A DNA stretch of 64,000 nucleotides from Mytilisepta virgata (Eukaryota > Mollusca > Bivalvia > Mytilida > Mytilidae), in the NCBI GenBank assembly GCA_028015205.1, contig CM051516.1, positions 53,076,230 through 53,140,229 on the forward strand. The letters are read 5' to 3'. Of this stretch, positions 1-64,000 are shown piece by piece (position 1 is the stretch's first letter; every line of letters starts with the position of its first letter). The notes below the pieces were generated by a model. It did not search any database. It saw only the letters and a list, made by a program, of their open reading frames with translations, and had not been told where the DNA came from. Position numbers and translations under genes: made by a program.

Positions 1-2502
1 ATTTTTCATTTCAGACCTATTATCAGCCCGGCCCGAGGGATGATTTTGACCATGGGCTGATAATGGGTCTGAATAATGACATGTTATGATATTTTTATCC
101 TATTTTTCAACATTGGTGTTTTATATGTCTCCATTTAAATTCTTTTATCAATGATTTCAGTTTCATTGCAGTATTACCGAATATCCTCAAGGTGTGCAAA
201 TCGTCATTGTACCTCATCTATTTAGTCAAAATGTTTTGTCACTTAATTTTTTTTTCTGTTTGTATTAACATTTTTTAGCGAATTAAAATAATCCACAGTT
301 TCGTCCCGCTATCATCTGCGACAGCCGTGTTTCTATGTGCTAGTAAATTTAGAATCGATTACGGAACGACTGATTTATAACGCGATTACGGATTAGGGGT
401 GTGGTATAATAAAACGGAAGCAGTTGATATAAACCGGAAACAGTTGATAACAAAGTCATATCAGCCCGCTAAGCCAATTCTTATAAGATTTGGACAGAAA
501 TATGTACACGTAATACACACACTTGTTCTTTCATATATCGTAGTTGTTTTTAAGTGCAATTAATATATTTCTATGTAACATCAACCACTGCTATGTGTTT
601 ATGTACAAGTTTTTTTTTCATTTATAAGTGAAGTTTCCTACTAAGTAATTTTTTCCAAGTAGTTTATGAACATCATAAATATATTTAAAATTTCAATGAA
701 TGGTGATAAGTAGTTTCCTAATTCCGAAATTTTAAAAGAAGTTTATGAACATCATAAATATATTTAAATATCAACAAGTAGATACAAAAATATAATTAGG
801 CAACAACGATTATGTAATACCACCCAGGTGAGCAACATTTCTAACTTGACTGCCATTTTTTTTTTAGAATAAACCTTTTTAATAACATAAAATAACAATC
901 CAAAGATGCTAATATTAGATATAGTAAATTTATACTATGCTGTATACGACGAATTTCAAGGAGTTACATCTCATCAGCTGCATTAAAACCGAAACATTTG
1001 GAAGACCAAAAACCAAATTTATATTAAGCAAGAAGTATTCAATCAAAAATACCGAAATAGGAAGCCAAATTTCAGCTAAGGAGATCTACCACGTGCAATA
1101 CAAGGAATGAACCCTTAGTAATTGTATTATTTTTTAATTTTGCTCAATACTGGTAATTTCTATAACAAATCAATGAATAATCATGTCAGACAAGTCTGAC
1201 GACTGGGTTGGCGAATACCCTCGGGGACCTAGGGTCCACCACGCAGAGGCATCAAAGATAAATTAAATGACCATTTTTTCTCTCTACCTCCCATACATAA
1301 AATTATAATATTACTCGACCCTGAAAAACAGATCTGGGTAATATCGGTACATTTTTGCAACTGTTACCGTCATTAGCATTGGAAAGTTGAGGTCCATGTT
1401 GGTCAAAGCTCATAAATTTATCTTTGTTCTTTTTAATATAATTTTTATGTCAAACCAAAGACATTAAAATTGGTATTTGCTGCTTCTCGCGGCATCTAGG
1501 AGTAAGAGCAAAGACTGGTCAGCTTGGAGTCAGTATAATGTGTCCGAGTAGGGTGATATGTCTTCCTGCGGACAGTTACCTCGTGAGATAGCACATTAAA
1601 AATCCGACTCAGCGTGTCGGTCTAGTACAAAGCAGGGATCATTCATTATCATATAAACATGTTCTCGTCCTGATATGCACCTGGTTGCCACTGGACGTTA
1701 AACAATAATTCATCCATCCATCCATCGGTTATTAACATTGTTTTCTGCCTAACCCTTATTGGTAATTATTTCTGTATTGAACTTCCTAGGGTTTGCTTTA
1801 TCATTTAGATGTCCTAAAAAACAAATATGAAACCTTTAAGAACAGAAAGACCGTAAAACAGATATGAATAACCTTTTGCATGTATATATGCAACCTGATT
1901 TTGTATGTACATGTAAATTCCACAAAGCATGTCAAAATAAGTTCATAATTCGGGTCACATGAAAATATCTCGTCCTGAATATGCGGGGGAATGCTGAATT
2001 ATCACAACTCTATGTACTGCATACCCGGCTCAGCGTGTCGGTATAGTAATAAGCAGAGATCATTACCGTCTACGAGGAGACGGTATTAAGAGTTGAATGG
2101 TGGACAGTCTGTGTAATGAATGCTATCTTCTATATGATTGGAAGATAATAACGACTGAAGATGAATCAAGTACGTTGATTGGTTTAGAAAATTGAAACCT
2201 AGTAATTGTCTTCTAATCCCGCAAGGTATCGGATTTGGACTCTTTATTTTAGTACTTTCTTCATTTCCACAAAACTTGACGCAATTAACACGATTTCATT
2301 ATTTCTAGACCAATAAAATATTCAATTTAATAATAAAAAGTTAAGAGACGGTTAGCTTATTTTCTGAGGGGACGGGAAGTGGAATAATTTTCTGTCATAG
2401 AAATTGAAAATAATTCAAGACATTTATTACCCTGCATTTTTTCATCGAACAAACACTCATTTTTTAAAACCTACCTTTTTCAAAAACTTTAAGTCTGTTT
2501 TT
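1..2502. other. Intergenic AT-rich DNA, no gene seen
   Basis: No convincing exon was found on either strand. The stretch holds an imperfect hairpin at 11-72 (19-bp arms with one mismatch around a 24-base loop), a direct repeat of about 29 bp near 661 and 739, and fragments of short dispersed repeats listed separately. The missing 5' exon of the apple-domain gene at 4033 could lie here, but no signal-peptide exon ending in the required phase was recognised. Confidence 0.5.
1487..1718 (+). repeat. Dispersed short repeat (SINE-like tail)
   Basis: The segment contains 'gcggcatctaggagtaag' and ends in 'gccactggacgttaaac', a tail I associate with abundant mollusc short repeats. Its pieces recur in the window: the 'ctcagcgtgtcggt' block at 1610 recurs at 2031, and the 'gcggcat...caaagactggtc' block recurs at 15260-15290. 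Family assignment is inference. Confidence 0.45.
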
Positions 2503-3970
2503 TTAGTTCACCTTTCCAAAGGCCACGTGAGCCTTTGTCATCACTTGGCGTCGGTCGTCCGTCCGTCTGTTAACTTTTCACATTTTAATCTTCTTATCTG
2601 AGACCACTGGGCAAAATGGAATGAAACTTGACAGGAAGCATCAGTGTAAGGTCCTCTATAAAGTTTGCTCATTTCCCCCCGATCGGACAACAAACATGGC
2701 TGCCATGGCCAATTGTTGTTTCTGATTGGCTGAGTTTTCAAATATCTTCCCCTCTGAAACTGCTCTGTCAAATGCAACAAAACTTGACAGGAAGCATATC
2801 ATGGGGAGGGGGGGGGTTTATAAACTCTCCTCATTTCGTTCTGATCGGAGTACAAATATGGGAATTTCTTGTATTTGTTTGGCTGATATAAAAAAAATCT
2901 TCTCCTCTGAAATCGCTGGGCCAAATATAATGAATCTTGACAGGAAGCATCTATGGGAGGTTCTTAACAAAATTTCCTCATTTCGTCCCGATCGAACAAC
3001 AAACATTGGCGCAATGTGAAATTCTTGTATCTCATTGGTTGGTTAAAGAAAAAGTTTTTGCTCTGGAACTACTCGGCCAAATAGAACGAAACTTGACAAA
3101 AAGCATCTGTGCGATGTTCTTTACAACATTTCCTCATTTTGTCCCGATCGGACTACCGATGTGGCCGCCATTGGGCAGTTCATGTTTCTGATTGACTGAT
3201 ATAAAAAAAAATCTTCTCTGAAATCGAATGGCCAAATGGAACGAAACTTGACATGAAGCAATTATGCGGGAGTTTCTTTACAAATTTTCCTCATTTCGTC
3301 CCGATCAGGCAACAAACATGGCCGTCATGGCAATTCTTGTTTCTCATTGGTTGATTAAAAAACATTTTTTTTTCACTGGAACTGCTTGGCCAAAACTGTC
3401 AGCAAAAAATCTTTTGGCCAAATGGAACGAAACTTTTTAGAAAGTTTTCTCATTGTGTCCAGATCACGCAACACACATGGCGCCCATGGGCAATTCTTGT
3501 TTCTGATTGGTTGATTAAAAAAATATCTAAAACTGCTTGGCCAAATAGAGTTGGTCAAATGGAGCAAAACTTGACAGAAAGTGTCTATGCAATATAACAA
3601 AAATCTACAGAACTGCAGTATTGCTTGAAACCAAAAATGGCCTGAATATTCCTCATTAGGTGCTGACCAAGTCTTGTTACACTGGTGCCAATCCCTCATT
3701 CAAGATGGCCACCAGCAGAGTACTTAGGATAACATAAGACTGCATGCCCGGAAATACATGCAAAAATCTTCTGGAGAAACCCCAAATTTTAGAATATGCT
3801 GACCTGTAAGTAGAAAGACCTTGATGAAGAAAAGTTTGGTTCCTGGTTCCTACAAGGATTACCCCACTTCATAGTGATAGGGAGAAGTGACTTCTCTCGT
3901 TCTGAGGTACATCAATAAAAACGGCTTTCATGCCAGGTGAGCGATACAGGCCCAGCCCTCCGAGCCTCTA
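2503..3970 (-). mobile_element. Helitron-like non-autonomous element, copy 1
   Basis: Read on the minus strand, the element starts near 3970 with an 'aggctc' stem and 'tcgctcacctgg', and ends at 2503-2506 in CTAA just after an imperfect hairpin and a 'gacgccaagtgatgac' block. Inside are about seven divergent units of roughly 130-180 bp, each with a 'ggacaacaaacatggc'-type segment and a 'gccaaatggaacgaaac'-type segment. The ends match those of the copies at 16353-16810 and 21178-23600. A 3' hairpin directly before CTAA suggests a Helitron-type element, but no Rep/helicase is present and the class is inference. Short open frames here are repeat artefacts. Confidence 0.6.
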
Positions 3971-4032
3971 GTTAATTTCTCTTTTTGTCCCACCTATATA
4001 AAAATCATAGGCTTGGTTCTTAATACTTGCAG

Positions 4033-6095
4033 AAGATTGTTACTATATGGAAATTAAGAATAGGATAGGCGTTGGCGACGTTATTCAAACTATGCATGGT
4101 GATGTACGCTTCTGCGAACGAGTCTGTAATGTGCAAGCCCTGACAAAACCATTTTGTGGAGGCTTTGATTATATACCAAGTACAAGCGAATGTACACTAC
4201 GAGAAACAGATGGTAACTTCGCTATGATGCAACGTGACGGACGGAACACCCATTCTAGAATATGTTCGATAATGCGTATGTATTCAGTGTCATAAATATT
4301 GTTTTTTAGTCCGTTTTGCATTAATTTGATCAGATTTGTAAATAAATGAAAATTTTGCTGATTCAGAAGTTCAATAGTTTTATGCAATTGTGCTTATTTA
4401 GTGTTCAATAAAACTGAATTGATAAGAGAGGTCCCGTTCATGTTTGATTACTAAAATTTTTTTCAGAAAATTTTGGAATGACAGAGAAATTTTAACTCTG
4501 TCTTATATGTCCTTGCTTATCCGAAATCTTTTATAACAATGTAAGCAAGAGGATATATTGCTTTTGAGTGCCAAGTAGTATCGCTTAAGTTCATGACACA
4601 GGTTATATCGATAAAGGCCTTATTCTATGGTCCAGGACTGCCGCAACGTTCAATATGAAGAAGAGCAAAAAAGCCATGCTTACTTCCTTTGTTTACAACA
4701 TTTCAGTATTGCTTGGATAAGTCTAAATTAGCCAAATATCAAGCTTTTTGCAAATTGGAATTTTCTCTCTTATGAAGTGTATTAAATTGGTTAAAATAAC
4801 TGGTATGTGACAAATATGGTATAAAATTATAACTGTCAGTACATACATTTACAATTATTTTACAGCGCTTATAGAAGATTACAGCACAGAGAATGACGCG
4901 ATCGAAAGAAGCACACAGCATTTACAAAGAACGATAGGGTCTTCTGAAAATGATTATGACAATGGAATTGATGATGATGGCACAGAGTGGACATACCCTG
5001 AATATACAAATAAAACAGATAACATAGGTTAAGATTATAATAGTATTATTAAATCGTCATTTTCTTCCTTATTACTTTTGATATACAGAAAACGTCCTGG
5101 CATTAAACCTTGGCCTTCCTATTACCATGTAACCAAAGGGAGAAATTCGCTCTCTTCTTAAGGGAGTTATTTTATTATCTTCCATGGGTTAAGGGAGATA
5201 ACTACATGCTGGTTTTCAGTTCATTCGAAAACATGCAATCTTCTCTAGATATTTATTTATCTAAACATAACAAGGAAGGGACAAAAATATAATGTTGATA
5301 TAAATGTAGTGAATGGAAATGTAACAAATTTACAGCAAAATAAAATAATTAATATCAGGAATAAAATCGGTGGTAACATTAGTTTTCTGTATTAAAGACT
5401 TTCCAATATTTGTCATTGATCTTAAGGATGTTCGCTGCTCAGTTTCAAAATATTCATAACCCTAGTAAATATTGATATCGGATTAATAAAGGAACTAAAA
5501 GAGCGAAACATTTTTTTAGGTCCGTGTGCTTGTTTTCGAGTTATAAGCCATTGAAAATTTGCCAGAAAAAATATCTCAAGATAAACACGATTCGTTGTTT
5601 GTATGCAATGTCCATAAAAAAAAAATTGGTATACTGCGTTTCCAAAGTTTGCTGATGATAACCGAGGTAGTTGCGATTACATTGAATGGGACATCCATCC
5701 GGGATATTTAGAAGAGTCATATAGTCATTTCTAGTACAGATACATTAAATTCGGTTGACCCTCGTTATGGTAATTTTTTTACCTCAAAATTCCTAATTTT
5801 GTTCATATTTACAGAACCACTCTGTCAATGTCAATGTAGTACATCAAATAAAACATTGGAGGAAAAGATAGAAGAATTGGTGAATGCGATAAAGGTGGAC
5901 AAAAAGAAAACATCATTCTATAAAAGGAAACTGAATTCTGCATCAGACTCCAGAATATCATCAAAAGGGATGGGAATAACAGCAGGTGCTATTCTTGGAG
6001 CAATCGCTGTTGGTATTGTTGCCATGGATAGTGGTAGGATCGCAGCAAATATTCATGTCTTTTGGAAAATAGTTCGGAGAGTCTTTAAGTACTGA
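4033..6095 (+). CDS. PAN/apple-domain single-pass membrane protein, 5' end missing
   Basis: Three exons, 4033-4275, 4866-5027 and 5815-6095, join in frame; both introns, and the one entering the first exon, are phase 1, and donors are GTATGT and GTTAAG. Residue numbers count from 4035. Exon 1 encodes an apple/PAN-like module (1-80) with six cysteines, including 'FCERVCN', 'PFCGGFDY' and 'ECTL'. Exon 2 is an acidic, Thr/Ser-rich stalk (82-134). Exon 3 has a Cys-rich 'CQCQC' start, a short helix, the juxtamembrane 'IKVDKKKTSFYKRKL' block, and a Gly/Ala-rich membrane segment (about 187-205) before a basic tail, ending at TGA 6093-6095. That juxtamembrane-plus-TM arrangement is, as I recall, common in mollusc surface lectin-like proteins. 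Ligand binding through the apple domain is inferred. The signal-peptide exon was not found. AATAAA follows at 6172. Confidence 0.72.
5425..5640 (+). mobile_element. 5' part of a MITE with 'aggatgttcgctgct' end
   Basis: Lies in intron 2 of the apple-domain gene. Its first ~170 bases match the start of the complete MITE at 15717-16106 ('aggatgttcgctgct', then 'ggattaataaaggaac', then a 'gtgtgcttgttttcgag' block). The 5' flank is TTA, consistent with a TA target. No matching 3' terminal repeat was seen, so the copy is truncated or diverged and the right edge is approximate. Confidence 0.6.
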
Positions 6096-6171
6096 TATAT
6101 TAGCATGGAAGTGTTTCGATATTGTTTGGTCATTTCTGACTTGATTTTTTTCATATTTTATAATTTTTGTA

Positions 6172-6177
6172 AATAAA
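6172..6177 (+). terminator. Polyadenylation signal AATAAA
   Basis: Canonical hexamer 76 bases after the apple-domain gene stop codon. A second AATAAA in a similar setting lies at about 6350. Confidence 0.55.
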
Positions 6178-6785
6178 GTTGCTACGTGATAAACTAAACA
6201 ACTGTAACTTTTTAGGGAATGTGACTGGTCATTTAAAAAATCATCATAAATACTTTGAAATCATAAATATTCGTTGTGTTAAAAGTTCTTGGGTTCCTTT
6301 CTGAAAATGATTTCGTTGATATAACATTTCGTCATTTTTACATATATGTAAATAAAGCTGCTATGTGATAACGTAAAACGGTGTGTGTAAAAATCACACA
6401 GCTGTTAGATTTTAGAGAATACGGCTTATAATTTCGACAACCAGCAGAATTATTGTGACAACAAATTAACGTACACAACTTAAGTTTTCAGGTATCAAGG
6501 ATTTTCTTGCATGGATGAAAAGGGTATTCAAATGTAACCTCGCAAACACTCACAAAACCATAAGATTCATATATGAATGACAATAGAAATGATGTCAATA
6601 TGTCAATGAAGTAACAATCCTGAAGCTAAAAACGTACAAAAAGAAGTTCTAGTATACAGGCTTAAATCTTTTTTATAAACTCTAGAATTGTTATATACAT
6701 GTATATCTAGAGGTATGAACTCGCTTGTGAGGAAATGAACAAAACCACAGACCGCGCCTATATTGTCTTACAAACAAACACCATC

Positions 6786-6893
6786 ATGACAGTATACGTA
6801 GTTCTAATATTTTCCTTGGGTGTTTTGGGAATCGTTTTCCTGAGGTCTGAAAGTGATGCCATTCCACAAAAAAATAGATATTTTATGACATGA
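6786..6893 (+). CDS. Possible signal-peptide mini-ORF or first exon
   Basis: An ATG at 6786 opens 35 codons that start with a strongly hydrophobic stretch ('MTVYVVLIFSLGVLGIVF') followed by polar residues, the shape of a secretion signal. A possible donor (GTCTGA) follows codon 20. It lies 0.7 kb downstream of the apple-domain gene on the same strand and could be exon 1 of a decayed paralogue, but no downstream exon was recognised, so chance is a real alternative. Confidence 0.2.
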   Translation: MTVYVVLIFSLGVLGIVFLRSESDAIPQKNRYFMT

Positions 6894-7950
6894 AATCAAC
6901 TTCGAAATAGTTTGATCAATCAATAAATTTGAATCAATAGAAACTTGATATTATTTATTGTGTACAAGAGCACAAAATGGCTACCACCGAGAACAGTGGT
7001 TTTAGAATCAAACAGAAACAGTTACAATATATTCCTAGCCAGTGAAGAACAAAATTTTACTGGTCACATTCTCATATGACGTTTTACTATTGATGTCTTC
7101 AATAATTGTCCAAAGACATTAATGTCACTATAGGAAAAATATGATCAAAATTGATGTTTGTCAAACTGCTACATGTATATATCAAATGAAATTATTCCCA
7201 TAAATTCTGTGTTTCAAATTTCTTTAAATTTTTATATTTTTATCAACAGGTCAAAGTAAATACTTTGTTAAAATTTTATGAAAATTAAACGAGCCAAATT
7301 TATTTTAGTCAAAGTGTTCGGTACCCCTTAAATCGTGGAGAAAGAAATTCAAGTTTTGTGTTCTCAGGTTCCGATACCTCAGGATAGTTTTAGCAATCCT
7401 TCCTTCTACCACAGATACTATATTCGCTTTTTTATATATGTATACACTCAAACATGCACCAAATCAACAATTCGATTTTTCTGAAACAATGTTAAAAGTG
7501 ACGGTTCATAAGATTTTCGTAAAGGTTAGATGCACCCCCTTTCTTTAAAACTTTTCGAAAGATCGATAATTTCGCTTTTGAATAAGCAATCAAATATCAA
7601 CTTCTGGAAATATATAAATTAATGTAAAGAAGGGTAATCTACCATTTATAAAAATTTTAATCCAGAACAGTCTCTGGTAATTTTTTTTTTAAACGAGTTG
7701 TTGACATTGTGTTTGTTTGACGTAATAAAAATCGATTCCAGCACTTGTGCTTGCAGCAAGTTATAATATAACAGTTACGGTCTCGAATGTAGAAATATAA
7801 TTCTAGAAAGAGAAAACAAGTTTTTTCACTGTTAGATATTTCACCATCCTCCGTGAATTTTTTTTTATTTATTTAGTGTGCACCACTTCATTGAGGTTAT
7901 TTCATCATAGAGTGAAAAAAAATTACAGTCAATTCTTAACTGAATACTTT
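6894..7950. other. Intergenic, nothing recognised
   Basis: AT-rich sequence without a supportable exon, RNA gene or recognisable element. Confidence 0.4.
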
Positions 7951-7954
7951 TTGT

Positions 7955-9015
7955 TCGCAACTAGTCATTCATCTTTTGGCAGGTTTTGTTCATATTTGGT
8001 ATCCTGTTTGGGCTACATTGTAGCCACAATAATGTAGCTCTTGTGACAACATTTGACTCGGCGGAGCTACAAAGCGGTCCCATTACTCGTTATGGAGCAA
8101 AAATAAATTTTACGTATTCGAATAAGAGGTCGTTTTTATCTTAAATATTATTGAACTGTATAATTTCCAGCATATTAAATATAAAATTACTTCATTATTA
8201 ATGTTGAAATCGTTGTTTTGCACATCTTGTCATTTTTTCGGTTTCACAATGTTTTCTACTCGTCGAGATCGTAGGAGGCGTGGTCTGACCTTATATGGAT
8301 ATCCTTACTACGACTAAGACTGACAATATCGTGGGAAATAGTATTTTGGCAATGGAAATTTCCTTATTGGAATGTGACTTTAGCGAGAATTCCGCCGGGA
8401 CTTGAAAAGAAAACAAAATTAAAAAAAAATGGATGAAAATTTTGAAAACCAATTTCTGGATTGGAATCTCCTGTTAGGTGATGGTATGCTGCTTTATTTT
8501 ACTGATAATGATAGAAATGTGATATTTTTACAGTTTTTAACCAAAACAGGTGGGAAATATGCCTAAAACCCCCGGTTGTGAGAATCCCACATGGCTGCTC
8601 CATTACAATTATGGGACCGCCGAGTCAAAAGTTGTCACAGGAGCTACATTATGTAGCTATGGTTTGGGCATGAATTGAACATGTAAACATTATACAGACT
8701 TTACTGTTGGTCGATTTTTGCAGAAGTTATTGCCTTTTTATATTTTTGTTTACGCAACTAGTCATTCATCCTTTGACAGATTTTGTTCATCATGGTTGGG
8801 CATGACCTGAACATTCATGTTTTATACCGATTTCAAAATTAATCGATTTTTGCAAGAGTTATTAGCCCTTTCATATTTGTTTCTGAATACTTTGTGTACG
8901 CAACTAGCCGTTCATATTTTGGCGTATTCTGTTCATAATCATGGTTGGGCATGACCTGAACATGTGCATATTATACCTATTTTACGATCGATTAATTTTG
9001 CAAGAGTTGTAATTT
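7955..9015 (+). repeat. Tandem repeat of about 140 bp, about 3 units, split by a MITE
   Basis: Units begin with 'cgcaactagtcattcatc'-like sequence at 7960, 8754 and 8898 and contain 'ggttgggcatgacctgaaca'. The period is 144 bp between the last two and about 138 bp between the first two once the inserted MITE (8014-8661) and its target duplication are removed. Confidence 0.7.
8014..8661. mobile_element. 648-bp MITE with terminal inverted repeats and 8-bp TSD
   Basis: The element is flanked by 'gtttgggc' at 8006-8013 and at 8662-8669, a perfect 8-bp direct repeat. Its ends are inverted copies: 'aatgtagctcttgtgacaac' and 'ttgactcggcgg' on the left match the reverse complement of the right end with few differences and one small insertion. 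Neighbouring tandem units show the unoccupied site. An 8-bp duplication points to a hAT-type transposase acting in trans; no transposase is encoded here. The superfamily is inference from TSD length. Confidence 0.78.
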
Positions 9016-9436
9016 TCATATCCTTATGTAAGCAAGTAGTAATTCAAGTTTTCGTAGATTTTTTCATATTTAGTATCTAAGTGTAATTAACCCTTTCAAA
9101 ATCAGCTGTTTGCTTGTCCATATCCACACTTTTGGTGGATTTTTGACTTATGGATAGCGACTGCATATTATTACAGCAACAACACTTGCAATTTATTATG
9201 GATTTGTTTATTATTGTATATTCAAATACATATTGTTTGAAAATATTCTTTTAAACCTGCACTTATTCGCTGTCTGTGTGTGTGTCTGTGATTTCTTATT
9301 AATTTTCCCATAAATGAGACAAAACATTTTTATTTTATTGCCTACATAAATTCGCTGTTGACTAAAGACAAAAAAAAAAATAAAATAAAATAAAATAAAA
9401 AATACAAAATTTTCCAAACACCTCAGTGTATTTGTA
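9016..9436. other. Intergenic stretch, 3' flank of the NHL-like gene
   Basis: No exon seen. TTTATT at about 9207 and 9332 would be AATAAA on the minus strand and could serve the gene ending at 9437. A (TAAAA)n run lies at 9370-9403. Confidence 0.4.
9370..9403. repeat. Poly-A / (TAAAA)n microsatellite
   Basis: A run of A is followed by four TAAAA units. Confidence 0.8.
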
Positions 9437-11716
9437 TTATAATGAAGCAGGTAACACAGAATATTCCAGGATTATCATTTGTGCCGGAGGTCCTTGTCCA
9501 ATCCACAGACGGCCGTTTGAATCCAAATTTATGCATTTGGGTTTTTCAATTTTGTATTTAGGGGTTGTAATTATTTTCGCCAGTATCCCATCTTTGCTGA
9601 CAATATGTACGGCTTTCAGTGAATTATCCAGTATTAGTATGTTTCCTTGTTTATCTGTACAAATATCTTCACACATGAATCGCGGAGAAAGTGTTTTATC
9701 ACCTTCATACACAAATTTTCTTTCCAAGTGGTCACTGTAAACCTCTACTGCGCACGTGTGGTTTACATTACTGAATGTCGCGATACATATGTCTCGATTA
9801 AGGTTTTCACACATGACTATAGGGAATCCTGTCATAGGAGTATGTCGACCATTCACTTTGGGTTTCAGTTCTTTCGAACGTTTTCCAGTTAATTCATGTA
9901 TTTGAACAGCAATTTCAGATTTTTTTGGAATGCATAAACATGAATGTCTCTTTTCAATACATAGCATAATACTTTTTCCAGAATTCGCCATGCACATACA
10001 GGCGATGCGACAGTTGGGTAGATTAATAAGAGGTGAAGATCCCGAAACACCTTTACCAACTCTATGTAGTCTTTCGATGCGCGACTTTCCAAGAAAACTA
10101 ACAAACAAAAAGGATTCGTCGGTGGTTGCAATTGTGTCAATATCTGGTACTTCAATTTTATCCACAACTGTTTCTTTTTCGGTATCAACTAATTTTACAC
10201 CACCCCCATAATATGAGACCCAAGCCTTTGTTGGACTAACAGGAATTACTTTTGCGATGGAATTCGTTCCCAATTCCATCCGGGCGTAAAATGATATACC
10301 CTCAACTTGTTTTGCACCTTCCGCCTTAAATATTACAAAGTAATCAACGTCTGCTATGTCCAAAGTAGATCCATTGTATAACGTAAGAGCGTTATTTGTT
10401 GATCCAATCATTTGGCTCGTTACATTGAGAGTTTCATCTACTTTTTTCTTAGCTTGAGTAGTAGTGATGGCTTTCGCGACTGAAGCTATGGCTTCTGGAG
10501 AAGCTTGATATTCATGTTCGTCTGCATCAGGGGATACAGATATATTCTGCACTGCATTGGTAGTTTCCTCAGTCATAACATCGGTAATATTTTGGGAATT
10601 TTCTACCATCTGAGTACCTGGAGTGGAAACGAGTGCTCCAGCAGGTGAAGTATGAACTTCGGAAGTTCTCTGTTCAACTGATGTCGGATTTACAGTTACA
10701 ATCTGCATTGATTCTGAGGCTTTACCGCTATTGTCTTTATTTAAAGATAAGCCAGTCCCTTCACTGATACGTTTTTGAACAAAGGCCTTATTAGACTTAA
10801 TGTCGGCTTCCGTCTTAGAAACCGACTTTGGGGGATTTTTATGTGATTTGTTTGCGTTATCTTTATGTACTTCACCCTTCGAAACTCTGTTTGATTCTCT
10901 TTCCGAGGCATTCATTTCTTCCCCATTTCGTGCACCGGTGGTAGTATTTGTAGATAAATCGTTCGCAATTGTATCAGCCTGATTTTCGCCATTTTTCTGA
11001 GTCGACTTTTCGATCTCCGTGGCTGCATGCTCTGTAATCTGATCTGCAATTGATGGTTGTTTTGTTAAGTCTTTGCCTTTTTTAGGATGTGTACTGACGT
11101 CTTTGGGCTTGATTTCTTCATTACCGTTTTTGTCTGTCATTACATGTTTTGTTTTATCATTAGATGTTACATCTTTTTCCTTTGTTTTACTGCTTAATTT
11201 ATCTGGTATTTTTATGTTCAACGGTTTATCATTTTCTAGATTTTTATTGTTTGAATTTGTAAGCTCTTGTAAGTTTTCTACTTCGGTAGTCGTTATACCT
11301 TCCTTTGTATGTTCTGTTCTAGTGTTGTCAGAGGCACTTTCTGTATTGTTTTCTTTCGTGTCTGATTTATCCTTGTTTTCCTTTGTTTCTGCCATACTAA
11401 GTTTAACAATAGTCCCTGTTTCTGATTTATGTTTGTTTTCCTTTGTTTCTGCTATACTAAGTTTAACAGTAGTCCCTGTTTCTGATTTATGTTTGTTTTC
11501 CTTTGTTTCTGCCATACTAAGTTTAACGGTAGTCCCTGTTTCAAGTGTTGCAAAACTTTCTGTAGAAACTGTCTCTACAACAGCTTCAGAAATACATGTT
11601 TCCGCTACCGCTAGATCAACTTCAGAATTGATAGAACTATGTTTAGATAGCCTTTTATCATCTTTTATCAATTTATTTATCTCATTAGACGACAGGTCGG
11701 CGCTTCTACGGTCCAT
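9437..11716 (-). CDS. 759-aa protein: disordered N-terminus plus NHL/TRIM-type beta-propeller
   Basis: One uninterrupted frame from ATG (11714-11716) to the stop at 9437-9439. Residues 1-430 are Lys/Glu/Thr/Ser/Asn-rich low-complexity sequence without RING, B-box or membrane segment, including three 20-residue repeats at 59-118. Residues about 440-755 form repeated beta-strand motifs typical of NHL/TolB-like six-bladed propellers, such as 'AWVSYYGGGVKLVD', 'NILILDNSLKAVHIV' and 'CINLDSNGRLWIG'. This C-terminus resembles the propeller of mollusc TRIM2/3/TRIM56-like proteins, which bind RNA or protein partners; the RING/B-box part is absent, so ligase activity is not expected. A strong pyrimidine tract and AG at 11761-11762, with a GTAAGT donor at 13147-13152, suggest a 5'-leader intron. 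The function is unknown. Confidence 0.82.
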   Translation of the reverse strand: MDRRSADLSSNEINKLIKDDKRLSKHSSINSEVDLAVAETCISEAVVETVSTESFATLETGTTVKLSMAETKENKHKSETGTTVKLSIAETKENKHKSETGTIVKLSMAETKENKDKSDTKENNTESASDNTRTEHTKEGITTTEVENLQELTNSNNKNLENDKPLNIKIPDKLSSKTKEKDVTSNDKTKHVMTDKNGNEEIKPKDVSTHPKKGKDLTKQPSIADQITEHAATEIEKSTQKNGENQADTIANDLSTNTTTGARNGEEMNASERESNRVSKGEVHKDNANKSHKNPPKSVSKTEADIKSNKAFVQKRISEGTGLSLNKDNSGKASESMQIVTVNPTSVEQRTSEVHTSPAGALVSTPGTQMVENSQNITDVMTEETTNAVQNISVSPDADEHEYQASPEAIASVAKAITTTQAKKKVDETLNVTSQMIGSTNNALTLYNGSTLDIADVDYFVIFKAEGAKQVEGISFYARMELGTNSIAKVIPVSPTKAWVSYYGGGVKLVDTEKETVVDKIEVPDIDTIATTDESFLFVSFLGKSRIERLHRVGKGVSGSSPLINLPNCRIACMCMANSGKSIMLCIEKRHSCLCIPKKSEIAVQIHELTGKRSKELKPKVNGRHTPMTGFPIVMCENLNRDICIATFSNVNHTCAVEVYSDHLERKFVYEGDKTLSPRFMCEDICTDKQGNILILDNSLKAVHIVSKDGILAKIITTPKYKIEKPKCINLDSNGRLWIGQGPPAQMIILEYSVLPASL
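11363..11542 (-). repeat. Three in-frame 60-bp repeats inside the NHL-like gene
   Basis: Codons 59-118 are three copies of a 20-residue unit containing 'GTTVKLSMAETKENK'. The copies differ at only a few bases, so the expansion is recent and keeps the reading frame. Confidence 0.9.
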
Positions 11717-13153
11717 CTTTTACTGTCTGCCTTTTGTAGTTCACATAATAAAGAAATTTCCTGACAAAAACAAGAGAGATACTGTGAAACACTTAATATT
11801 CGTGGTACACCAAATTTAGTCAATTTCGTGGACAACTACATCCACGAATTTAAAAACCCAACGAAATATATATTTTCAATCGTTTAATCAAAAGGAAATA
11901 AACAAGCTCGAGATATTTTCAAAGATTGCAATTATCATCGTTTTATCTTTAATAGATTGAATAAATATATCTCAAACGGATAACAATGTTGACAGGGAAG
12001 AATGATTTTGCTACTGTACGGGAAGAAATTTGGGCTTAGATAAATTATTGAACATAAATAAATATTACAAGTGGGGTTTCGAGTCCGATCTTGACAAGGA
12101 TTTTTCTAATTTTCCTACCGAAGGACGGTGGTTATCTCCGGGTACTCCGGCTTCCTCTACCAATGAAAACTGGCCGCCACGAATTAGCCAAATGTGCTGT
12201 AAAAGACGTAAAACCCAAACAACTAAACAAACAAACAAAACTCTTCTACTCATCAGGGGAAAAACTGGATAGATCAAGTTTTCCCCCTTAACTGATCATA
12301 TCGGCCATTTTTTCCCGAAGTTCAATCGGTAACGTCAATACTGGGTTAAAATATTTTTCCAAGAACTATATTAATCCATCAGTTCAGAGAAGTCATGTTC
12401 AGTTTCACGTGGCAATCTGAAGAAGTTATGTCGGAAAACATATATAGGATGTTAATTTTCGACAAGAAACGTTGAGACAGTCGCATACAATATGCTGCAT
12501 GTTAAACATATATTTTCGCCTACTGTCTAGTGCAGAAAAAGATATATATACAAGTCAACATTTAGAATAAAATTTATTGATTCGCAAATAACAAACTGCA
12601 AGTTATTATTCATATTAAACCCGAAATAATTTAACTTCGCTCGTACGAAAGTTCACAAAGAATGGTATATGTATTTTGTTCCCACTAAATACATTCAATA
12701 TGTATTCGTATTGTAGTTTGACTGGGGGAAAATGATTCTGATCCCAAATTTCCTATTGGGCAAAATAGGATCAAGCAAATTTTTCCACCGGTGATCAATT
12801 TTGATTTTAAAAAAATTAGACCAAAACCAATTTTACGCACGTTCATATCAACAAAATTGTACATTTTGTATTATATATCTTTTAATTCATTACGTTTTGT
12901 GATTTTCGGCAAATATATTTCAAAGTGAACAGAATAACAATAATACCATTTACAATACAAATTACTAGTATATAAAATTGGACACAATGTATTTGATCTA
13001 ACAGGTATTCAGCGACATTATTATTAGTAATAATTGTGCGTTTTTATCAGCAGAGCTGATACTTCATAAAACCTACGAAACATAAATTTCATACAAAATA
13101 TTCTTTAACAATATTAAAACAAAATTTAACTCGAAAATCCAAAGAAACTTACC
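11717..13153 (-). other. 5' leader and leader intron of the NHL-like gene
   Basis: On the minus strand a GTAAGT donor follows position 13153, and an acceptor with a strong pyrimidine tract ('ctctcttgtttttgtcag') ends at 11761. The second leader exon would be 11717-11760. The intron carries the SINE fragment at 12071-12240. The transcription start is not determined. Confidence 0.55.
12071..12240 (+). mobile_element. SINE body/tail fragment (tRNA head lost)
   Basis: Matches the body and tail of the SINEs at 17265 and 47799: 'cctaccgaaggacggtgg', 'aactggccgcc', 'gccaaatgtgctg' and an 'actaaacaaacaaacaaa' tail. The tRNA-like head with its A and B boxes is missing, as in a 5'-truncated retroposed copy. 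Confidence 0.75.
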
Positions 13154-15716
13154 TCTGTATCATACCAAACATGCTTATTGCTGGAACACTAAATGTATAG
13201 AGGTGTGAATTACTGTTACAAAGTAGTCAACTTCCTGTTAAATTTTAAAAAAACGGATGAATCTTAATTATCAATGTCCGTGCTCTGTTTGTCATTATAC
13301 TTATAAAATGTCATCAATTTCCGCACCTTCGTGACTGTGTGTATATAATTATAATGTGGTTGAACAAAATGTGAAACAAAACTTCGTAACTCTTTAAAAC
13401 GCATATTATTGATAAAAAGTTGCTCAGACAGAGAGATATGTTGCTCCTAAGTTGGAATTATCCTTATTAAAGTTTCATAGACGTCATCATAATTTGGTTG
13501 ACAGGTATGGAAAAACTGTTTCCCAAATGGTAATGGACCTGTTCCATTGATGATGTCCCTTCCTCATACCGGATTTCACATGGGCAGCATGGCGGGTGTC
13601 CTGCATGAGAGGTCTTACTCTTCCGGAGCCCCTGGGTCTACCCCCGGGCCCTTTTAAGTTTTTAATTGTAATGCATGTATTGTTTTGGTCTTGTTTTCGT
13701 TGTTCTCCGGAGTGTTGTCAGTTGTTTCGATTTTCCCCTCCTTCGAATATCCCGTTGGTATTTCTTGACTTTACTTGTTAAATCTATTCTTTTGGATTGC
13801 AAATCGTTTTTGTAGATGTCATGATTTTGCGTTATGATAGTCTTATGATATTTCCCCAAAATTTTGTTTTCTAGCATGCGGTAGATCTTGCGGGTATGTT
13901 ATTTTTAGGTATACAATAAATTGTCATGGTAATGAAATGATTAAAAAATGATCGCAGTATTTTCTTTTCTCAGATATTTACTCGGAGTCAATTTATAATT
14001 TCAATGGGTTTCAAATAAAAGTTTTGTACTTCATCTCACCAAAAAATTCATTTGTAATTCGTGGAACTTTATTATAATACCGGAGCGACGAGGATAATTT
14101 CAATTTAAAAACTAAGACAATTGTAAGGAACCAGGCCTTTCCTTCATAAATTCTTTTAATAAACTACAATACAACACTTGATTCTCTTCAAAGGTACAGT
14201 TAATTCCCTACTTGCAGAGCTCGTGATGCATATATATTTTGTCATATTTTGACAGAGTTATCGTTCCTTACAGCAGGTGTGATTTCGAGGTCACTCGTGG
14301 CATTTCAACAGAACTGAAGTAAAAAGATCGAGGAGTTCAAACGAAAAACGGAATTCCTTAAAAACAATATTAACTGCGCAATCGAGAACTTAGCACTTTC
14401 CACTTTTTTCACTGGTAAGACATTGCAAATGTTCAAATGTATCCCAACTACATAAAATTGACAGCACATCCTATATAATGAGGAATTTCCTTCACCTTTC
14501 CGGATTTTCTGTTTTATCATTCGGATTGAAAGATAAATAGGTGTGTTCCTAGTGATAAAACTACCGTAAAGAACGACAACTTTTGGTGGGATAAGTCAGG
14601 AATTACAAGCAACCAACAGAACAAACTTTCCGTATCACCATGTTATCGCTAAATACGACAAAAGAGGGAAAACCCAATGAAAATACCGGCAACTCGCTAA
14701 ACATGCTTACTGTCCTATTATACAATCGTATAACAAAACATGTTTGATTATTTGAGGCATTAGATGTTATAGATACATTTTGAAATTTCTAATACAAAAT
14801 GGGAAATATAACATAGGTATACATGCCCCATTAAGATATAAAATCAGTTTCAAATGTTTAATGTGATGTTATTTTATTTAATTCTTTTTTTTTGTTATGT
14901 ATGATTGATATGCCCTCAAGGGACCTTTAATTAGTAAAGAAAAGAATTTGAATTCATAAGAGAATTCAATTGATGACCGTGTTCAAAGAATAACTGACAG
15001 ATCTTTACCGGTGAAATAGCTAAATGACTTGCATGGTTTCTACGGGAATATGTGGGGTCAATGAAAAAAGTCTCGTATTGAAGCTCGGCTTGCGTTTCAC
15101 CAGATACAGTTTTGCATGGACCCTATATATTCCCGTATACCCCCCTTTAAGTCACTATATATAGTCAGACGTAGCAATAGGTCAATAACATGTTAAAGTC
15201 TTCGTGTGGCCTTTAATACTTCAAAATTGGTAAAATTTGCTGCTTCTCCACTAAGCACGCGGCATATAGAAGTATGAACAAAGACTGGTCGAATCAGAGT
15301 AATAATTATTCTGTATTCAGTTATTCTGAAAAATATCTGAGATTGAATTTGTTTAGGCCTGAATGCGTAAATAGCCAAGATAAACCGAGTTAAAACAAAG
15401 GTTTTTGCAGGTTATCACCTGCTATTGGCAGGAATGACGTATTAAAAAGTCATTTAAAGTAATTTACTGCAACAGATATGAAATAATAGATTTATATAGT
15501 AATGTTATGCATTCTGTACAGTTATCCAATTTTAAATTATTCTTTATATTGCAAAACATAATTTTCACCTAATCTTTGTTTGGGATATTTTTCTTTATTC
15601 ATTAATATTTTACACCATTATTCCCTATTCTATAAACCACATCCACACCCTCATAGGTCGTAGAAACATGATATTTTTGGAAGACGTATCTAAACGTACA
15701 ATGTACTTATAACGTA
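13154..15716. other. Intergenic; upstream of the NHL-like gene
   Basis: No supportable exon. It should hold the promoter and first leader exon of the minus-strand NHL-like gene just above 13153, but no core promoter could be assigned. It also holds the dispersed repeat at 13558-13797 and a short-repeat fragment near 15240-15310. Confidence 0.45.
13558..13797 (+). repeat. Dispersed repeat family ('ccggatttcacatgggcag')
   Basis: The same family recurs at 44121-44372 (+) and 31561-31722 (-). It has 'ccttcctcataccgg', 'catgtattgttttggtc', 'tcgttgttctccgg' and 'tcttgactttac' blocks in that order. It is probably the 3' end of a retroelement; no coding part is attached. Confidence 0.7.
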
Positions 15717-16106
15717 AGGATGTTCGCTGCTGAGTTTCAAAATAACAAGCTTTTCATACCACTGGTAAATATTGATAGTGGATTAATAAAGGAACTAAAA
15801 AAGCGAGAAAAAAATATAGGTCAGTGTGCTTGTTTTCGAGATATAAGTCATTGAAAATTTGGCGGGAAAAATATGCTCTCTTGATTTTACATAGCTTTAA
15901 AATTGACAGGTTTTATTTCTCAAAAAAAATTAAATAATAAGGATTTTATAAGATTTTTACAAATGGCTTATTATTCTGCGTGCAAAAGATTTATGAAAAG
16001 AAAAATGGGTGTTAGCGGGAAAAATAATATATGGCATTCAAATGGATAAAACCAGATGATTCTGAACATCTGACAAAAATTCAAAAACATGACCAGCGAA
16101 CATCCT
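15717..16106. mobile_element. Complete MITE, TA target duplication, ~390 bp
   Basis: The terminal inverted repeat 'aggatgttcgctg' opens the element and 'cagcgaacatcct' closes it. TA dinucleotides flank both sides (15715-15716 and 16107-16108), as for Tc1/mariner-type elements. Related copies lie at 5425-5640 and, in the opposite orientation and diverged, at 54050-54330. No transposase is encoded. Confidence 0.75.
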
Positions 16107-16352
16107 TAACCTGCCACAATAAAAAAAAAATCACACCCCAATAATAATATGAGAAACTTCAGTGTAATTTCTGACATCAAATTCTGATAAAACGCATACA
16201 CTTATTATTTACTTGACATTCGACTACTACAAGTGTACAGGTAAGCGAACAAAACAGTTACCCAAGAATCCGTATAGCGTAGTGTTGTTGTTTGGTAACA
16301 AATTCAAAATTTTAAGATAACTTATCGTTTTCATTACAATTACAAATTTAAA

Positions 16353-16810
16353 CTATAGTCTCCCATGAGCCTATATCGCTCACCTGGATTCCATTTGCCA
16401 ATCGACAGCCTGAAAAGCAGTAACGTCCGGTTCTATATGTATGTTAGGCATATGTGGTTATCATAGTCGACAGTCTTGGTCATGGGATAAACGTCATTGT
16501 TACCAAGTTCAGTTCAACTCCATTTGCTCAGCAGATTAAGCATTTCAGGTTATCAGACACAACTCGGAAAGAGTACCAACTAAGGACAATTGCTGCAAAC
16601 TTTTAGTTCCACACAGCCGTGCAGTTTCATAGAAGATTTTTAAAATTCATGCCTTTTTTATCTACTAGTATTATTGGTAACATCAGCCATGACGGTTATA
16701 AGTCGAGGATGCCGGACACAATTTTGGAAAGACGCCACCCAGGGACTAATTGGCCCGAGACGACGGACGCCAAGTTATGGCTATAGCTCCCTATGGGCCA
16801 GGTGAGCTAA
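16353..16810 (+). mobile_element. Helitron-like non-autonomous element, copy 2 (short)
   Basis: Starts with 'gagcctatatcgctcacctgg'-type sequence, ends with 'gacgacggacgccaagt', an imperfect hairpin and 'ggtgagctaa' at 16801-16810. It has one to two internal units only. The 5' edge is approximate. Confidence 0.6.
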
Positions 16811-17264
16811 ACTGTAATGCAAAAGTATATGTCACTGACTGAAGGTTTGTGTTGCAATGACGTTGATGTAGCTACTTAATGTTGCTTTCTTGACCAGGAG
16901 AACTGCTTTTAAACGGGTGCATCTTCACCTTGTATTTTGTAACCATTTTGTTGTGCAAAAAAAATTATTTTCTGGAAAAATATGGTGTTTTAATTTTTAT
17001 CATCTGTGGGCTTCTTTATGTGTTAAAATGTTTTACTGACTGTGAGACTTATTTACGTGAACTATTGGGCTATCTTTACCTGAAATAAAATATTGTGCAA
17101 GTTAAATATAGTATTGTTCGAGCTTTAAATGCAAATTTTCAGTGCGTACCTAATGCCAAAATAAATTTCTAATGTTTCCAACTACATTTTGTACCTTGTA
17201 CATGTTGTATCACATCATATGTGATGTAGCTAAAAATATCAATTAAGACTTCATACTCACTTCT
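16811..17264. other. Intergenic, nothing recognised
   Basis: AT-rich, no exon or element identified. Confidence 0.4.
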
Positions 17265-17504
17265 AGGGGCTTCGGTGGCCGAGTGGTCTAGGTACTAATG
17301 ATCACTAGCCTGTCAACGCTGAGGTTGTGAGTTCGAATCTCACCTGTGCAGGGTGAGTTCGACTCCGATCTTAATTCACAAGGATTGCCAATTTTCCTAC
17401 CGAAGGTCGGTGGTTCTCTCCGGGTACTCCGGCTTTCTCCACCAATAAAAACTGGCCAAATGTGCTGAAAATAGCGTGAAACCCCAACTAAACAAACAAA
17501 CAAA
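17265..17504 (+). mobile_element. Full-length tRNA-derived SINE with 13-bp TSD
   Basis: The head carries RNA polymerase III boxes, A ('ggccgagtggtctagg') and B ('gagttcgaatctcacc'), of a Leu/Ser-type tRNA. The body has 'cctaccgaaggtcggtgg' and 'aactggcc', and the tail is 'actaaacaaacaaacaaa'. The 13-bp direct repeat 'catactcacttct' flanks it at 17252-17264 and 17505-17517, evidence of LINE-mediated insertion. A second long copy is at 47799-48036 and a fragment at 12071-12240. Confidence 0.88.
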
Positions 17505-17791
17505 CATACTCACTTCTCATTACACTGAAACTGACAATTAATTGAGAAATCTAAAATATTTTATTAATGGAAATATTTGATTGGTCCAGACAATGACTTT
17601 GAACTTCGTCGTGTTAGCCTCCCAACACCATATGTTTATCTGTTTTCGTCCCCTTCCGTGTAGGCTCCGTACATTTACTTATACTTCCTGTTAATTTATT
17701 GAGTTAAGCTACATAATTGTTAAAGATTGGTTTTGCAGGAAAATGGAATCAAAGAGTATGGTCATAAAAAAAGCACGTTGATTGTAAATAA

Positions 17792-20700
17792 CTATCCGTT
17801 TCCTTTTAATTGTGGGAAACACAAATTATAAAAAGAACTTTCAATAAAACTGTCTACTTTCCTCCATGCAATCAGACCTTTGTCTACAATTGACTGGACA
17901 GAAGGATACTTCTCATAGCAATGCGGATCCTGAAATAGGAAAAGAAGTAGGATTAACCATTACACAGTGTCTGTACCAAGTCATACAATCCGGACTACTC
18001 TAAGACGGTGACTGAGTATATTGTAACTCCGAGAAAATATTGTCAACCGAGATGAAGCTGAGGTTGACAATGTTTTTAGAGGGGTTACAATATACTCTGT
18101 CACCCTCTTAGAAATTTGCTATTTATTTTATTATACTGAATGTCTTGAATGTTATTAGCGTGTGGCAGTATAAAATACCACCCCCTGTTTCTTTCCACCA
18201 GCGGGTTATCGAGTAAAAAAACACATTCTTGTAAACCAATGAAAATGCATTAAAAGTAGAGAAATTTACATAAAGTATAATAATATCTATTATTAGTATG
18301 TTGTGGACTTGTGAATCTTTGCAAGTAGTAATGAGATTTATGATGAAGTTAGTATTTGCAGTATCTGAAGTCACAATGTGTTTTGTGCTCTTTATGTAAT
18401 ATTTTGTCTGAGGATCGGTCGATTGGATGGATCAATTGATTGGTGTGTCATTATTGACCTTTCCCGTTATCCATTTTGTTGTTTATGAATTTACATGATC
18501 TGATTTTTTCCTCTCTGATATATTCCATCAGGTTCATATACATGTACTCAGTATATCAATTCAAAAGAATAAGTATCATGTTATAATATTCAGAAACATT
18601 CATTGTTGAAACGATACGTCATTCAAATTTCTTAATAAGAACCTACATCACTGTTGGAAACTGATACCCAGCCGACAAACCGCTCATAAGTAGATCGCCA
18701 AACGACATGTCACAACGGTTGAAAAATGCCTTTAAAATTAGAACCGGCCTCTTGAGCTTATTATTACAAATCCACATGCCCAGTTATACATCCAAAAAAC
18801 TGTATATGTAGATATGTGTATTCGTGCAGGGAAGGAGTGATTAAAGTCCTTGACTATCAGATAAACGGTCAAGAATGCACTCCTTTGATAAAAACTGAAA
18901 GGACTAATTTCTATGTTGAACTTTAATTTAAATACATAAATATACCTTGACAAATAATTGGTTGGTAGATTGATTGATTGGTTGACGTTTACTTGATATC
19001 CAATAGCAAATATATACCATGAATGCTTTCTAACGAGAAGAACCAGTTCAAAAAGACACCGAAAGTGATCTTGAAATAGGGTGTATTCGAAGCTAAAAAT
19101 AATAATTAAAAAAAATGTCTTACATACCAAAATAAGAAGACTTTCTGATTCTAAAGACACACCTAATATACACTTGGATGCATTGTCAGTATCTCCACCT
19201 AAAAATTCAGAAATATATAATTATTTTATTTCGTGAAAATCAAATGCATTGCCTTGATTCGAGGTGGTTTTTAAAACAAATAAATATCTAGGTAAAGGAA
19301 TGTATTTTGAGTGTTTCATTTGTAATACAATGTATGAGTAAGACTTTGTGATTTCGGTCTATGTCGAATGCTCTCTTTAATCGGTACTTTCGTATTGTGG
19401 TTCATATCCCATTGTCGAAATTGTAAAAGCAGTTTTTTTTCGAACCAGATCTTGATTTTAATGGTACACTTTTGCATGTGTAATAATGATCAAAAAAGTT
19501 TTATTCCAAGTACCAGATGTTATAATATTCACATCAGTCACGACTTAAACTAGAAATCGCCAGATTATCAATCCAAGTGAAAAAGAAAACCCCAACCAAA
19601 TTTTACACATGTGATATTCCTGCCTAAGCCAGTGCACCGTATAAAAAGGTACCCATACCAAATTCTACACATGTAGTACGCCTGCCCTATGCTAGCATTC
19701 TGTATAAAAATGTACCCCTACCAAATTCTACACATGTAGTATGCCTGCACCATGCTAGCATCCTGTATAAAAAAAGGTACCCTACCAAATTCTACACATG
19801 TAGTATGCCTGCCCCATGCCAGTACCCTGTATTTTCAGAGGTTGTCTCTTGTCTACTGTTGTATGTTTATCGTATAGAAAACTGTGTTTGTGGTTACCTT
19901 TGTTGAATATATAACATTTTTGTTTTCGGGACCGTTTAATGATTTTCTTGTAGTGGGCTGTTGGTCCTTGTTGAAAGCTTCAATTCTATGGGGATATATT
20001 GTCTTATTCACACCTAATCCATATCCTCACATTTCCTCACTGTAGACATAACTAGAGTCTATATGAGAAAATAGTAAGTTTATTTTTAATATTCAATTCT
20101 ATTTGGACCACTAAAATGTTAACTGAACGGTTAAACTTTTTAAATTGGTAAGATAATAACTTACCCATCATGACAGGTGAGCCAAATTCCTGAAAGTGAT
20201 TGTGTAAAATCTGTAAGTGGTCTATCAATTCTTTACCAGATCTGATATGTACTATCTTACAGAGTATCTGTGGAAGACAAATCTATCAGTTCTCGCATTT
20301 ATACATATAATTGTGTACATTTATGACGTAATGTGCGTTAAGTATATGTAGTTAACCAATATAATATGTACACATATATGAAAATCTCTCATATATTATG
20401 TAATTACGACATCTACATTATACTTATAAAGATGGAATGTTGATTTATCATAAACTGTATCATTTAAACGATTATTAAGTTGTGACGTTACAAATTCAAA
20501 AATGCCATATAAAAATTATGCCATAAAAAATATTGCAAATAGTCCTCAAAGTGTAACAACAGAGGACGTGCTTACTATTTCGGAGCACCTAATATCACCC
20601 CAGGGTACTTATGTTGATTTGTTCTAATTCCCTTTAATTTGTTGTATATTTTAAACTTTTGATTATATTTGTATTGTTTGTTATTTATCTGACTAATTTG

Positions 20701-23700
20701 CCTTGTCCTTGGATTTTGATCTAGTGGACTTTGCCCCTCTGTTTTATATTCAAGCAAAACAAGTATCGTTTAATAAATTCTTTGATACCAATTTTGATGC
20801 AAATTTCGTCGATTTATAAATCATGTTGTGCTCAATGCCTAAATGTTGAAAACATGAAAACGTAGTGCAAAAAGTTGAAGAGCAAATTCAACAAGTATAC
20901 ATGTGTCAGGATGACACTATGCCCCGCCCTCGAAGTCATAACCAAGAAAAGACAAATTTTAGAAAGTTCATATAATGATGTACATGTGTACCAAGTGTCA
21001 TATGATGTGACTCCATCTTCATAGAAAATATAACCTGAGTATTCATCTTCACATTTCCCTTGTTGACTGAACCGTGAAATTTAGGTCAATACCTTTAATC
21101 GCAAATATTTGTAAAGTTCATATCGTGACTTACACTTGTTCCAATTTTCATAATGCTGTGACCCCTCTTCATAGCAAAACAAGAGGCTCACCAGAGCCTG
21201 TATCGCTCACCTGGAGTCTGGTTTTCATTGGACAATTAATCAACTATTTGACCAAGTTTGTTGCAATTGGTTCAATTGTTCAGGGAAAATTTGTTGAAGA
21301 TTTATTTTTCATAAGGTTTAATGTTAAAATATGTTCCCTGATGGTGGTAGTCCTGGCAGGAAGTTGACAAAATTGACCAGGAATAAGGGTGAACCTTAAA
21401 TAAATGTAACAGAACCCGACCTCAAATTACACAAACCAATAACTCCTAAATAGAATTTGGGATTCCCTTCAAAATTTCAGGGTAGGTAGATCTCAACATG
21501 GCAAACATTTTTCAATTTATATTTCACTTCTATCTCAAATAGTTTTGGAGATAAATGCAAAAATGTTAAAATTTTGAAATTTGACAAAAAAAGGGCAATA
21601 ACTCCTAAATGGGTTTTGGGATTTCCTTTAAAATTTCAGGGTATGTAGATCTCAACATGGCAAACATTTTTCAAATTTACATATCACTTCTATCTCAAAT
21701 AGTTTTGGAGATAAATGACGAAAAATGTTAAATTATGAAAATTTTATGAAAAAGGGCAATAACTCCTAAATGGGTTTCAGGATTTCCTTCAAAATTTCAG
21801 GTTAGGTAGATCTTGTCATGCTGATCAATTTTATCGTCAGCTTTTTGATATCTGTAACGGTTTTTAAGTTATAAGCCAAAAACAACACATGCACCCCTAT
21901 ATTCTATTTTTAGCTACGACAGCCATGTTTTATGTCAGATTAAAATAAATTGAAGATCGTTTGTAGAGGACATGTCATAGATCATTCCTAATAAGTTTCA
22001 AACCAATCGGCCAAGCGGTTTCAGAGGAGATGATTTTTGAATAAAAAAATTTTGAAAATTTGACGAAAAAAGGGCAACAACTCCTAAATGGGTTTTGGAA
22101 TTTCCTTCAAAATTTCAGGGTAGGTAGATCTTGTCATGCTGATCAATTTTACCTCATGTCAGATTTTCGATATCTGTAACGGTTTTTGAGTTATTAGCAA
22201 AAAACAGCAATTTACCCCTATGTTCTATTTTTAGTAACAGCGGCCATGTTTTTCGACGAATCAAAAATCCCCACATCAGTTCTATGCAGGGTACCCCAAG
22301 GAACATTCATACCAAGTTTGGTTCTAATTAGTCAAGTAGTTTCAGAGGAGATTTTTGAAATAATAACATAAAAAAAAGCCAAAAATGTCAAAAAAGGACA
22401 ATAACTCTAACATCAGTTGACAGATTTTCACGAAAATCAGCATACAGGTAGCTCTCATCATGCTGAACACTTTCAACCTGCCAGAATTTGCCATAACCTA
22501 ATGATTTTTGAGATATTTGCGAAAAACTGTTGTCTGACCCCTATGTTCTATTTTTAGTAACAGCGGCCATGTTTTTCAACGGATTAAAAATCCCCAAATC
22601 AGTTCTATGCAGGGTACCCAAAGGAACATTCATACCAAGTTTGGTTCTAATTAGTCAAGTAGTTTCAGAGGAGAAGATTTTTGAAATAATAACATAAAAA
22701 ATTTCAAAAAAAAATCAAGAAAAAGGGCAATAACTCCTACATGGGTGGTTACATCTTCTTCAAAATTTCAAAGCAGGTAGATCTTGAGGTGTTGAACACT
22801 TTAGCTTCCCATCAGAATTTTGATATCTGTCACCATTTTTGAGTTATTTGCAAAAAACTGCAATTTACCCCTATGTTCTATTTTTAGCCATGGCAGCCAT
22901 GTTTTTTTACAAATCAAAAATCTAAACGATAGTTTAGTAGCACTCATGCCAAGGAACAACTACACTAAGTTTGGTTGCAATTAAACTTATGGTGTAAGAG
23001 GAGTTAACGATTTTATTACAATGAATAAAGACTGCAAAAATGGTCAATTTTGACGATCTAAGGGGAATAACTCCTAAAAGGAACGAACCTACAACTTCGA
23101 TCCTGTTACAAATTTTGTAGATCTTTGTGTGCCTAACAATATGAAATTTAAATTTTTCAAATTTCCTTTATAGTATCCAAGATATTGAGCTTAATAAGTG
23201 CAAAATTTGGAAAAAATGCAGAAAAAGGGCAATAACTCCTACATGGGTCGTTGGATCTTCTTCAAAATTTCAGGGCAGGTAGATCTTGAGGTGCTGATCA
23301 CTTTTACCTTTGCCAGAATTTTGATATCTGTGACCGTTTCTGACTTATTTGCAAAAAACTGCGATTTACCCCTATGTTCTATTTTTAGCCATGACGGCCA
23401 TGTTTTTATACGAATCAAAAATCCAAACAATCTATCTGTAGCACCCATACCAATTAATAACTGTACCAAGTTTGGTTGCAGTTGGACTTATGGTGGTGGA
23501 GGAGTTAACGTTTGAAAAAGTTAACGGACGACGGACGGACGGACGACGGACGCCAAGTGATGGCAATAGCTCACATGACCCTTCGGGTCAGGTGAGCTAA
23601 AAAGCTATAACGCAAACCTTAATCTGAGGATTGACCATCATTTTCCTTTGACCATTGAACCGTAAAATTTAGGTCAAGACCTTATCACGGCATATATTTT

Positions 23701-25392
23701 AGAAAGTTCATATTATGATGTAAATGTGTACCAATTTTCATAATGCCGTGACCCCATTTTCATAGAAAAAAAAGGCCTCAACGAAAACCTTAACCTGAGG
23801 ATTCCCAATAGCATTTCCCATGTTCACTGAACACTGAGATCTAGGACAAGACCTTAAAATGGCATACATTTTAGAAAGTATATATCATGACTTACATGCG
23901 TACCAAGTTTCATGAAGATGTGACCACATCTTCAAAGAAAAAAATCTTCAACGCAGACCTTCACCGGTGGCGGAACGGCCGGACGGACGGACGAACAGAC
24001 TTTTGTTGGCGGGACATAAAAATGCCAAAACGACAAAAATTGTAAAGCCAAAACCATCGATGGAGATACTCCTTAGTTTTACAAAATTTAACATTTTTGT
24101 AACACTCAATTAAATTACAAATCGGAAACCTATCGCGACAATTTATATTAAAGATAAAAAAGATAACATACTTACGTCATAAAAGAAATCAATACATATA
24201 GACACTTCAAAGCTTCCTATCCACTCACGTGATCCATCGAATGATCCAGCCTTGTCTCCCATTTTAACTAAAGCCTTTTGAATATCTTTTATAAAAGGAA
24301 CATCTTTAGGGTCACTCCGTTGTATTTTTATCCAGGAACACATACTCTGCAGCGTTCTATACCCACAACCCCAACCCTGAAAACATGAAATCTAACAAAT
24401 ATTACGCAATTTCATTATATATATATATATATAATTCAATAATGAAAAACATTAAGAGTGTCTTATAATAAAAGTTGTTATCAGTCTTAGAAACTGAACT
24501 GAATTATTATATTTTCTAAAAATGCAAATTTTAAAATATCAGATATGATTTGCATTTTTAGAAAATAAGATATATCTGATATTTTAAAATTTGCATTTTT
24601 AGAAAATATGATAATATACAGTTCAGTTTCTAAGACTGATAACAATTTTTATTATAAGACACCCTTAATGTTTTTTTCATTATTGCATACTATTGTCTTA
24701 TCTGAAAAGGATAAGGCATCTTAGATGTGATAGATATTTTAGAGGAAAAAGGGGGGAATGTATTAATGTTGAGTACAGGACGGTAGTTGGTGCATTAGAA
24801 AGCGAAAAGTACTACCAGTCATGCCAGTAACAATTTACCTGACAGAATAAAGAGGATAACGCTACAGTCAATTTTCTTTATTATGTCTTTATTATGTCGT
24901 AAAACGAATATCTGTGACGCCATCATCGAAATAGTCCCAGGATGAAAACACTGATTATATTTAAAATATTAATATATACATTCGAATTTTATGGGCTTTG
25001 CTATAAAATGTAACGAAATAGCGATAAATATATCAATTATGATCTTTTTCCAACTCGAGGGCATAGCCGCTCGACGATGATAAACACTTCTTGTTGAAAA
25101 AAATCATAAATAATCTATAATTACACACAGTTTTATTCACACGACATTTGCGTGTACTTAAAACGTCGTATATGTACATTAATTGTTCCTCTTGGTTCTC
25201 CATACATTTAAATCCGTGGGCCTACTTTATACATTGACAAGACTCGGTCATCATTTTGATATTTAGATTATGACAAACCTGATCGTTTGTTCCGTCACAT
25301 CCATAAAAATAATAAATATAATCTCCGTTAACTGTCACATAGTTTTGTCCAGGCGGAGAAATGTGTAAATGAATACTACGATAATTCTGCAT
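17792..25392 (-). CDS. UFSP1: UFM1-specific protease, UFSP1-like (peptidase C78), complete, 208 aa
   Basis: Five exons (minus strand): 25279-25392, 24176-24376, 20165-20267, 19128-19198 and 17792-17929. Donors are GTTTGT, GTAAGT, GTAAGT and GTATGT; phases 0, 0, 1, 0 agree. ATG at 25390-25392 follows an in-frame stop, and TAG is at 17792-17794. The enzyme is a cysteine protease that exposes the C-terminal Gly of UFM1 and can remove UFM1 from targets. Visible motifs: 'YIYYFY' (Tyr30), '[10 protein letters not shown]' (Cys42), 'GSREWIGS', '[12 protein letters not shown]', '[15 protein letters not shown]' and 'DPH' (Asp164, His166). The Cys-Asp-His spacing (122 and 124) equals that I recall for mouse UFSP1 (Cys53, Asp175, His177), with Tyr 12 residues before Cys. 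It lacks the N-terminal extension of UFSP2, which favours UFSP1. Introns hold several transposons. A GTAAGA donor near 25941 could end a leader exon. Confidence 0.9.
18001..18110. repeat. Foldback element, 110 bp, in UFSP1 intron 4
   Basis: The left arm 'tgactgagtatattgtaac' is repeated in inverted form with few mismatches on the right ('gttacaatatactctgtca'), and an inner pair around 'ttgtcaacc'/'ggttgacaa' continues the stem almost to the centre. No coding capacity. Confidence 0.8.
19590..19835 (+). repeat. Tandem repeat, four units of ~70 bp, UFSP1 intron 3
   Basis: Each unit holds 'accaaattctacacatgtag' (or a close variant), 'gcctgcc' and 'ctgtataaaa'. The first unit is the most diverged. 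Confidence 0.8.
20760..21010 (+). repeat. Dispersed repeat ('gataccaattttgatgca')
   Basis: Shares 'accaattttgatgca', 'tttcgtcgatttat', 'atgttgaaaac' and 'gttgaagagcaaattca' with 34150-34440, and in part with 33180-33270 and 24010-24070. It lies in UFSP1 intron 2. Confidence 0.6.
21178..23600 (+). mobile_element. Helitron-like non-autonomous element, copy 3, 2.4 kb, in UFSP1 intron 2
   Basis: The 5' end has the stem AGGCTC-acca-GAGCCT (21184-21199) followed by 'tcgctcacctgg'. The 3' end has 'gacgccaagtgatggc', a strong hairpin at 23568-23598 (agctcac...gtgagct around 'gacccttcgggtc') and CTAA at 23597-23600. The interior has about five to seven divergent units of ~160-330 bp with 'gggcaataactcctaaatgg' and 'cccctatgttctatttttag' landmarks. 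It is the best-preserved copy of this family in the window. The Helitron class is inference; no Rep/helicase is present. Confidence 0.65.
23601..24070 (+). repeat. Second dispersed repeat abutting the Helitron-like element
   Basis: Divergent direct repeats ('aggtcaagacctta', 'ttagaaagttcatat', 'taccaattttcata', 'cttcaacg') of about 190 bp also occur at 20930-21180, so the Helitron-like copy at 21178 appears inserted inside an older array of this type. The block ends with 'ggacggacggacgaacagac' and 'ggcgggacataaaaatgcc'. Confidence 0.5.
24438..24685. repeat. Long foldback, 248 bp, in UFSP1 intron 1
   Basis: Two arms of about 110 bp are near-perfect inverted copies: 'cagtcttagaaactgaact' on the left is 'agttcagtttctaagactg' on the right, and 'ctaaaaatgcaaattttaaa' pairs with its complement. 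The flanking ends 'caataatg' and 'cattattg' are also inverted. No gene inside. Confidence 0.88.
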
Positions 25393-27651
25393 GGAACTCG
25401 TTAAATGGGAGATAATTCAAACTTGTTTTATTGGAAAATCTGTACGAAGCGCCAAATTTATGAAACCAGGTGAAATAAGCATAAAAATAACACTGGTTTA
25501 TTTCGTGGATTCTTTATTGTAGAGATGTAACAATGTAAGTTAGAGTTAAGTTAGAGTTGACCCTAAAATATATAATAGAAAATAATATTAAATTCTAGTG
25601 CAAGAAAGATAACTCTTGAACTATACAGTACATTTGTACAAGACATACATGTATTATTTAAAATAAGAAAAATACTCAGTTACCAGCTTATCAAGCTCAT
25701 ATAAATATATACGTAAGGATGAAGAACAGCAATTAAATCAGTCTTGTCTGAATATGTGTTCTTATAGTTCAAAAATACATTAAACCTCATTTTACATAGA
25801 GATTCACCATGTTCACTATTCAATTAGTAACAAAATGTAAATAAAAAGAACAAAAATACAAAGCATTAGAATAGCAAATAAAATAAGCATTGTTAGCAAA
25901 GCTAAGCAGCATGGTTAAAAATAACACACATGATTCTTACCTCACATGAGGTGCAAAGGTCCTCAATGTACATTAAATCATATCATCGTGTATAGATATT
26001 CATCTCAACCTGAATAACAAATTTGAGCAATCATAAACACAGTGTTCTGTGACAAATCTATATGATCACAGTATTGACACAAAAATATTAAAATCAGGAT
26101 TATGAATAAAATCATTACTTTTTAAATATTTAAGACTGTTGAAATCTTAGATTATCATGTTATTTATTTTCATGACTATTCAGAAGATTCATACAATCCC
26201 ATATTTGTAATCTGTATTTATTAACCATTATTTATAGTATTATTATTTTACTTTATTTTAATCTTGTTAACCATTTTATTTGTTTTAGATCTGTTTAACA
26301 ACTCTTACACAGAATAAACTCATACATCTCTCACTTATTCATTCATTCATTCACCCATCTCATTTTTACTAAATATTAAGGATATGACTATTAATAAAGT
26401 TAGTTATAAGATAACATAGGACACTGACCTTCTAGAAAACAAATGACATTCCAGGTACCAATTTCAATTTTGTTATACTACAAACAACATCTTATCAAGT
26501 AGAAAATTTTTCATGGAGTGATTAAAGAACAATGAAATTCCCTCCAAAAGAACATATGACCAAAGCAGACCAATCAGATGAGAGAATTTAAGGTTAAGGT
26601 TTAAAGTACAAAACCTTGGGTCATAAACTTAATATATAAAATATAAGTATGTAATTAAAATAATCTAATTTAATACTAATTATTATCATTATCAAATATA
26701 ACCGACATAAATCATCAAATATCATTTAATGAATATTCAGTTACATATTTTTATTACCAAACTGGAAACAATATCAAATTATTAATATTTATAAGAAATC
26801 AATCCATATTCTACTAAAAAATATTTACAAAATTCACTCTACCACATAATCGCTTTTAATTCAATTCTATTTGAAATATAGATTAATGTTTTCGGATAAG
26901 AAATTATGATGTACTTATGTATTCAGTTATGTAAATGTTAATCATTATTAGTCAATTTATTAATACTAACGACACAAAACATTATTTATACTTCAATCAT
27001 TCTATTTGAACAGTGATCAGCAGTCCAAATGCGTTGACGTAATAAACTAGTATTTCAGATATAATTCACGGTGGCTTCAAAATATACTGATTTTACCACG
27101 GGTAGGTTTTCATATTGTTGTTTCCTAAGACACCGACTCACTGTCTAAATATGGTGAAGCTCAAGTTAAACTTCTGATTGTTAATTTCAATCAATATTTC
27201 TCCTACACCGAGTGTGCGCAGATTTGGTATTTATAATTTTTACATCCATTCCATGATCCAGTGTGATTCCTTGCAATCCCCTCCAACAGAAAACTAAATA
27301 AGTGGTTTGCTCCCATATATTATATTTACCACGACTCTATTATAGACAGAGATGGAGAATAATAAAATAAGGAGATCAGATGGTGTTTTTAAGACGCAAA
27401 AAGAATGAGAACAATCCTGCTTTTTTTCATCCTATCTGTGATCCATTTTTTTTTCACCAGATTTTGATCCTGGTATTTTCCAAATTACTTGCCCCACAAT
27501 ACAAACATTAAATGGTTGATCCTGTAATAAAACTAAGTAAATAAATCCTAAATTTTATCTGCCTAATACAAGGATTGGTACAAGTTTATAGAGGAAAAGC
27601 TATACTTAAAGTAAAACAGAATTTATGTTTACCTTGATATTTTTTTTATAC
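25393..27651. other. Intergenic AT-rich DNA upstream of UFSP1
   Basis: No supportable coding exon. The UFSP1 promoter should lie at its low-coordinate end, but no core element could be assigned. The matching C-terminal exon of the orphan lectin exon at 27652 was sought here on the minus strand and not found. Confidence 0.4.
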
Positions 27652-27726
27652 CTGCTGCATTACATCAAACAAATTCCTCACTAGTGAAAAGGCGGCCAAT
27701 CTGCCACACATTCTGTTGCAGTATCT
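27652..27726 (-). pseudogene. Orphan C-type lectin domain exon
   Basis: On the minus strand a 'tatttcacag' acceptor precedes 27726 and a GTATAA donor follows 27652. The 25 codons between begin 'RYCNRMCGRLAAFSLVRN', which lines up with the second lectin exon of the mosaic gene ('LYCKNHCGRLADDLLSTR'): YC, a second Cys three residues on, then GRLA. Both ends are phase 0, whereas the homologous exon at 34713-34803 ends in phase 1 and is longer. No partner exon encoding the rest of a lectin domain was found between 25.4 and 33.3 kb, so it is probably a relict of a duplicated lectin cassette. A functional gene with exons I missed remains possible. Confidence 0.5.
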
Positions 27727-28344
27727 CTGTGAAATAATAGAACATTATATGACTCTAACTTGTATTGATTGCGCGTACTCGAAGATTTTTGTCATTGGCA
27801 GTGTTAAAGACCGATAATAAAAAGAACAGAAAAAAACAGAAAAAAATCGAAACCAATGCGATTTGAAACTTACACGTACGAACTTTCATTATTTTTTTTA
27901 ATTCTTCGATAGATAGTTCAAAATCAAAATAAAATAAAAATACAGATATTAAATGTACAAGAGCAATATCGTCATTGATTAAATTGACTTTCGAACTATA
28001 TACCACGAACCTGACAAATCTTTCCATGTGAGCATGGTATCTCCTATCATGATAATAACTGAAGTGCTGCCTGTACTAATTCTCTTTTAATTAATGTTAA
28101 GCCTTGTTATTGAGATGCCGTTTTCTTTCATGTAGCTACTACAGTCAAAATTCTGTGTATCAACGAAACTAATATCATGGTCTTCTTTATCTTCATAAGA
28201 ACATTAAAAAATGCATTACTAAACCTCGTCTTTCTACCGTCATTATATTTTATCAATGAACAATATTTATTTGCATAGAATAAATTGAAAAACGTATATC
28301 CATATTCTTTTAAACCAATTATTTCAATCAAGACGTACTTCTTA
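27727..28344. other. Intergenic, nothing recognised
   Basis: AT-rich, no exon seen between the orphan lectin exon and the minisatellite. Confidence 0.4.
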
Positions 28345-31180
28345 TCATTTTCATTGTCAGATAGTATAGGTGTGCGAAAGGGTACCAATCAGGACGGTGT
28401 AATGTCAACATTTTCCTTGTCAGTTAGAATAGGTGTGCGAAAGGGTACCAATCAGGACGGTGTAATGTCAACATTTTCCTTGTCAGTTAGTATAGGTGTG
28501 CAAAAGGGTACCAATCAGGACGGTGTAATGTGAACATTTTCCTTGTCAGTTAGTATAGGTGTGCGAAAGGGTACCAATCAGGACGGTGTAATGTCAACAT
28601 TTTCCTTGTCAGATAGTATAGGTGTGCGAAAAGGTACCAATCAGGACGGTGTAATGTCAACATTTTCCTTGTCAGTTAGTATAGGTGTGCGAAAGGGTAC
28701 CAATCAGGACGGTGTAATGTCAACATTTTCCTTGTCAGTTAGTATAGGTGTGCGAAAAGGTACCAATCAAGACGGTGTAATGTCAACATTTTCCTTGTCA
28801 GATAGTATAGGTGGGCGAAAGGGTACCAATCAGGACGGTGTAATGTCAAAATTTTTCTTGTCAGATAGTATAGGTGTACGAAAAGGTACCAAACAGGACG
28901 GTGTAATGTCACAGTTTTCTCGTAAGATAGTATAGGTGTGCGAAAAGGTACCAATCAAGACGGTGTAATGTCAACATTTTCCTTGTCAGATAGTATAGGT
29001 GGGCGAAAGGGTACCAATCAGGACGGTGTAATGTCAACACTTTCCTGATCAGATAGTATAGATGTGCGAAAGAGTACAAATCAGGACGGTATAATGTCAA
29101 CATTTTCCTTGTCAGATAGTATAGGTGTGTGAAAGGGTACCAATCAGGACGGTGTAATGTCAACATTTTCCTTGTCAGATAGTATAGGTGTGCGAAAGGG
29201 TACCAATCAGGACGGTGTAATGTCAACATTTTCCTTGTCAGATAGTATAGGTGTGCGAAACGGTACCAGTCAGGACGGTGTAATGTCAACATTTTCCTTG
29301 TCAGATAGTAAGTGTACGAAAGGGTACCAAACAGGACGGTGTAATGTCACAATTTTCTCGTAAGATAGTATAGGTGTGCGAAAAGGTACCAATCAAGACG
29401 GTGTTATGTCAACATTTTCCTTGTCAGATAGTATAGGTGGGCGAAAGGGTACCAATCAGGACGGTGTAATGTCAACATTTTCCTTGTCAGATAGTATAGA
29501 TGTGCGAAAGAGTACAAATCAGGAGGGTATAATGTCAACATTTTCCTTGTCATATAGTATAGGTGTGTGAAAGGGTACCAATCAGGACGGTGTAATGTCA
29601 ACATTTTCCTTGTCAGACAGTATATGTGTGCGAAAAGGTACAAATCAGGATGGTGTAATGTCAACATTTTCCTTGTCAGATAGTATAGGTGTGCGAAAGG
29701 GTACCAATCAGGACGGTGCAATGTGAACATTTTCCTTGTCAGATAGTAAAGGTATGCGAACGGGTACCAATCAGGACGGAGTTATGTCAACATTTTCCTT
29801 GTCAGTTAGTATAGGTGTGCGAAAGGGTACCAAACAGGACGGTGTAATGTCAACATTTTCTTTTTCAGATAGTATAGATGTGCGAAAGAGTACCAATCAG
29901 GATGGTGTAATGTCAACATTTTCCTTGTCAGATAATATAGGTGTGCGAAAGGGTACCAATCAAGACGGTGTAATGTCAACATTTTCCTTGTCAGATAGTA
30001 TAGGTGTTTGAAAGGGTACCAATCAGGACGGTGTAATGTCAACACTTTCCTGATCAGATAGTATAGATGTGCGAAAGAGTACAAATCAGGACGGTATAAT
30101 GTCAACATTTTCCTTGTCAGATAGTATAGGTGTGTGAAAGGGTACCAATCAGGACGGTGTAATGTCAACATTTTCCTTGTCAGATAGTATAGGTGTGCGA
30201 AAGTGTACCAATCAGGACGGTGTAATGTCAACATTTTCCTTGTCAGATAGTATAGGTGTGCGAAACGGTACCAGTCAGGACGGTGTAATGTCAACATTTT
30301 CCTTGTCAGATAGTAAGTGTACGAAAGGGTACCAAACAGGACGGTGTAATGTCACAATTTTCTCGTAAGATAGTATAGGTGTGCGAAAAGGTACCAATCA
30401 AGACGGTGTTATGTCAACATTTTCCTTGTCAGATCGTATAGGTGGGCGAAAGGGTACCAATCAGGACGGTGTAATGTCAACATTTTCCTTGTCAGATAGT
30501 ATAGATGTGCGAAAGAGTACAAATCAGGAGGGTATAATGTCAACATTTTCCTTGTCATATAGTATAGGTGTGTGAAAGGGTACCAATCAGGACGGTGTAA
30601 TGTCAACATTTTCCTTGTCAGACAGTATATGTGTGCGAAAAGGTACAAATCAGGATGGTGTAATGTCAACATTTTCCTTGTCAGATAGTATAGGTGTGCG
30701 AAAGGGTACCAATCAGGACGGTGCAATGTGAACATTTTCCTTGTCAGATAGTAAAGGTATGCGAACGGGTACCAATCAGGACGGAGTTATGTCAACATTT
30801 TCCTTGTCAGTTAGTATAGGTGTGCGAAAGGGTACCAAACAGGACGGTGTAATGTCAACATTTTCTTTTTCAGATAGTATAGATGTGCGAAAGAGTACCA
30901 ATCAGGATGGTGTAATGTCAACATTTTCCTTGTCAGATAATATAGGTGTGCGAAAGGGTACCAATCAGGACGGTGTAATGTCAACATTTTCCTTGTCAGA
31001 TAGTATAGGTGTTTGAAAGGGTACCAATCAGGACGGTGTAATGTCAACATTTTCCCTGTCAGATAGTATTGGTGTGCGAAAGGGTACCAATCAGGACGGT
31101 GTAATGTCAACATTTTCCCTGTCAGATAGTATAGGTGTGCGTAAGGGTACCAATCAGGACGGTGTAATGTCAACATTTTT
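28345..31180 (+). repeat. 63-bp minisatellite, about 45 units
   Basis: Each unit contains 'tccttgtcagatagtatagg', 'gtgcgaaagggtaccaatca' and 'ggacggtgtaatgtcaac'. The period is exactly 63 bp (21 codons), so open frames appear on both strands, but individual units carry stop codons in each (for example 'gtgtgtgaaag' and 'aatgtgaac' variants). From about 29.0 kb to 31.0 kb the array consists of two nearly identical 1005-bp blocks (16 units minus 3 bp). I treat it as non-coding. Confidence 0.93.
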
Positions 31181-31560
31181 ATGTCTAATGCATTAATATA
31201 TTTATCACTTACATTTATACGGTGTACTTCGGAAAATCTGCACAATTTTAATTATCTTGATATACGATATATTTTCCAAAAATGAAGTATAAAAAAATGG
31301 GGATTACTCGACACAAGGTATCTCTGATGTGTATGAATATCAACCATTTTCACAAGTTTGCAAACCGACTTTCAATATTCGGAAGATACATGTATCCTCT
31401 TTGAATTTTGGAAAAACCGATATCCTTTCCCAATGATGCCTTCAGAAGAATTGTCTCTCTAGAAGACATCACAACCTATCTCCTTTAAAATATCATAAAT
31501 TCAAAACAATAAGCTCAAGTTGGGCAGTGAGCATGTGTTGTTTTCCCCGACATCCTTTTC

Positions 31561-31722
31561 AGCTTGTCATATCTAAAGTCAAGAAATACCAAAGGGTTAT
31601 TCGAAGGAGAGAAAAATCGTAACGACTGACAACCTCCGGAGAACAACGAAGACAAGACCAAAACAATACATGCACTACAATTAAAAACTAAAAACATATG
31701 AACAACATGGACCCCACCAAAA
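31561..31722 (-). repeat. Dispersed repeat, inverted copy of the 13558/44121 family
   Basis: The reverse complement contains 'tgcatgtattgttttggtc', 'tcgttgttctccgga' and 'tatttcttgactttag', in the same order as at 13558-13797. Confidence 0.7.
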
Positions 31723-31779
31723 AACCATATTTCTTCATTTAATTCAGCTCAGAAATGTTAAATTTTACCAATTATAAAT

Positions 31780-32470
31780 TAGGAATTGTTCTTGGCGGTG
31801 ATAAATTATCCGACGGAGTTTGCTTCCATAGATGCTCAATACCATTTTCCTGTTCATTTGACCTTGCAATTTCTTCAGAGAAGATTTTTCTCATTGGACC
31901 AATCAGAATTAATAATTTTTCAAGGCGGCCATATTAGTTGTCCGACCAATTCAGAATATGCAAAATACATGGAAGTCCTTCCATAGATGCTTCAATTGGC
32001 GTTGAAGTTTCAGAGGATAAGATTTTCGTATTCTAATTTATCCAATCAGAAGGAAAGAATGGTTCATGGCAGCCGTATAAGATGTTCGATTTAGATGAAA
32101 TATACAACCTTTATAAAGGTCCTCCAACAAATGCTTCAAACCAAGTTTCAATTAATTAGCCCATGCAGTTTTAAATGAGATTTTATTAAATTTGACTAAA
32201 TAGATATGAAGATTTATTATGGCTATAATTGGAACGAAATATGTAAACTTTATAAAAACCCTTTCCCAGATGATTCATATCTGTTTCAGTTCATTTCACT
32301 TTTCGCTTTAAGAGATTAAAAAAAATTGAACAATGAGAAAGATAAGATGATTTGTTCATGGCGGCCGTGCAAGTTGTCTGATCGTGAAAAAATATGCAAA
32401 CATTATGAAGGTAGATGCTTCAAACTAAGTTTCAGTTCATTTGACACAGGAGTTATGAGATCAAAGTGTT
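31780..32470 (+). repeat. Degenerate tandem repeats of ~140 bp
   Basis: About four to five diverged units recur with 'ggcggcc(a/g)t', 'ccaatcagaa', 'agatgcttcaa' and 'aagtttcag' landmarks, the same style as the interior of the Helitron-like elements, but no terminal structures were found. A relic. Confidence 0.5.
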
Positions 32471-33368
32471 AACTGATGGAAGACTGTGCAAAGTCACACG
32501 TCCAAATATGCCAACTTCCCGGCGTTATCGATTATTCACGGTCATATATTTTTAATGGTAGATACATTATCAGGTTATCGGTTTGTGCAATTTATAACAA
32601 TGCGGACATGATTAGTAATTAATAACTTTAAATAAAAAACAAATCACGCACATTGTTGATAAATATATAATTATCGAATTTATATCTTAGCGGACCTTTT
32701 TTAAACTTCAGTTTCATTTAAAACATTATCAATTTTACACTTTCCCCCTTTAAGCCACAGTTTGAAACACGTAAGTAGTGTCCTCCATTTCATTTCAAGC
32801 GTGTGATTTTAAGTTCAGTCGCCCATTTTAAGAGCGAATGTTATTTTTACTCGTCCGGTAACATTTAGTATGTATGTTCATGTATCTGTATTGTTGTTTA
32901 GCGAAATAATTTCCCTTTACTTTGGATTCGGATCTGATGAACTTTCCACTTCATCTTACATTTGTTTTAATTATCGACATTATGTAGGTTTTGAAGAAAT
33001 CAGCGATCGTTTTCATCTGATGTGAGTTCTCCGAGAACAGAGCATTTCTAGCGTGTCTACGGTCTAAGTAATTAAAATCACATAATTTCTCAGAAATAAC
33101 GTCAATTTTACTGTAGATGTGAATATTTAATGGAAAATGTGTCATAATCCCAAGAACATCTAGAAATTTAAATAAATTCTTTGAAACATCTAGAGATCTA
33201 AATAAATTCTTCGAAACCAATTTTGATGCACCAGATGTGCACATTTTGTCGATTTACGAATCATCCAAAAAAAAGACGATAAAAGGACAGTTCTTCAAAA
33301 CGAATTGTCTTGAGTTCCTCATGCTGTGTATGAAGAAATATACAAAAACAATCAAATATTTAATGAAA
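32471..33368. other. Intergenic, 3' flank of the mosaic gene
   Basis: No firm gene. A minus-strand frame of 97 codons spans 32951-33244, but its upstream end lies in a dispersed repeat (33180-33270) and no domain is recognisable. Confidence 0.4.
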
Positions 33369-33374
33369 TTTATT
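33369..33374 (-). terminator. Polyadenylation signal AATAAA (minus strand) of the mosaic gene
   Basis: TTTATT on the plus strand is AATAAA on the minus strand, about 15 bases after the stop codon at 33389-33391. This is unusually close to the stop, so a downstream signal may be used instead. Confidence 0.4.
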
Positions 33375-33388
33375 TTTCACCTTTCAAA

Positions 33389-36375
33389 CTACGAACGATT
33401 TGTTTTACAAAGCGGATAAAGCCTTGTTGTACAGCTATATGGGTTTAGATATCCTCTGCCATGATTTAGGTAAGCTGCTGCACAGGAATGTCGTGTGTGA
33501 CCAAATATGTTTGTCATATATTTCGTCAAAGAACTATCAACCCTACGGTGACTGTTAATCCAAACCCATTGATCATGTATATCCTTTCTTGCATCGACCC
33601 ATACACTGAATTCTAGATAAACAGAAAAAAAACATTAAACAGTATAACATTTACAACGAATAAGATTTGTTGAATAACATCCGAATCATATGTTTTATCT
33701 AATAGCATTTGAATTAGCAGAAGTCATTGGTAAACATGGTGCATTCTAAATACCATCTTTTATTCTGACATACGTGTTGTTGTTTAAGGTACATATATAG
33801 TCTCCAAGGCATCAGTTCTATCAACATTTGTTTGATTCAACACTTTTCCCAAGAGTTTTTCCGCGATACAAATCTAGATGCATTATTTACTTTAAGTTCT
33901 CATGTAAATAAGTGTTATATGTGGCATCTGCAATTCGTGCAATTGGGTTTTACTTGTTGTCTCGTATAGGTATAAATGATAAAAACATTCAGTTTATTTC
34001 ATTTTAGTCGGGCATTGCTTAAAGGTCGTATGATGACCTTTTTGTATTGTCAATTGATTCTAATGTTCCCAAGCCAAATATCCTTTCTGTTTTTCAGAAT
34101 ATATAATCGTTTCAAGTAGCGTGGTGTGCGAGGCCATTAAAAGAATTAAGACTGAGATGAATTATTTTTCACAAATTTTTCTTAATAAAAAATTTGAAGT
34201 TTATTTCAATGATACCAATTTTGATGCACAAGATGTTCGCATTTCGTCTATTTATGACTCATAAGTTGTACTTAAAATGTTGAAAACCAAAACAGTAATC
34301 CTGAAGGTTGAAGAGCAAATTCACAAATACCAAAATAACCAAAAGAGGTAAAGTCAAAACCATCTAAGGACAAAGCTATGCATGAGGGAGATACTCCTTA
34401 GTTTTCACAAATTTTACAATATGTTATTATCAATTTCGGGCTAGTATCGAAATGCAACAAAGCTTGAGATACCCTCGGGGACTTGGAATCCACCAGCATG
34501 GGGCATCAAGTATGTGGTAAAAAATAACATTTTTTGATACCAATTTTGATGTAAAATATTTTTCTTTCGACTTTAACATTAATACTACGGAATGATGTAT
34601 CATCAGACGAAGTGAAAATATCGAGGGCTATAGTTCTATAATGAAATAAGTTCTACTTTTTTCAAACAAGTTGTTCTTGTTGCGATATTTAACATAAAAT
34701 ATACGTATTTACTTTCAGCATCTACATGGTCTAATACTTCTGCTAATTCTCGCGTTGACAGCAAATCATCTGCCAATCTTCCACAGTGATTTTTGCAATA
34801 AAGCTGTTGCAAAAAAATTAAAACTTCTGTAGACTTGAAATAAATGGACACTAGGAACAGACTTATTGTCATTAACATATAACACACTTTACAGTTAGCA
34901 TATATATTGTAATAAATACCTCAAAGAAATATTAATTTTTGCCAGTATGCATAAACTTTAATCTAAATGTTTCTCAGACCCAAACTTCCTGTATTTAAGA
35001 AAAAACTTACATGAAGGTTACATAATATAAAAATTTGAAGATCTTTAATATAGTAATAATTAAATATTTGAATTGTGAAGGTGAATTCTACAAAGACGTC
35101 TTCTGTTTGTCATATATTTTACAAAAATATTGTTGAAGATCGGCATACCCCTCCTATTCCGATTAATAAAACTTTCTCATTGGGAAAATATTAAATTACC
35201 TAAGTTTTAACTTAAATCTTAACTTAAGTAGTTTTATGCATACTGACCATAATGAAAGTTGATTCATAAAATCGAAGTAAGTTTGCTTTGAATTTTCTAC
35301 TTTCCAGGCCTTTTCTGTGAGAGTAAATTTGGGTCAGACTATATATAGCACACGACAGGGAGGGAAAATGTATCACATTTATTATGGACATGCAAAATTG
35401 ATCTCAAATCGACTTTGTTATATGTCAAATGCAAAGAACAAAAGGGATCTATTCAAAATGAACATGTTTCACAATAGCTCATATAATAAGGTAACGAATG
35501 ATGAAGGCATGATAAAGGCTTGGTGAACTGTCGAATGGACCAAAAGGTAAGCTCACTATAGACTAATTAATATACATTGAGCCTTTTGTCTTACCCTTTT
35601 TCTCACTGGTTTTCTATTAGTCATTGTTGGACAGAAGTAATCCTTGATTTAAAAGATTGCCGATATATATGTATATAACTAAGCAAGTGCCTCTGTGACA
35701 AAATAACATTTTATACCCAAGTGTATGAAGTTATGCAAAAGTATAACACACACATGACACAATGATATTATGTTTATTATCTAATATGCCATGAGGTAAG
35801 AACATTTTTTCAAAAATTAAAAATGAAAACAGTTAGGTAGAAATAAATTGTCGGTCAGCTAACTGCTATATAGACTAAACCTTTTATAACTATTTAACAT
35901 CAATACTTACAGGTATCAAAGAGGGCGCTCGGGATTACTTTAAACATCTTATACTAATTAAGGCGCCATTCAGATATGGTTTAACAATTTATTTTAACAA
36001 ATTATGCTAATACTAACACGAAAAAAGGTAATTTAAATCTTGGATTATTTATATTAATAACAACCATGTTTGTCCAAGATATAAACTGCTAGATACAGTT
36101 TTAGGACCATCATATTACCACTTAAAAGTCTTAACTTAGCTATACTGGGCGACTGAAAGCTGATATTTTGCTTTGAAAGACGAGCGTGAGTTGCTCCACA
36201 TAACACAATTTTATATGACTTAGTCTGGTCCAAGTTGAAAAATATATTTTTATTATATATAAATGTACCTCGCTCTCTTGTTGCGTTAACAGAGTATTCC
36301 CTACATGATAGCAATAATGGTCCTTAAGCACATAAGTATATCCCACAGGACAATTATGGTGTATATTAGCACAAT
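33389..36375 (-). CDS. C-terminal C-type lectin domain of the mosaic gene (three exons)
   Basis: Exon 36269-36375 holds 'CPVGYTYVLKDHYCYHVG', the long-form N-terminal hairpin with its disulphide. Exon 34713-34803 holds 'YCKNHCGRLADDLLS', the helix-1/helix-2 region. The terminal exon 33389-33612 holds 'WVDARKDIHDQWVWI' and 'HSCAAAYLNHGRGYL', then 'YSC' and 'PLCK' closing the domain. The usual calcium/sugar motifs (EPN or QPD, and WND) are absent; the WND position reads Tyr-Leu-Asn. Calcium-dependent sugar binding is therefore doubtful, and protein or other ligands are possible. It enters in phase 1, compatible with the preceding Ly6 exon. Confidence 0.8.
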
Positions 36376-39300
36376 CTGAAATGCCAAAGAAATCCAAATT
36401 ATCGAAACATCTTTTTACCTTTATTTTTTTTTTGTATTAGAAATACCAATGAATACCATATTCTTGTACCAACCACCTAAAAGCTTATAATTACTAGGAA
36501 GCTAGTTTATATGTAGCGGTAGGCTCAATAGTATGTCCCATGTGAAAGGATTGTAAGTTTCACGTATTGTTAAATACGTTCAGGAAGTTTTGAAACATCG
36601 TATATACAGGGTTTGAAGGAAATAATTGATACATTGTAGTAGAGGTCTTTTCCTATCCTTATTTCCATTGCAACGTTGTTAATAAATGCAATCGTCTTGT
36701 TAATAACTTATAAACTCGGTCGTATCTTACGTACATCTACAGTATGGGGCTTAAAGTGCGAAATTCATTTTGCAATTCTTTTAAAACGGCTTTTTCTCCC
36801 AATCAGCTGGATATTTTAACTTCAAAGTGGGCTCTCACAAGTACTGCCGATTTCTATTAAACTAAATAATTACATCATTAATATTTCCGAGTGACATTTC
36901 TGAATACTGCAATCAGCAGCCATAATAGTCAAAGATTTCTTTTAAGTCAAGCGGCCTTTTTAAGAAAGAAGATTTATGATTTCAGCAGTTATTTGGCCCA
37001 ATCTGACATGGAAAATTAAAATTAAGATTCCTCGTTTGATCGTAATGATCGAACTTTCACAATCTATTTATCATTGTACAAAATTCCTTCCCATACATGT
37101 TGCAACAGCGACGTCATGAACATTTGCTAAATCAAATATTTGAAGAAAATTTAGTTTTTCACGGTAGAGTTTGGTCAAGACAACTATAACCAACAGCCTT
37201 GCCTAAAAAAGATTTTTTAATATAATGTTTGTCTTACATGAAAACACATTTCAGTCAAATTCTCACTTTTAAGACAGGGCAGTTCCTGTTTTTACCCGTG
37301 TGAGATTTTCTTATACGATAAGATAAGAAATTCACGTGCCCTTTACCACCAAACCGTTTACTCAGGTTTTTTTTTACATAATAAGCTTAAAATACAGTTG
37401 TACATTCTTTACGAGAAGTATTAGTCAAAATATAAAGTTTACATTAAAATGCTTTTCCAGTTCAAAAGAACCATTAAACTCATAATTACAATTCCGCAAA
37501 CTCGGGCGTATGTTTCATGTATTATGACGTCCCAAAAGGGGAAGTAACTCGTTAGTGTAAACAATGGCATGCAACTCATTTTTGGCTTTTTGTTTCGAGT
37601 GTTTGGGGGTGAGAAACAGAATCAAACACCATGGAAAGTACAAGACTGGAAAATCTGGACATCCTTGGGCAAGATTTCCAACGTCTCCAACTCTGCAAGC
37701 CTCGTTGGAGGATGGGAAATCTTACCCTCGGGTGTCTGAGATTTTCTGGTCTTGTACTTTCCCCGGTGTTAGATTCTCTATATCTTTTTGGGCAAGACTT
37801 ACTCATATCAAAATTTAAATTCAAAGGTCCAAAAAGAGTGAAATTAGGTGTTTTTTTTTTTATTGATTTCTTCACAATTACCCATCTTGCAAGCATATTC
37901 CAGCTTTTGCATAAATTTCATGTTGAAAAACAAAACAGATTCCTTAAAATGCAACATTGTAAAAGTACTTAATGATGGCTAAGAGTCAGTTTTTAATACC
38001 TTTTTGATTTTGGAATTCAAGGGGCTAAATACTAAGGCAAAATCGTACCATGCCCTTTGTTGGGGCAGTAGGATGACTAATCGTACTACATACATAAACT
38101 GGGAAATATTGCGAACAAAATTTATCAATCTTTGTCAAATTTTGCAAAGATACTTGTATTTTCAGTTCTATAACCATTTGAATAATTCTCAACTTGAGAT
38201 CACAAATGCGTCATCTATACCACGAAGTTGTATTTAATTACCTTCTTGCAGTTAGAGGAAATTTCTTAAAACTATAAACTTTTTTAAGAGAAAATAGTTT
38301 TAAAATTAAAGTATATAAGGTTTTCTTGACTGAAAATAAAAGTATAATAGTCATGTTATTCGTAAAAAGCAGATAAATGGTAATTTGGACACAATCGCTC
38401 TGACATCTCACTGTCCCAGCAAATTCCAAAAAGGTGATTTGACGTCAGAGAAATCTCGGACTACAGCCATAATTACCTGTGATAGTTACACCGTGAAAAA
38501 GAGCACAAGTTAACCCTTTTATGCAAGTACCGATCATTTTGTTATTGTTACAGTTAATGGCCACTTTATTAGATATCTTACTGCACTAGTTTTTAAGGTT
38601 GATTTATATATACCAGATGTTCAGGATAAAAAAAAATGGTTAAGATACATGAAACCATAACACCGAATAATGTCACTAATGTTAAAAAGCCTGTTCTATA
38701 GTAAAAATCAAGAACCGATTAATTTTAATGTCATTTACATACTAACGACAGGGTAACAAGAGTTACAGCTAATTTGGTATTTAATACTACAGTAACCGTA
38801 CATACTAAAGAAATGAATTGCGGTGGTAGCAGGAACAGCTTTTGTCGTAGGCATAGCTGTAGTCACTGCTTTGGTAATTCTTCCATTACAAAGGTCCGTT
38901 TTACAACATCCACCTTTCAGAGAAATTCCTTGTTGTCTACGACCAAATCCAGTCTGAACTGGGGAACCTCCAAATCTCTGGCAGAGCTTCAATTTTGACA
39001 ATATATAAATGAGCTTTGTATAAAACAAGATGGGGAAAATCCGAACGGCCATTTAGCAATAATTCTTGTGTACTTTTTCTTTGAAAATTTACAAATCATT
39101 CTCCATCTGAGAAAGGTTCACCAGACTTAACACATGAACGCAGTGTCCCACAAAAAGAATGAAAAGGATCTAAAATTGTATAACAACCAAACTTTCAAAT
39201 TGATGATGAATTCTGTTGAGGACTACATGTATGCCAGAAAATGGACTTCAAAGGAACAGGAGCCTGCTGACACACTTTCAGCATGTGTGAAGGTTATTAG

Positions 39301-42300
39301 GTCAATGATACAGGTCCGAATTAAAAACCTCCAAGGGTTTATGAGCACAAAAGCTTCATCCATTTTTAGAGGCCCTAAGGTTGTTGAAACATTGACTCGT
39401 CTCCATGACAAATATATAATTGCCCCAGCCAGCAAAGCCCCTAATAACATCGTTTTTTTTCTGCAAGAACTATTATTTTGAGTGTCTTAAAAACGAGTTG
39501 GAAATAGATAACACTGCAGGTAACCCAACTTATACACCGACCACACTCACTAAGCAGGAAGTCCTTGATAACGACCAGACCGTTCTTCATTCCTTTGTCA
39601 TTTCTGCAAAGGATGAAGAAATGGACCTTCCTGCTCTTTATTGGATTCCTAAACTACATCAGAATCCGTTTACACAAAGGTACATTGCTGGCTCAGATAA
39701 TTGCTCTACGAAACCTGTTTCAAAGATTTTAACACTCATACTGACATGTATTAAAGAGGGCCTTCAGAATTACTGTGAAACATCATATTCCACCAGTGGC
39801 GTCAATGGATTCTTAAAAACTCAGAAAATTTACTACAATATCTAAAATCAAAATCTTTGGCTACATGCAACAGTATAAAAACATTCGACTTCTCTGCACT
39901 CTATATTATCATACCACATTCTCAATTAAAATATCATTGAAACAACTAGTTCATTAATGTTTTTTCTAGAAAAATGGCACACGCAGGTATAAATTTCTAG
40001 CTTTAGGTAGAGAAAAGGCTTATTTCGTTAAGAACCACTCTGATTCTGACAAAAACTATTCTGAAGATGAAATTACAAACATGTTAGATTTTCTCATAGA
40101 CAACATATTTGTGAATTTGACGGTCGAATTTTTCAACAAACAATCGGCATTCCAATGGGAACCAACTGTGCTCCTCTCCTTGCCGATCTGTTTCTGTACT
40201 CATTTGAAGCGGACTTCATCCAAGGCTTCTACGTGAATACAAAAAGAAACTAACCCAATCCTTTAATTTCACTTTTTGTTATATAGCTGACGTGTTGTCG
40301 TTACATAACGATACATTCCAACTTTCTACATCTCATCTACCCCAGTGAACTTGAAATTAATGATACATCAAAGTCCGCTTCATATTTGGATTTGTTTCTC
40401 GAAATAGACAAGGATGGACATCTGAACAAAACTTAATGACAAACGTGATGACTTCGACTTTCTTATTGTTAACTTTCCTTCTTGAGTAGCAATATACCAG
40501 CGTCGCCTGCATATGGTGTCTACGTTTCTCAGCTTATGCGATATTCAATGGAATGCGTGAGTTACCGTGAATTTCGACAAAGAGAATTACTGCTGTCGCA
40601 AAAGTTTCTTAACCATGGTTTTATCAGGGATAAGTTGATGTCATCACTTATGAAATTTTACGGTCGTCATCCCGAATTGATTGACCGTTACAATGGTCCA
40701 ATATCTAAGGTGATGTTTGACCTGTTCCCACTGTCGTAACCTTTCATGTACCTCCACCGATTTGTAACTACCACCGGATTGACTTTGTTGACGGGTGGCG
40801 TATACGAAGCAGGAATTGCTTACCTTTCCGGAGCACATGAGTTCACTCCTGGTTTTTATAGGAGTTCGTGTTGTTCATTGTTTTTTAGTTTTCAGTGTTT
40901 ATTTGTTGTGCTTGTGGTTGTTCATTTGTCTTCCCGGGTTTTGTCTGTCTAATGGATTACGTTTTTTGGATTGCTCCTTAAGTATATTTGTCCTCTTTTG
41001 TATATGAAAATGGGCAAATGTAGTAGGAGGTTGGGAACAACTGTCTGATTTTATGGGGTTAGATGATGGGGCAAAGAGTGATTTTGATCATGAATCTGTG
41101 AATTTGAAAGTTCTGCCATGCCTCCCCTCACCCTTTAATTCCCTTTACAATGCACGTTTGGGAGAGAAATGCTAACCAGTAAATGAATAGACGTTCAGTT
41201 TGTACATTCTGTACAGTTGGAAACCTGTTTATACATCTTCTTAATATAAATTCTTTCGATATAAATTGTGTACATCGTATTTCGACAATTCTTTATTTAT
41301 TCTCTCCCCAATGTCATTGAGTGGAAATGAAATGCGAAATGGGGTAAATTGTGATAGACACAATCCTGAAACTGAATCAAAAAAGTAAAAATCATACGGC
41401 TAGATCACATGGTTTATTCCTCAATTCATAGCAAGCACTGTCAGTATACTTAAGACTTTCTATATTCCTTTGATTATAATGTTGTTATTTTTTTTTTACT
41501 TTATGCACGTGATAAAATATTTCGTTTTAGAAGTGAATATATAAAATCCAAGTGACTGAAATGATTTTGTTATTCATCTGCTACTTCAGATTGTAACAGT
41601 TTTCTCAATCGTAGCCACTCCATTACAATATGATATTATATTTTAAGACTTCCGTTTCAAATAATATACTTACATTTTCATCCAGACATCCCAATCTAAA
41701 AACAGGTCGGAGATCGATGCTAAGTGTTTCAAGTTGGAAGCATTCCTGTAATGCATCAAATTTCAAAATGAATTGCAACCACCGACACGATTTTAAAATA
41801 AGTTCGGTTTATTTTTAAAAAGAAAACTTTTCTACAATAGACATTATATTAAAATTCGAATTTCAAATACAATACATTCACATAAAAACCATTTACATTT
41901 ACATGCAAGTAAAATATCAAATTAAAACGTCGTTATCTAATATGCTGTAAAAAAAGGTTTCTCACGAGCAGTATACATTTTAAACTGTTACCTGGTGTAT
42001 TGCAAAATGAAAGTCAAAGGCCAATTAATCAATTCTCGTTAGGGATGAAGATTTCAACGAGGCTATGGTCTCGATAACTGATGCCAGTTTTAGACTGGTA
42101 AGAAAAGTGTCTGTCTTGTGTTTGAGGAAAGAAAAACTCTTAGTACGTTAAAGACACATCTGTAGACATCGAAACACATAAGGCTAACTTGCCGCTCTCA
42201 TGCTCACCATATATAGAGAAATATGTATAGGTTGCTGTAAATTGTTTTCCTATAAATAATCTACTATACCTTTCCTGCTTGACATGTACTAGTTGTGTTA

Positions 42301-45300
42301 CAATCTTCTGGACGATTTATATCATTACAATCGTAACATTGAACTGAAAAAATGATCACAATAGCAAAGAGTATAAAGATGTTTATGTCAGAAATAAAAA
42401 AAAAAAAAAAAAAACCACGATAAAGAATACATATATTTTTTGACACATAATGCCCTAGGAATCGACTTGTTAAGAGCATACTACACCTGTCTTTTACTTG
42501 AAATTACGTATCTAGATGACACCAAAACAAATAATAAAAATAGACGCCTGAATCGCTCATCTGGATATTGAGGAGAAGCATTTATGGTCAATCTTAAATA
42601 AGCCATACAGTGTTAGTACTCTGGAATTTCAAATCAGTTTTAAAGTAACAACAATTGGATATAACCTTGACATGATCATTTACGACAAGTTTGAATTCCT
42701 TTGGGACCAAAGAAACAACACGTCGGTATTACTTTGCAATTATCATTTATAACAAGTTAAAAATTCTGAGTCAAGTTCCAGAGAGATAAAATTAACTAAT
42801 CATGGTAATGCTTCACTAAAGGTCGTGAGAGTTACGACAGATCGCAAATCCTTTGAATGCATACACGTTACGACTGGTCGTAACTCTTGCGACTTTAGTG
42901 AAAAGGTACCCAGAACGGCATATTTTGCGGCCTTGATGGCCATGTTTGATACGATAGTGGTATATTAACAAAGTAGCAAGAATTATTTGTGTCCTCATAG
43001 TACATGTATCTAATCCAACATTTTTTTGTATCAGATTATTAAACGTAACAGTTTACTATCATCTTCACAAGAATTTTTAATAAAATTCTTGTAGGATTCT
43101 ATATTCGATGATTTCCGATTGGCACAAAAGTCACGAAAATTGTTATGGACCTTATTAAAAAAACCATCTGTAGAGTGTTGGATCAATCAGGTGAGTCGTC
43201 ATTGAGTAGAAATTTTTCAGAGTTCAGAAAATCTGAAATTTTAATACTAGGCACTTGTTGCCATCGGCACCAAAGTAACATCCCTTGGGAGGGACCTTAT
43301 AAGGAACACGTCTGTATATTAGGTTTAAAACATATGTTATTTAGACAGTGGGATTCTTTTAAAACTTTAAGCACTCTCTCCATTGTTAATATAATATAAT
43401 TATATAGGCTCATGGATCACGTCCTTGTCCTGAACATCAAATGGTTCCTCGCTTATTCAATTCTGACATTTATATATGCTTCCTCGCTTAATCAATTCTG
43501 ACATTTATAAATGGTTCCTCGGTTATTGAATTCTGACATTTATATACTTACAACATTTTCTGCACATGCGCGGGCATATCCTAGAAGCTATGCAATCGTT
43601 GCTGCAGAACGCTGGGTTGGCCAATGATATTCTGAGACATATGTCATTATCAATGTTTTCACAAGTTTCATATATTGGTGGAAGCGCTTCAAAAGGAAAA
43701 TTAAATGAATGAATAACTTAGAGGAAAATAGTAAATCCAAGAAATGGTATTTCGATAATAGAGTGAATTTAAGAACATAATTTGAATTGACTATGGTAAG
43801 AAAGGTTAAATTTTGTAAAAACTGAGGAGTATCTCCTTCCTTCATAACTGTGTCCTTTAATAGAGGGTTTGAATTTACCCTCTATTCATTTAATTATTTG
43901 AATTTACTCTTCGGGTGCAACGTTCTGAGTTCTCATTTTGGCTTTCAACATTTTAGGCCACGTATACAACTGTCGTGAATCGATGAAATGTGCTTGTCAT
44001 AAATAATTTTTTTTTATACATGTTACAAACAAACTACTAAATTTGTGCTTACGAAAATAAATTAATCCGTGGTTAAAATAGAAAGTTATTAAGACAGTAA
44101 ACCCAGTAATGTGTTTAATCCCTTCCTTATACCGGATTTGACATGGGCAGCATGGCAGGTGTCCACACGAAGCAGAGACTGCTTTCTCTTCCTGAGCACC
44201 TGAGTCTACCCCCGGTGTTTTTGGTGGGGTCCACGTGGTTCATTTGTTTTTAGTTTTCAATTGTAGTGCATGTATTGTTTTTGTCTTGTTTTCGTTGTTC
44301 TCCGCAGTTTGTCAATTGTTTCGATTTTCCCCTTCTTTGAATATCCTGTTGTATCTCTTGACTTTACTTACTTATAACACGTCTTGCCACTTTAATTATT
44401 GTAGCAGATAAGCAAGTATGTTCCATGTAAATCAGTTTTCATCCTAGACAAAATTACCGGAAGCATTTTTCAAATGCCATTAAGTATTCAGTGAGGATGT
44501 CATTCGCTTAAGTATACCGGTAATTGATATATTCTAATATAGACGTATTTTTAATTCAACTTTTCGATAAGATACATGTATCAGTAGACAATTAACAATC
44601 TGATTACTCTGTTTACCATGTTTACAGGTTTAATAGTGAGATAGTTACCAATAAATAGTACAACCGAAAACGGCACATTTTGAACATGATGTTTTATTGA
44701 AGTACTGTTCATCCCCATTTTTCGTTTTTTGTTGTCGTGTGTCATCTTAAATTTGTGTTTTTTCCCCTGTTTTTTTGTTATCACGTTAAACGATAGACAA
44801 TTTGTCCTATTCTGTTTGACAAAGTAACAAATTTGTTCCAAAGTTCATACCTGTTGTATTTTGCACAGCCACTGTTGTCCTTAATGGAAGGAGATCGATT
44901 TGCTGAGGTAATATATTATTACATTTATCAGTATTACAGCACCCTCCCTTTACATCCAGATTTGATCTTCTTCCATTGTTTACTTGTTGTTGACATATCT
45001 AATACCAAGAGCAAATGAAATACGTCAATGTTTGACTGCAATTATTGTGCATACAACCACATACTTATCTAGAAATTCATTTACACAATTGTTATTTATT
45101 GCTGTACTTATATAGTATACAAATATATACCTTTGATGTGTTCAACAAGCATTATTTGTCTAATATCGCACTGATAAAATTAAGCATATTTGTAATCGTG
45201 TGCATCTGAAATTATCGTCAATATAGAATTAATTACCTGTTGGCTACATGGCTATTCTTTTAAAGGAGTAGGGGGCTTTAAGCCCCCCTTTCGGTCTAAA

Positions 45301-47581
45301 AATATGAACATCTAAAGAAAGGGTTCAAAATTACCATGAACCTAGCACAATATACAAGGACTTCGAAAATAACTCTATTCGGCTTCATTTACAGCATCAT
45401 GACGTGAAAATGACATCATATTTCTGCTTGAATAACTCAAATTCTTGAAAATGTCTGATTTTTAGCAGTGTGCCATGCACGTTTTGCTTCAGAAAACATT
45501 GTCCGCATTCAGGAACAAAAAAAATATTTTTATAAAAGATGTATATTATCCTAATGCATATTCATGCCAAATATGAAGTTGTTTCTTGCATGCAGAGGCA
45601 CTTTCCCGGTCCAAAATATGCGTGAGAATTGGCCAAAATCTTCAAAATCTAGGCATTTTCACAAAATTGTGTTATTGTGATTATGGCTTATTGCCAGAAC
45701 GATGTAAGAAATACGGAACTTTACTTCATTTACAACTAAGTAGGTATTTCAAGGTTATTTGTGCAACTATATCTTTAGCTTACTCGCAGTTTAATTTTTG
45801 GTAATATTTTAGGCCAAATAGGGGTCTTAACGCCCCTTTTCCTTTAGTACTGTAGACTTACTTTTATAATGAAAAGAAAGAGCTAATCTTTATCCGTTTG
45901 GCTGAACAGTTGCACATTGAAAATTATTCGAACAAAGGTAACACTAAATTTAAAACGAACCTAGATAAAACATACATTTTGTTATGTACAATGTATTAAT
46001 AAATTAATAATAAGCTCGTAATTACATTTCATTAATCTCAAGTACATGTACTATATAAACCGTTAAGAGAAACACCTACTCACATCTTTCTTAGCACAGC
46101 CCATTTTATAAACTTCTCGGAAATCATCTGTAAATGTCTGTGTTGTAAAACAATACTGTAAAAGAAAAGGTATGCAATATAACACTTTTCTTGTACATTT
46201 TTCCATTTTCTATTTTTAAGATAGAAAGAAGACCATCCATCATTAATTTTTGTCTGTATTTATAACCTGTTTTTTTCTTTCGATTTATATTATATAGTAT
46301 AGCATTACTAATACAATGTACAATGTACATACCTGATATATGGATATAAAACGGTTAGAAATAAGAAAATATTTGGACCTAATTATAATCATAAGTGTTA
46401 TATTGTTGGCAACGGTTTCAATCATTTATTAACTTTATAAGTGAAGTTTTCTTCACTCTATTGTTAGAAATAGAAATAATCTCTTCGTGCATCATGTCTG
46501 GTCCATGGCAATACACGTTCCCTTTTCGGGGTGTTATTTTTTACTTTTCTGTTTAACTGAGCGACAGTGTCCGACCAGCAGTTTTCACATTTTGACCCTG
46601 CTATCTAAATTATATACTGTTCAACTAATTCAAGCGTCCTCGTGTTGGTAATCATACTGTATTGCCTTTTAAAGTATATTTTAAACACCAGCTTGCAGGA
46701 TAGATAAGAGGGAGATTTGGGTACCAGTAATTTGTTTTGTGTCTGTACCAAGTCAGACTATCTTGATTCTCTGTTGTGTTTATATTTGTGTTTTATACTT
46801 TTTTATGTTACTATTTTATCCAGGGTTCTGGTCTATTAGGTGGCATTGATTGATTGGTATGTCATTGTTGACCTTTCCTGTTTTCAGTTTGGATTTTCAT
46901 CCAGTGATATTTTACTTACGTGGTCATAAGTTGGACAGTCTACTATTACTGTGCAATTGGCTGGGTGATCTGTTTCATGACATGTATAACACTTCAGTGC
47001 TATAAAATAAATACAAATTTACTCTTTTCTCGTATCATTGTAAATGAATTGTATATGTTTATCTTTATTTATCTATATTACATACATGTATTTGTTGATA
47101 CAATGTTGATGTATTGTACGAGTATTTTAACAACTTACATGTCTTTTTATGTCGAACTAGAAATTTTCGATACCAGAAAATATTGGAATAATTTACCAAG
47201 TTATATAAATGTGTAACTAATTAGTTATGAACCATTTCATATTTATTTCTAATTCATCTCGATTTTCGAATTATGTTATGTCTTGGAACATGATTGGTTA
47301 TTTAGGATATATTTGTGTGTACTATCTTACAATATAATACAAAAAAATCAAATGAAAAATTGGACTGAGTAAATGGTTGTAGGATTAACAATGCAAGTGT
47401 TTTGTAAAGCAGTGGTAACACAAGTTGTACTTACGACAATGACCACAGAATCTTGTACATATACTAGAGAAACAGCCATCTGCACACATTTCTGGAAACT
47501 TGGCAGACAAACGTTTGCACACATCTGTGTCCATGTCAGCACAGGTTTGTCCGTTGACAAGTATAAAGCAACCACCAAATA
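33389..47581 (-). CDS. Secreted mosaic protein ShKT-Ly6-ShKT-Ly6-C-type lectin (eleven exons, first exon missing)
   Basis: Minus-strand exons: 47435-47581, 46920-46999, 46084-46155, 44851-44998, 43552-43686, 42270-42343, 41674-41745, 38806-38986, 36269-36375, 34713-34803 and 33389-33612. All junctions are GT/AG, and the phases (1,0,0,1,1,0,0,1,0,1) match exactly, giving 442 residues to TAG. Numbering starts at the first full codon. Residues 1-11 look like the end of a signal peptide ('FGGCFILVNGQ'); 13-48 and about 157-193 are ShKT modules; about 51-126 and 195-277 are ten-cysteine Ly6/uPAR three-finger domains ending 'GGCCNTDKCNN' and 'GGCCKTDLCNG'; a Thr/Pro/Ala linker follows the second; about 304-442 is a C-type lectin domain. 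ShKT and Ly6 folds occur in many non-toxic secreted proteins, so no toxic role is implied. An extracellular recognition role (immunity, mucus or matrix) is inference. The start exon and promoter upstream of 47581 were not found. Confidence 0.8.
34140..34440 (+). repeat. Dispersed repeat in the last intron of the mosaic gene
   Basis: Shares 'gataccaattttgatgca', 'aatgttgaaaacca', 'gaagagcaaattca' and 'ggagatactccttagtttt' with 20760-21010 and 24010-24070. Confidence 0.6.
37626..37771. repeat. Foldback element, ~146 bp, in a mosaic-gene intron
   Basis: 'ggaaagtacaagac' and 'gaaaatct' on the left are matched by 'agattttctggtcttgtac' on the right, with further pairing through 'aagatttcc'/'ggaaatctt'. 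Open frames across it are artefacts of the inverted structure. Confidence 0.8.
38806..43686 (-). CDS. Second ShKT-Ly6 module of the mosaic gene (four exons)
   Basis: Exon 43552-43686 encodes an ShKT module ('ETCENIDNDICLRIS', then 'RICPRMCRKC'). Exons 42270-42343 ('QCYDCNDINRPEDC'), 41674-41745 ('ECFQLETLSIDLRPVFRLGC') and 38806-38986 ('LCQRFGGSPV' to 'GGCCKTDLCNG') make one Ly6 domain of ten cysteines. The last exon continues into a Thr/Pro/Ala linker ('TTAMPTTKAVPATTA') that is probably O-glycosylated. The acceptor of the last exon has a weak pyrimidine tract, so its exact edge is the least certain. The 2.7-kb intron before it carries a decayed retroelement. Confidence 0.78.
39060..41060 (+). 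pseudogene. Decayed reverse-transcriptase retroelement (Penelope-like by resemblance)
   Basis: Fragments in several frames from 39134 to 40740 match one reverse-transcriptase protein in order: 'IIAPASKAPNNIVF', 'LPALYWIPKLHQNP', 'RYIAGSDNCSTKPVS', 'GIPMGTNCAPLLADLF' near 40145, and 'SSNIPASPAYGVYVSQL' near 40482. Frameshifts separate the pieces, and the catalytic YxDD box reads Tyr-Ile-Ala-Asp at 40280-40291, so it is dead. No GIY-YIG endonuclease was seen. A 3' tail with 'tacgaagcaggaattgctta' runs to about 41060 and recurs at 48058. It sits in the intron between the seventh and eighth exons of the mosaic gene, in opposite orientation. Assignment to Penelope-like elements is from memory of related proteins and moderately sure. 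Confidence 0.72.
42541..42720 (+). repeat. 5' fragment of the Helitron-like family
   Basis: 'cgcctgaatcgctcatctgg' near 42545 resembles the 'cctgtatcgctcacctgg' start of the family; no 3' end follows. Confidence 0.45.
42812..42902. repeat. Foldback, 91 bp
   Basis: The outer arms 'ttcactaaaggtcgtgagag' and 'ctcttgcgactttagtgaa' are inverted copies, and 'gttacgac'/'gtcgtaac' extends the stem. It lies in an intron of the mosaic gene. Confidence 0.75.
43441..43545 (+). repeat. 35-bp minisatellite, three units, beside a splice donor
   Basis: Units start at 43441, 43476 and 43511 with 'tggttcctcgcttattcaat' and 'tctgacatttata'. The array ends next to the GTAAGT donor (43546-43551) of the second ShKT exon of the mosaic gene. 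Confidence 0.8.
44121..44372 (+). repeat. Dispersed repeat, copy of the 13558 family
   Basis: 'ccttccttataccgg', 'acatgggcagcatggc', 'tgcatgtattgtttt' and 'tcgttgttctccg' occur in the same order as at 13558. It lies in an intron of the mosaic gene. Confidence 0.7.
44851..47581 (-). CDS. First ShKT-Ly6 module of the mosaic gene (four exons)
   Basis: Exon 47435-47581 holds a signal-peptide end and an ShKT module ('QTCADMDTDVC' to 'CTRFCGHC'). Its acceptor is 'cttgtatttag', and an in-frame TAG lies just upstream, so the start codon must be in an earlier exon. Exons 46920-46999 ('KCYTCHETDHPANC'), 46084-46155 ('YCFTTQTFTDDFREVYKMGC') and 44851-44998 ('ICQQQVNNGRRS' to 'GGCCNTDKCNN') form a ten-cysteine Ly6 domain, followed by a 25-residue linker. 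Exon sizes and phases mirror those of the second module (80/74, 72/72 nt, then a phase-0-to-1 exon). Confidence 0.8.
45255..45845 (+). repeat. Possible short element bounded by C/G-rich hairpins
   Basis: Opens with 'gggggctttaagcccccc', a hairpin, and closes with 'aggggtcttaacgcccctt', a similar weaker one; no gene inside. It lies in an intron of the mosaic gene. The limits and nature are uncertain. Confidence 0.35.
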
Positions 47582-47798
47582 CTAAATACAAGATAAATAA
47601 CTAACATGAAGATTCAACACTTTGATGAGCAGTTTTTAGCTCATCGTTGAAGACCTTTGAGGTGATAAACAACGATAAAAATGGTGTACAATGTATATTT
47701 GCTTTTTGTATTATGTTCAGGTATTGCATGAGTTAATTGTGCATTGATCCAATATCCGTCTTTTATAGTATATTGCTGATTTATTTTCTTTATTTTGC

Positions 47799-48036
47799 CT
47801 CGGTGGCCGAGTGGTCTAGGTAGTTCGCCATGACTGCTAATAATCACTGAGGTTGTGAGTTCGAATCTCACCTGTGGCGGGGTGTGTTCAACTCTGATCT
47901 AATAATTGACAAGGATTGCAAATTTTCCTACCGAAGGTCGGTGGTTCTCCGGCTTCCTCCACCAATAAAAACTGGCCGCCGCGAAATAGCCAAATGTGCT
48001 GGAAACGGCGTAAAACCCCAACTAAACAAACAAAAA
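47799..48036 (+). mobile_element. tRNA-derived SINE, second long copy
   Basis: Same order as at 17265: 'cggtggccgagtggtctagg', 'gttgtgagttcgaatctcac', 'cctaccgaaggtcggtgg', 'aactggccgccgcg' and 'actaaacaaacaaa'. Flanking duplication is weak ('tattttcttt' against 'tatattcttt'), so this copy looks older. Confidence 0.82.
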
Positions 48037-48057
48037 TATATTCTTTCTTGGAAAACA

Positions 48058-48185
48058 ACGGGTGCTGGATACGAAGCAGGATTTGCTTTCCATTAACTAC
48101 CATGTATGATCGGTCCTGGTTTTTATATGAGTTTGCGTTGTGAATAGTTTTTTTATTATCTTTTACTATGTTGATTTGTGTTCAC
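48058..48185 (+). repeat. Retroelement 3'-tail fragment
   Basis: 'gatacgaagcaggatttgct' and 'ctggtttttatatgagttt' match the tail of the decayed retroelement at 40790-40880. Confidence 0.6.
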
Positions 48186-50439
48186 GGGTTTGTTTATCCT
48201 TCTTAATTACGATTTACGGGTTTCTTTCTATTTATTTCTGAATAACGATTGTGATAGAAAATAGTCTACTATAACTACATACATAGAACAAAATGTAACG
48301 CCTCCATGTCGACAGAATACGGTCCACTAACACTGTGTTCTTCTTATCTTATTTCGCTAGATTACGGTCAGGATAAAATTAGTACATTACATGTATTAGG
48401 TGACATGATTCTAGTTTCTCGATGTATAACTAGTTTGATCTTTTAACTGAATATAACATTAGCGAGGAAAAATGTCATCCACTGATGAAGGTATAAAAGC
48501 AAAAACAAAAATGTCAAAAAGAAAAAAAAGTAACTGAATGTGGGCCTGCACGTGAAAATAATAAGTAAAATCGATTTTTCCTGAAGGATTTTTTGGACCA
48601 TCCCATTTTTATTTGGTCATTTTTTTTTAAAATAGTGATATCTATATTATACTAAAATTAAGGGCTCGATTTCTTTGGGCCGTCATCATGTAACAACTAC
48701 AATAGACACACTTCAAATCAGATTGAGGATGAATGTGTTGTCCACGTTTAGGTCGACACGTTTCTTTGAATGCTGGAATTATCGATAAGTTAACACGATC
48801 CGAACCAATCCGACATGTTTCCGTGCTTCGTCATTCGCCTCCACTTCCGTTCTAAGGATAACTATTCAGCTATAAGGTGATCAGAGGTAACCGGGCGGTT
48901 AGTTACTGATAGTTGTAATTAATTTTAGATGTGATAACAAAGACATGATACCAATCTAACAAATTTAGGTTTTTTAATATTATCAAATTTATAGTGACTT
49001 TTACATCACAACAACCCGGTGCATATCGCTCTGTAATGTAACAAAACACTGTTCAAAGTGTCAAAACATGAATTTTGACCTAGTAACATTTTAAAATATT
49101 ATTGGTTCCTGGTATTCTTAAGAAAAACCTCCAAACCGTTATCAAATAAACAAACTGATTTCTTTGTTTCAAACTGTTATTTTTATACTTCTGTGCACAC
49201 TATGACGTCTCACGACTTTAAACCTAAATAGAACAAATGTGTGTCTCACTATCCTTAACATTTTCCACCCATAATTTTCCCTGTTAATCTTTCAGTAGTA
49301 CTTCTAACAGACAAGACAAGCAAACATAAAAAAATAAGAATAGAATTTGACCTTTTTTCGGTAGAATAATTTAACAATAACTATAAAGTTGTTTTTGCTG
49401 ATACCTTATAATTTGAAGGAGAAACAACTCATTTGATGTGTCTCCAGATCCTTTTCAACAAGTTTGCATACAAATTAACAAAAAAAAACAAAAAAAAAAC
49501 AACAAAAATTTCAAAAGATATCTTGTTGATATATTTCACGTTTCTGAGGAGAATTGCTAACAATTATAATTGTGAAAGGGACACAACTCCTATGTTGTAA
49601 AAGGAAACCCGGTGATAGCTGATGACTACACAAGTAATAGCTTTTTCAATAGATATATTACTACACAGTTTTTTTAAGTATGTGTTTTGATGGCTTTTTT
49701 TGGCTGTATTTTTTTAATAAAGGATATTCAAAAATTTTATACTTATTTTTTTTTAAATTGCCATACAGATATATCATGTATATGTAATAGCCTTTATCTT
49801 TAAGTGACATTTGACGATATCTATGACAATATTTATGTTGTGAAATGTATGATTGTGGTAAAATATGTAAAATTTAACAATCATACATGTAAATACAATA
49901 AGGCTATTAATAAAAAGTACAAGGACTAAACAATTACCACGACCTGACTTGGGACAGGCACAGGAGACATGTGGTATTTAGTACATTAGGAAGATTCTAA
50001 GTGATATTTGTACAGGAGACATGTGGTATTTAGTACATTAGGAAGATTCTAAGTGATATTTGTATTTCTAATTGTCTTAAATCATGAAGTATAAGTTGTT
50101 TAAATAAACCGATGCAACAGTCTCAAACGACAGCTAATCCCCTGGCCCGTTAGTTTGTAATAGGAAACACACATAATGTAATATTTAGAATCTTAGCAGT
50201 GGACCTTATTGCAAAACATATCCAGAATAATAAATAAATGAATTTTCAATATGTATTCAGTCAATGTGTCTATAAATAGACCGCTATTTGTCTATCCATA
50301 TAATGCAGATATACAGGTACGACAGTGTGAAACACGCTTTATAAAACAACAAACTAAAAGCGCCAAATGAAGTTCTGTGTTTTATTAGACAGAAAAGCGA
50401 AAAGTTTAAATCTTTAGTACGGTAAACTGAATAAATATT
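48186..50439. other. Intergenic; upstream of the mosaic gene
   Basis: No firm exon. The start exon of the mosaic gene is expected on the minus strand upstream of 47581, here or just beyond, but a short phase-1 exon could not be singled out by eye. A GC-richer block at 48650-48905 ends in 'gtaaccgggcggttagttac' and may be an old element. Confidence 0.4.
49960..50063 (+). repeat. Perfect tandem duplication of 52 bp
   Basis: Two adjacent copies start at 49960 and 50012 with 'acaggagacatgtggtattt' and are identical over the unit. Confidence 0.9.
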
Positions 50440-50469
50440 GTATGTTGTACAGCCCGTGACGATTTCCCC

Positions 50470-50620
50470 TAGTTTAGGTGATGCTATCTCGTAATCATGT
50501 ACGGACTCGCATCCGCAGATCAGCTATTCCAGTTGACTGACCAATCAGAGGCCCTTGATCATGCATGCATTCATCTCATGATATTGGGACGGCCAATCAG
50601 GAGTGTTATTCTGGTCCTTT
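50470..50620. promoter_or_regulatory. Possible promoter region with two CCAAT motifs
   Basis: A locally GC-richer stretch contains 'gaccaatcag' near 50540 and 'ggccaatcag' near 50590, about 50 bases apart. It is one candidate for a promoter upstream of the minus-strand mosaic gene, but no transcript start supports it, and the same motif occurs inside repeats elsewhere in the window. Confidence 0.2.
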
Positions 50621-50760
50621 TTAACGACTGGTTCCCTCTGTTTAGCTTTTGATTACTTATCCCGTCTCGACGGGAATGATACTGTGTTTCAAATATCATT
50701 CGGATAAGTTTGAATACTTTTTTGTAGTTGCGTCTTTGCATTTCTAAGAGGAAAACCAAT

Positions 50761-53314
50761 AATCAGAAGAAATATGTACAGTATTTTTCTGCCAATCTAA
50801 TTTTATCAGTAATTCAAGTTTTAACAGTAAAAGTAATTTTAATTGGTAAGCATCTGGTTGCGTTCAATTTTAGATGAGCAATTCGTTAGTCGGGCCGTGT
50901 TTTTTAAAGCTAAAATTTGAACTTATTTAGCAAAACCCTTCAAAGATTTGCAATTATGAGTAATAAAAGTGTTTTAAATAAGGAATTAATTGGTGCGTAA
51001 TCTTAACCAAATGAGCAACAAAATTATTTTTTTTGCCACATTCAGTTTTGTGTGGATTGGTCTCGTTTACACAGCAATGGACTCTTATTAATATAATATT
51101 TTGTAAATTTCAAATAAATTTTCCGCCAAGAAAATCTTGTGTGTTTCACGAATCCTGTGACCATTTTGAATATTTACAAAAAATATTTTCTTCATCTTCA
51201 GATTGTAATTTTAATCCAGGCCAAATGAAATTGAACTACAACACGCAGTTATTCTTAATAATTAAACGTTAAACAAATTATTGGATAAGAGAAAAGGTTA
51301 ACTATGGTATCAAACTAATCAAACCTTTAAAGAGACTTTCCACAAAGGATATAGTTACGATACTGTTGTCAAGTCATTAAAGATGGCATTTTTGGGAATT
51401 AATATTGATTCACTCATAGGGTCTTTGCATCGGAAATAAACAGATTTATTCTAAAACCAGTTGTTGGCATGATACGGGTTATGTTCTTCTCGTATAATTT
51501 ATGATGGCATGATACTAAACCCCTAACGAGAGGGATTGTGGGTAATTCTCTATATGATATAGACATAATCTTTCGATCAGTTTAATTGAGGTCTGAGGCT
51601 GGCATATCAGTAACTAGTAGTAGTCCTTTGTTAATATATATTGATCATTATCATTTTGCTTAGTTTTTTCAGTGTGCTTGTTTATTCCACATTGGCTAGA
51701 GGTATATGGGGAGGGTTGGGATCTGACAAAACATGTTTCATCCCGCCGCATTTTTGCGCATGTCCCAAGTCTGTTTTTTTTAAATTTTGGTTCATTTTTA
51801 TGTTTCGGAGTTTAGTGTGCCGTCCATTTTGCTGAACTAGTATACATTATTGTTTAGGGACCAGCTGAAGCCGCCTCCGGGTGCGGGATTTTCTCGCTGC
51901 GTTGAAGACCCATTGGTAGCCTTGAGCTGTTTTCTGCTCTTTGGTCGGGTTGTTGTCTCTTTGACACATTCCAGATACTAATCAAATTCACAAATGCTGA
52001 ATTTGGTATCTGAGTTGATTTTGATAAATTAATGTATGTGTCCTTTCTTTATTATTTATCCTGCAATCAGTGTTACAACAGACAAATACTGCATTCCGTT
52101 TGATTTTTCAAAAAATACTTTTCCACAAATATTCTTTTGTTCAAATTATTTGTACAACCTCGTTATCTTTTAAAATTGTCAAATTGTCATTATTTTTTCC
52201 TCGGTTGGACATGTTTCCGAAAACTAGTTCATTACGCGTGCAGATATAAACACGACTTTTCATAGAGTTACACGAGGCCTAAAGTGTTTTTAAATCATAA
52301 GAAATAATCATTTTGATGTCGATATTTCAGGATAATATTATTGTACTATAAAAGGGTATAGATAATATTTGTATTCGGCTCGGAACTTGGGGAAGATGCT
52401 CGGCAAAGGCCTCGCATTATTCAGAGTTCCGTTGCCTCATACAACTCTTTTCTATATTCTTTTATTGTTTACATATATTGAATATATATTGTTTTAAACA
52501 TACAAATTATTACTAAATTGTCATTCAAAATGCGTATCTCTTCAGTATGCTGACGCTGCATCACACATACTACATCTAGAGTGATATGTGACATTTCTAT
52601 GAACATTTTTTATTTGTGACTTTTCAGTTAATATTTTGTGTTAAAAATATGAATTTTTAGTGCTGTATATCTATACATATTTGTGCTTCATCTGTTTTAT
52701 CTATTTTATTTAATTCTTCTGTGACTGTGTTGAAGATATGAATGTTTAACATGTTTAATGTTGTAAAGTTATGAATATTTGTGCTACATCAACTTCATTA
52801 ATCACAGTTAATTTGTTTTATGTGTGCCTGTTTTTAAATATTATATTATGCTTAAGATTGACTAATAAATTATATTTCTAGTACAGACTATAGCTGATCA
52901 TCTTTTGTTCACTAATTAGTGTCATTACATCAACATTCCAATTCTGCCCACAACAGTTTTACCTGTAATTTTTAAAATTGGGCAGAACGAGAACACACCT
53001 TCTCTGAGTTATAGTTACTAGTATATAATTATAAAAAATATTACTTATCAACAGGAAAGTATTTCACGATTGTTATGATTTTGTACAGAATAAGAATAAG
53101 ACAGAGAAATGAATCTCTCGTCATATTATTTTGCTGTTCACTTGAAAATATAGAAATTTGTTCTATGAAGTTCCTTTTACGAGTATTAATGTTCTCAGAA
53201 GATGGGTACTAAATTTAAATACTGACAAATTGTGTTCGTTTTACTGTGAAACTAATTCGGATAATCACTGCTGCTAATCGGAAAGTGTCGCACTATTAAA
53301 TGAGATATATATAG
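50761..53314. other. Intergenic, no gene seen
   Basis: Holds a retroelement tail (51700-51975) and an imperfect foldback near 52345-52465 ('tattcggctcggaac' against its diverged complement). A short 'ttctgccca'/'tgggcagaa' inverted pair lies at 52945-52990. Confidence 0.4.
51700..51975 (+). repeat. Retroelement 3'-tail repeat ('ggaccagctgaagccgcctc')
   Basis: Contains 'tgtttcatcccgccgcattt', 'ctccgggtgcgggattttct' and 'ggttgttgtctctttgacac', a tail I recognise as very common in mussel sequence. No attached coding region. Confidence 0.65.
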
Positions 53315-53399
53315 AATAATAGGTAGTTTCGATTTTGATACTGGCTATATTATGTGGAATATCTAGACGAGCAAGAAGGGCGAGTCTAGATATTCAGTA

Positions 53400-53469
<70 letters not shown>

Positions 53470-53497
53470 AGTATCAAAAACGAAACTACGTATTATT
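53315..53497. mobile_element. MITE with 34-bp inverted ends around a (TA)n run
   Basis: The left end 'ggtagtttcgattttgatac' is mirrored by 'gtatcaaaaacgaaactac' on the right, and the match continues to 'aataat'/'attatt'. Inside are an inverted pair 'atatctaga'/'tctagatat' and about 60 bases of alternating TA (53401-53466). The TA run makes an open frame of alternating Tyr and Ile, which is meaningless. Confidence 0.75.
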
Positions 53498-53714
53498 CAT
53501 TTCATCGGTTATTCATTTTTTTCTGAAAAATATCACTTTTTTAACTAATTTTAATGTGCACTATTTTTCATAGCGGAAGAAGTTTGTAATATGATTGACT
53601 AATCATTGGCGAGTTACATCATTAATTTCCGTAATTCATTTTCATTGGACAATCAGATAAGTAGATCCTTCCACATTACGTCACACAATATATTGCCTAA
53701 TATTTTCAGTGTTT

Positions 53715-53955
53715 CAGTGATACAGCCTGCATGTGATACTCGAAATGGTCCTTAGGTGGTTCTCTTTCAGAAATATATATCTGATGACTTGTCCGTCATC
53801 CAGGATAGCCGCCAGGATAGTCGAAAATATTTTAACAATGGACCCTATTGCGAATTTACTTAAAGATCTTCTTGTCTGAAACAACTTGGCCAATTGGAAC
53901 AAAAATTTGAAGTAATGGTCCTTAGTTGTTCCTCTTTCATAATTATATCCAAGGC
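53715..53955 (+). repeat. Helitron-like family fragment
   Basis: Shares 'ggtccttaggtggttctctt', 'cttggccaattggaac' and similar blocks with the copy at 62861-63345, in part in the opposite orientation. Ends are lost. Confidence 0.45.
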
Positions 53956-54049
53956 AAAAAGATCAAAGGAAATATGTTCGAATTGCCGATAATCAACTTA
54001 ACCATTCCCATGACAGAATTATTGAGAATAAAATAAATAAATATAACCT

Positions 54050-54330
54050 GATTAAAGATGCTCGCTGGTCATGTTTTGGTCGTTTTGTCAGATTTTCGGA
54101 ATCCTCGGGTTTTATCCATTTCATAAACATGAAATGTTTTGCCCATGAACCCCCACTTTTATAATTTTATAATTCAATCATATATACCTTAAAATGGTAT
54201 TTGACAAAATGTTATGAAATCCTTTTTATTTTTTCATACATCTTTGAGAGATAGAGTTGTCAACGCAAAGACAATGAAAAATCCAGAGAAAACCGATTTC
54301 CTGCAAATTTTCAAGGCCTTATAGCTCTAA
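54050..54330 (-). mobile_element. Diverged relative of the TA-flanked MITE
   Basis: Opens with 'aagatgctcgctggtcatg', the reverse-complement type of the MITE end at 16106, followed by a region with 'ggttttatccat' that matches the inverted interior of 15717-16106. The other end is not clear. Confidence 0.5.
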
Positions 54331-54375
54331 AATGAGCACATATATGGCACGCCGTTTTTATATTTATTCAAATTC

Positions 54376-54650
54376 CAAGATATCTTATTTATTTTACAAG
54401 ATATCTTATTAAGTAAATAAGATATCTTATTAAGTTAATAAGATATCTCTATAAGTTAATAAGATATCTCTATTAGTTAATAAGATATCTCCATTAGTTA
54501 ATAAGATATCTCTATTAGTTAATCAGATATCTCTATTAGTTAATAAGATATCTCCATTAGTTAATAAGATATCTCTATTAGTTAATAAGATATCTCTATA
54601 AGTTTATAAGATATCTCTATTAGTTTATAAGATATCTCTATTATTAACAA
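54376..54650 (+). repeat. 21-bp tandem repeat, about 12 units
   Basis: Units read 'taagatatctctattagtta' with single-base variants (ctcca, cttat). GATATC recurs in every unit. Confidence 0.9.
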
Positions 54651-54655
54651 TATTT

Positions 54656-55642
54656 AACTAAATAAGAAATTGAATAAATATAACAAGGGCGTGCCATACA
54701 CATGAACCTATATTTTTTTCTTGCTTATTTGTTTACTATTCATATGTTCTCTCAAACTAAAACATCTATTTCAAATCCCACTTATTTCCTATCAGACCAG
54801 CGGTCATCCTTAAGTGAAATAGAAATCAGCAGTTACATATAGTTTCTACATTTACTTAATATCCGTTTTTCTCATCAAATACATTGTAATTGGAAAAGTG
54901 AATAGTATTTATTCTAAGATGTCGGAAATACGTCTGCAATATATAAAGATTTTATAGTGTAAATATCCAAGCCTTTATTCGGGTTTGAATGTGATACAAT
55001 AAACAAAGTACTTCATTAAGTTCTGCTGAAAAGTTAATGGTATTTTTCATTCCGCCAAACCAGGCTAGCAGGAGAAAGAGAAAAAAATCACGTTTTAATG
55101 GTTTTAATTTCAAAACTAGAGGTTCATCTGGCTTCTATTAGCCCATTTAAAATACAAGCTTTTTTGTATCCAGAAGGCTGATAAAGAAACGCAAAATGTC
55201 AAAGTGACCTTGACATCTCATCTTTGTCCAAAAAGGTGGATCATTTGCATCTGCCCCTCCATGTGAGATTCCTGCGAACGTCGGCCACAATCTGTCCATT
55301 ACTTCCTGAGCAAATGAAAACAAAATCATTTCCCATATGGTTTCCATGGAAACTTTGAGCAGCCGCAGCTGTCGTGTGAGATGATAAAACTCAAACAAAA
55401 CTGGACCATTTGTAGATGGTATTACTGTCATCTATCACCAGAACATTTCATAATGTAGTTTTAGCGGTGTAGACTTTTGAAAATTGGCCAATCAAAATCA
55501 AAAATGGCTTCTTGCAACCAAGTTGTTCATCCAAAACCAAAGGTGGATCATTTGTAGAGGTCCTTCCAAACATTATTCATACCAACATCGGTTACAATCT
55601 GCTCATTACTTCCTGAGCAAAAGAAATTTTCTATGGAAAAAA
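54656..55642. other. Intergenic; degenerate repeats
   Basis: No gene. At 55230-55320 and 55540-55630 two copies of a unit with 'ggtggatcatttg' and 'cattacttcctgagcaaa' are recognisable, in the style of the Helitron-like interior repeats. Confidence 0.45.
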
Positions 55643-55824
55643 TGGAATATTTCAGACGTGACAAAATGATGCTACTTCTGAAATAGATTTTTAATTATTT
55701 TTTTCTACCACTTGTCAACACGAAATTAGCTTTTTCGTTAATTTCGTGTTGACAAGTGGTAGAAAAAAATAATTAAAAATCTATTTCAGAAGTAGCATCA
55801 TTTTATGACGTCTGAAATATTCCA
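55643..55824. repeat. Long near-perfect foldback, 182 bp
   Basis: Arms of about 85 bp pair almost perfectly around a centre near 55735: 'gatgctacttctgaaataga' against 'tctatttcagaagtagcatc', and 'ccacttgtcaacacgaaatt' against its complement. One or two mismatches only. Confidence 0.9.
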
Positions 55825-57150
55825 GAATAAATTCTCTTTTTGGAGGTGCAAAATAAATTATTTTAAGTTTATATTTACCGGTTATCTGGACGTTTGAATA
55901 TCCCGTCTTCAAAATTCAATGCATGTATAGACATTACGTGATATACGTATTATAATATATATTTACTTTTAATATTTCTTTTGACAGCGAAATTATAAAA
56001 TGATAATAAAATTTAAATTATTTTTATATGAAATTATTAAAAAAGAAATAAAAAAATATTCCAAAATGTAAAAAATTATAACTGCTTTTGTTTTACTTAT
56101 AAAGGGATACATATTGTTTACCAGAAGTTTTTTTTAAAGAAAATCATGAAAAAGATAATTGTCCGTAGTGTTACGTGTCTGGAGAATAAAAAATGAAGAT
56201 TAACAGACACATCGTATAAATATTTAAATAAATATGCTTTAAACGGACTTACATATGGGGTTGATTAGTAGTGTTTTACAATAATACTATATTATCTAAA
56301 ACATTGGGCTGCAACCAATTCCAATGTCTCACCGAAAATGTCATTGTGTCAGAAGATCTTCTTGAGAATAGTTGGTACAGGCACTGAGCAGTGGTGGAGT
56401 TATACATTTATCTAGGGTCTAAACCGTAAACCCCTACATCTTTATGTTTAAAAAAATCTCTTAATGACACCCATACCGTTTAAAAACAGATATAAAACGT
56501 CATATTCAGGAACACTTGTCTTCCTTCGTTGAAAACCTCTGTTCAAAATAACTTGTGGTTATACTGAAAAGGTATAAACGCCAGGCGAAAATTACGAATA
56601 CAAATGTAAATAGTGTTAAATGTGTACACAAAATCTATACGACTCCCACTTTCATTTAATATACTGATAAGGTGAGCTGTTAAAAGGGGCACAGAACGAC
56701 TTAAATGTTCAAAAGACGTAAGTCGAACAAAACCAAATACAAAATCATTAAAAAAAAACTACAAAAGTTAAAAGTTAAATTACCCAACGTTATGGCTTTG
56801 ATCACGAGCAGGAAAATATAAAATCATTGATCATTTATTGCCATTTTTACTCATAATCTTTATCCCATTGACAAATTACATGTATATAACACTGTAATAC
56901 ATGTATATGATTCTAGACAATTTATTCACTTGAAAGAAAAATGTCTGCTGTTTATAAAACAACAAACACAATGTCAGAAACAATTTGTATTTTATTAATG
57001 TAGCCATTAATAAAATTTATACATGCAGAGAAAATAATTATAATTATACGAACACACGTACATGTATATATTATACAATATCATAAAAGTTAAATGGTGA
57101 ATAATTTGTAATTTTTCACAGTGTGGTAGAACATTTTTATATTAAAGTTA
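55825..57150. other. Intergenic, 3' flank of the GPCR gene
   Basis: AT-rich; no exon, RNA gene or element recognised. Confidence 0.4.
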
Positions 57151-58083
57151 TTAATGCAAACTTGTACTATTGTGAGGTGTTATCTTGGGATTTTTTCGAC
57201 AAAATATATATTTTACTAAATGACGTCTGCATTCCTTGAATCTAAATATGTAAAGAAAAGGATTTGAGCAATGATTTAAAAATGCCAAAATTCTAAAAGG
57301 AAAATATAGATACTTTTTAGAAGAGCGGTAAATGTCAATATCAGTAAGTTTTAAAATTGACAATATAAATCCTGGAAAAGTACAAACTACCATTACTCCA
57401 CAAACGAGAAGAATTGTTATTGTTTTGTTATAAGTGTGAAGAATAAATGACTTTGATACCGAGTGATGTATGGAGTGTATCTTTTTAGAATGAGCTTTGG
57501 CAACAACGTACAGAAAAACCGATGACATAATCATAGTACAAACAACAATAATGTAAACGGTTAAAATGATAAAATCTGAAATTTTGTCAAAAACATCAAT
57601 GTTATCATTTCCTTTAGGAAAGATGCCCATAAACGTGATTATAAAACCTACAGTTATCCATACAGCAAGGCATAATTTCCTAATGTTCTCAGCAGAAACA
57701 TGCAACAGGTATATAGTTGGAAATCTGACTGAAATCAAACGATCAATTGCAAGTACAGCCGTAAAAATGTACGATGCCAGTGTTATATTCCGTGAAATTG
57801 TCACAAGCCAAATTTCCGGAAAATCTGCACAAACAAAATATAGTATTGAGGATATCAGTATAAATAATCCTAGAATTGTATCCGATATTGTTAGATGAAA
57901 TATAATAGTCCTGATTTGATCAGCAAGTCTTTTGGATTTTGATAAAAGGAACAACGCGATCCCATTCACAAAAACTAACAGGAGACTAAGAATAAGCACA
58001 AAAACAAAAGCCGGCGTTGAGCCATATAGATGGACACATGACGAATTCTGTTGAAACTCATTATCAAATGAAATATTCTTCAT
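57151..58083 (-). CDS. Rhodopsin-class (class A) GPCR, intronless, 310 aa
   Basis: The first in-frame ATG is at 58081-58083; upstream codons are non-ATG and run into a stop. Numbering from that Met: N-glycosylation-type sites (Asn3, Asn13), then seven hydrophobic segments. TM1 has Asn40 ('FVNGIAL'), TM2 has Asp68 ('LTISDTILG'), the end of TM3 has Asp-Arg-Leu at 114-116, TM6 has 'CTFPGF' in place of CWxP, and TM7 has 'NHCSNPFLYIFRF', the NPxxY motif. The tail is short with Cys residues that could be palmitoylated. No Cys at the usual TM3 start, no Cys in the second extracellular loop and no TM5 proline are visible, features shared with the melanocortin/S1P/cannabinoid group. Ligand unknown; G-protein coupling at the plasma membrane is inferred from the class. 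Confidence 0.88.
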   Translation of the reverse strand: MKNISFDNEFQQNSSCVHLYGSTPAFVFVLILSLLLVFVNGIALFLLSKSKRLADQIRTIIFHLTISDTILGLFILISSILYFVCADFPEIWLVTISRNITLASYIFTAVLAIDRLISVRFPTIYLLHVSAENIRKLCLAVWITVGFIITFMGIFPKGNDNIDVFDKISDFIILTVYIIVVCTMIMSSVFLYVVAKAHSKKIHSIHHSVSKSFILHTYNKTITILLVCGVMVVCTFPGFILSILKLTDIDIYRSSKKYLYFPFRILAFLNHCSNPFLYIFRFKECRRHLVKYIFCRKNPKITPHNSTSLH

Positions 58084-58107
58084 TTCGAGTTGGCAAGCCA
58101 ACTCGAA
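58084..58107. promoter_or_regulatory. Perfect inverted repeat abutting the GPCR start codon
   Basis: Arms 'ttcgagttggc' and 'gccaactcgaa' are separated by two bases and end directly before the ATG on the minus strand. In mRNA this would make a stable hairpin at the start codon. A role is only a suggestion. Confidence 0.4.
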
Positions 58108-59479
58108 TGCACCAGTCTAGTATATCACTTTACATTATTAACATCAATGAATTTTGTAGATTTTCAATATCATCATACATTGTGTCGTTCCTATGATTTC
58201 TTTGTAACAGAGACACTCCTGTGTTTTTCTACAGTCATATCAAATCTGCTGATGGTAATTCAAGAGCAAAAGAGTATATCAGTTATGATAAAATTACCTC
58301 TAAGCACAACTTTAAACTAATCAATAAGAAACATGGAATCTACTTTGTTTTTAAAAAAGTAGTAAAAATTATCCCAAAAGAATACATGGTATTTAAAAAA
58401 AATCGTGTTCCAGGTCCATTCAGTAAATGTTCTAAAAATCACAGCTGCAAAGATTTGTCACAACCACTGTATTTACAAAGTCTGAACTAACAACATTTAT
58501 GTAATTAAGGCTATGTATAATATAAAATAAAATTATAAACTTAAAAAGCCCACGCATGTGCTTAATTGGAAACAAAAATTATAAGATGCCCTCATCTATG
58601 TATACAAGTGATACAACTATAAATCTGATCAATACATCTGATGATTTTATGTTCAATGACATTTATATTTAGGACCCCAAGGCATATTATGTTTAAGGTT
58701 TCCTGTTTTTTTTTAGTCTTAATGTTATAGGTTTCCTATTAATGTGGATAATTCACAGAAAACCTACAATGTCAGCAATAGCGAACCAACATATTTTTTT
58801 CACAATTTCCTTTCTGTCAGTATATAATGCTGATTAAAATAGAAACTCATTTGAAGTTCTATCAATTCAAAGCTTATAAAGTTAGATTTATCAAATAAAG
58901 TCAAGACTTAATTAAAGACCTCTTGTTATAAATATGGTCACCGTAGAATTATAAGGTCGTATGTGACTGAAAATTTCATTATATTGTTGTATAGCTTTAA
59001 GACCTATTTTCAAGTTTTGTTTCGTGGTTTTTTTGTTTTTTGTTTTTGAGAATTTGTCAGCAAAAAAAAGTTATGCAAGTACTGAATAATTCTTAGGGCC
59101 TATTTCAAATTGTATTTTTGTGGTGCATATTACTAGATTTGATTTATAATGTACCAATCATATATTAATAAATATGCAGGGGAATGTCAGGATACAGCTA
59201 TGTTGTATTTTAACCCAGCTCATTTGGAATCTATAAGCAGGTTTTTCTAACTTTTTCGCCATAAAACATTCAGTAATTTAAGATACCGTAAGATAATTAC
59301 CGTAAAATTATTCCGTATTTTTTTAAATATGTATTTAGTAATCAGTGATGATTCTTTTTATTTTTCTGTTTTTTAAAGATGCTGTCCACATTGGCTTTTT
59401 GGTCTGTTGCGGCTTTATGCCACAATAAGTACAAATGACCACACTGTGCAGGACATCAGTGATTACAGATATTAGCAAT
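58108..59479. other. Intergenic, upstream of the GPCR
   Basis: No firm exon. A plus-strand frame of 89 codons at 58221-58490 shows no domain and is not called. Confidence 0.4.
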
Positions 59480-60080
59480 ATTTGTCAATTATGACTGCAG
59501 TCAAACTTCCCGCTGGCCTAAGCTCAGATCTGGGCTCTAGGGTAGACTCCTTGACAAAATTTAAATTGGGACAGCCAAAAATCTGGGATCAAAGTTCAAC
59601 TGGTAGTTATTTTTCCATTTTTAACTAGAACTTTCCTGAAAGGGACTAATACCACCCGCAGCAACATGTCTGTTTTGAAGCCTACACAAAGTTCAAATCA
59701 TATTTTTAGCCCAAACAAAAAATCCTGACAATATGCCCATCTCCATAATGTGATCTAACACTCCATAAAGTTTCATGAGAATCATGCAAGTAATGTAGGT
59801 GGAATTTGGAACGAAGTTTTGTTAAAAAATGCCCAAGTCCAAACAGCCATATCTTTTACATTTCTTGTCCAAACAGAAATTCCTGACAATATGCACATTT
59901 CCATAGTGTGATCTAACAGTCCGGAAAGTTTCATTAGGAGTTGTGGACAACGTTATTCCGTATAGACGGACAGACAGACTGAAACCAGAGAATCCTCCAA
60001 GAAATTTAGGAGCTGTGGACAACGTTATTTCGGACGATGGACAGACAGACACCTAAATACCCCCAAACTTCGTTTTTGGG
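59480..60080 (+). repeat. Repeat element ending in a 'cccccaaacttcgtttttggg' hairpin
   Basis: Two diverged internal units (59720-59810 and 59860-59950) share 'cctgacaatatgc' and 'gtgatctaaca'. The right end has 'ggacagacagacacctaaat', then a C5/G5 hairpin at about 60060-60083 and 'ggggtat'. The layout (internal repeats, 'ggacagac' run, terminal hairpin) parallels the Helitron-like family, but the sequence is different. Confidence 0.5.
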
Positions 60081-60399
60081 GGAGGGGGGTATGCTATAAC
60101 AGTGGTACAAGTCTCAATCCAAAAACAAATATTAATCTAATAAAAATACTGGAAAGCAGTGGTGGAAAGATTGCAACTATAGTTTTGTATAATTTCAAAT
60201 TGAATTTTATCACAGATTTGTTCTTTGTCAATTACAGTGAATGTATTCCTTTTTTTTTCCTGAAATATTGAGGTTTTTATTTCAAAATCGATGTACACTG
60301 AGTGGTATGGAAACCAGGACATCATTTTCAGTAAGAGTTCAATGTGTATTAAGGCTTTGCTTTTAGCAACAGTCAAGTTTTAAAGTCAATACTCGAAAT

Positions 60400-61200
60400 C
60401 TTAGTGGAGGTGTTCGAATGTGACTGAAGTGTGAAAACCAGGTGAAGGTCTCAGACAGTCATGTACCCCCCCCCCCCCAAGGACTATCTATAGACCAAAT
60501 ACCAAACACAGTTGGTGTATGTATTGCAATTACTGAGAAATAGGCATTATCTCAAAACACGAAACAAGTCATTCCAGCATGAAATTGCGGTCAAGGTCAA
60601 AAGGTTGTTGTTTTACCGACATGTAACCACTAAGAACTATCTATTGACCAAATATGGTGGGTCTATGTATTACATTGCTGAGAAATGGACTTAATCTCGA
60701 AAATGTGACAGTTTGTCAAGCATGAAACTGAAGTCAAGGTCCAGAAACAGGTGTCAGACTGCAATGTGCCTACTAAGAATAATCTTTTGACCAGGAATGG
60801 TGGGCTTAGGTACTATAGTTGCTAAGAAATGGACTTAATCACGAAAATGTGACACAGGTCACTCAACCATAAAATTGAGGTCAAGATCAAAGGCATGTGT
60901 CAGACTGACATGTACCGACAAAGAACTAGCTATTGACCAAATATGGTGTGTCTAGGTATTATAGTTGCTTAGACCATGCAAGTGTGAATTCACTAAGCAT
61001 GAAATTGACGTCAAAGTCCCAAGCCAGGTGTCAGACTGGCATGCATGTGCCCGTTAAGAACTATCTATAGACCAAATATAGTACGCCTAGATATTACAGT
61101 TCCTGAAAAATGGATTTAACCACGAAACTTAGGTGCAGATTTTACATTTATGTTTATGAAGTCAGTGAACCATGAAAACAAGGTCATGGTCACCAGACAA
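60400..61200 (+). repeat. Degenerate tandem repeats of ~140 bp, about five units
   Basis: Units share 'aagaactatctattgaccaa', 'atggtgggtcta', 'gagaaatggacttaat' and 'aagtcaaggtc'. No gene. Confidence 0.75.
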
Positions 61201-61289
61201 ATATATTGCGGCAAGCTTTATACGATAAGGTATCTGTCGACCAAAAATCTTAATTGTAGGCATTATGTGTGCAAAGTTATTAAAGTTTT

Positions 61290-61730
61290 TTTTTTAAAGT
61301 TTACACCGCCGGCTCCGCCCGAAAGTAATACATACATCTCGCCTTTTTGACTTTTTGTCGCAGGCGTGACAAAAATTGTATTCAACAAACATTTTCTTAT
61401 TTCGAAAAAAAAATATAATTGAGAGTAATTGTTGATTCCTGTTACAGTTTGTCTTGAACATAGTACAGATTGTAAACAAAAAAATAAAGTCAAACTAGCA
61501 AATCCTACATCGCCGGCTCCGCCCGAAAGTAATATCTACATCTCGCCTTTTTTACTTTTCGTCGCAGGCGTGACAAAAATTGTATTCAACAAACATTTTC
61601 TTATTTCGAAAAAAAAAATATAATTGAGAGTAATTGTTGATTCCTGTTACAGTTTGTCTTGAACATTGTACAGAATGTAAAAAAAAAAAAAAAAAAAAAA
61701 ATAAAGTCAAACTAGCAAATCCTACGAATA
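61290..61730 (+). repeat. Tandem duplication of ~204 bp with a GC-rich block and A-rich tail
   Basis: 'gccggctccgcccgaaagta' occurs at 61308 and 61512. Both copies continue through 'gcaggcgtgacaaaaattgt', 'attgttgattcctgttacag' and 'gtcaaactagcaaatcctac'. The second copy has a longer poly-A run before 'ataaagtc'. Overlapping small frames on both strands follow the duplication and are not called. Confidence 0.85.
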
Positions 61731-61930
61731 AACAAATATCATCCACACTAAATTCGCAACAGAAACTAAAGAAAATCGCCACAAGGATATGACAACCCTT
61801 CAAATTTTCTTTTCACCTACATTTTCTATTATTAAATCATAATTTTACTTCGCATGATATAAACGTAATTTACTTTAAAGGTGTGTGTGCTTTTATTACG
61901 TTAAAATATAATTACTGTACACCTTATGAC

Positions 61931-62034
61931 ATGTCAACAATTTCCAAAGTTCAATATCGAGGTCATTCACCAGTGACGATTGATCAGGAATTTACACATC
62001 TTTCTGCTTTCAAATTAAAAAAATCCATTACAAG
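61931..62034 (+). CDS. Possible first coding exon of an unknown gene
   Basis: ATG at 61931 opens 34 codons with ordinary composition ('MSTISKVQYRGHSPVTIDQE' at the start), ending at a strong GTATGT donor at 62035-62040 (phase 2). Alternatively the frame reads on to a stop at 62159-62161, for 76 residues. No domain is recognised, and no downstream exon was identified up to 64000. Confidence 0.25.
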
Positions 62035-62161
62035 GTATGTATCGGATGATACAGTTCACAATCATAAACTTGAGAAGATCAGAAACGCCTTGGTAGATTT
62101 AACTCGGCAAAACTTGAAGATTTCCTCATTGTTGCCATTTTTTGCACGTGCAGTTTTGTAA

Positions 62162-62860
62162 ATAATCGATTGAGCATGCGCGAATCTTTGTAGTTAAATA
62201 TGAAAAAGGAATAAAAATTTCATCTTTCGGGAAGACTTTCATAGACTGATTTCAATGTATTTAAACTTGAATTTGTTTTATTCATTTATATAATTCATTC
62301 TACGTCGTTGTGTGGTCCATTTTTCTATTGATCATGCCAAACGCGGACCTCGAAGAAGACACCTATAACATCGACATTACCAATACACAAACACAGAAAC
62401 AACGCCGCATAGAATGTTAACGAGTTGATGCACATGACAAAATGTGTATGAAATAAGATCGTGTGTTGAAATTGCTAACAAGAGTTAAAACTGACAATTC
62501 ATGTCTATCAAAAAATGTCCGACAGAGGCTGTTTAAAATTTCCGATCCCTGCATAAAACATTTAGATTCCGAAAGGGAATGTCTGAGTTATATAAATAGA
62601 TAATCTTAAAGTATTTCTTCTCAAAGAATGGGTAATAATCGTCAAATTTGTAAATGAGCAATTAGTTTTGACAAAGGTAAAGTTCCCAACAACGAATACG
62701 GGAAGCTGTTTCTTGTAGATTCGTTATGATAGATAAATTCATCCGCCGTCTGTGTGGACTTCATTTTAATTCCTTGCTAATTTCGGTAATTATGTAAGTT
62801 AAAAATATTAGCTGAGATATTATCAACAGGATCAACAAGAATAAAGTATTCGTAATTTAA
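62162..62860. other. Intergenic, nothing recognised
   Basis: No exon or element identified; it could be intron if 61931 is a real first exon. Confidence 0.35.
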
Positions 62861-63345
62861 ACTAGAGGCTCTCAAGAGGCTGTATCGCTCACCTGGATTT
62901 AACTTTTCACCTTGAGCAGACCTAAAAATTTAAGTGTAACAGTCAATTTGGCTGGCTTTTCTATAGGATTCTATGTTAAACTAATTTCAGCTATGGCAGA
63001 TATCTTGGTTGACAGTCCAGATCAACGGATACATTTCTAAAAGAGAACCATCTAAGGACCATTTCTGCTAAGTCTTGTTCCAACTGGCTAAGCGGTTTCA
63101 GACAAGATTTTTAAATGAATTTTCCTATAGGGTCCAATATTTAACAAAGTTCGGTGTGGCAGCCATCTTATTTTTATATTGGTTGACAATCCGGGTGATC
63201 GGACACAAACTTCTGAAAGAGGACCATCTAAGGAGCATCGCTACCAAGTCTAATTCTAATTGGCTTAGTGGTTTCAGACGAGAATATTTTTGAGTGAATT
63301 TCCCATAGGGTCCTATGTTAAACTATGTCGCTTTCGAGACGCGAC
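62861..63345 (+). mobile_element. Helitron-like element, 5' part (copy 4)
   Basis: Begins 'ctagaggctctcaagaggct' followed by 'gtatcgctcacctgg', the family start. Three internal units hold 'ggaccatctaaggagcat' and 'tggcttagtggtttcaga' variants. No 3' hairpin or CTAA end follows, so it is truncated near 63345. Confidence 0.55.
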
Positions 63346-64000
63346 GGCCATACTTCCACGTCGTCCATAGGACGTATCGGCCATACATTAAGTATTTATT
63401 CCATTGTGGTTATAACATAAAATATAATAATACCACAAGTATTATTTCATAGTTATAACATAAATATGATTTTGTAGTATTTATTATGTATAAGTTTGCC
63501 GGTTTGAAAGAGTCAGTATAGATCTAGACTATATATTTATTTTTACTTCTGTACATCTGCTGTTCAACAAGACAAGTAGACTCATAGAAGACTGGTTTTA
63601 AGTTAATGCTATTGATAATAATTCATCCATACTATGACTTTGAAAATTGATTTACAGCTTCATATTGTGTATGTTTTATTTTCTTTTGAACTCAGCTTGG
63701 GTGCTGTTTTTATAGTGATCTCGTTTTGTATTTCCTTTACAATTTCTTGACAAAAGCATAATTAATACTTATGTTAATCAAAGAAATGATAATAAGAAAT
63801 TAACAATCTTCTTAAATTTGAAAATTAATCATTATCTGATTACTTAGTTTTACATTACAAAACTAAACTTATTGTTTTAACTATGACAGAAATTAATTCC
63901 TCATTTTGGTTATTCATTTTTATTTGTTTTATTTTTTCAGTTTGTTTTACGCAAGATATTAAAAATCCATTTAGAAAATTAACAACCAATTGTTCAGAGA
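63346..64000. other. AT-rich end of window, nothing recognised
   Basis: No exon, RNA gene or element identified. Confidence 0.4.

Follow-up and report, generated by a model that had tools for sequence, protein, structure and literature searches.

A probably twelve-exon bivalve gene predicted to encode a secreted protein with two ShKT-like-Ly6 units and a C-type-lectin-like head

The window, that is, the whole 64,000-nucleotide stretch of Mytilisepta virgata DNA analysed here, carries on its minus strand eleven exons running from 47581 to 33389, all preceded by AG and followed by GT, the last of which closes with TAG. Once joined across their ten junctions they stay in a single frame that no stop interrupts, and the product rebuilt from the DNA has 442 residues. 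The original prediction of an eleven-exon gene of this size was therefore reproduced in its exons, phases and length; it lacked a start codon, and a twelfth (first) exon is likely (Table 1). When 12 relatives were compared with the window by tblastn (E limit 1), all eleven exons were matched on the correct strand, exon 34803-34713 by P0010 alone (E = 0.019) and the other exons by several relatives, most of them by many. Because relatives match every exon on the right strand, the eleven-exon gene is not a product of chance. The introns at module and domain borders are in phase 1, and the two Ly6 domains are split alike (phases 1-0-0-1), as expected of units that were shuffled and then duplicated. 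The locus is one real, intact gene, predicted from sequence, and probably has 12 exons in total.

Table 1. Exons and possible poly(A) signal of the predicted gene, in window positions
Feature	Position	Strand	Basis or status
Exon 1 (proposed): ATG and first 8 leader residues, phase-1 donor GTATGT	48283..48307	-	likely, not proven
Exon 2: remaining leader and first 7-Cys ShKT-like module, phase 1-1 exon	47435..47581	-	reconstruction, tblastn, cysteine pattern
Exon 3: Ly6/uPAR domain no. 1, part 1	46920..46999	-	reconstruction, Pfam, tblastn
Exon 4: Ly6/uPAR domain no. 1, part 2	46084..46155	-	reconstruction, Pfam, tblastn
Exon 5: Ly6/uPAR domain no. 1, part 3 and linker	44851..44998	-	reconstruction, Pfam, tblastn
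Exon 6: second 7-Cys ShKT-like module, phase 1-1 exon	43552..43686	-	reconstruction, tblastn, cysteine pattern
Exon 7: Ly6/uPAR domain no. 2, part 1	42270..42343	-	reconstruction, Pfam, tblastn
Exon 8: Ly6/uPAR domain no. 2, part 2	41674..41745	-	reconstruction, Pfam, tblastn
Exon 9: Ly6/uPAR domain no. 2, part 3 with conserved FGRR motif, and Thr-rich linker	38806..38986	-	reconstruction, Pfam, tblastn, motif scan
Exon 10: C-type-lectin-like domain, part 1	36269..36375	-	reconstruction, Pfam, tblastn
Exon 11: C-type-lectin-like domain, part 2; matched by a single relative	34713..34803	-	reconstruction, Pfam, tblastn
Exon 12: C-type-lectin-like domain, part 3, and stop codon TAG	33389..33612	-	reconstruction, Pfam, tblastn
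AATAAA, possible poly(A) signal shortly 3' of the stop	33369..33374	-	sequence reading

The exon that begins at 47581 contains no ATG; read unspliced, its frame extends back seven codons and then meets TAG. Proposed exon 1 (48307-48283) reads MEALHFVL from its ATG to the donor and completes a 20-residue leader, MEALHFVLLFGGCFILVNGQ, bringing the protein to 451 residues. With this exon the first module cysteine falls at residue 22, the same position as in 6 of the 10 relatives whose first module is complete (the other four have it between residues 17 and 21), and the proposed leader is identical to that of P0002 at 9 of 20 positions and to those of six other relatives at 3 to 6 of 20. Phase-compatible ATG-to-GT combinations within 15 kb numbered 151, of which 20, exon 48307-48283 among them, passed a loose filter on leader length and hydropathy; by our judgement 48307-48283 is very likely the true first exon. 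The leader that depends on this proposed exon reached a best 15-residue hydropathy value of 2.45, the later 19-residue maximum was 0.98, and a hydropathy scan of the window protein found no strongly hydrophobic, membrane-like stretch after the leader. Given proposed exon 1, the protein thus combines a hydrophobic N-terminal leader with no later membrane stretch, and is probably secreted, as had been predicted.

Both modules of the window protein contain seven cysteines, spaced C-x7-C-x10-C-x3-C-x4/5-C-x3-C-x2-C, and share the C-x3-C-x2-C ending of the ShKT motif. Among 19 aligned modules six cysteines were invariant (19/19), and the fourth, an extra cysteine absent from the ShKT motif, was present in 17. 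With an E limit of 10, none of the 19 family modules tested showed Pfam ShK (PF01549); these came from the 23 modules found, the four of P0005 and P0009 being excluded, and neither window module matched any Pfam family. A module profile searched against PDB sequences (E up to 10) gave two matches, the 'ShTK domain protein' 7l2g (E = 0.15) and a chain named 'LH3' (E = 0.2), neither of them significant. Separate six-Cys modules of P0001 (16.6 bits) and P0011 (16.0 bits) fell below the PF01549 cut-off of 20.9, and a profile comparison of the seven-Cys modules with four six-Cys family modules aligned only the last 9 columns (probability 6.6). Modelling the module structure from two sequences gave a poor result (mean pLDDT 60.8, pTM 0.35), for which Foldseek returned no match. 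Because Pfam was blank, the profile match non-significant and the cysteine spacing similar, 'ShKT-like' is the apt label: the predicted ShKT identity keeps the support of the spacing and the six invariant cysteines and loses that of PF01549, with the seventh cysteine as a further departure. The failure of the Pfam ShK model to detect these modules goes some way towards explaining the lack of a proper family name in annotations. A survey of snail ShKT domains gives the disulfide pairing as C1-C6, C2-C4 and C3-C5 and mentions an uncharacterised seven-cysteine array preceding ShKT modules (PMC6409789).

In a Pfam scan of the full protein UPAR_LY6 (PF00021) covered two stretches at 39.4 bits (cut-off 24.8), and the two Ly6 domains of the original prediction were both confirmed above this cut-off. 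When the second domain was scanned alone it scored 26.1 bits with UPAR_LY6 and slightly higher, 26.8, with Activin_recp, both of which are three-finger-type models; the first domain also matched Toxin_TOLIP at 41.2 bits. The ten cysteines ending in CC-x4-CN that define Ly6/uPAR domains are present in both; a pattern count gives 12 per domain because the pattern also covers two cysteines of the preceding module. The first Ly6 of P0001 has only nine, so unpaired cysteines may occur. The motif FG[RK]R, which we take to resemble a dibasic cleavage site, was present in the second Ly6 of all 10 proteins scanned; visual inspection added P0005, P0007 and P0012, while the P0010 model is without the stretch that would bear it.

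The last domain, scanned alone, matched Lectin_C (PF00059) at 35.4 bits against a cut-off of 22.6, and Lectin_C was absent from the Pfam list of the full-length window protein. Six of the eight heads scanned (the window protein and seven relatives) passed the cut-off, those of P0001 (22.5) and P0008 (17.5) lying below it, and the full-length scan of P0009 did not list Lectin_C. None of 10 family heads, one of which is itself partial, contained an EPN or QPD motif or a literal WND; 7 of the 10 have other W-x-D triplets, which were read as lying upstream of the usual motif position. The lectin domain that had been predicted is therefore borne out when scanned on its own, without a full-length listing and without EPN/QPD.

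The structure model of P0002 was weak (mean pLDDT 60.8, pTM 0.36). Its parts match uPAR, C4.4A, PSCA and C-type-lectin-like chains; uPAR and C4.4A were at the top among the best 50 of 748 Foldseek matches, with an rmsd of at least 25 for most uPAR alignments, and the VIA-align matches listed cover the lectin part only. Searching PDB sequences with the full window protein returned three matches, the best at E = 0.054, and NCBIfam, a prokaryote library, gave none. As the P0002 fold match suggests, the window protein resembles the multi-Ly6 proteins uPAR and C4.4A in having more than one three-finger domain; unlike them it has no membrane-like stretch past the leader, and they presumably have neither a ShKT-like module nor a lectin head.

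Thirteen relatives were collected, 12 by protein search and one more by profile search, and the best of them were from Mytilus. Both units and a lectin-like end are present in eight (P0001, P0002, P0003, P0004, P0006, P0008, P0009 and P0013), comprising six Mytilus proteins (three from M. trossulus and one each from M. galloprovincialis, M. edulis and M. californianus), one from Argopecten, and P0002; part of the first Ly6 is missing from P0009. The contig of P0002 measures 1,711 bases, too small for such introns, and judging by this size is probably a transcript. P0005 has both units and a head that is cut off, the scallop proteins P0011 and P0012 have no lectin end, and the gene models of P0007 and P0010 seem to be broken or fused. 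P0010 (Mytilus coruscus) resembles a fusion of two adjacent family genes, and both it and P0007, from the same species, lie on 830,340-base contigs, a hint of a gene cluster.

The nearest full-length relative, P0002, is 48% identical to the window protein, with units 67 and 73% identical but a head only 29% identical. Three unnamed Mytilus trossulus proteins, P0001 (LOC134687947), P0003 (LOC134687637) and P0013 (LOC134688096), match the order over nearly the full length at 44, 41 and 35% identity; by identity each is a different gene, the heads being 39, 33 and 27% identical, and P0001, unlike the window protein, has an additional six-Cys module. The 706-residue 'mucin-2-like' protein of Argopecten irradians (P0006) has two units and a lectin-like head as in the window protein, from which it differs by a long Ser/Thr-rich repeat linker separating the units. 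P0011 (Ylistrum balloti) and P0012 (Pecten maximus), named 'mucin-like', likewise have two Ly6 domains, each after a 7-Cys module (the P0012 record begins downstream of the first), but unlike the window protein they have no lectin head and carry a six-Cys ShKT-type module close to the end, for which PF01549 was not listed in P0012. The predicted ShKT-Ly6-ShKT-Ly6-lectin order in one gene is thus retained as two module-Ly6 pairs followed by a C-type-lectin-like domain, shorn of the ShKT label, and it recurs in database proteins of other bivalves (Mytilus and Argopecten). Since 8 of the 13 relatives share it, the order is undescribed within the literature searched and not unique; a search by title and start of abstract among open-licence, non-preprint PMC papers returned no description of it, in agreement with the original prediction. 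The family is a bivalve one without a proper name in databases.

A survey of bivalve lectin-like genes includes a group 'C' of uncharacterised, bivalve-specific multidomain lectin-like proteins (PMC10140915), which the window protein resembles in being bivalve-specific and uncharacterised and in having a lectin-like domain joined to others. The partners named in its discussion are WSC, sushi, scavenger receptor, apextrin, Ig and CUB, and 'Ly6' and 'upar' have 0 occurrences in its main text; the window protein may be among group 'C' in its figures or supplements. The terms 'Ly6', 'upar' and 'three-finger' are absent from the text of a review (PMC12842671), and a mussel expression atlas mentions ShK only alongside metalloproteases and as an enriched term (PMC5549309).

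In a tree of 23 units, one branch (100/99) separated all 11 first units from all 12 second units, with mussel and scallop rows on each side, so the unit duplication predates the mussel-scallop split. A search with an 11-unit alignment for a single-unit (module-Ly6) ancestor, reaching proteins of ~63-201 residues that share short exact words, returned 144 candidates, none at E <= 0.01. With shared cysteines removed, mean identity was 43% for unit 1, 41% for unit 2 and 27% for the head over 28 pairs among eight proteins (the window protein, P0001, P0002, P0003, P0004, P0006, P0008 and P0013), pairs that are non-independent and mix paralogues with possible orthologues. Head identity was below that of both units in 27 of the 28 pairs, and this lower conservation may reflect relaxed constraint.

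Reading these features together, we think it fairly probable that the product of this bivalve gene, which probably has 12 exons, is a soluble recognition protein that is secreted and whose body is conserved while its head varies. Its predicted layout is a leader, two units, a Thr-rich linker and a C-type-lectin-like head, each unit consisting of a 7-Cys ShKT-like module, 2-3 residues and a Ly6/uPAR three-finger domain. The body would form a disulfide-locked scaffold (the window protein has 42 cysteines beyond residue 20), and the head would be the variable binding part, its ligands probably being microbial or other surfaces bound without a classical Ca2+-sugar site; the protein may serve in recognition or adhesion, in haemolymph or on mucosal surfaces. 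Conceivably, the odd cysteine of each module (Cys 45 and Cys 189, the fourth of their modules) pairs with that of the other and so locks the units together. The extra (fourth) cysteine is missing from both modules of P0004, alone among 11 comparable proteins (the window protein counted), and this paired loss would fit an inter-module bond, as a single event with about a 1 in 11 chance of coincidence. A bolder version, which we regard as doubtful, has one disulfide between the extra cysteines clamping the two units into a closed double body so far found only in these bivalves, FG[RK]R, in a loop of the second Ly6, acting as an activating convertase site, and the fast-changing head giving a small diversified recognition set.

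Several other readings of the locus compete with a recognition protein. That the eleven exons are two or more separate genes joined in error is highly improbable: the introns are long, the gene is known here from genomic sequence alone, and the database models of the family have apparent errors (P0010 looks fused, and in P0005 an intron appears to have been translated), but the identical order occurs in a single protein in 8 of 13 relatives, P0002 with its 1,711-base contig among them, and the phases agree at all junctions. A classical Ca2+-dependent sugar-binding lectin equipped with accessory modules is rather unlikely, since EPN/QPD is missing from all 10 heads (one of them partial), there is no literal WND, and the W-x-D triplets seem misplaced.

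A structural or adhesive matrix protein of shell, byssus or mucus is also unlikely, if the least so of these alternatives. The lectin-like head is more variable than the body, which fits a binding part, and long repeats are absent from the window protein; a cysteine-rich protein with a Thr-rich linker would nevertheless suit a matrix, as would the scallop relatives, which carry long Ser/Thr-rich stretches and are named mucin-like. Very unlikely in our estimate is an action of the modules as ion-channel or receptor blockers in the style of venom peptides, even though both folds occur in toxins, ShKT peptides inhibit K+ channels (PMC6409789), Toxin_TOLIP matches the first Ly6, and snake-venom C-type-lectin-like proteins are among the top fold matches of the P0002 head, tied with non-venom chains. 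The protein is large and multidomain, and the top matches of P0002 among the best 50 of 748 are uPAR and C4.4A. Moreover, bivalves to our knowledge have no venom apparatus, and Ly6 and ShKT modules are common among non-venom proteins. For the recognition protein that we favour, an old conserved body with a variable head would amount to a possible recognition system; with this gene the bivalve lectin-like repertoire gains a domain combination that is apparently undescribed, and the novelty lies in that combination and not in a new principle.

Comparison of the gene with the rest of the window, at the protein and DNA levels, revealed no second copy; the one thing that stood out beside the gene itself was a stray piece near 27.7 kb that resembles a lectin exon, and DNA matches elsewhere in the window look like dispersed repeats. 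That C-type-lectin exon-like piece (27738-27634, minus strand) had a best E of 2.8e-5 in a 1.1-kb search and 0.034 against the whole window; a possible lectin-type end, seen by eye at ~27290-27211 on the same strand, has a frame that looks broken, and the two may be a decayed neighbour. Proposed intron 1 contains on the plus strand a tRNA-Ser-like sequence (47796-47880; ARAGORN; Rfam tRNA 32.9 bits), which, as a guess, may belong to a tRNA-derived SINE. Two overlapping open frames on the plus strand of intron 8 (39131-39845), which we take to resemble reverse-transcriptase remnants, were both below every Pfam cut-off, and the second, the only one searched against the PDB, gave nothing credible. 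On the minus strand, an exon-like segment at 24176-24376 strongly matches Peptidase_C78 (E 1.2e-22), and a single 321-residue open frame at 57151-58116 matches the rhodopsin-family GPCRs (7tm_1, 47.3 bits). A 760-residue open frame at 9437-11719, also minus, includes a three-copy 60-base tandem repeat (11361-11542), its best Pfam match being Reg_prop at 20.1 bits, slightly under the cut-off of 20.4. Finally, a 63-base unit present in 45 copies forms a minisatellite at 28346-31179, where both strands carry open frames of more than 100 residues.
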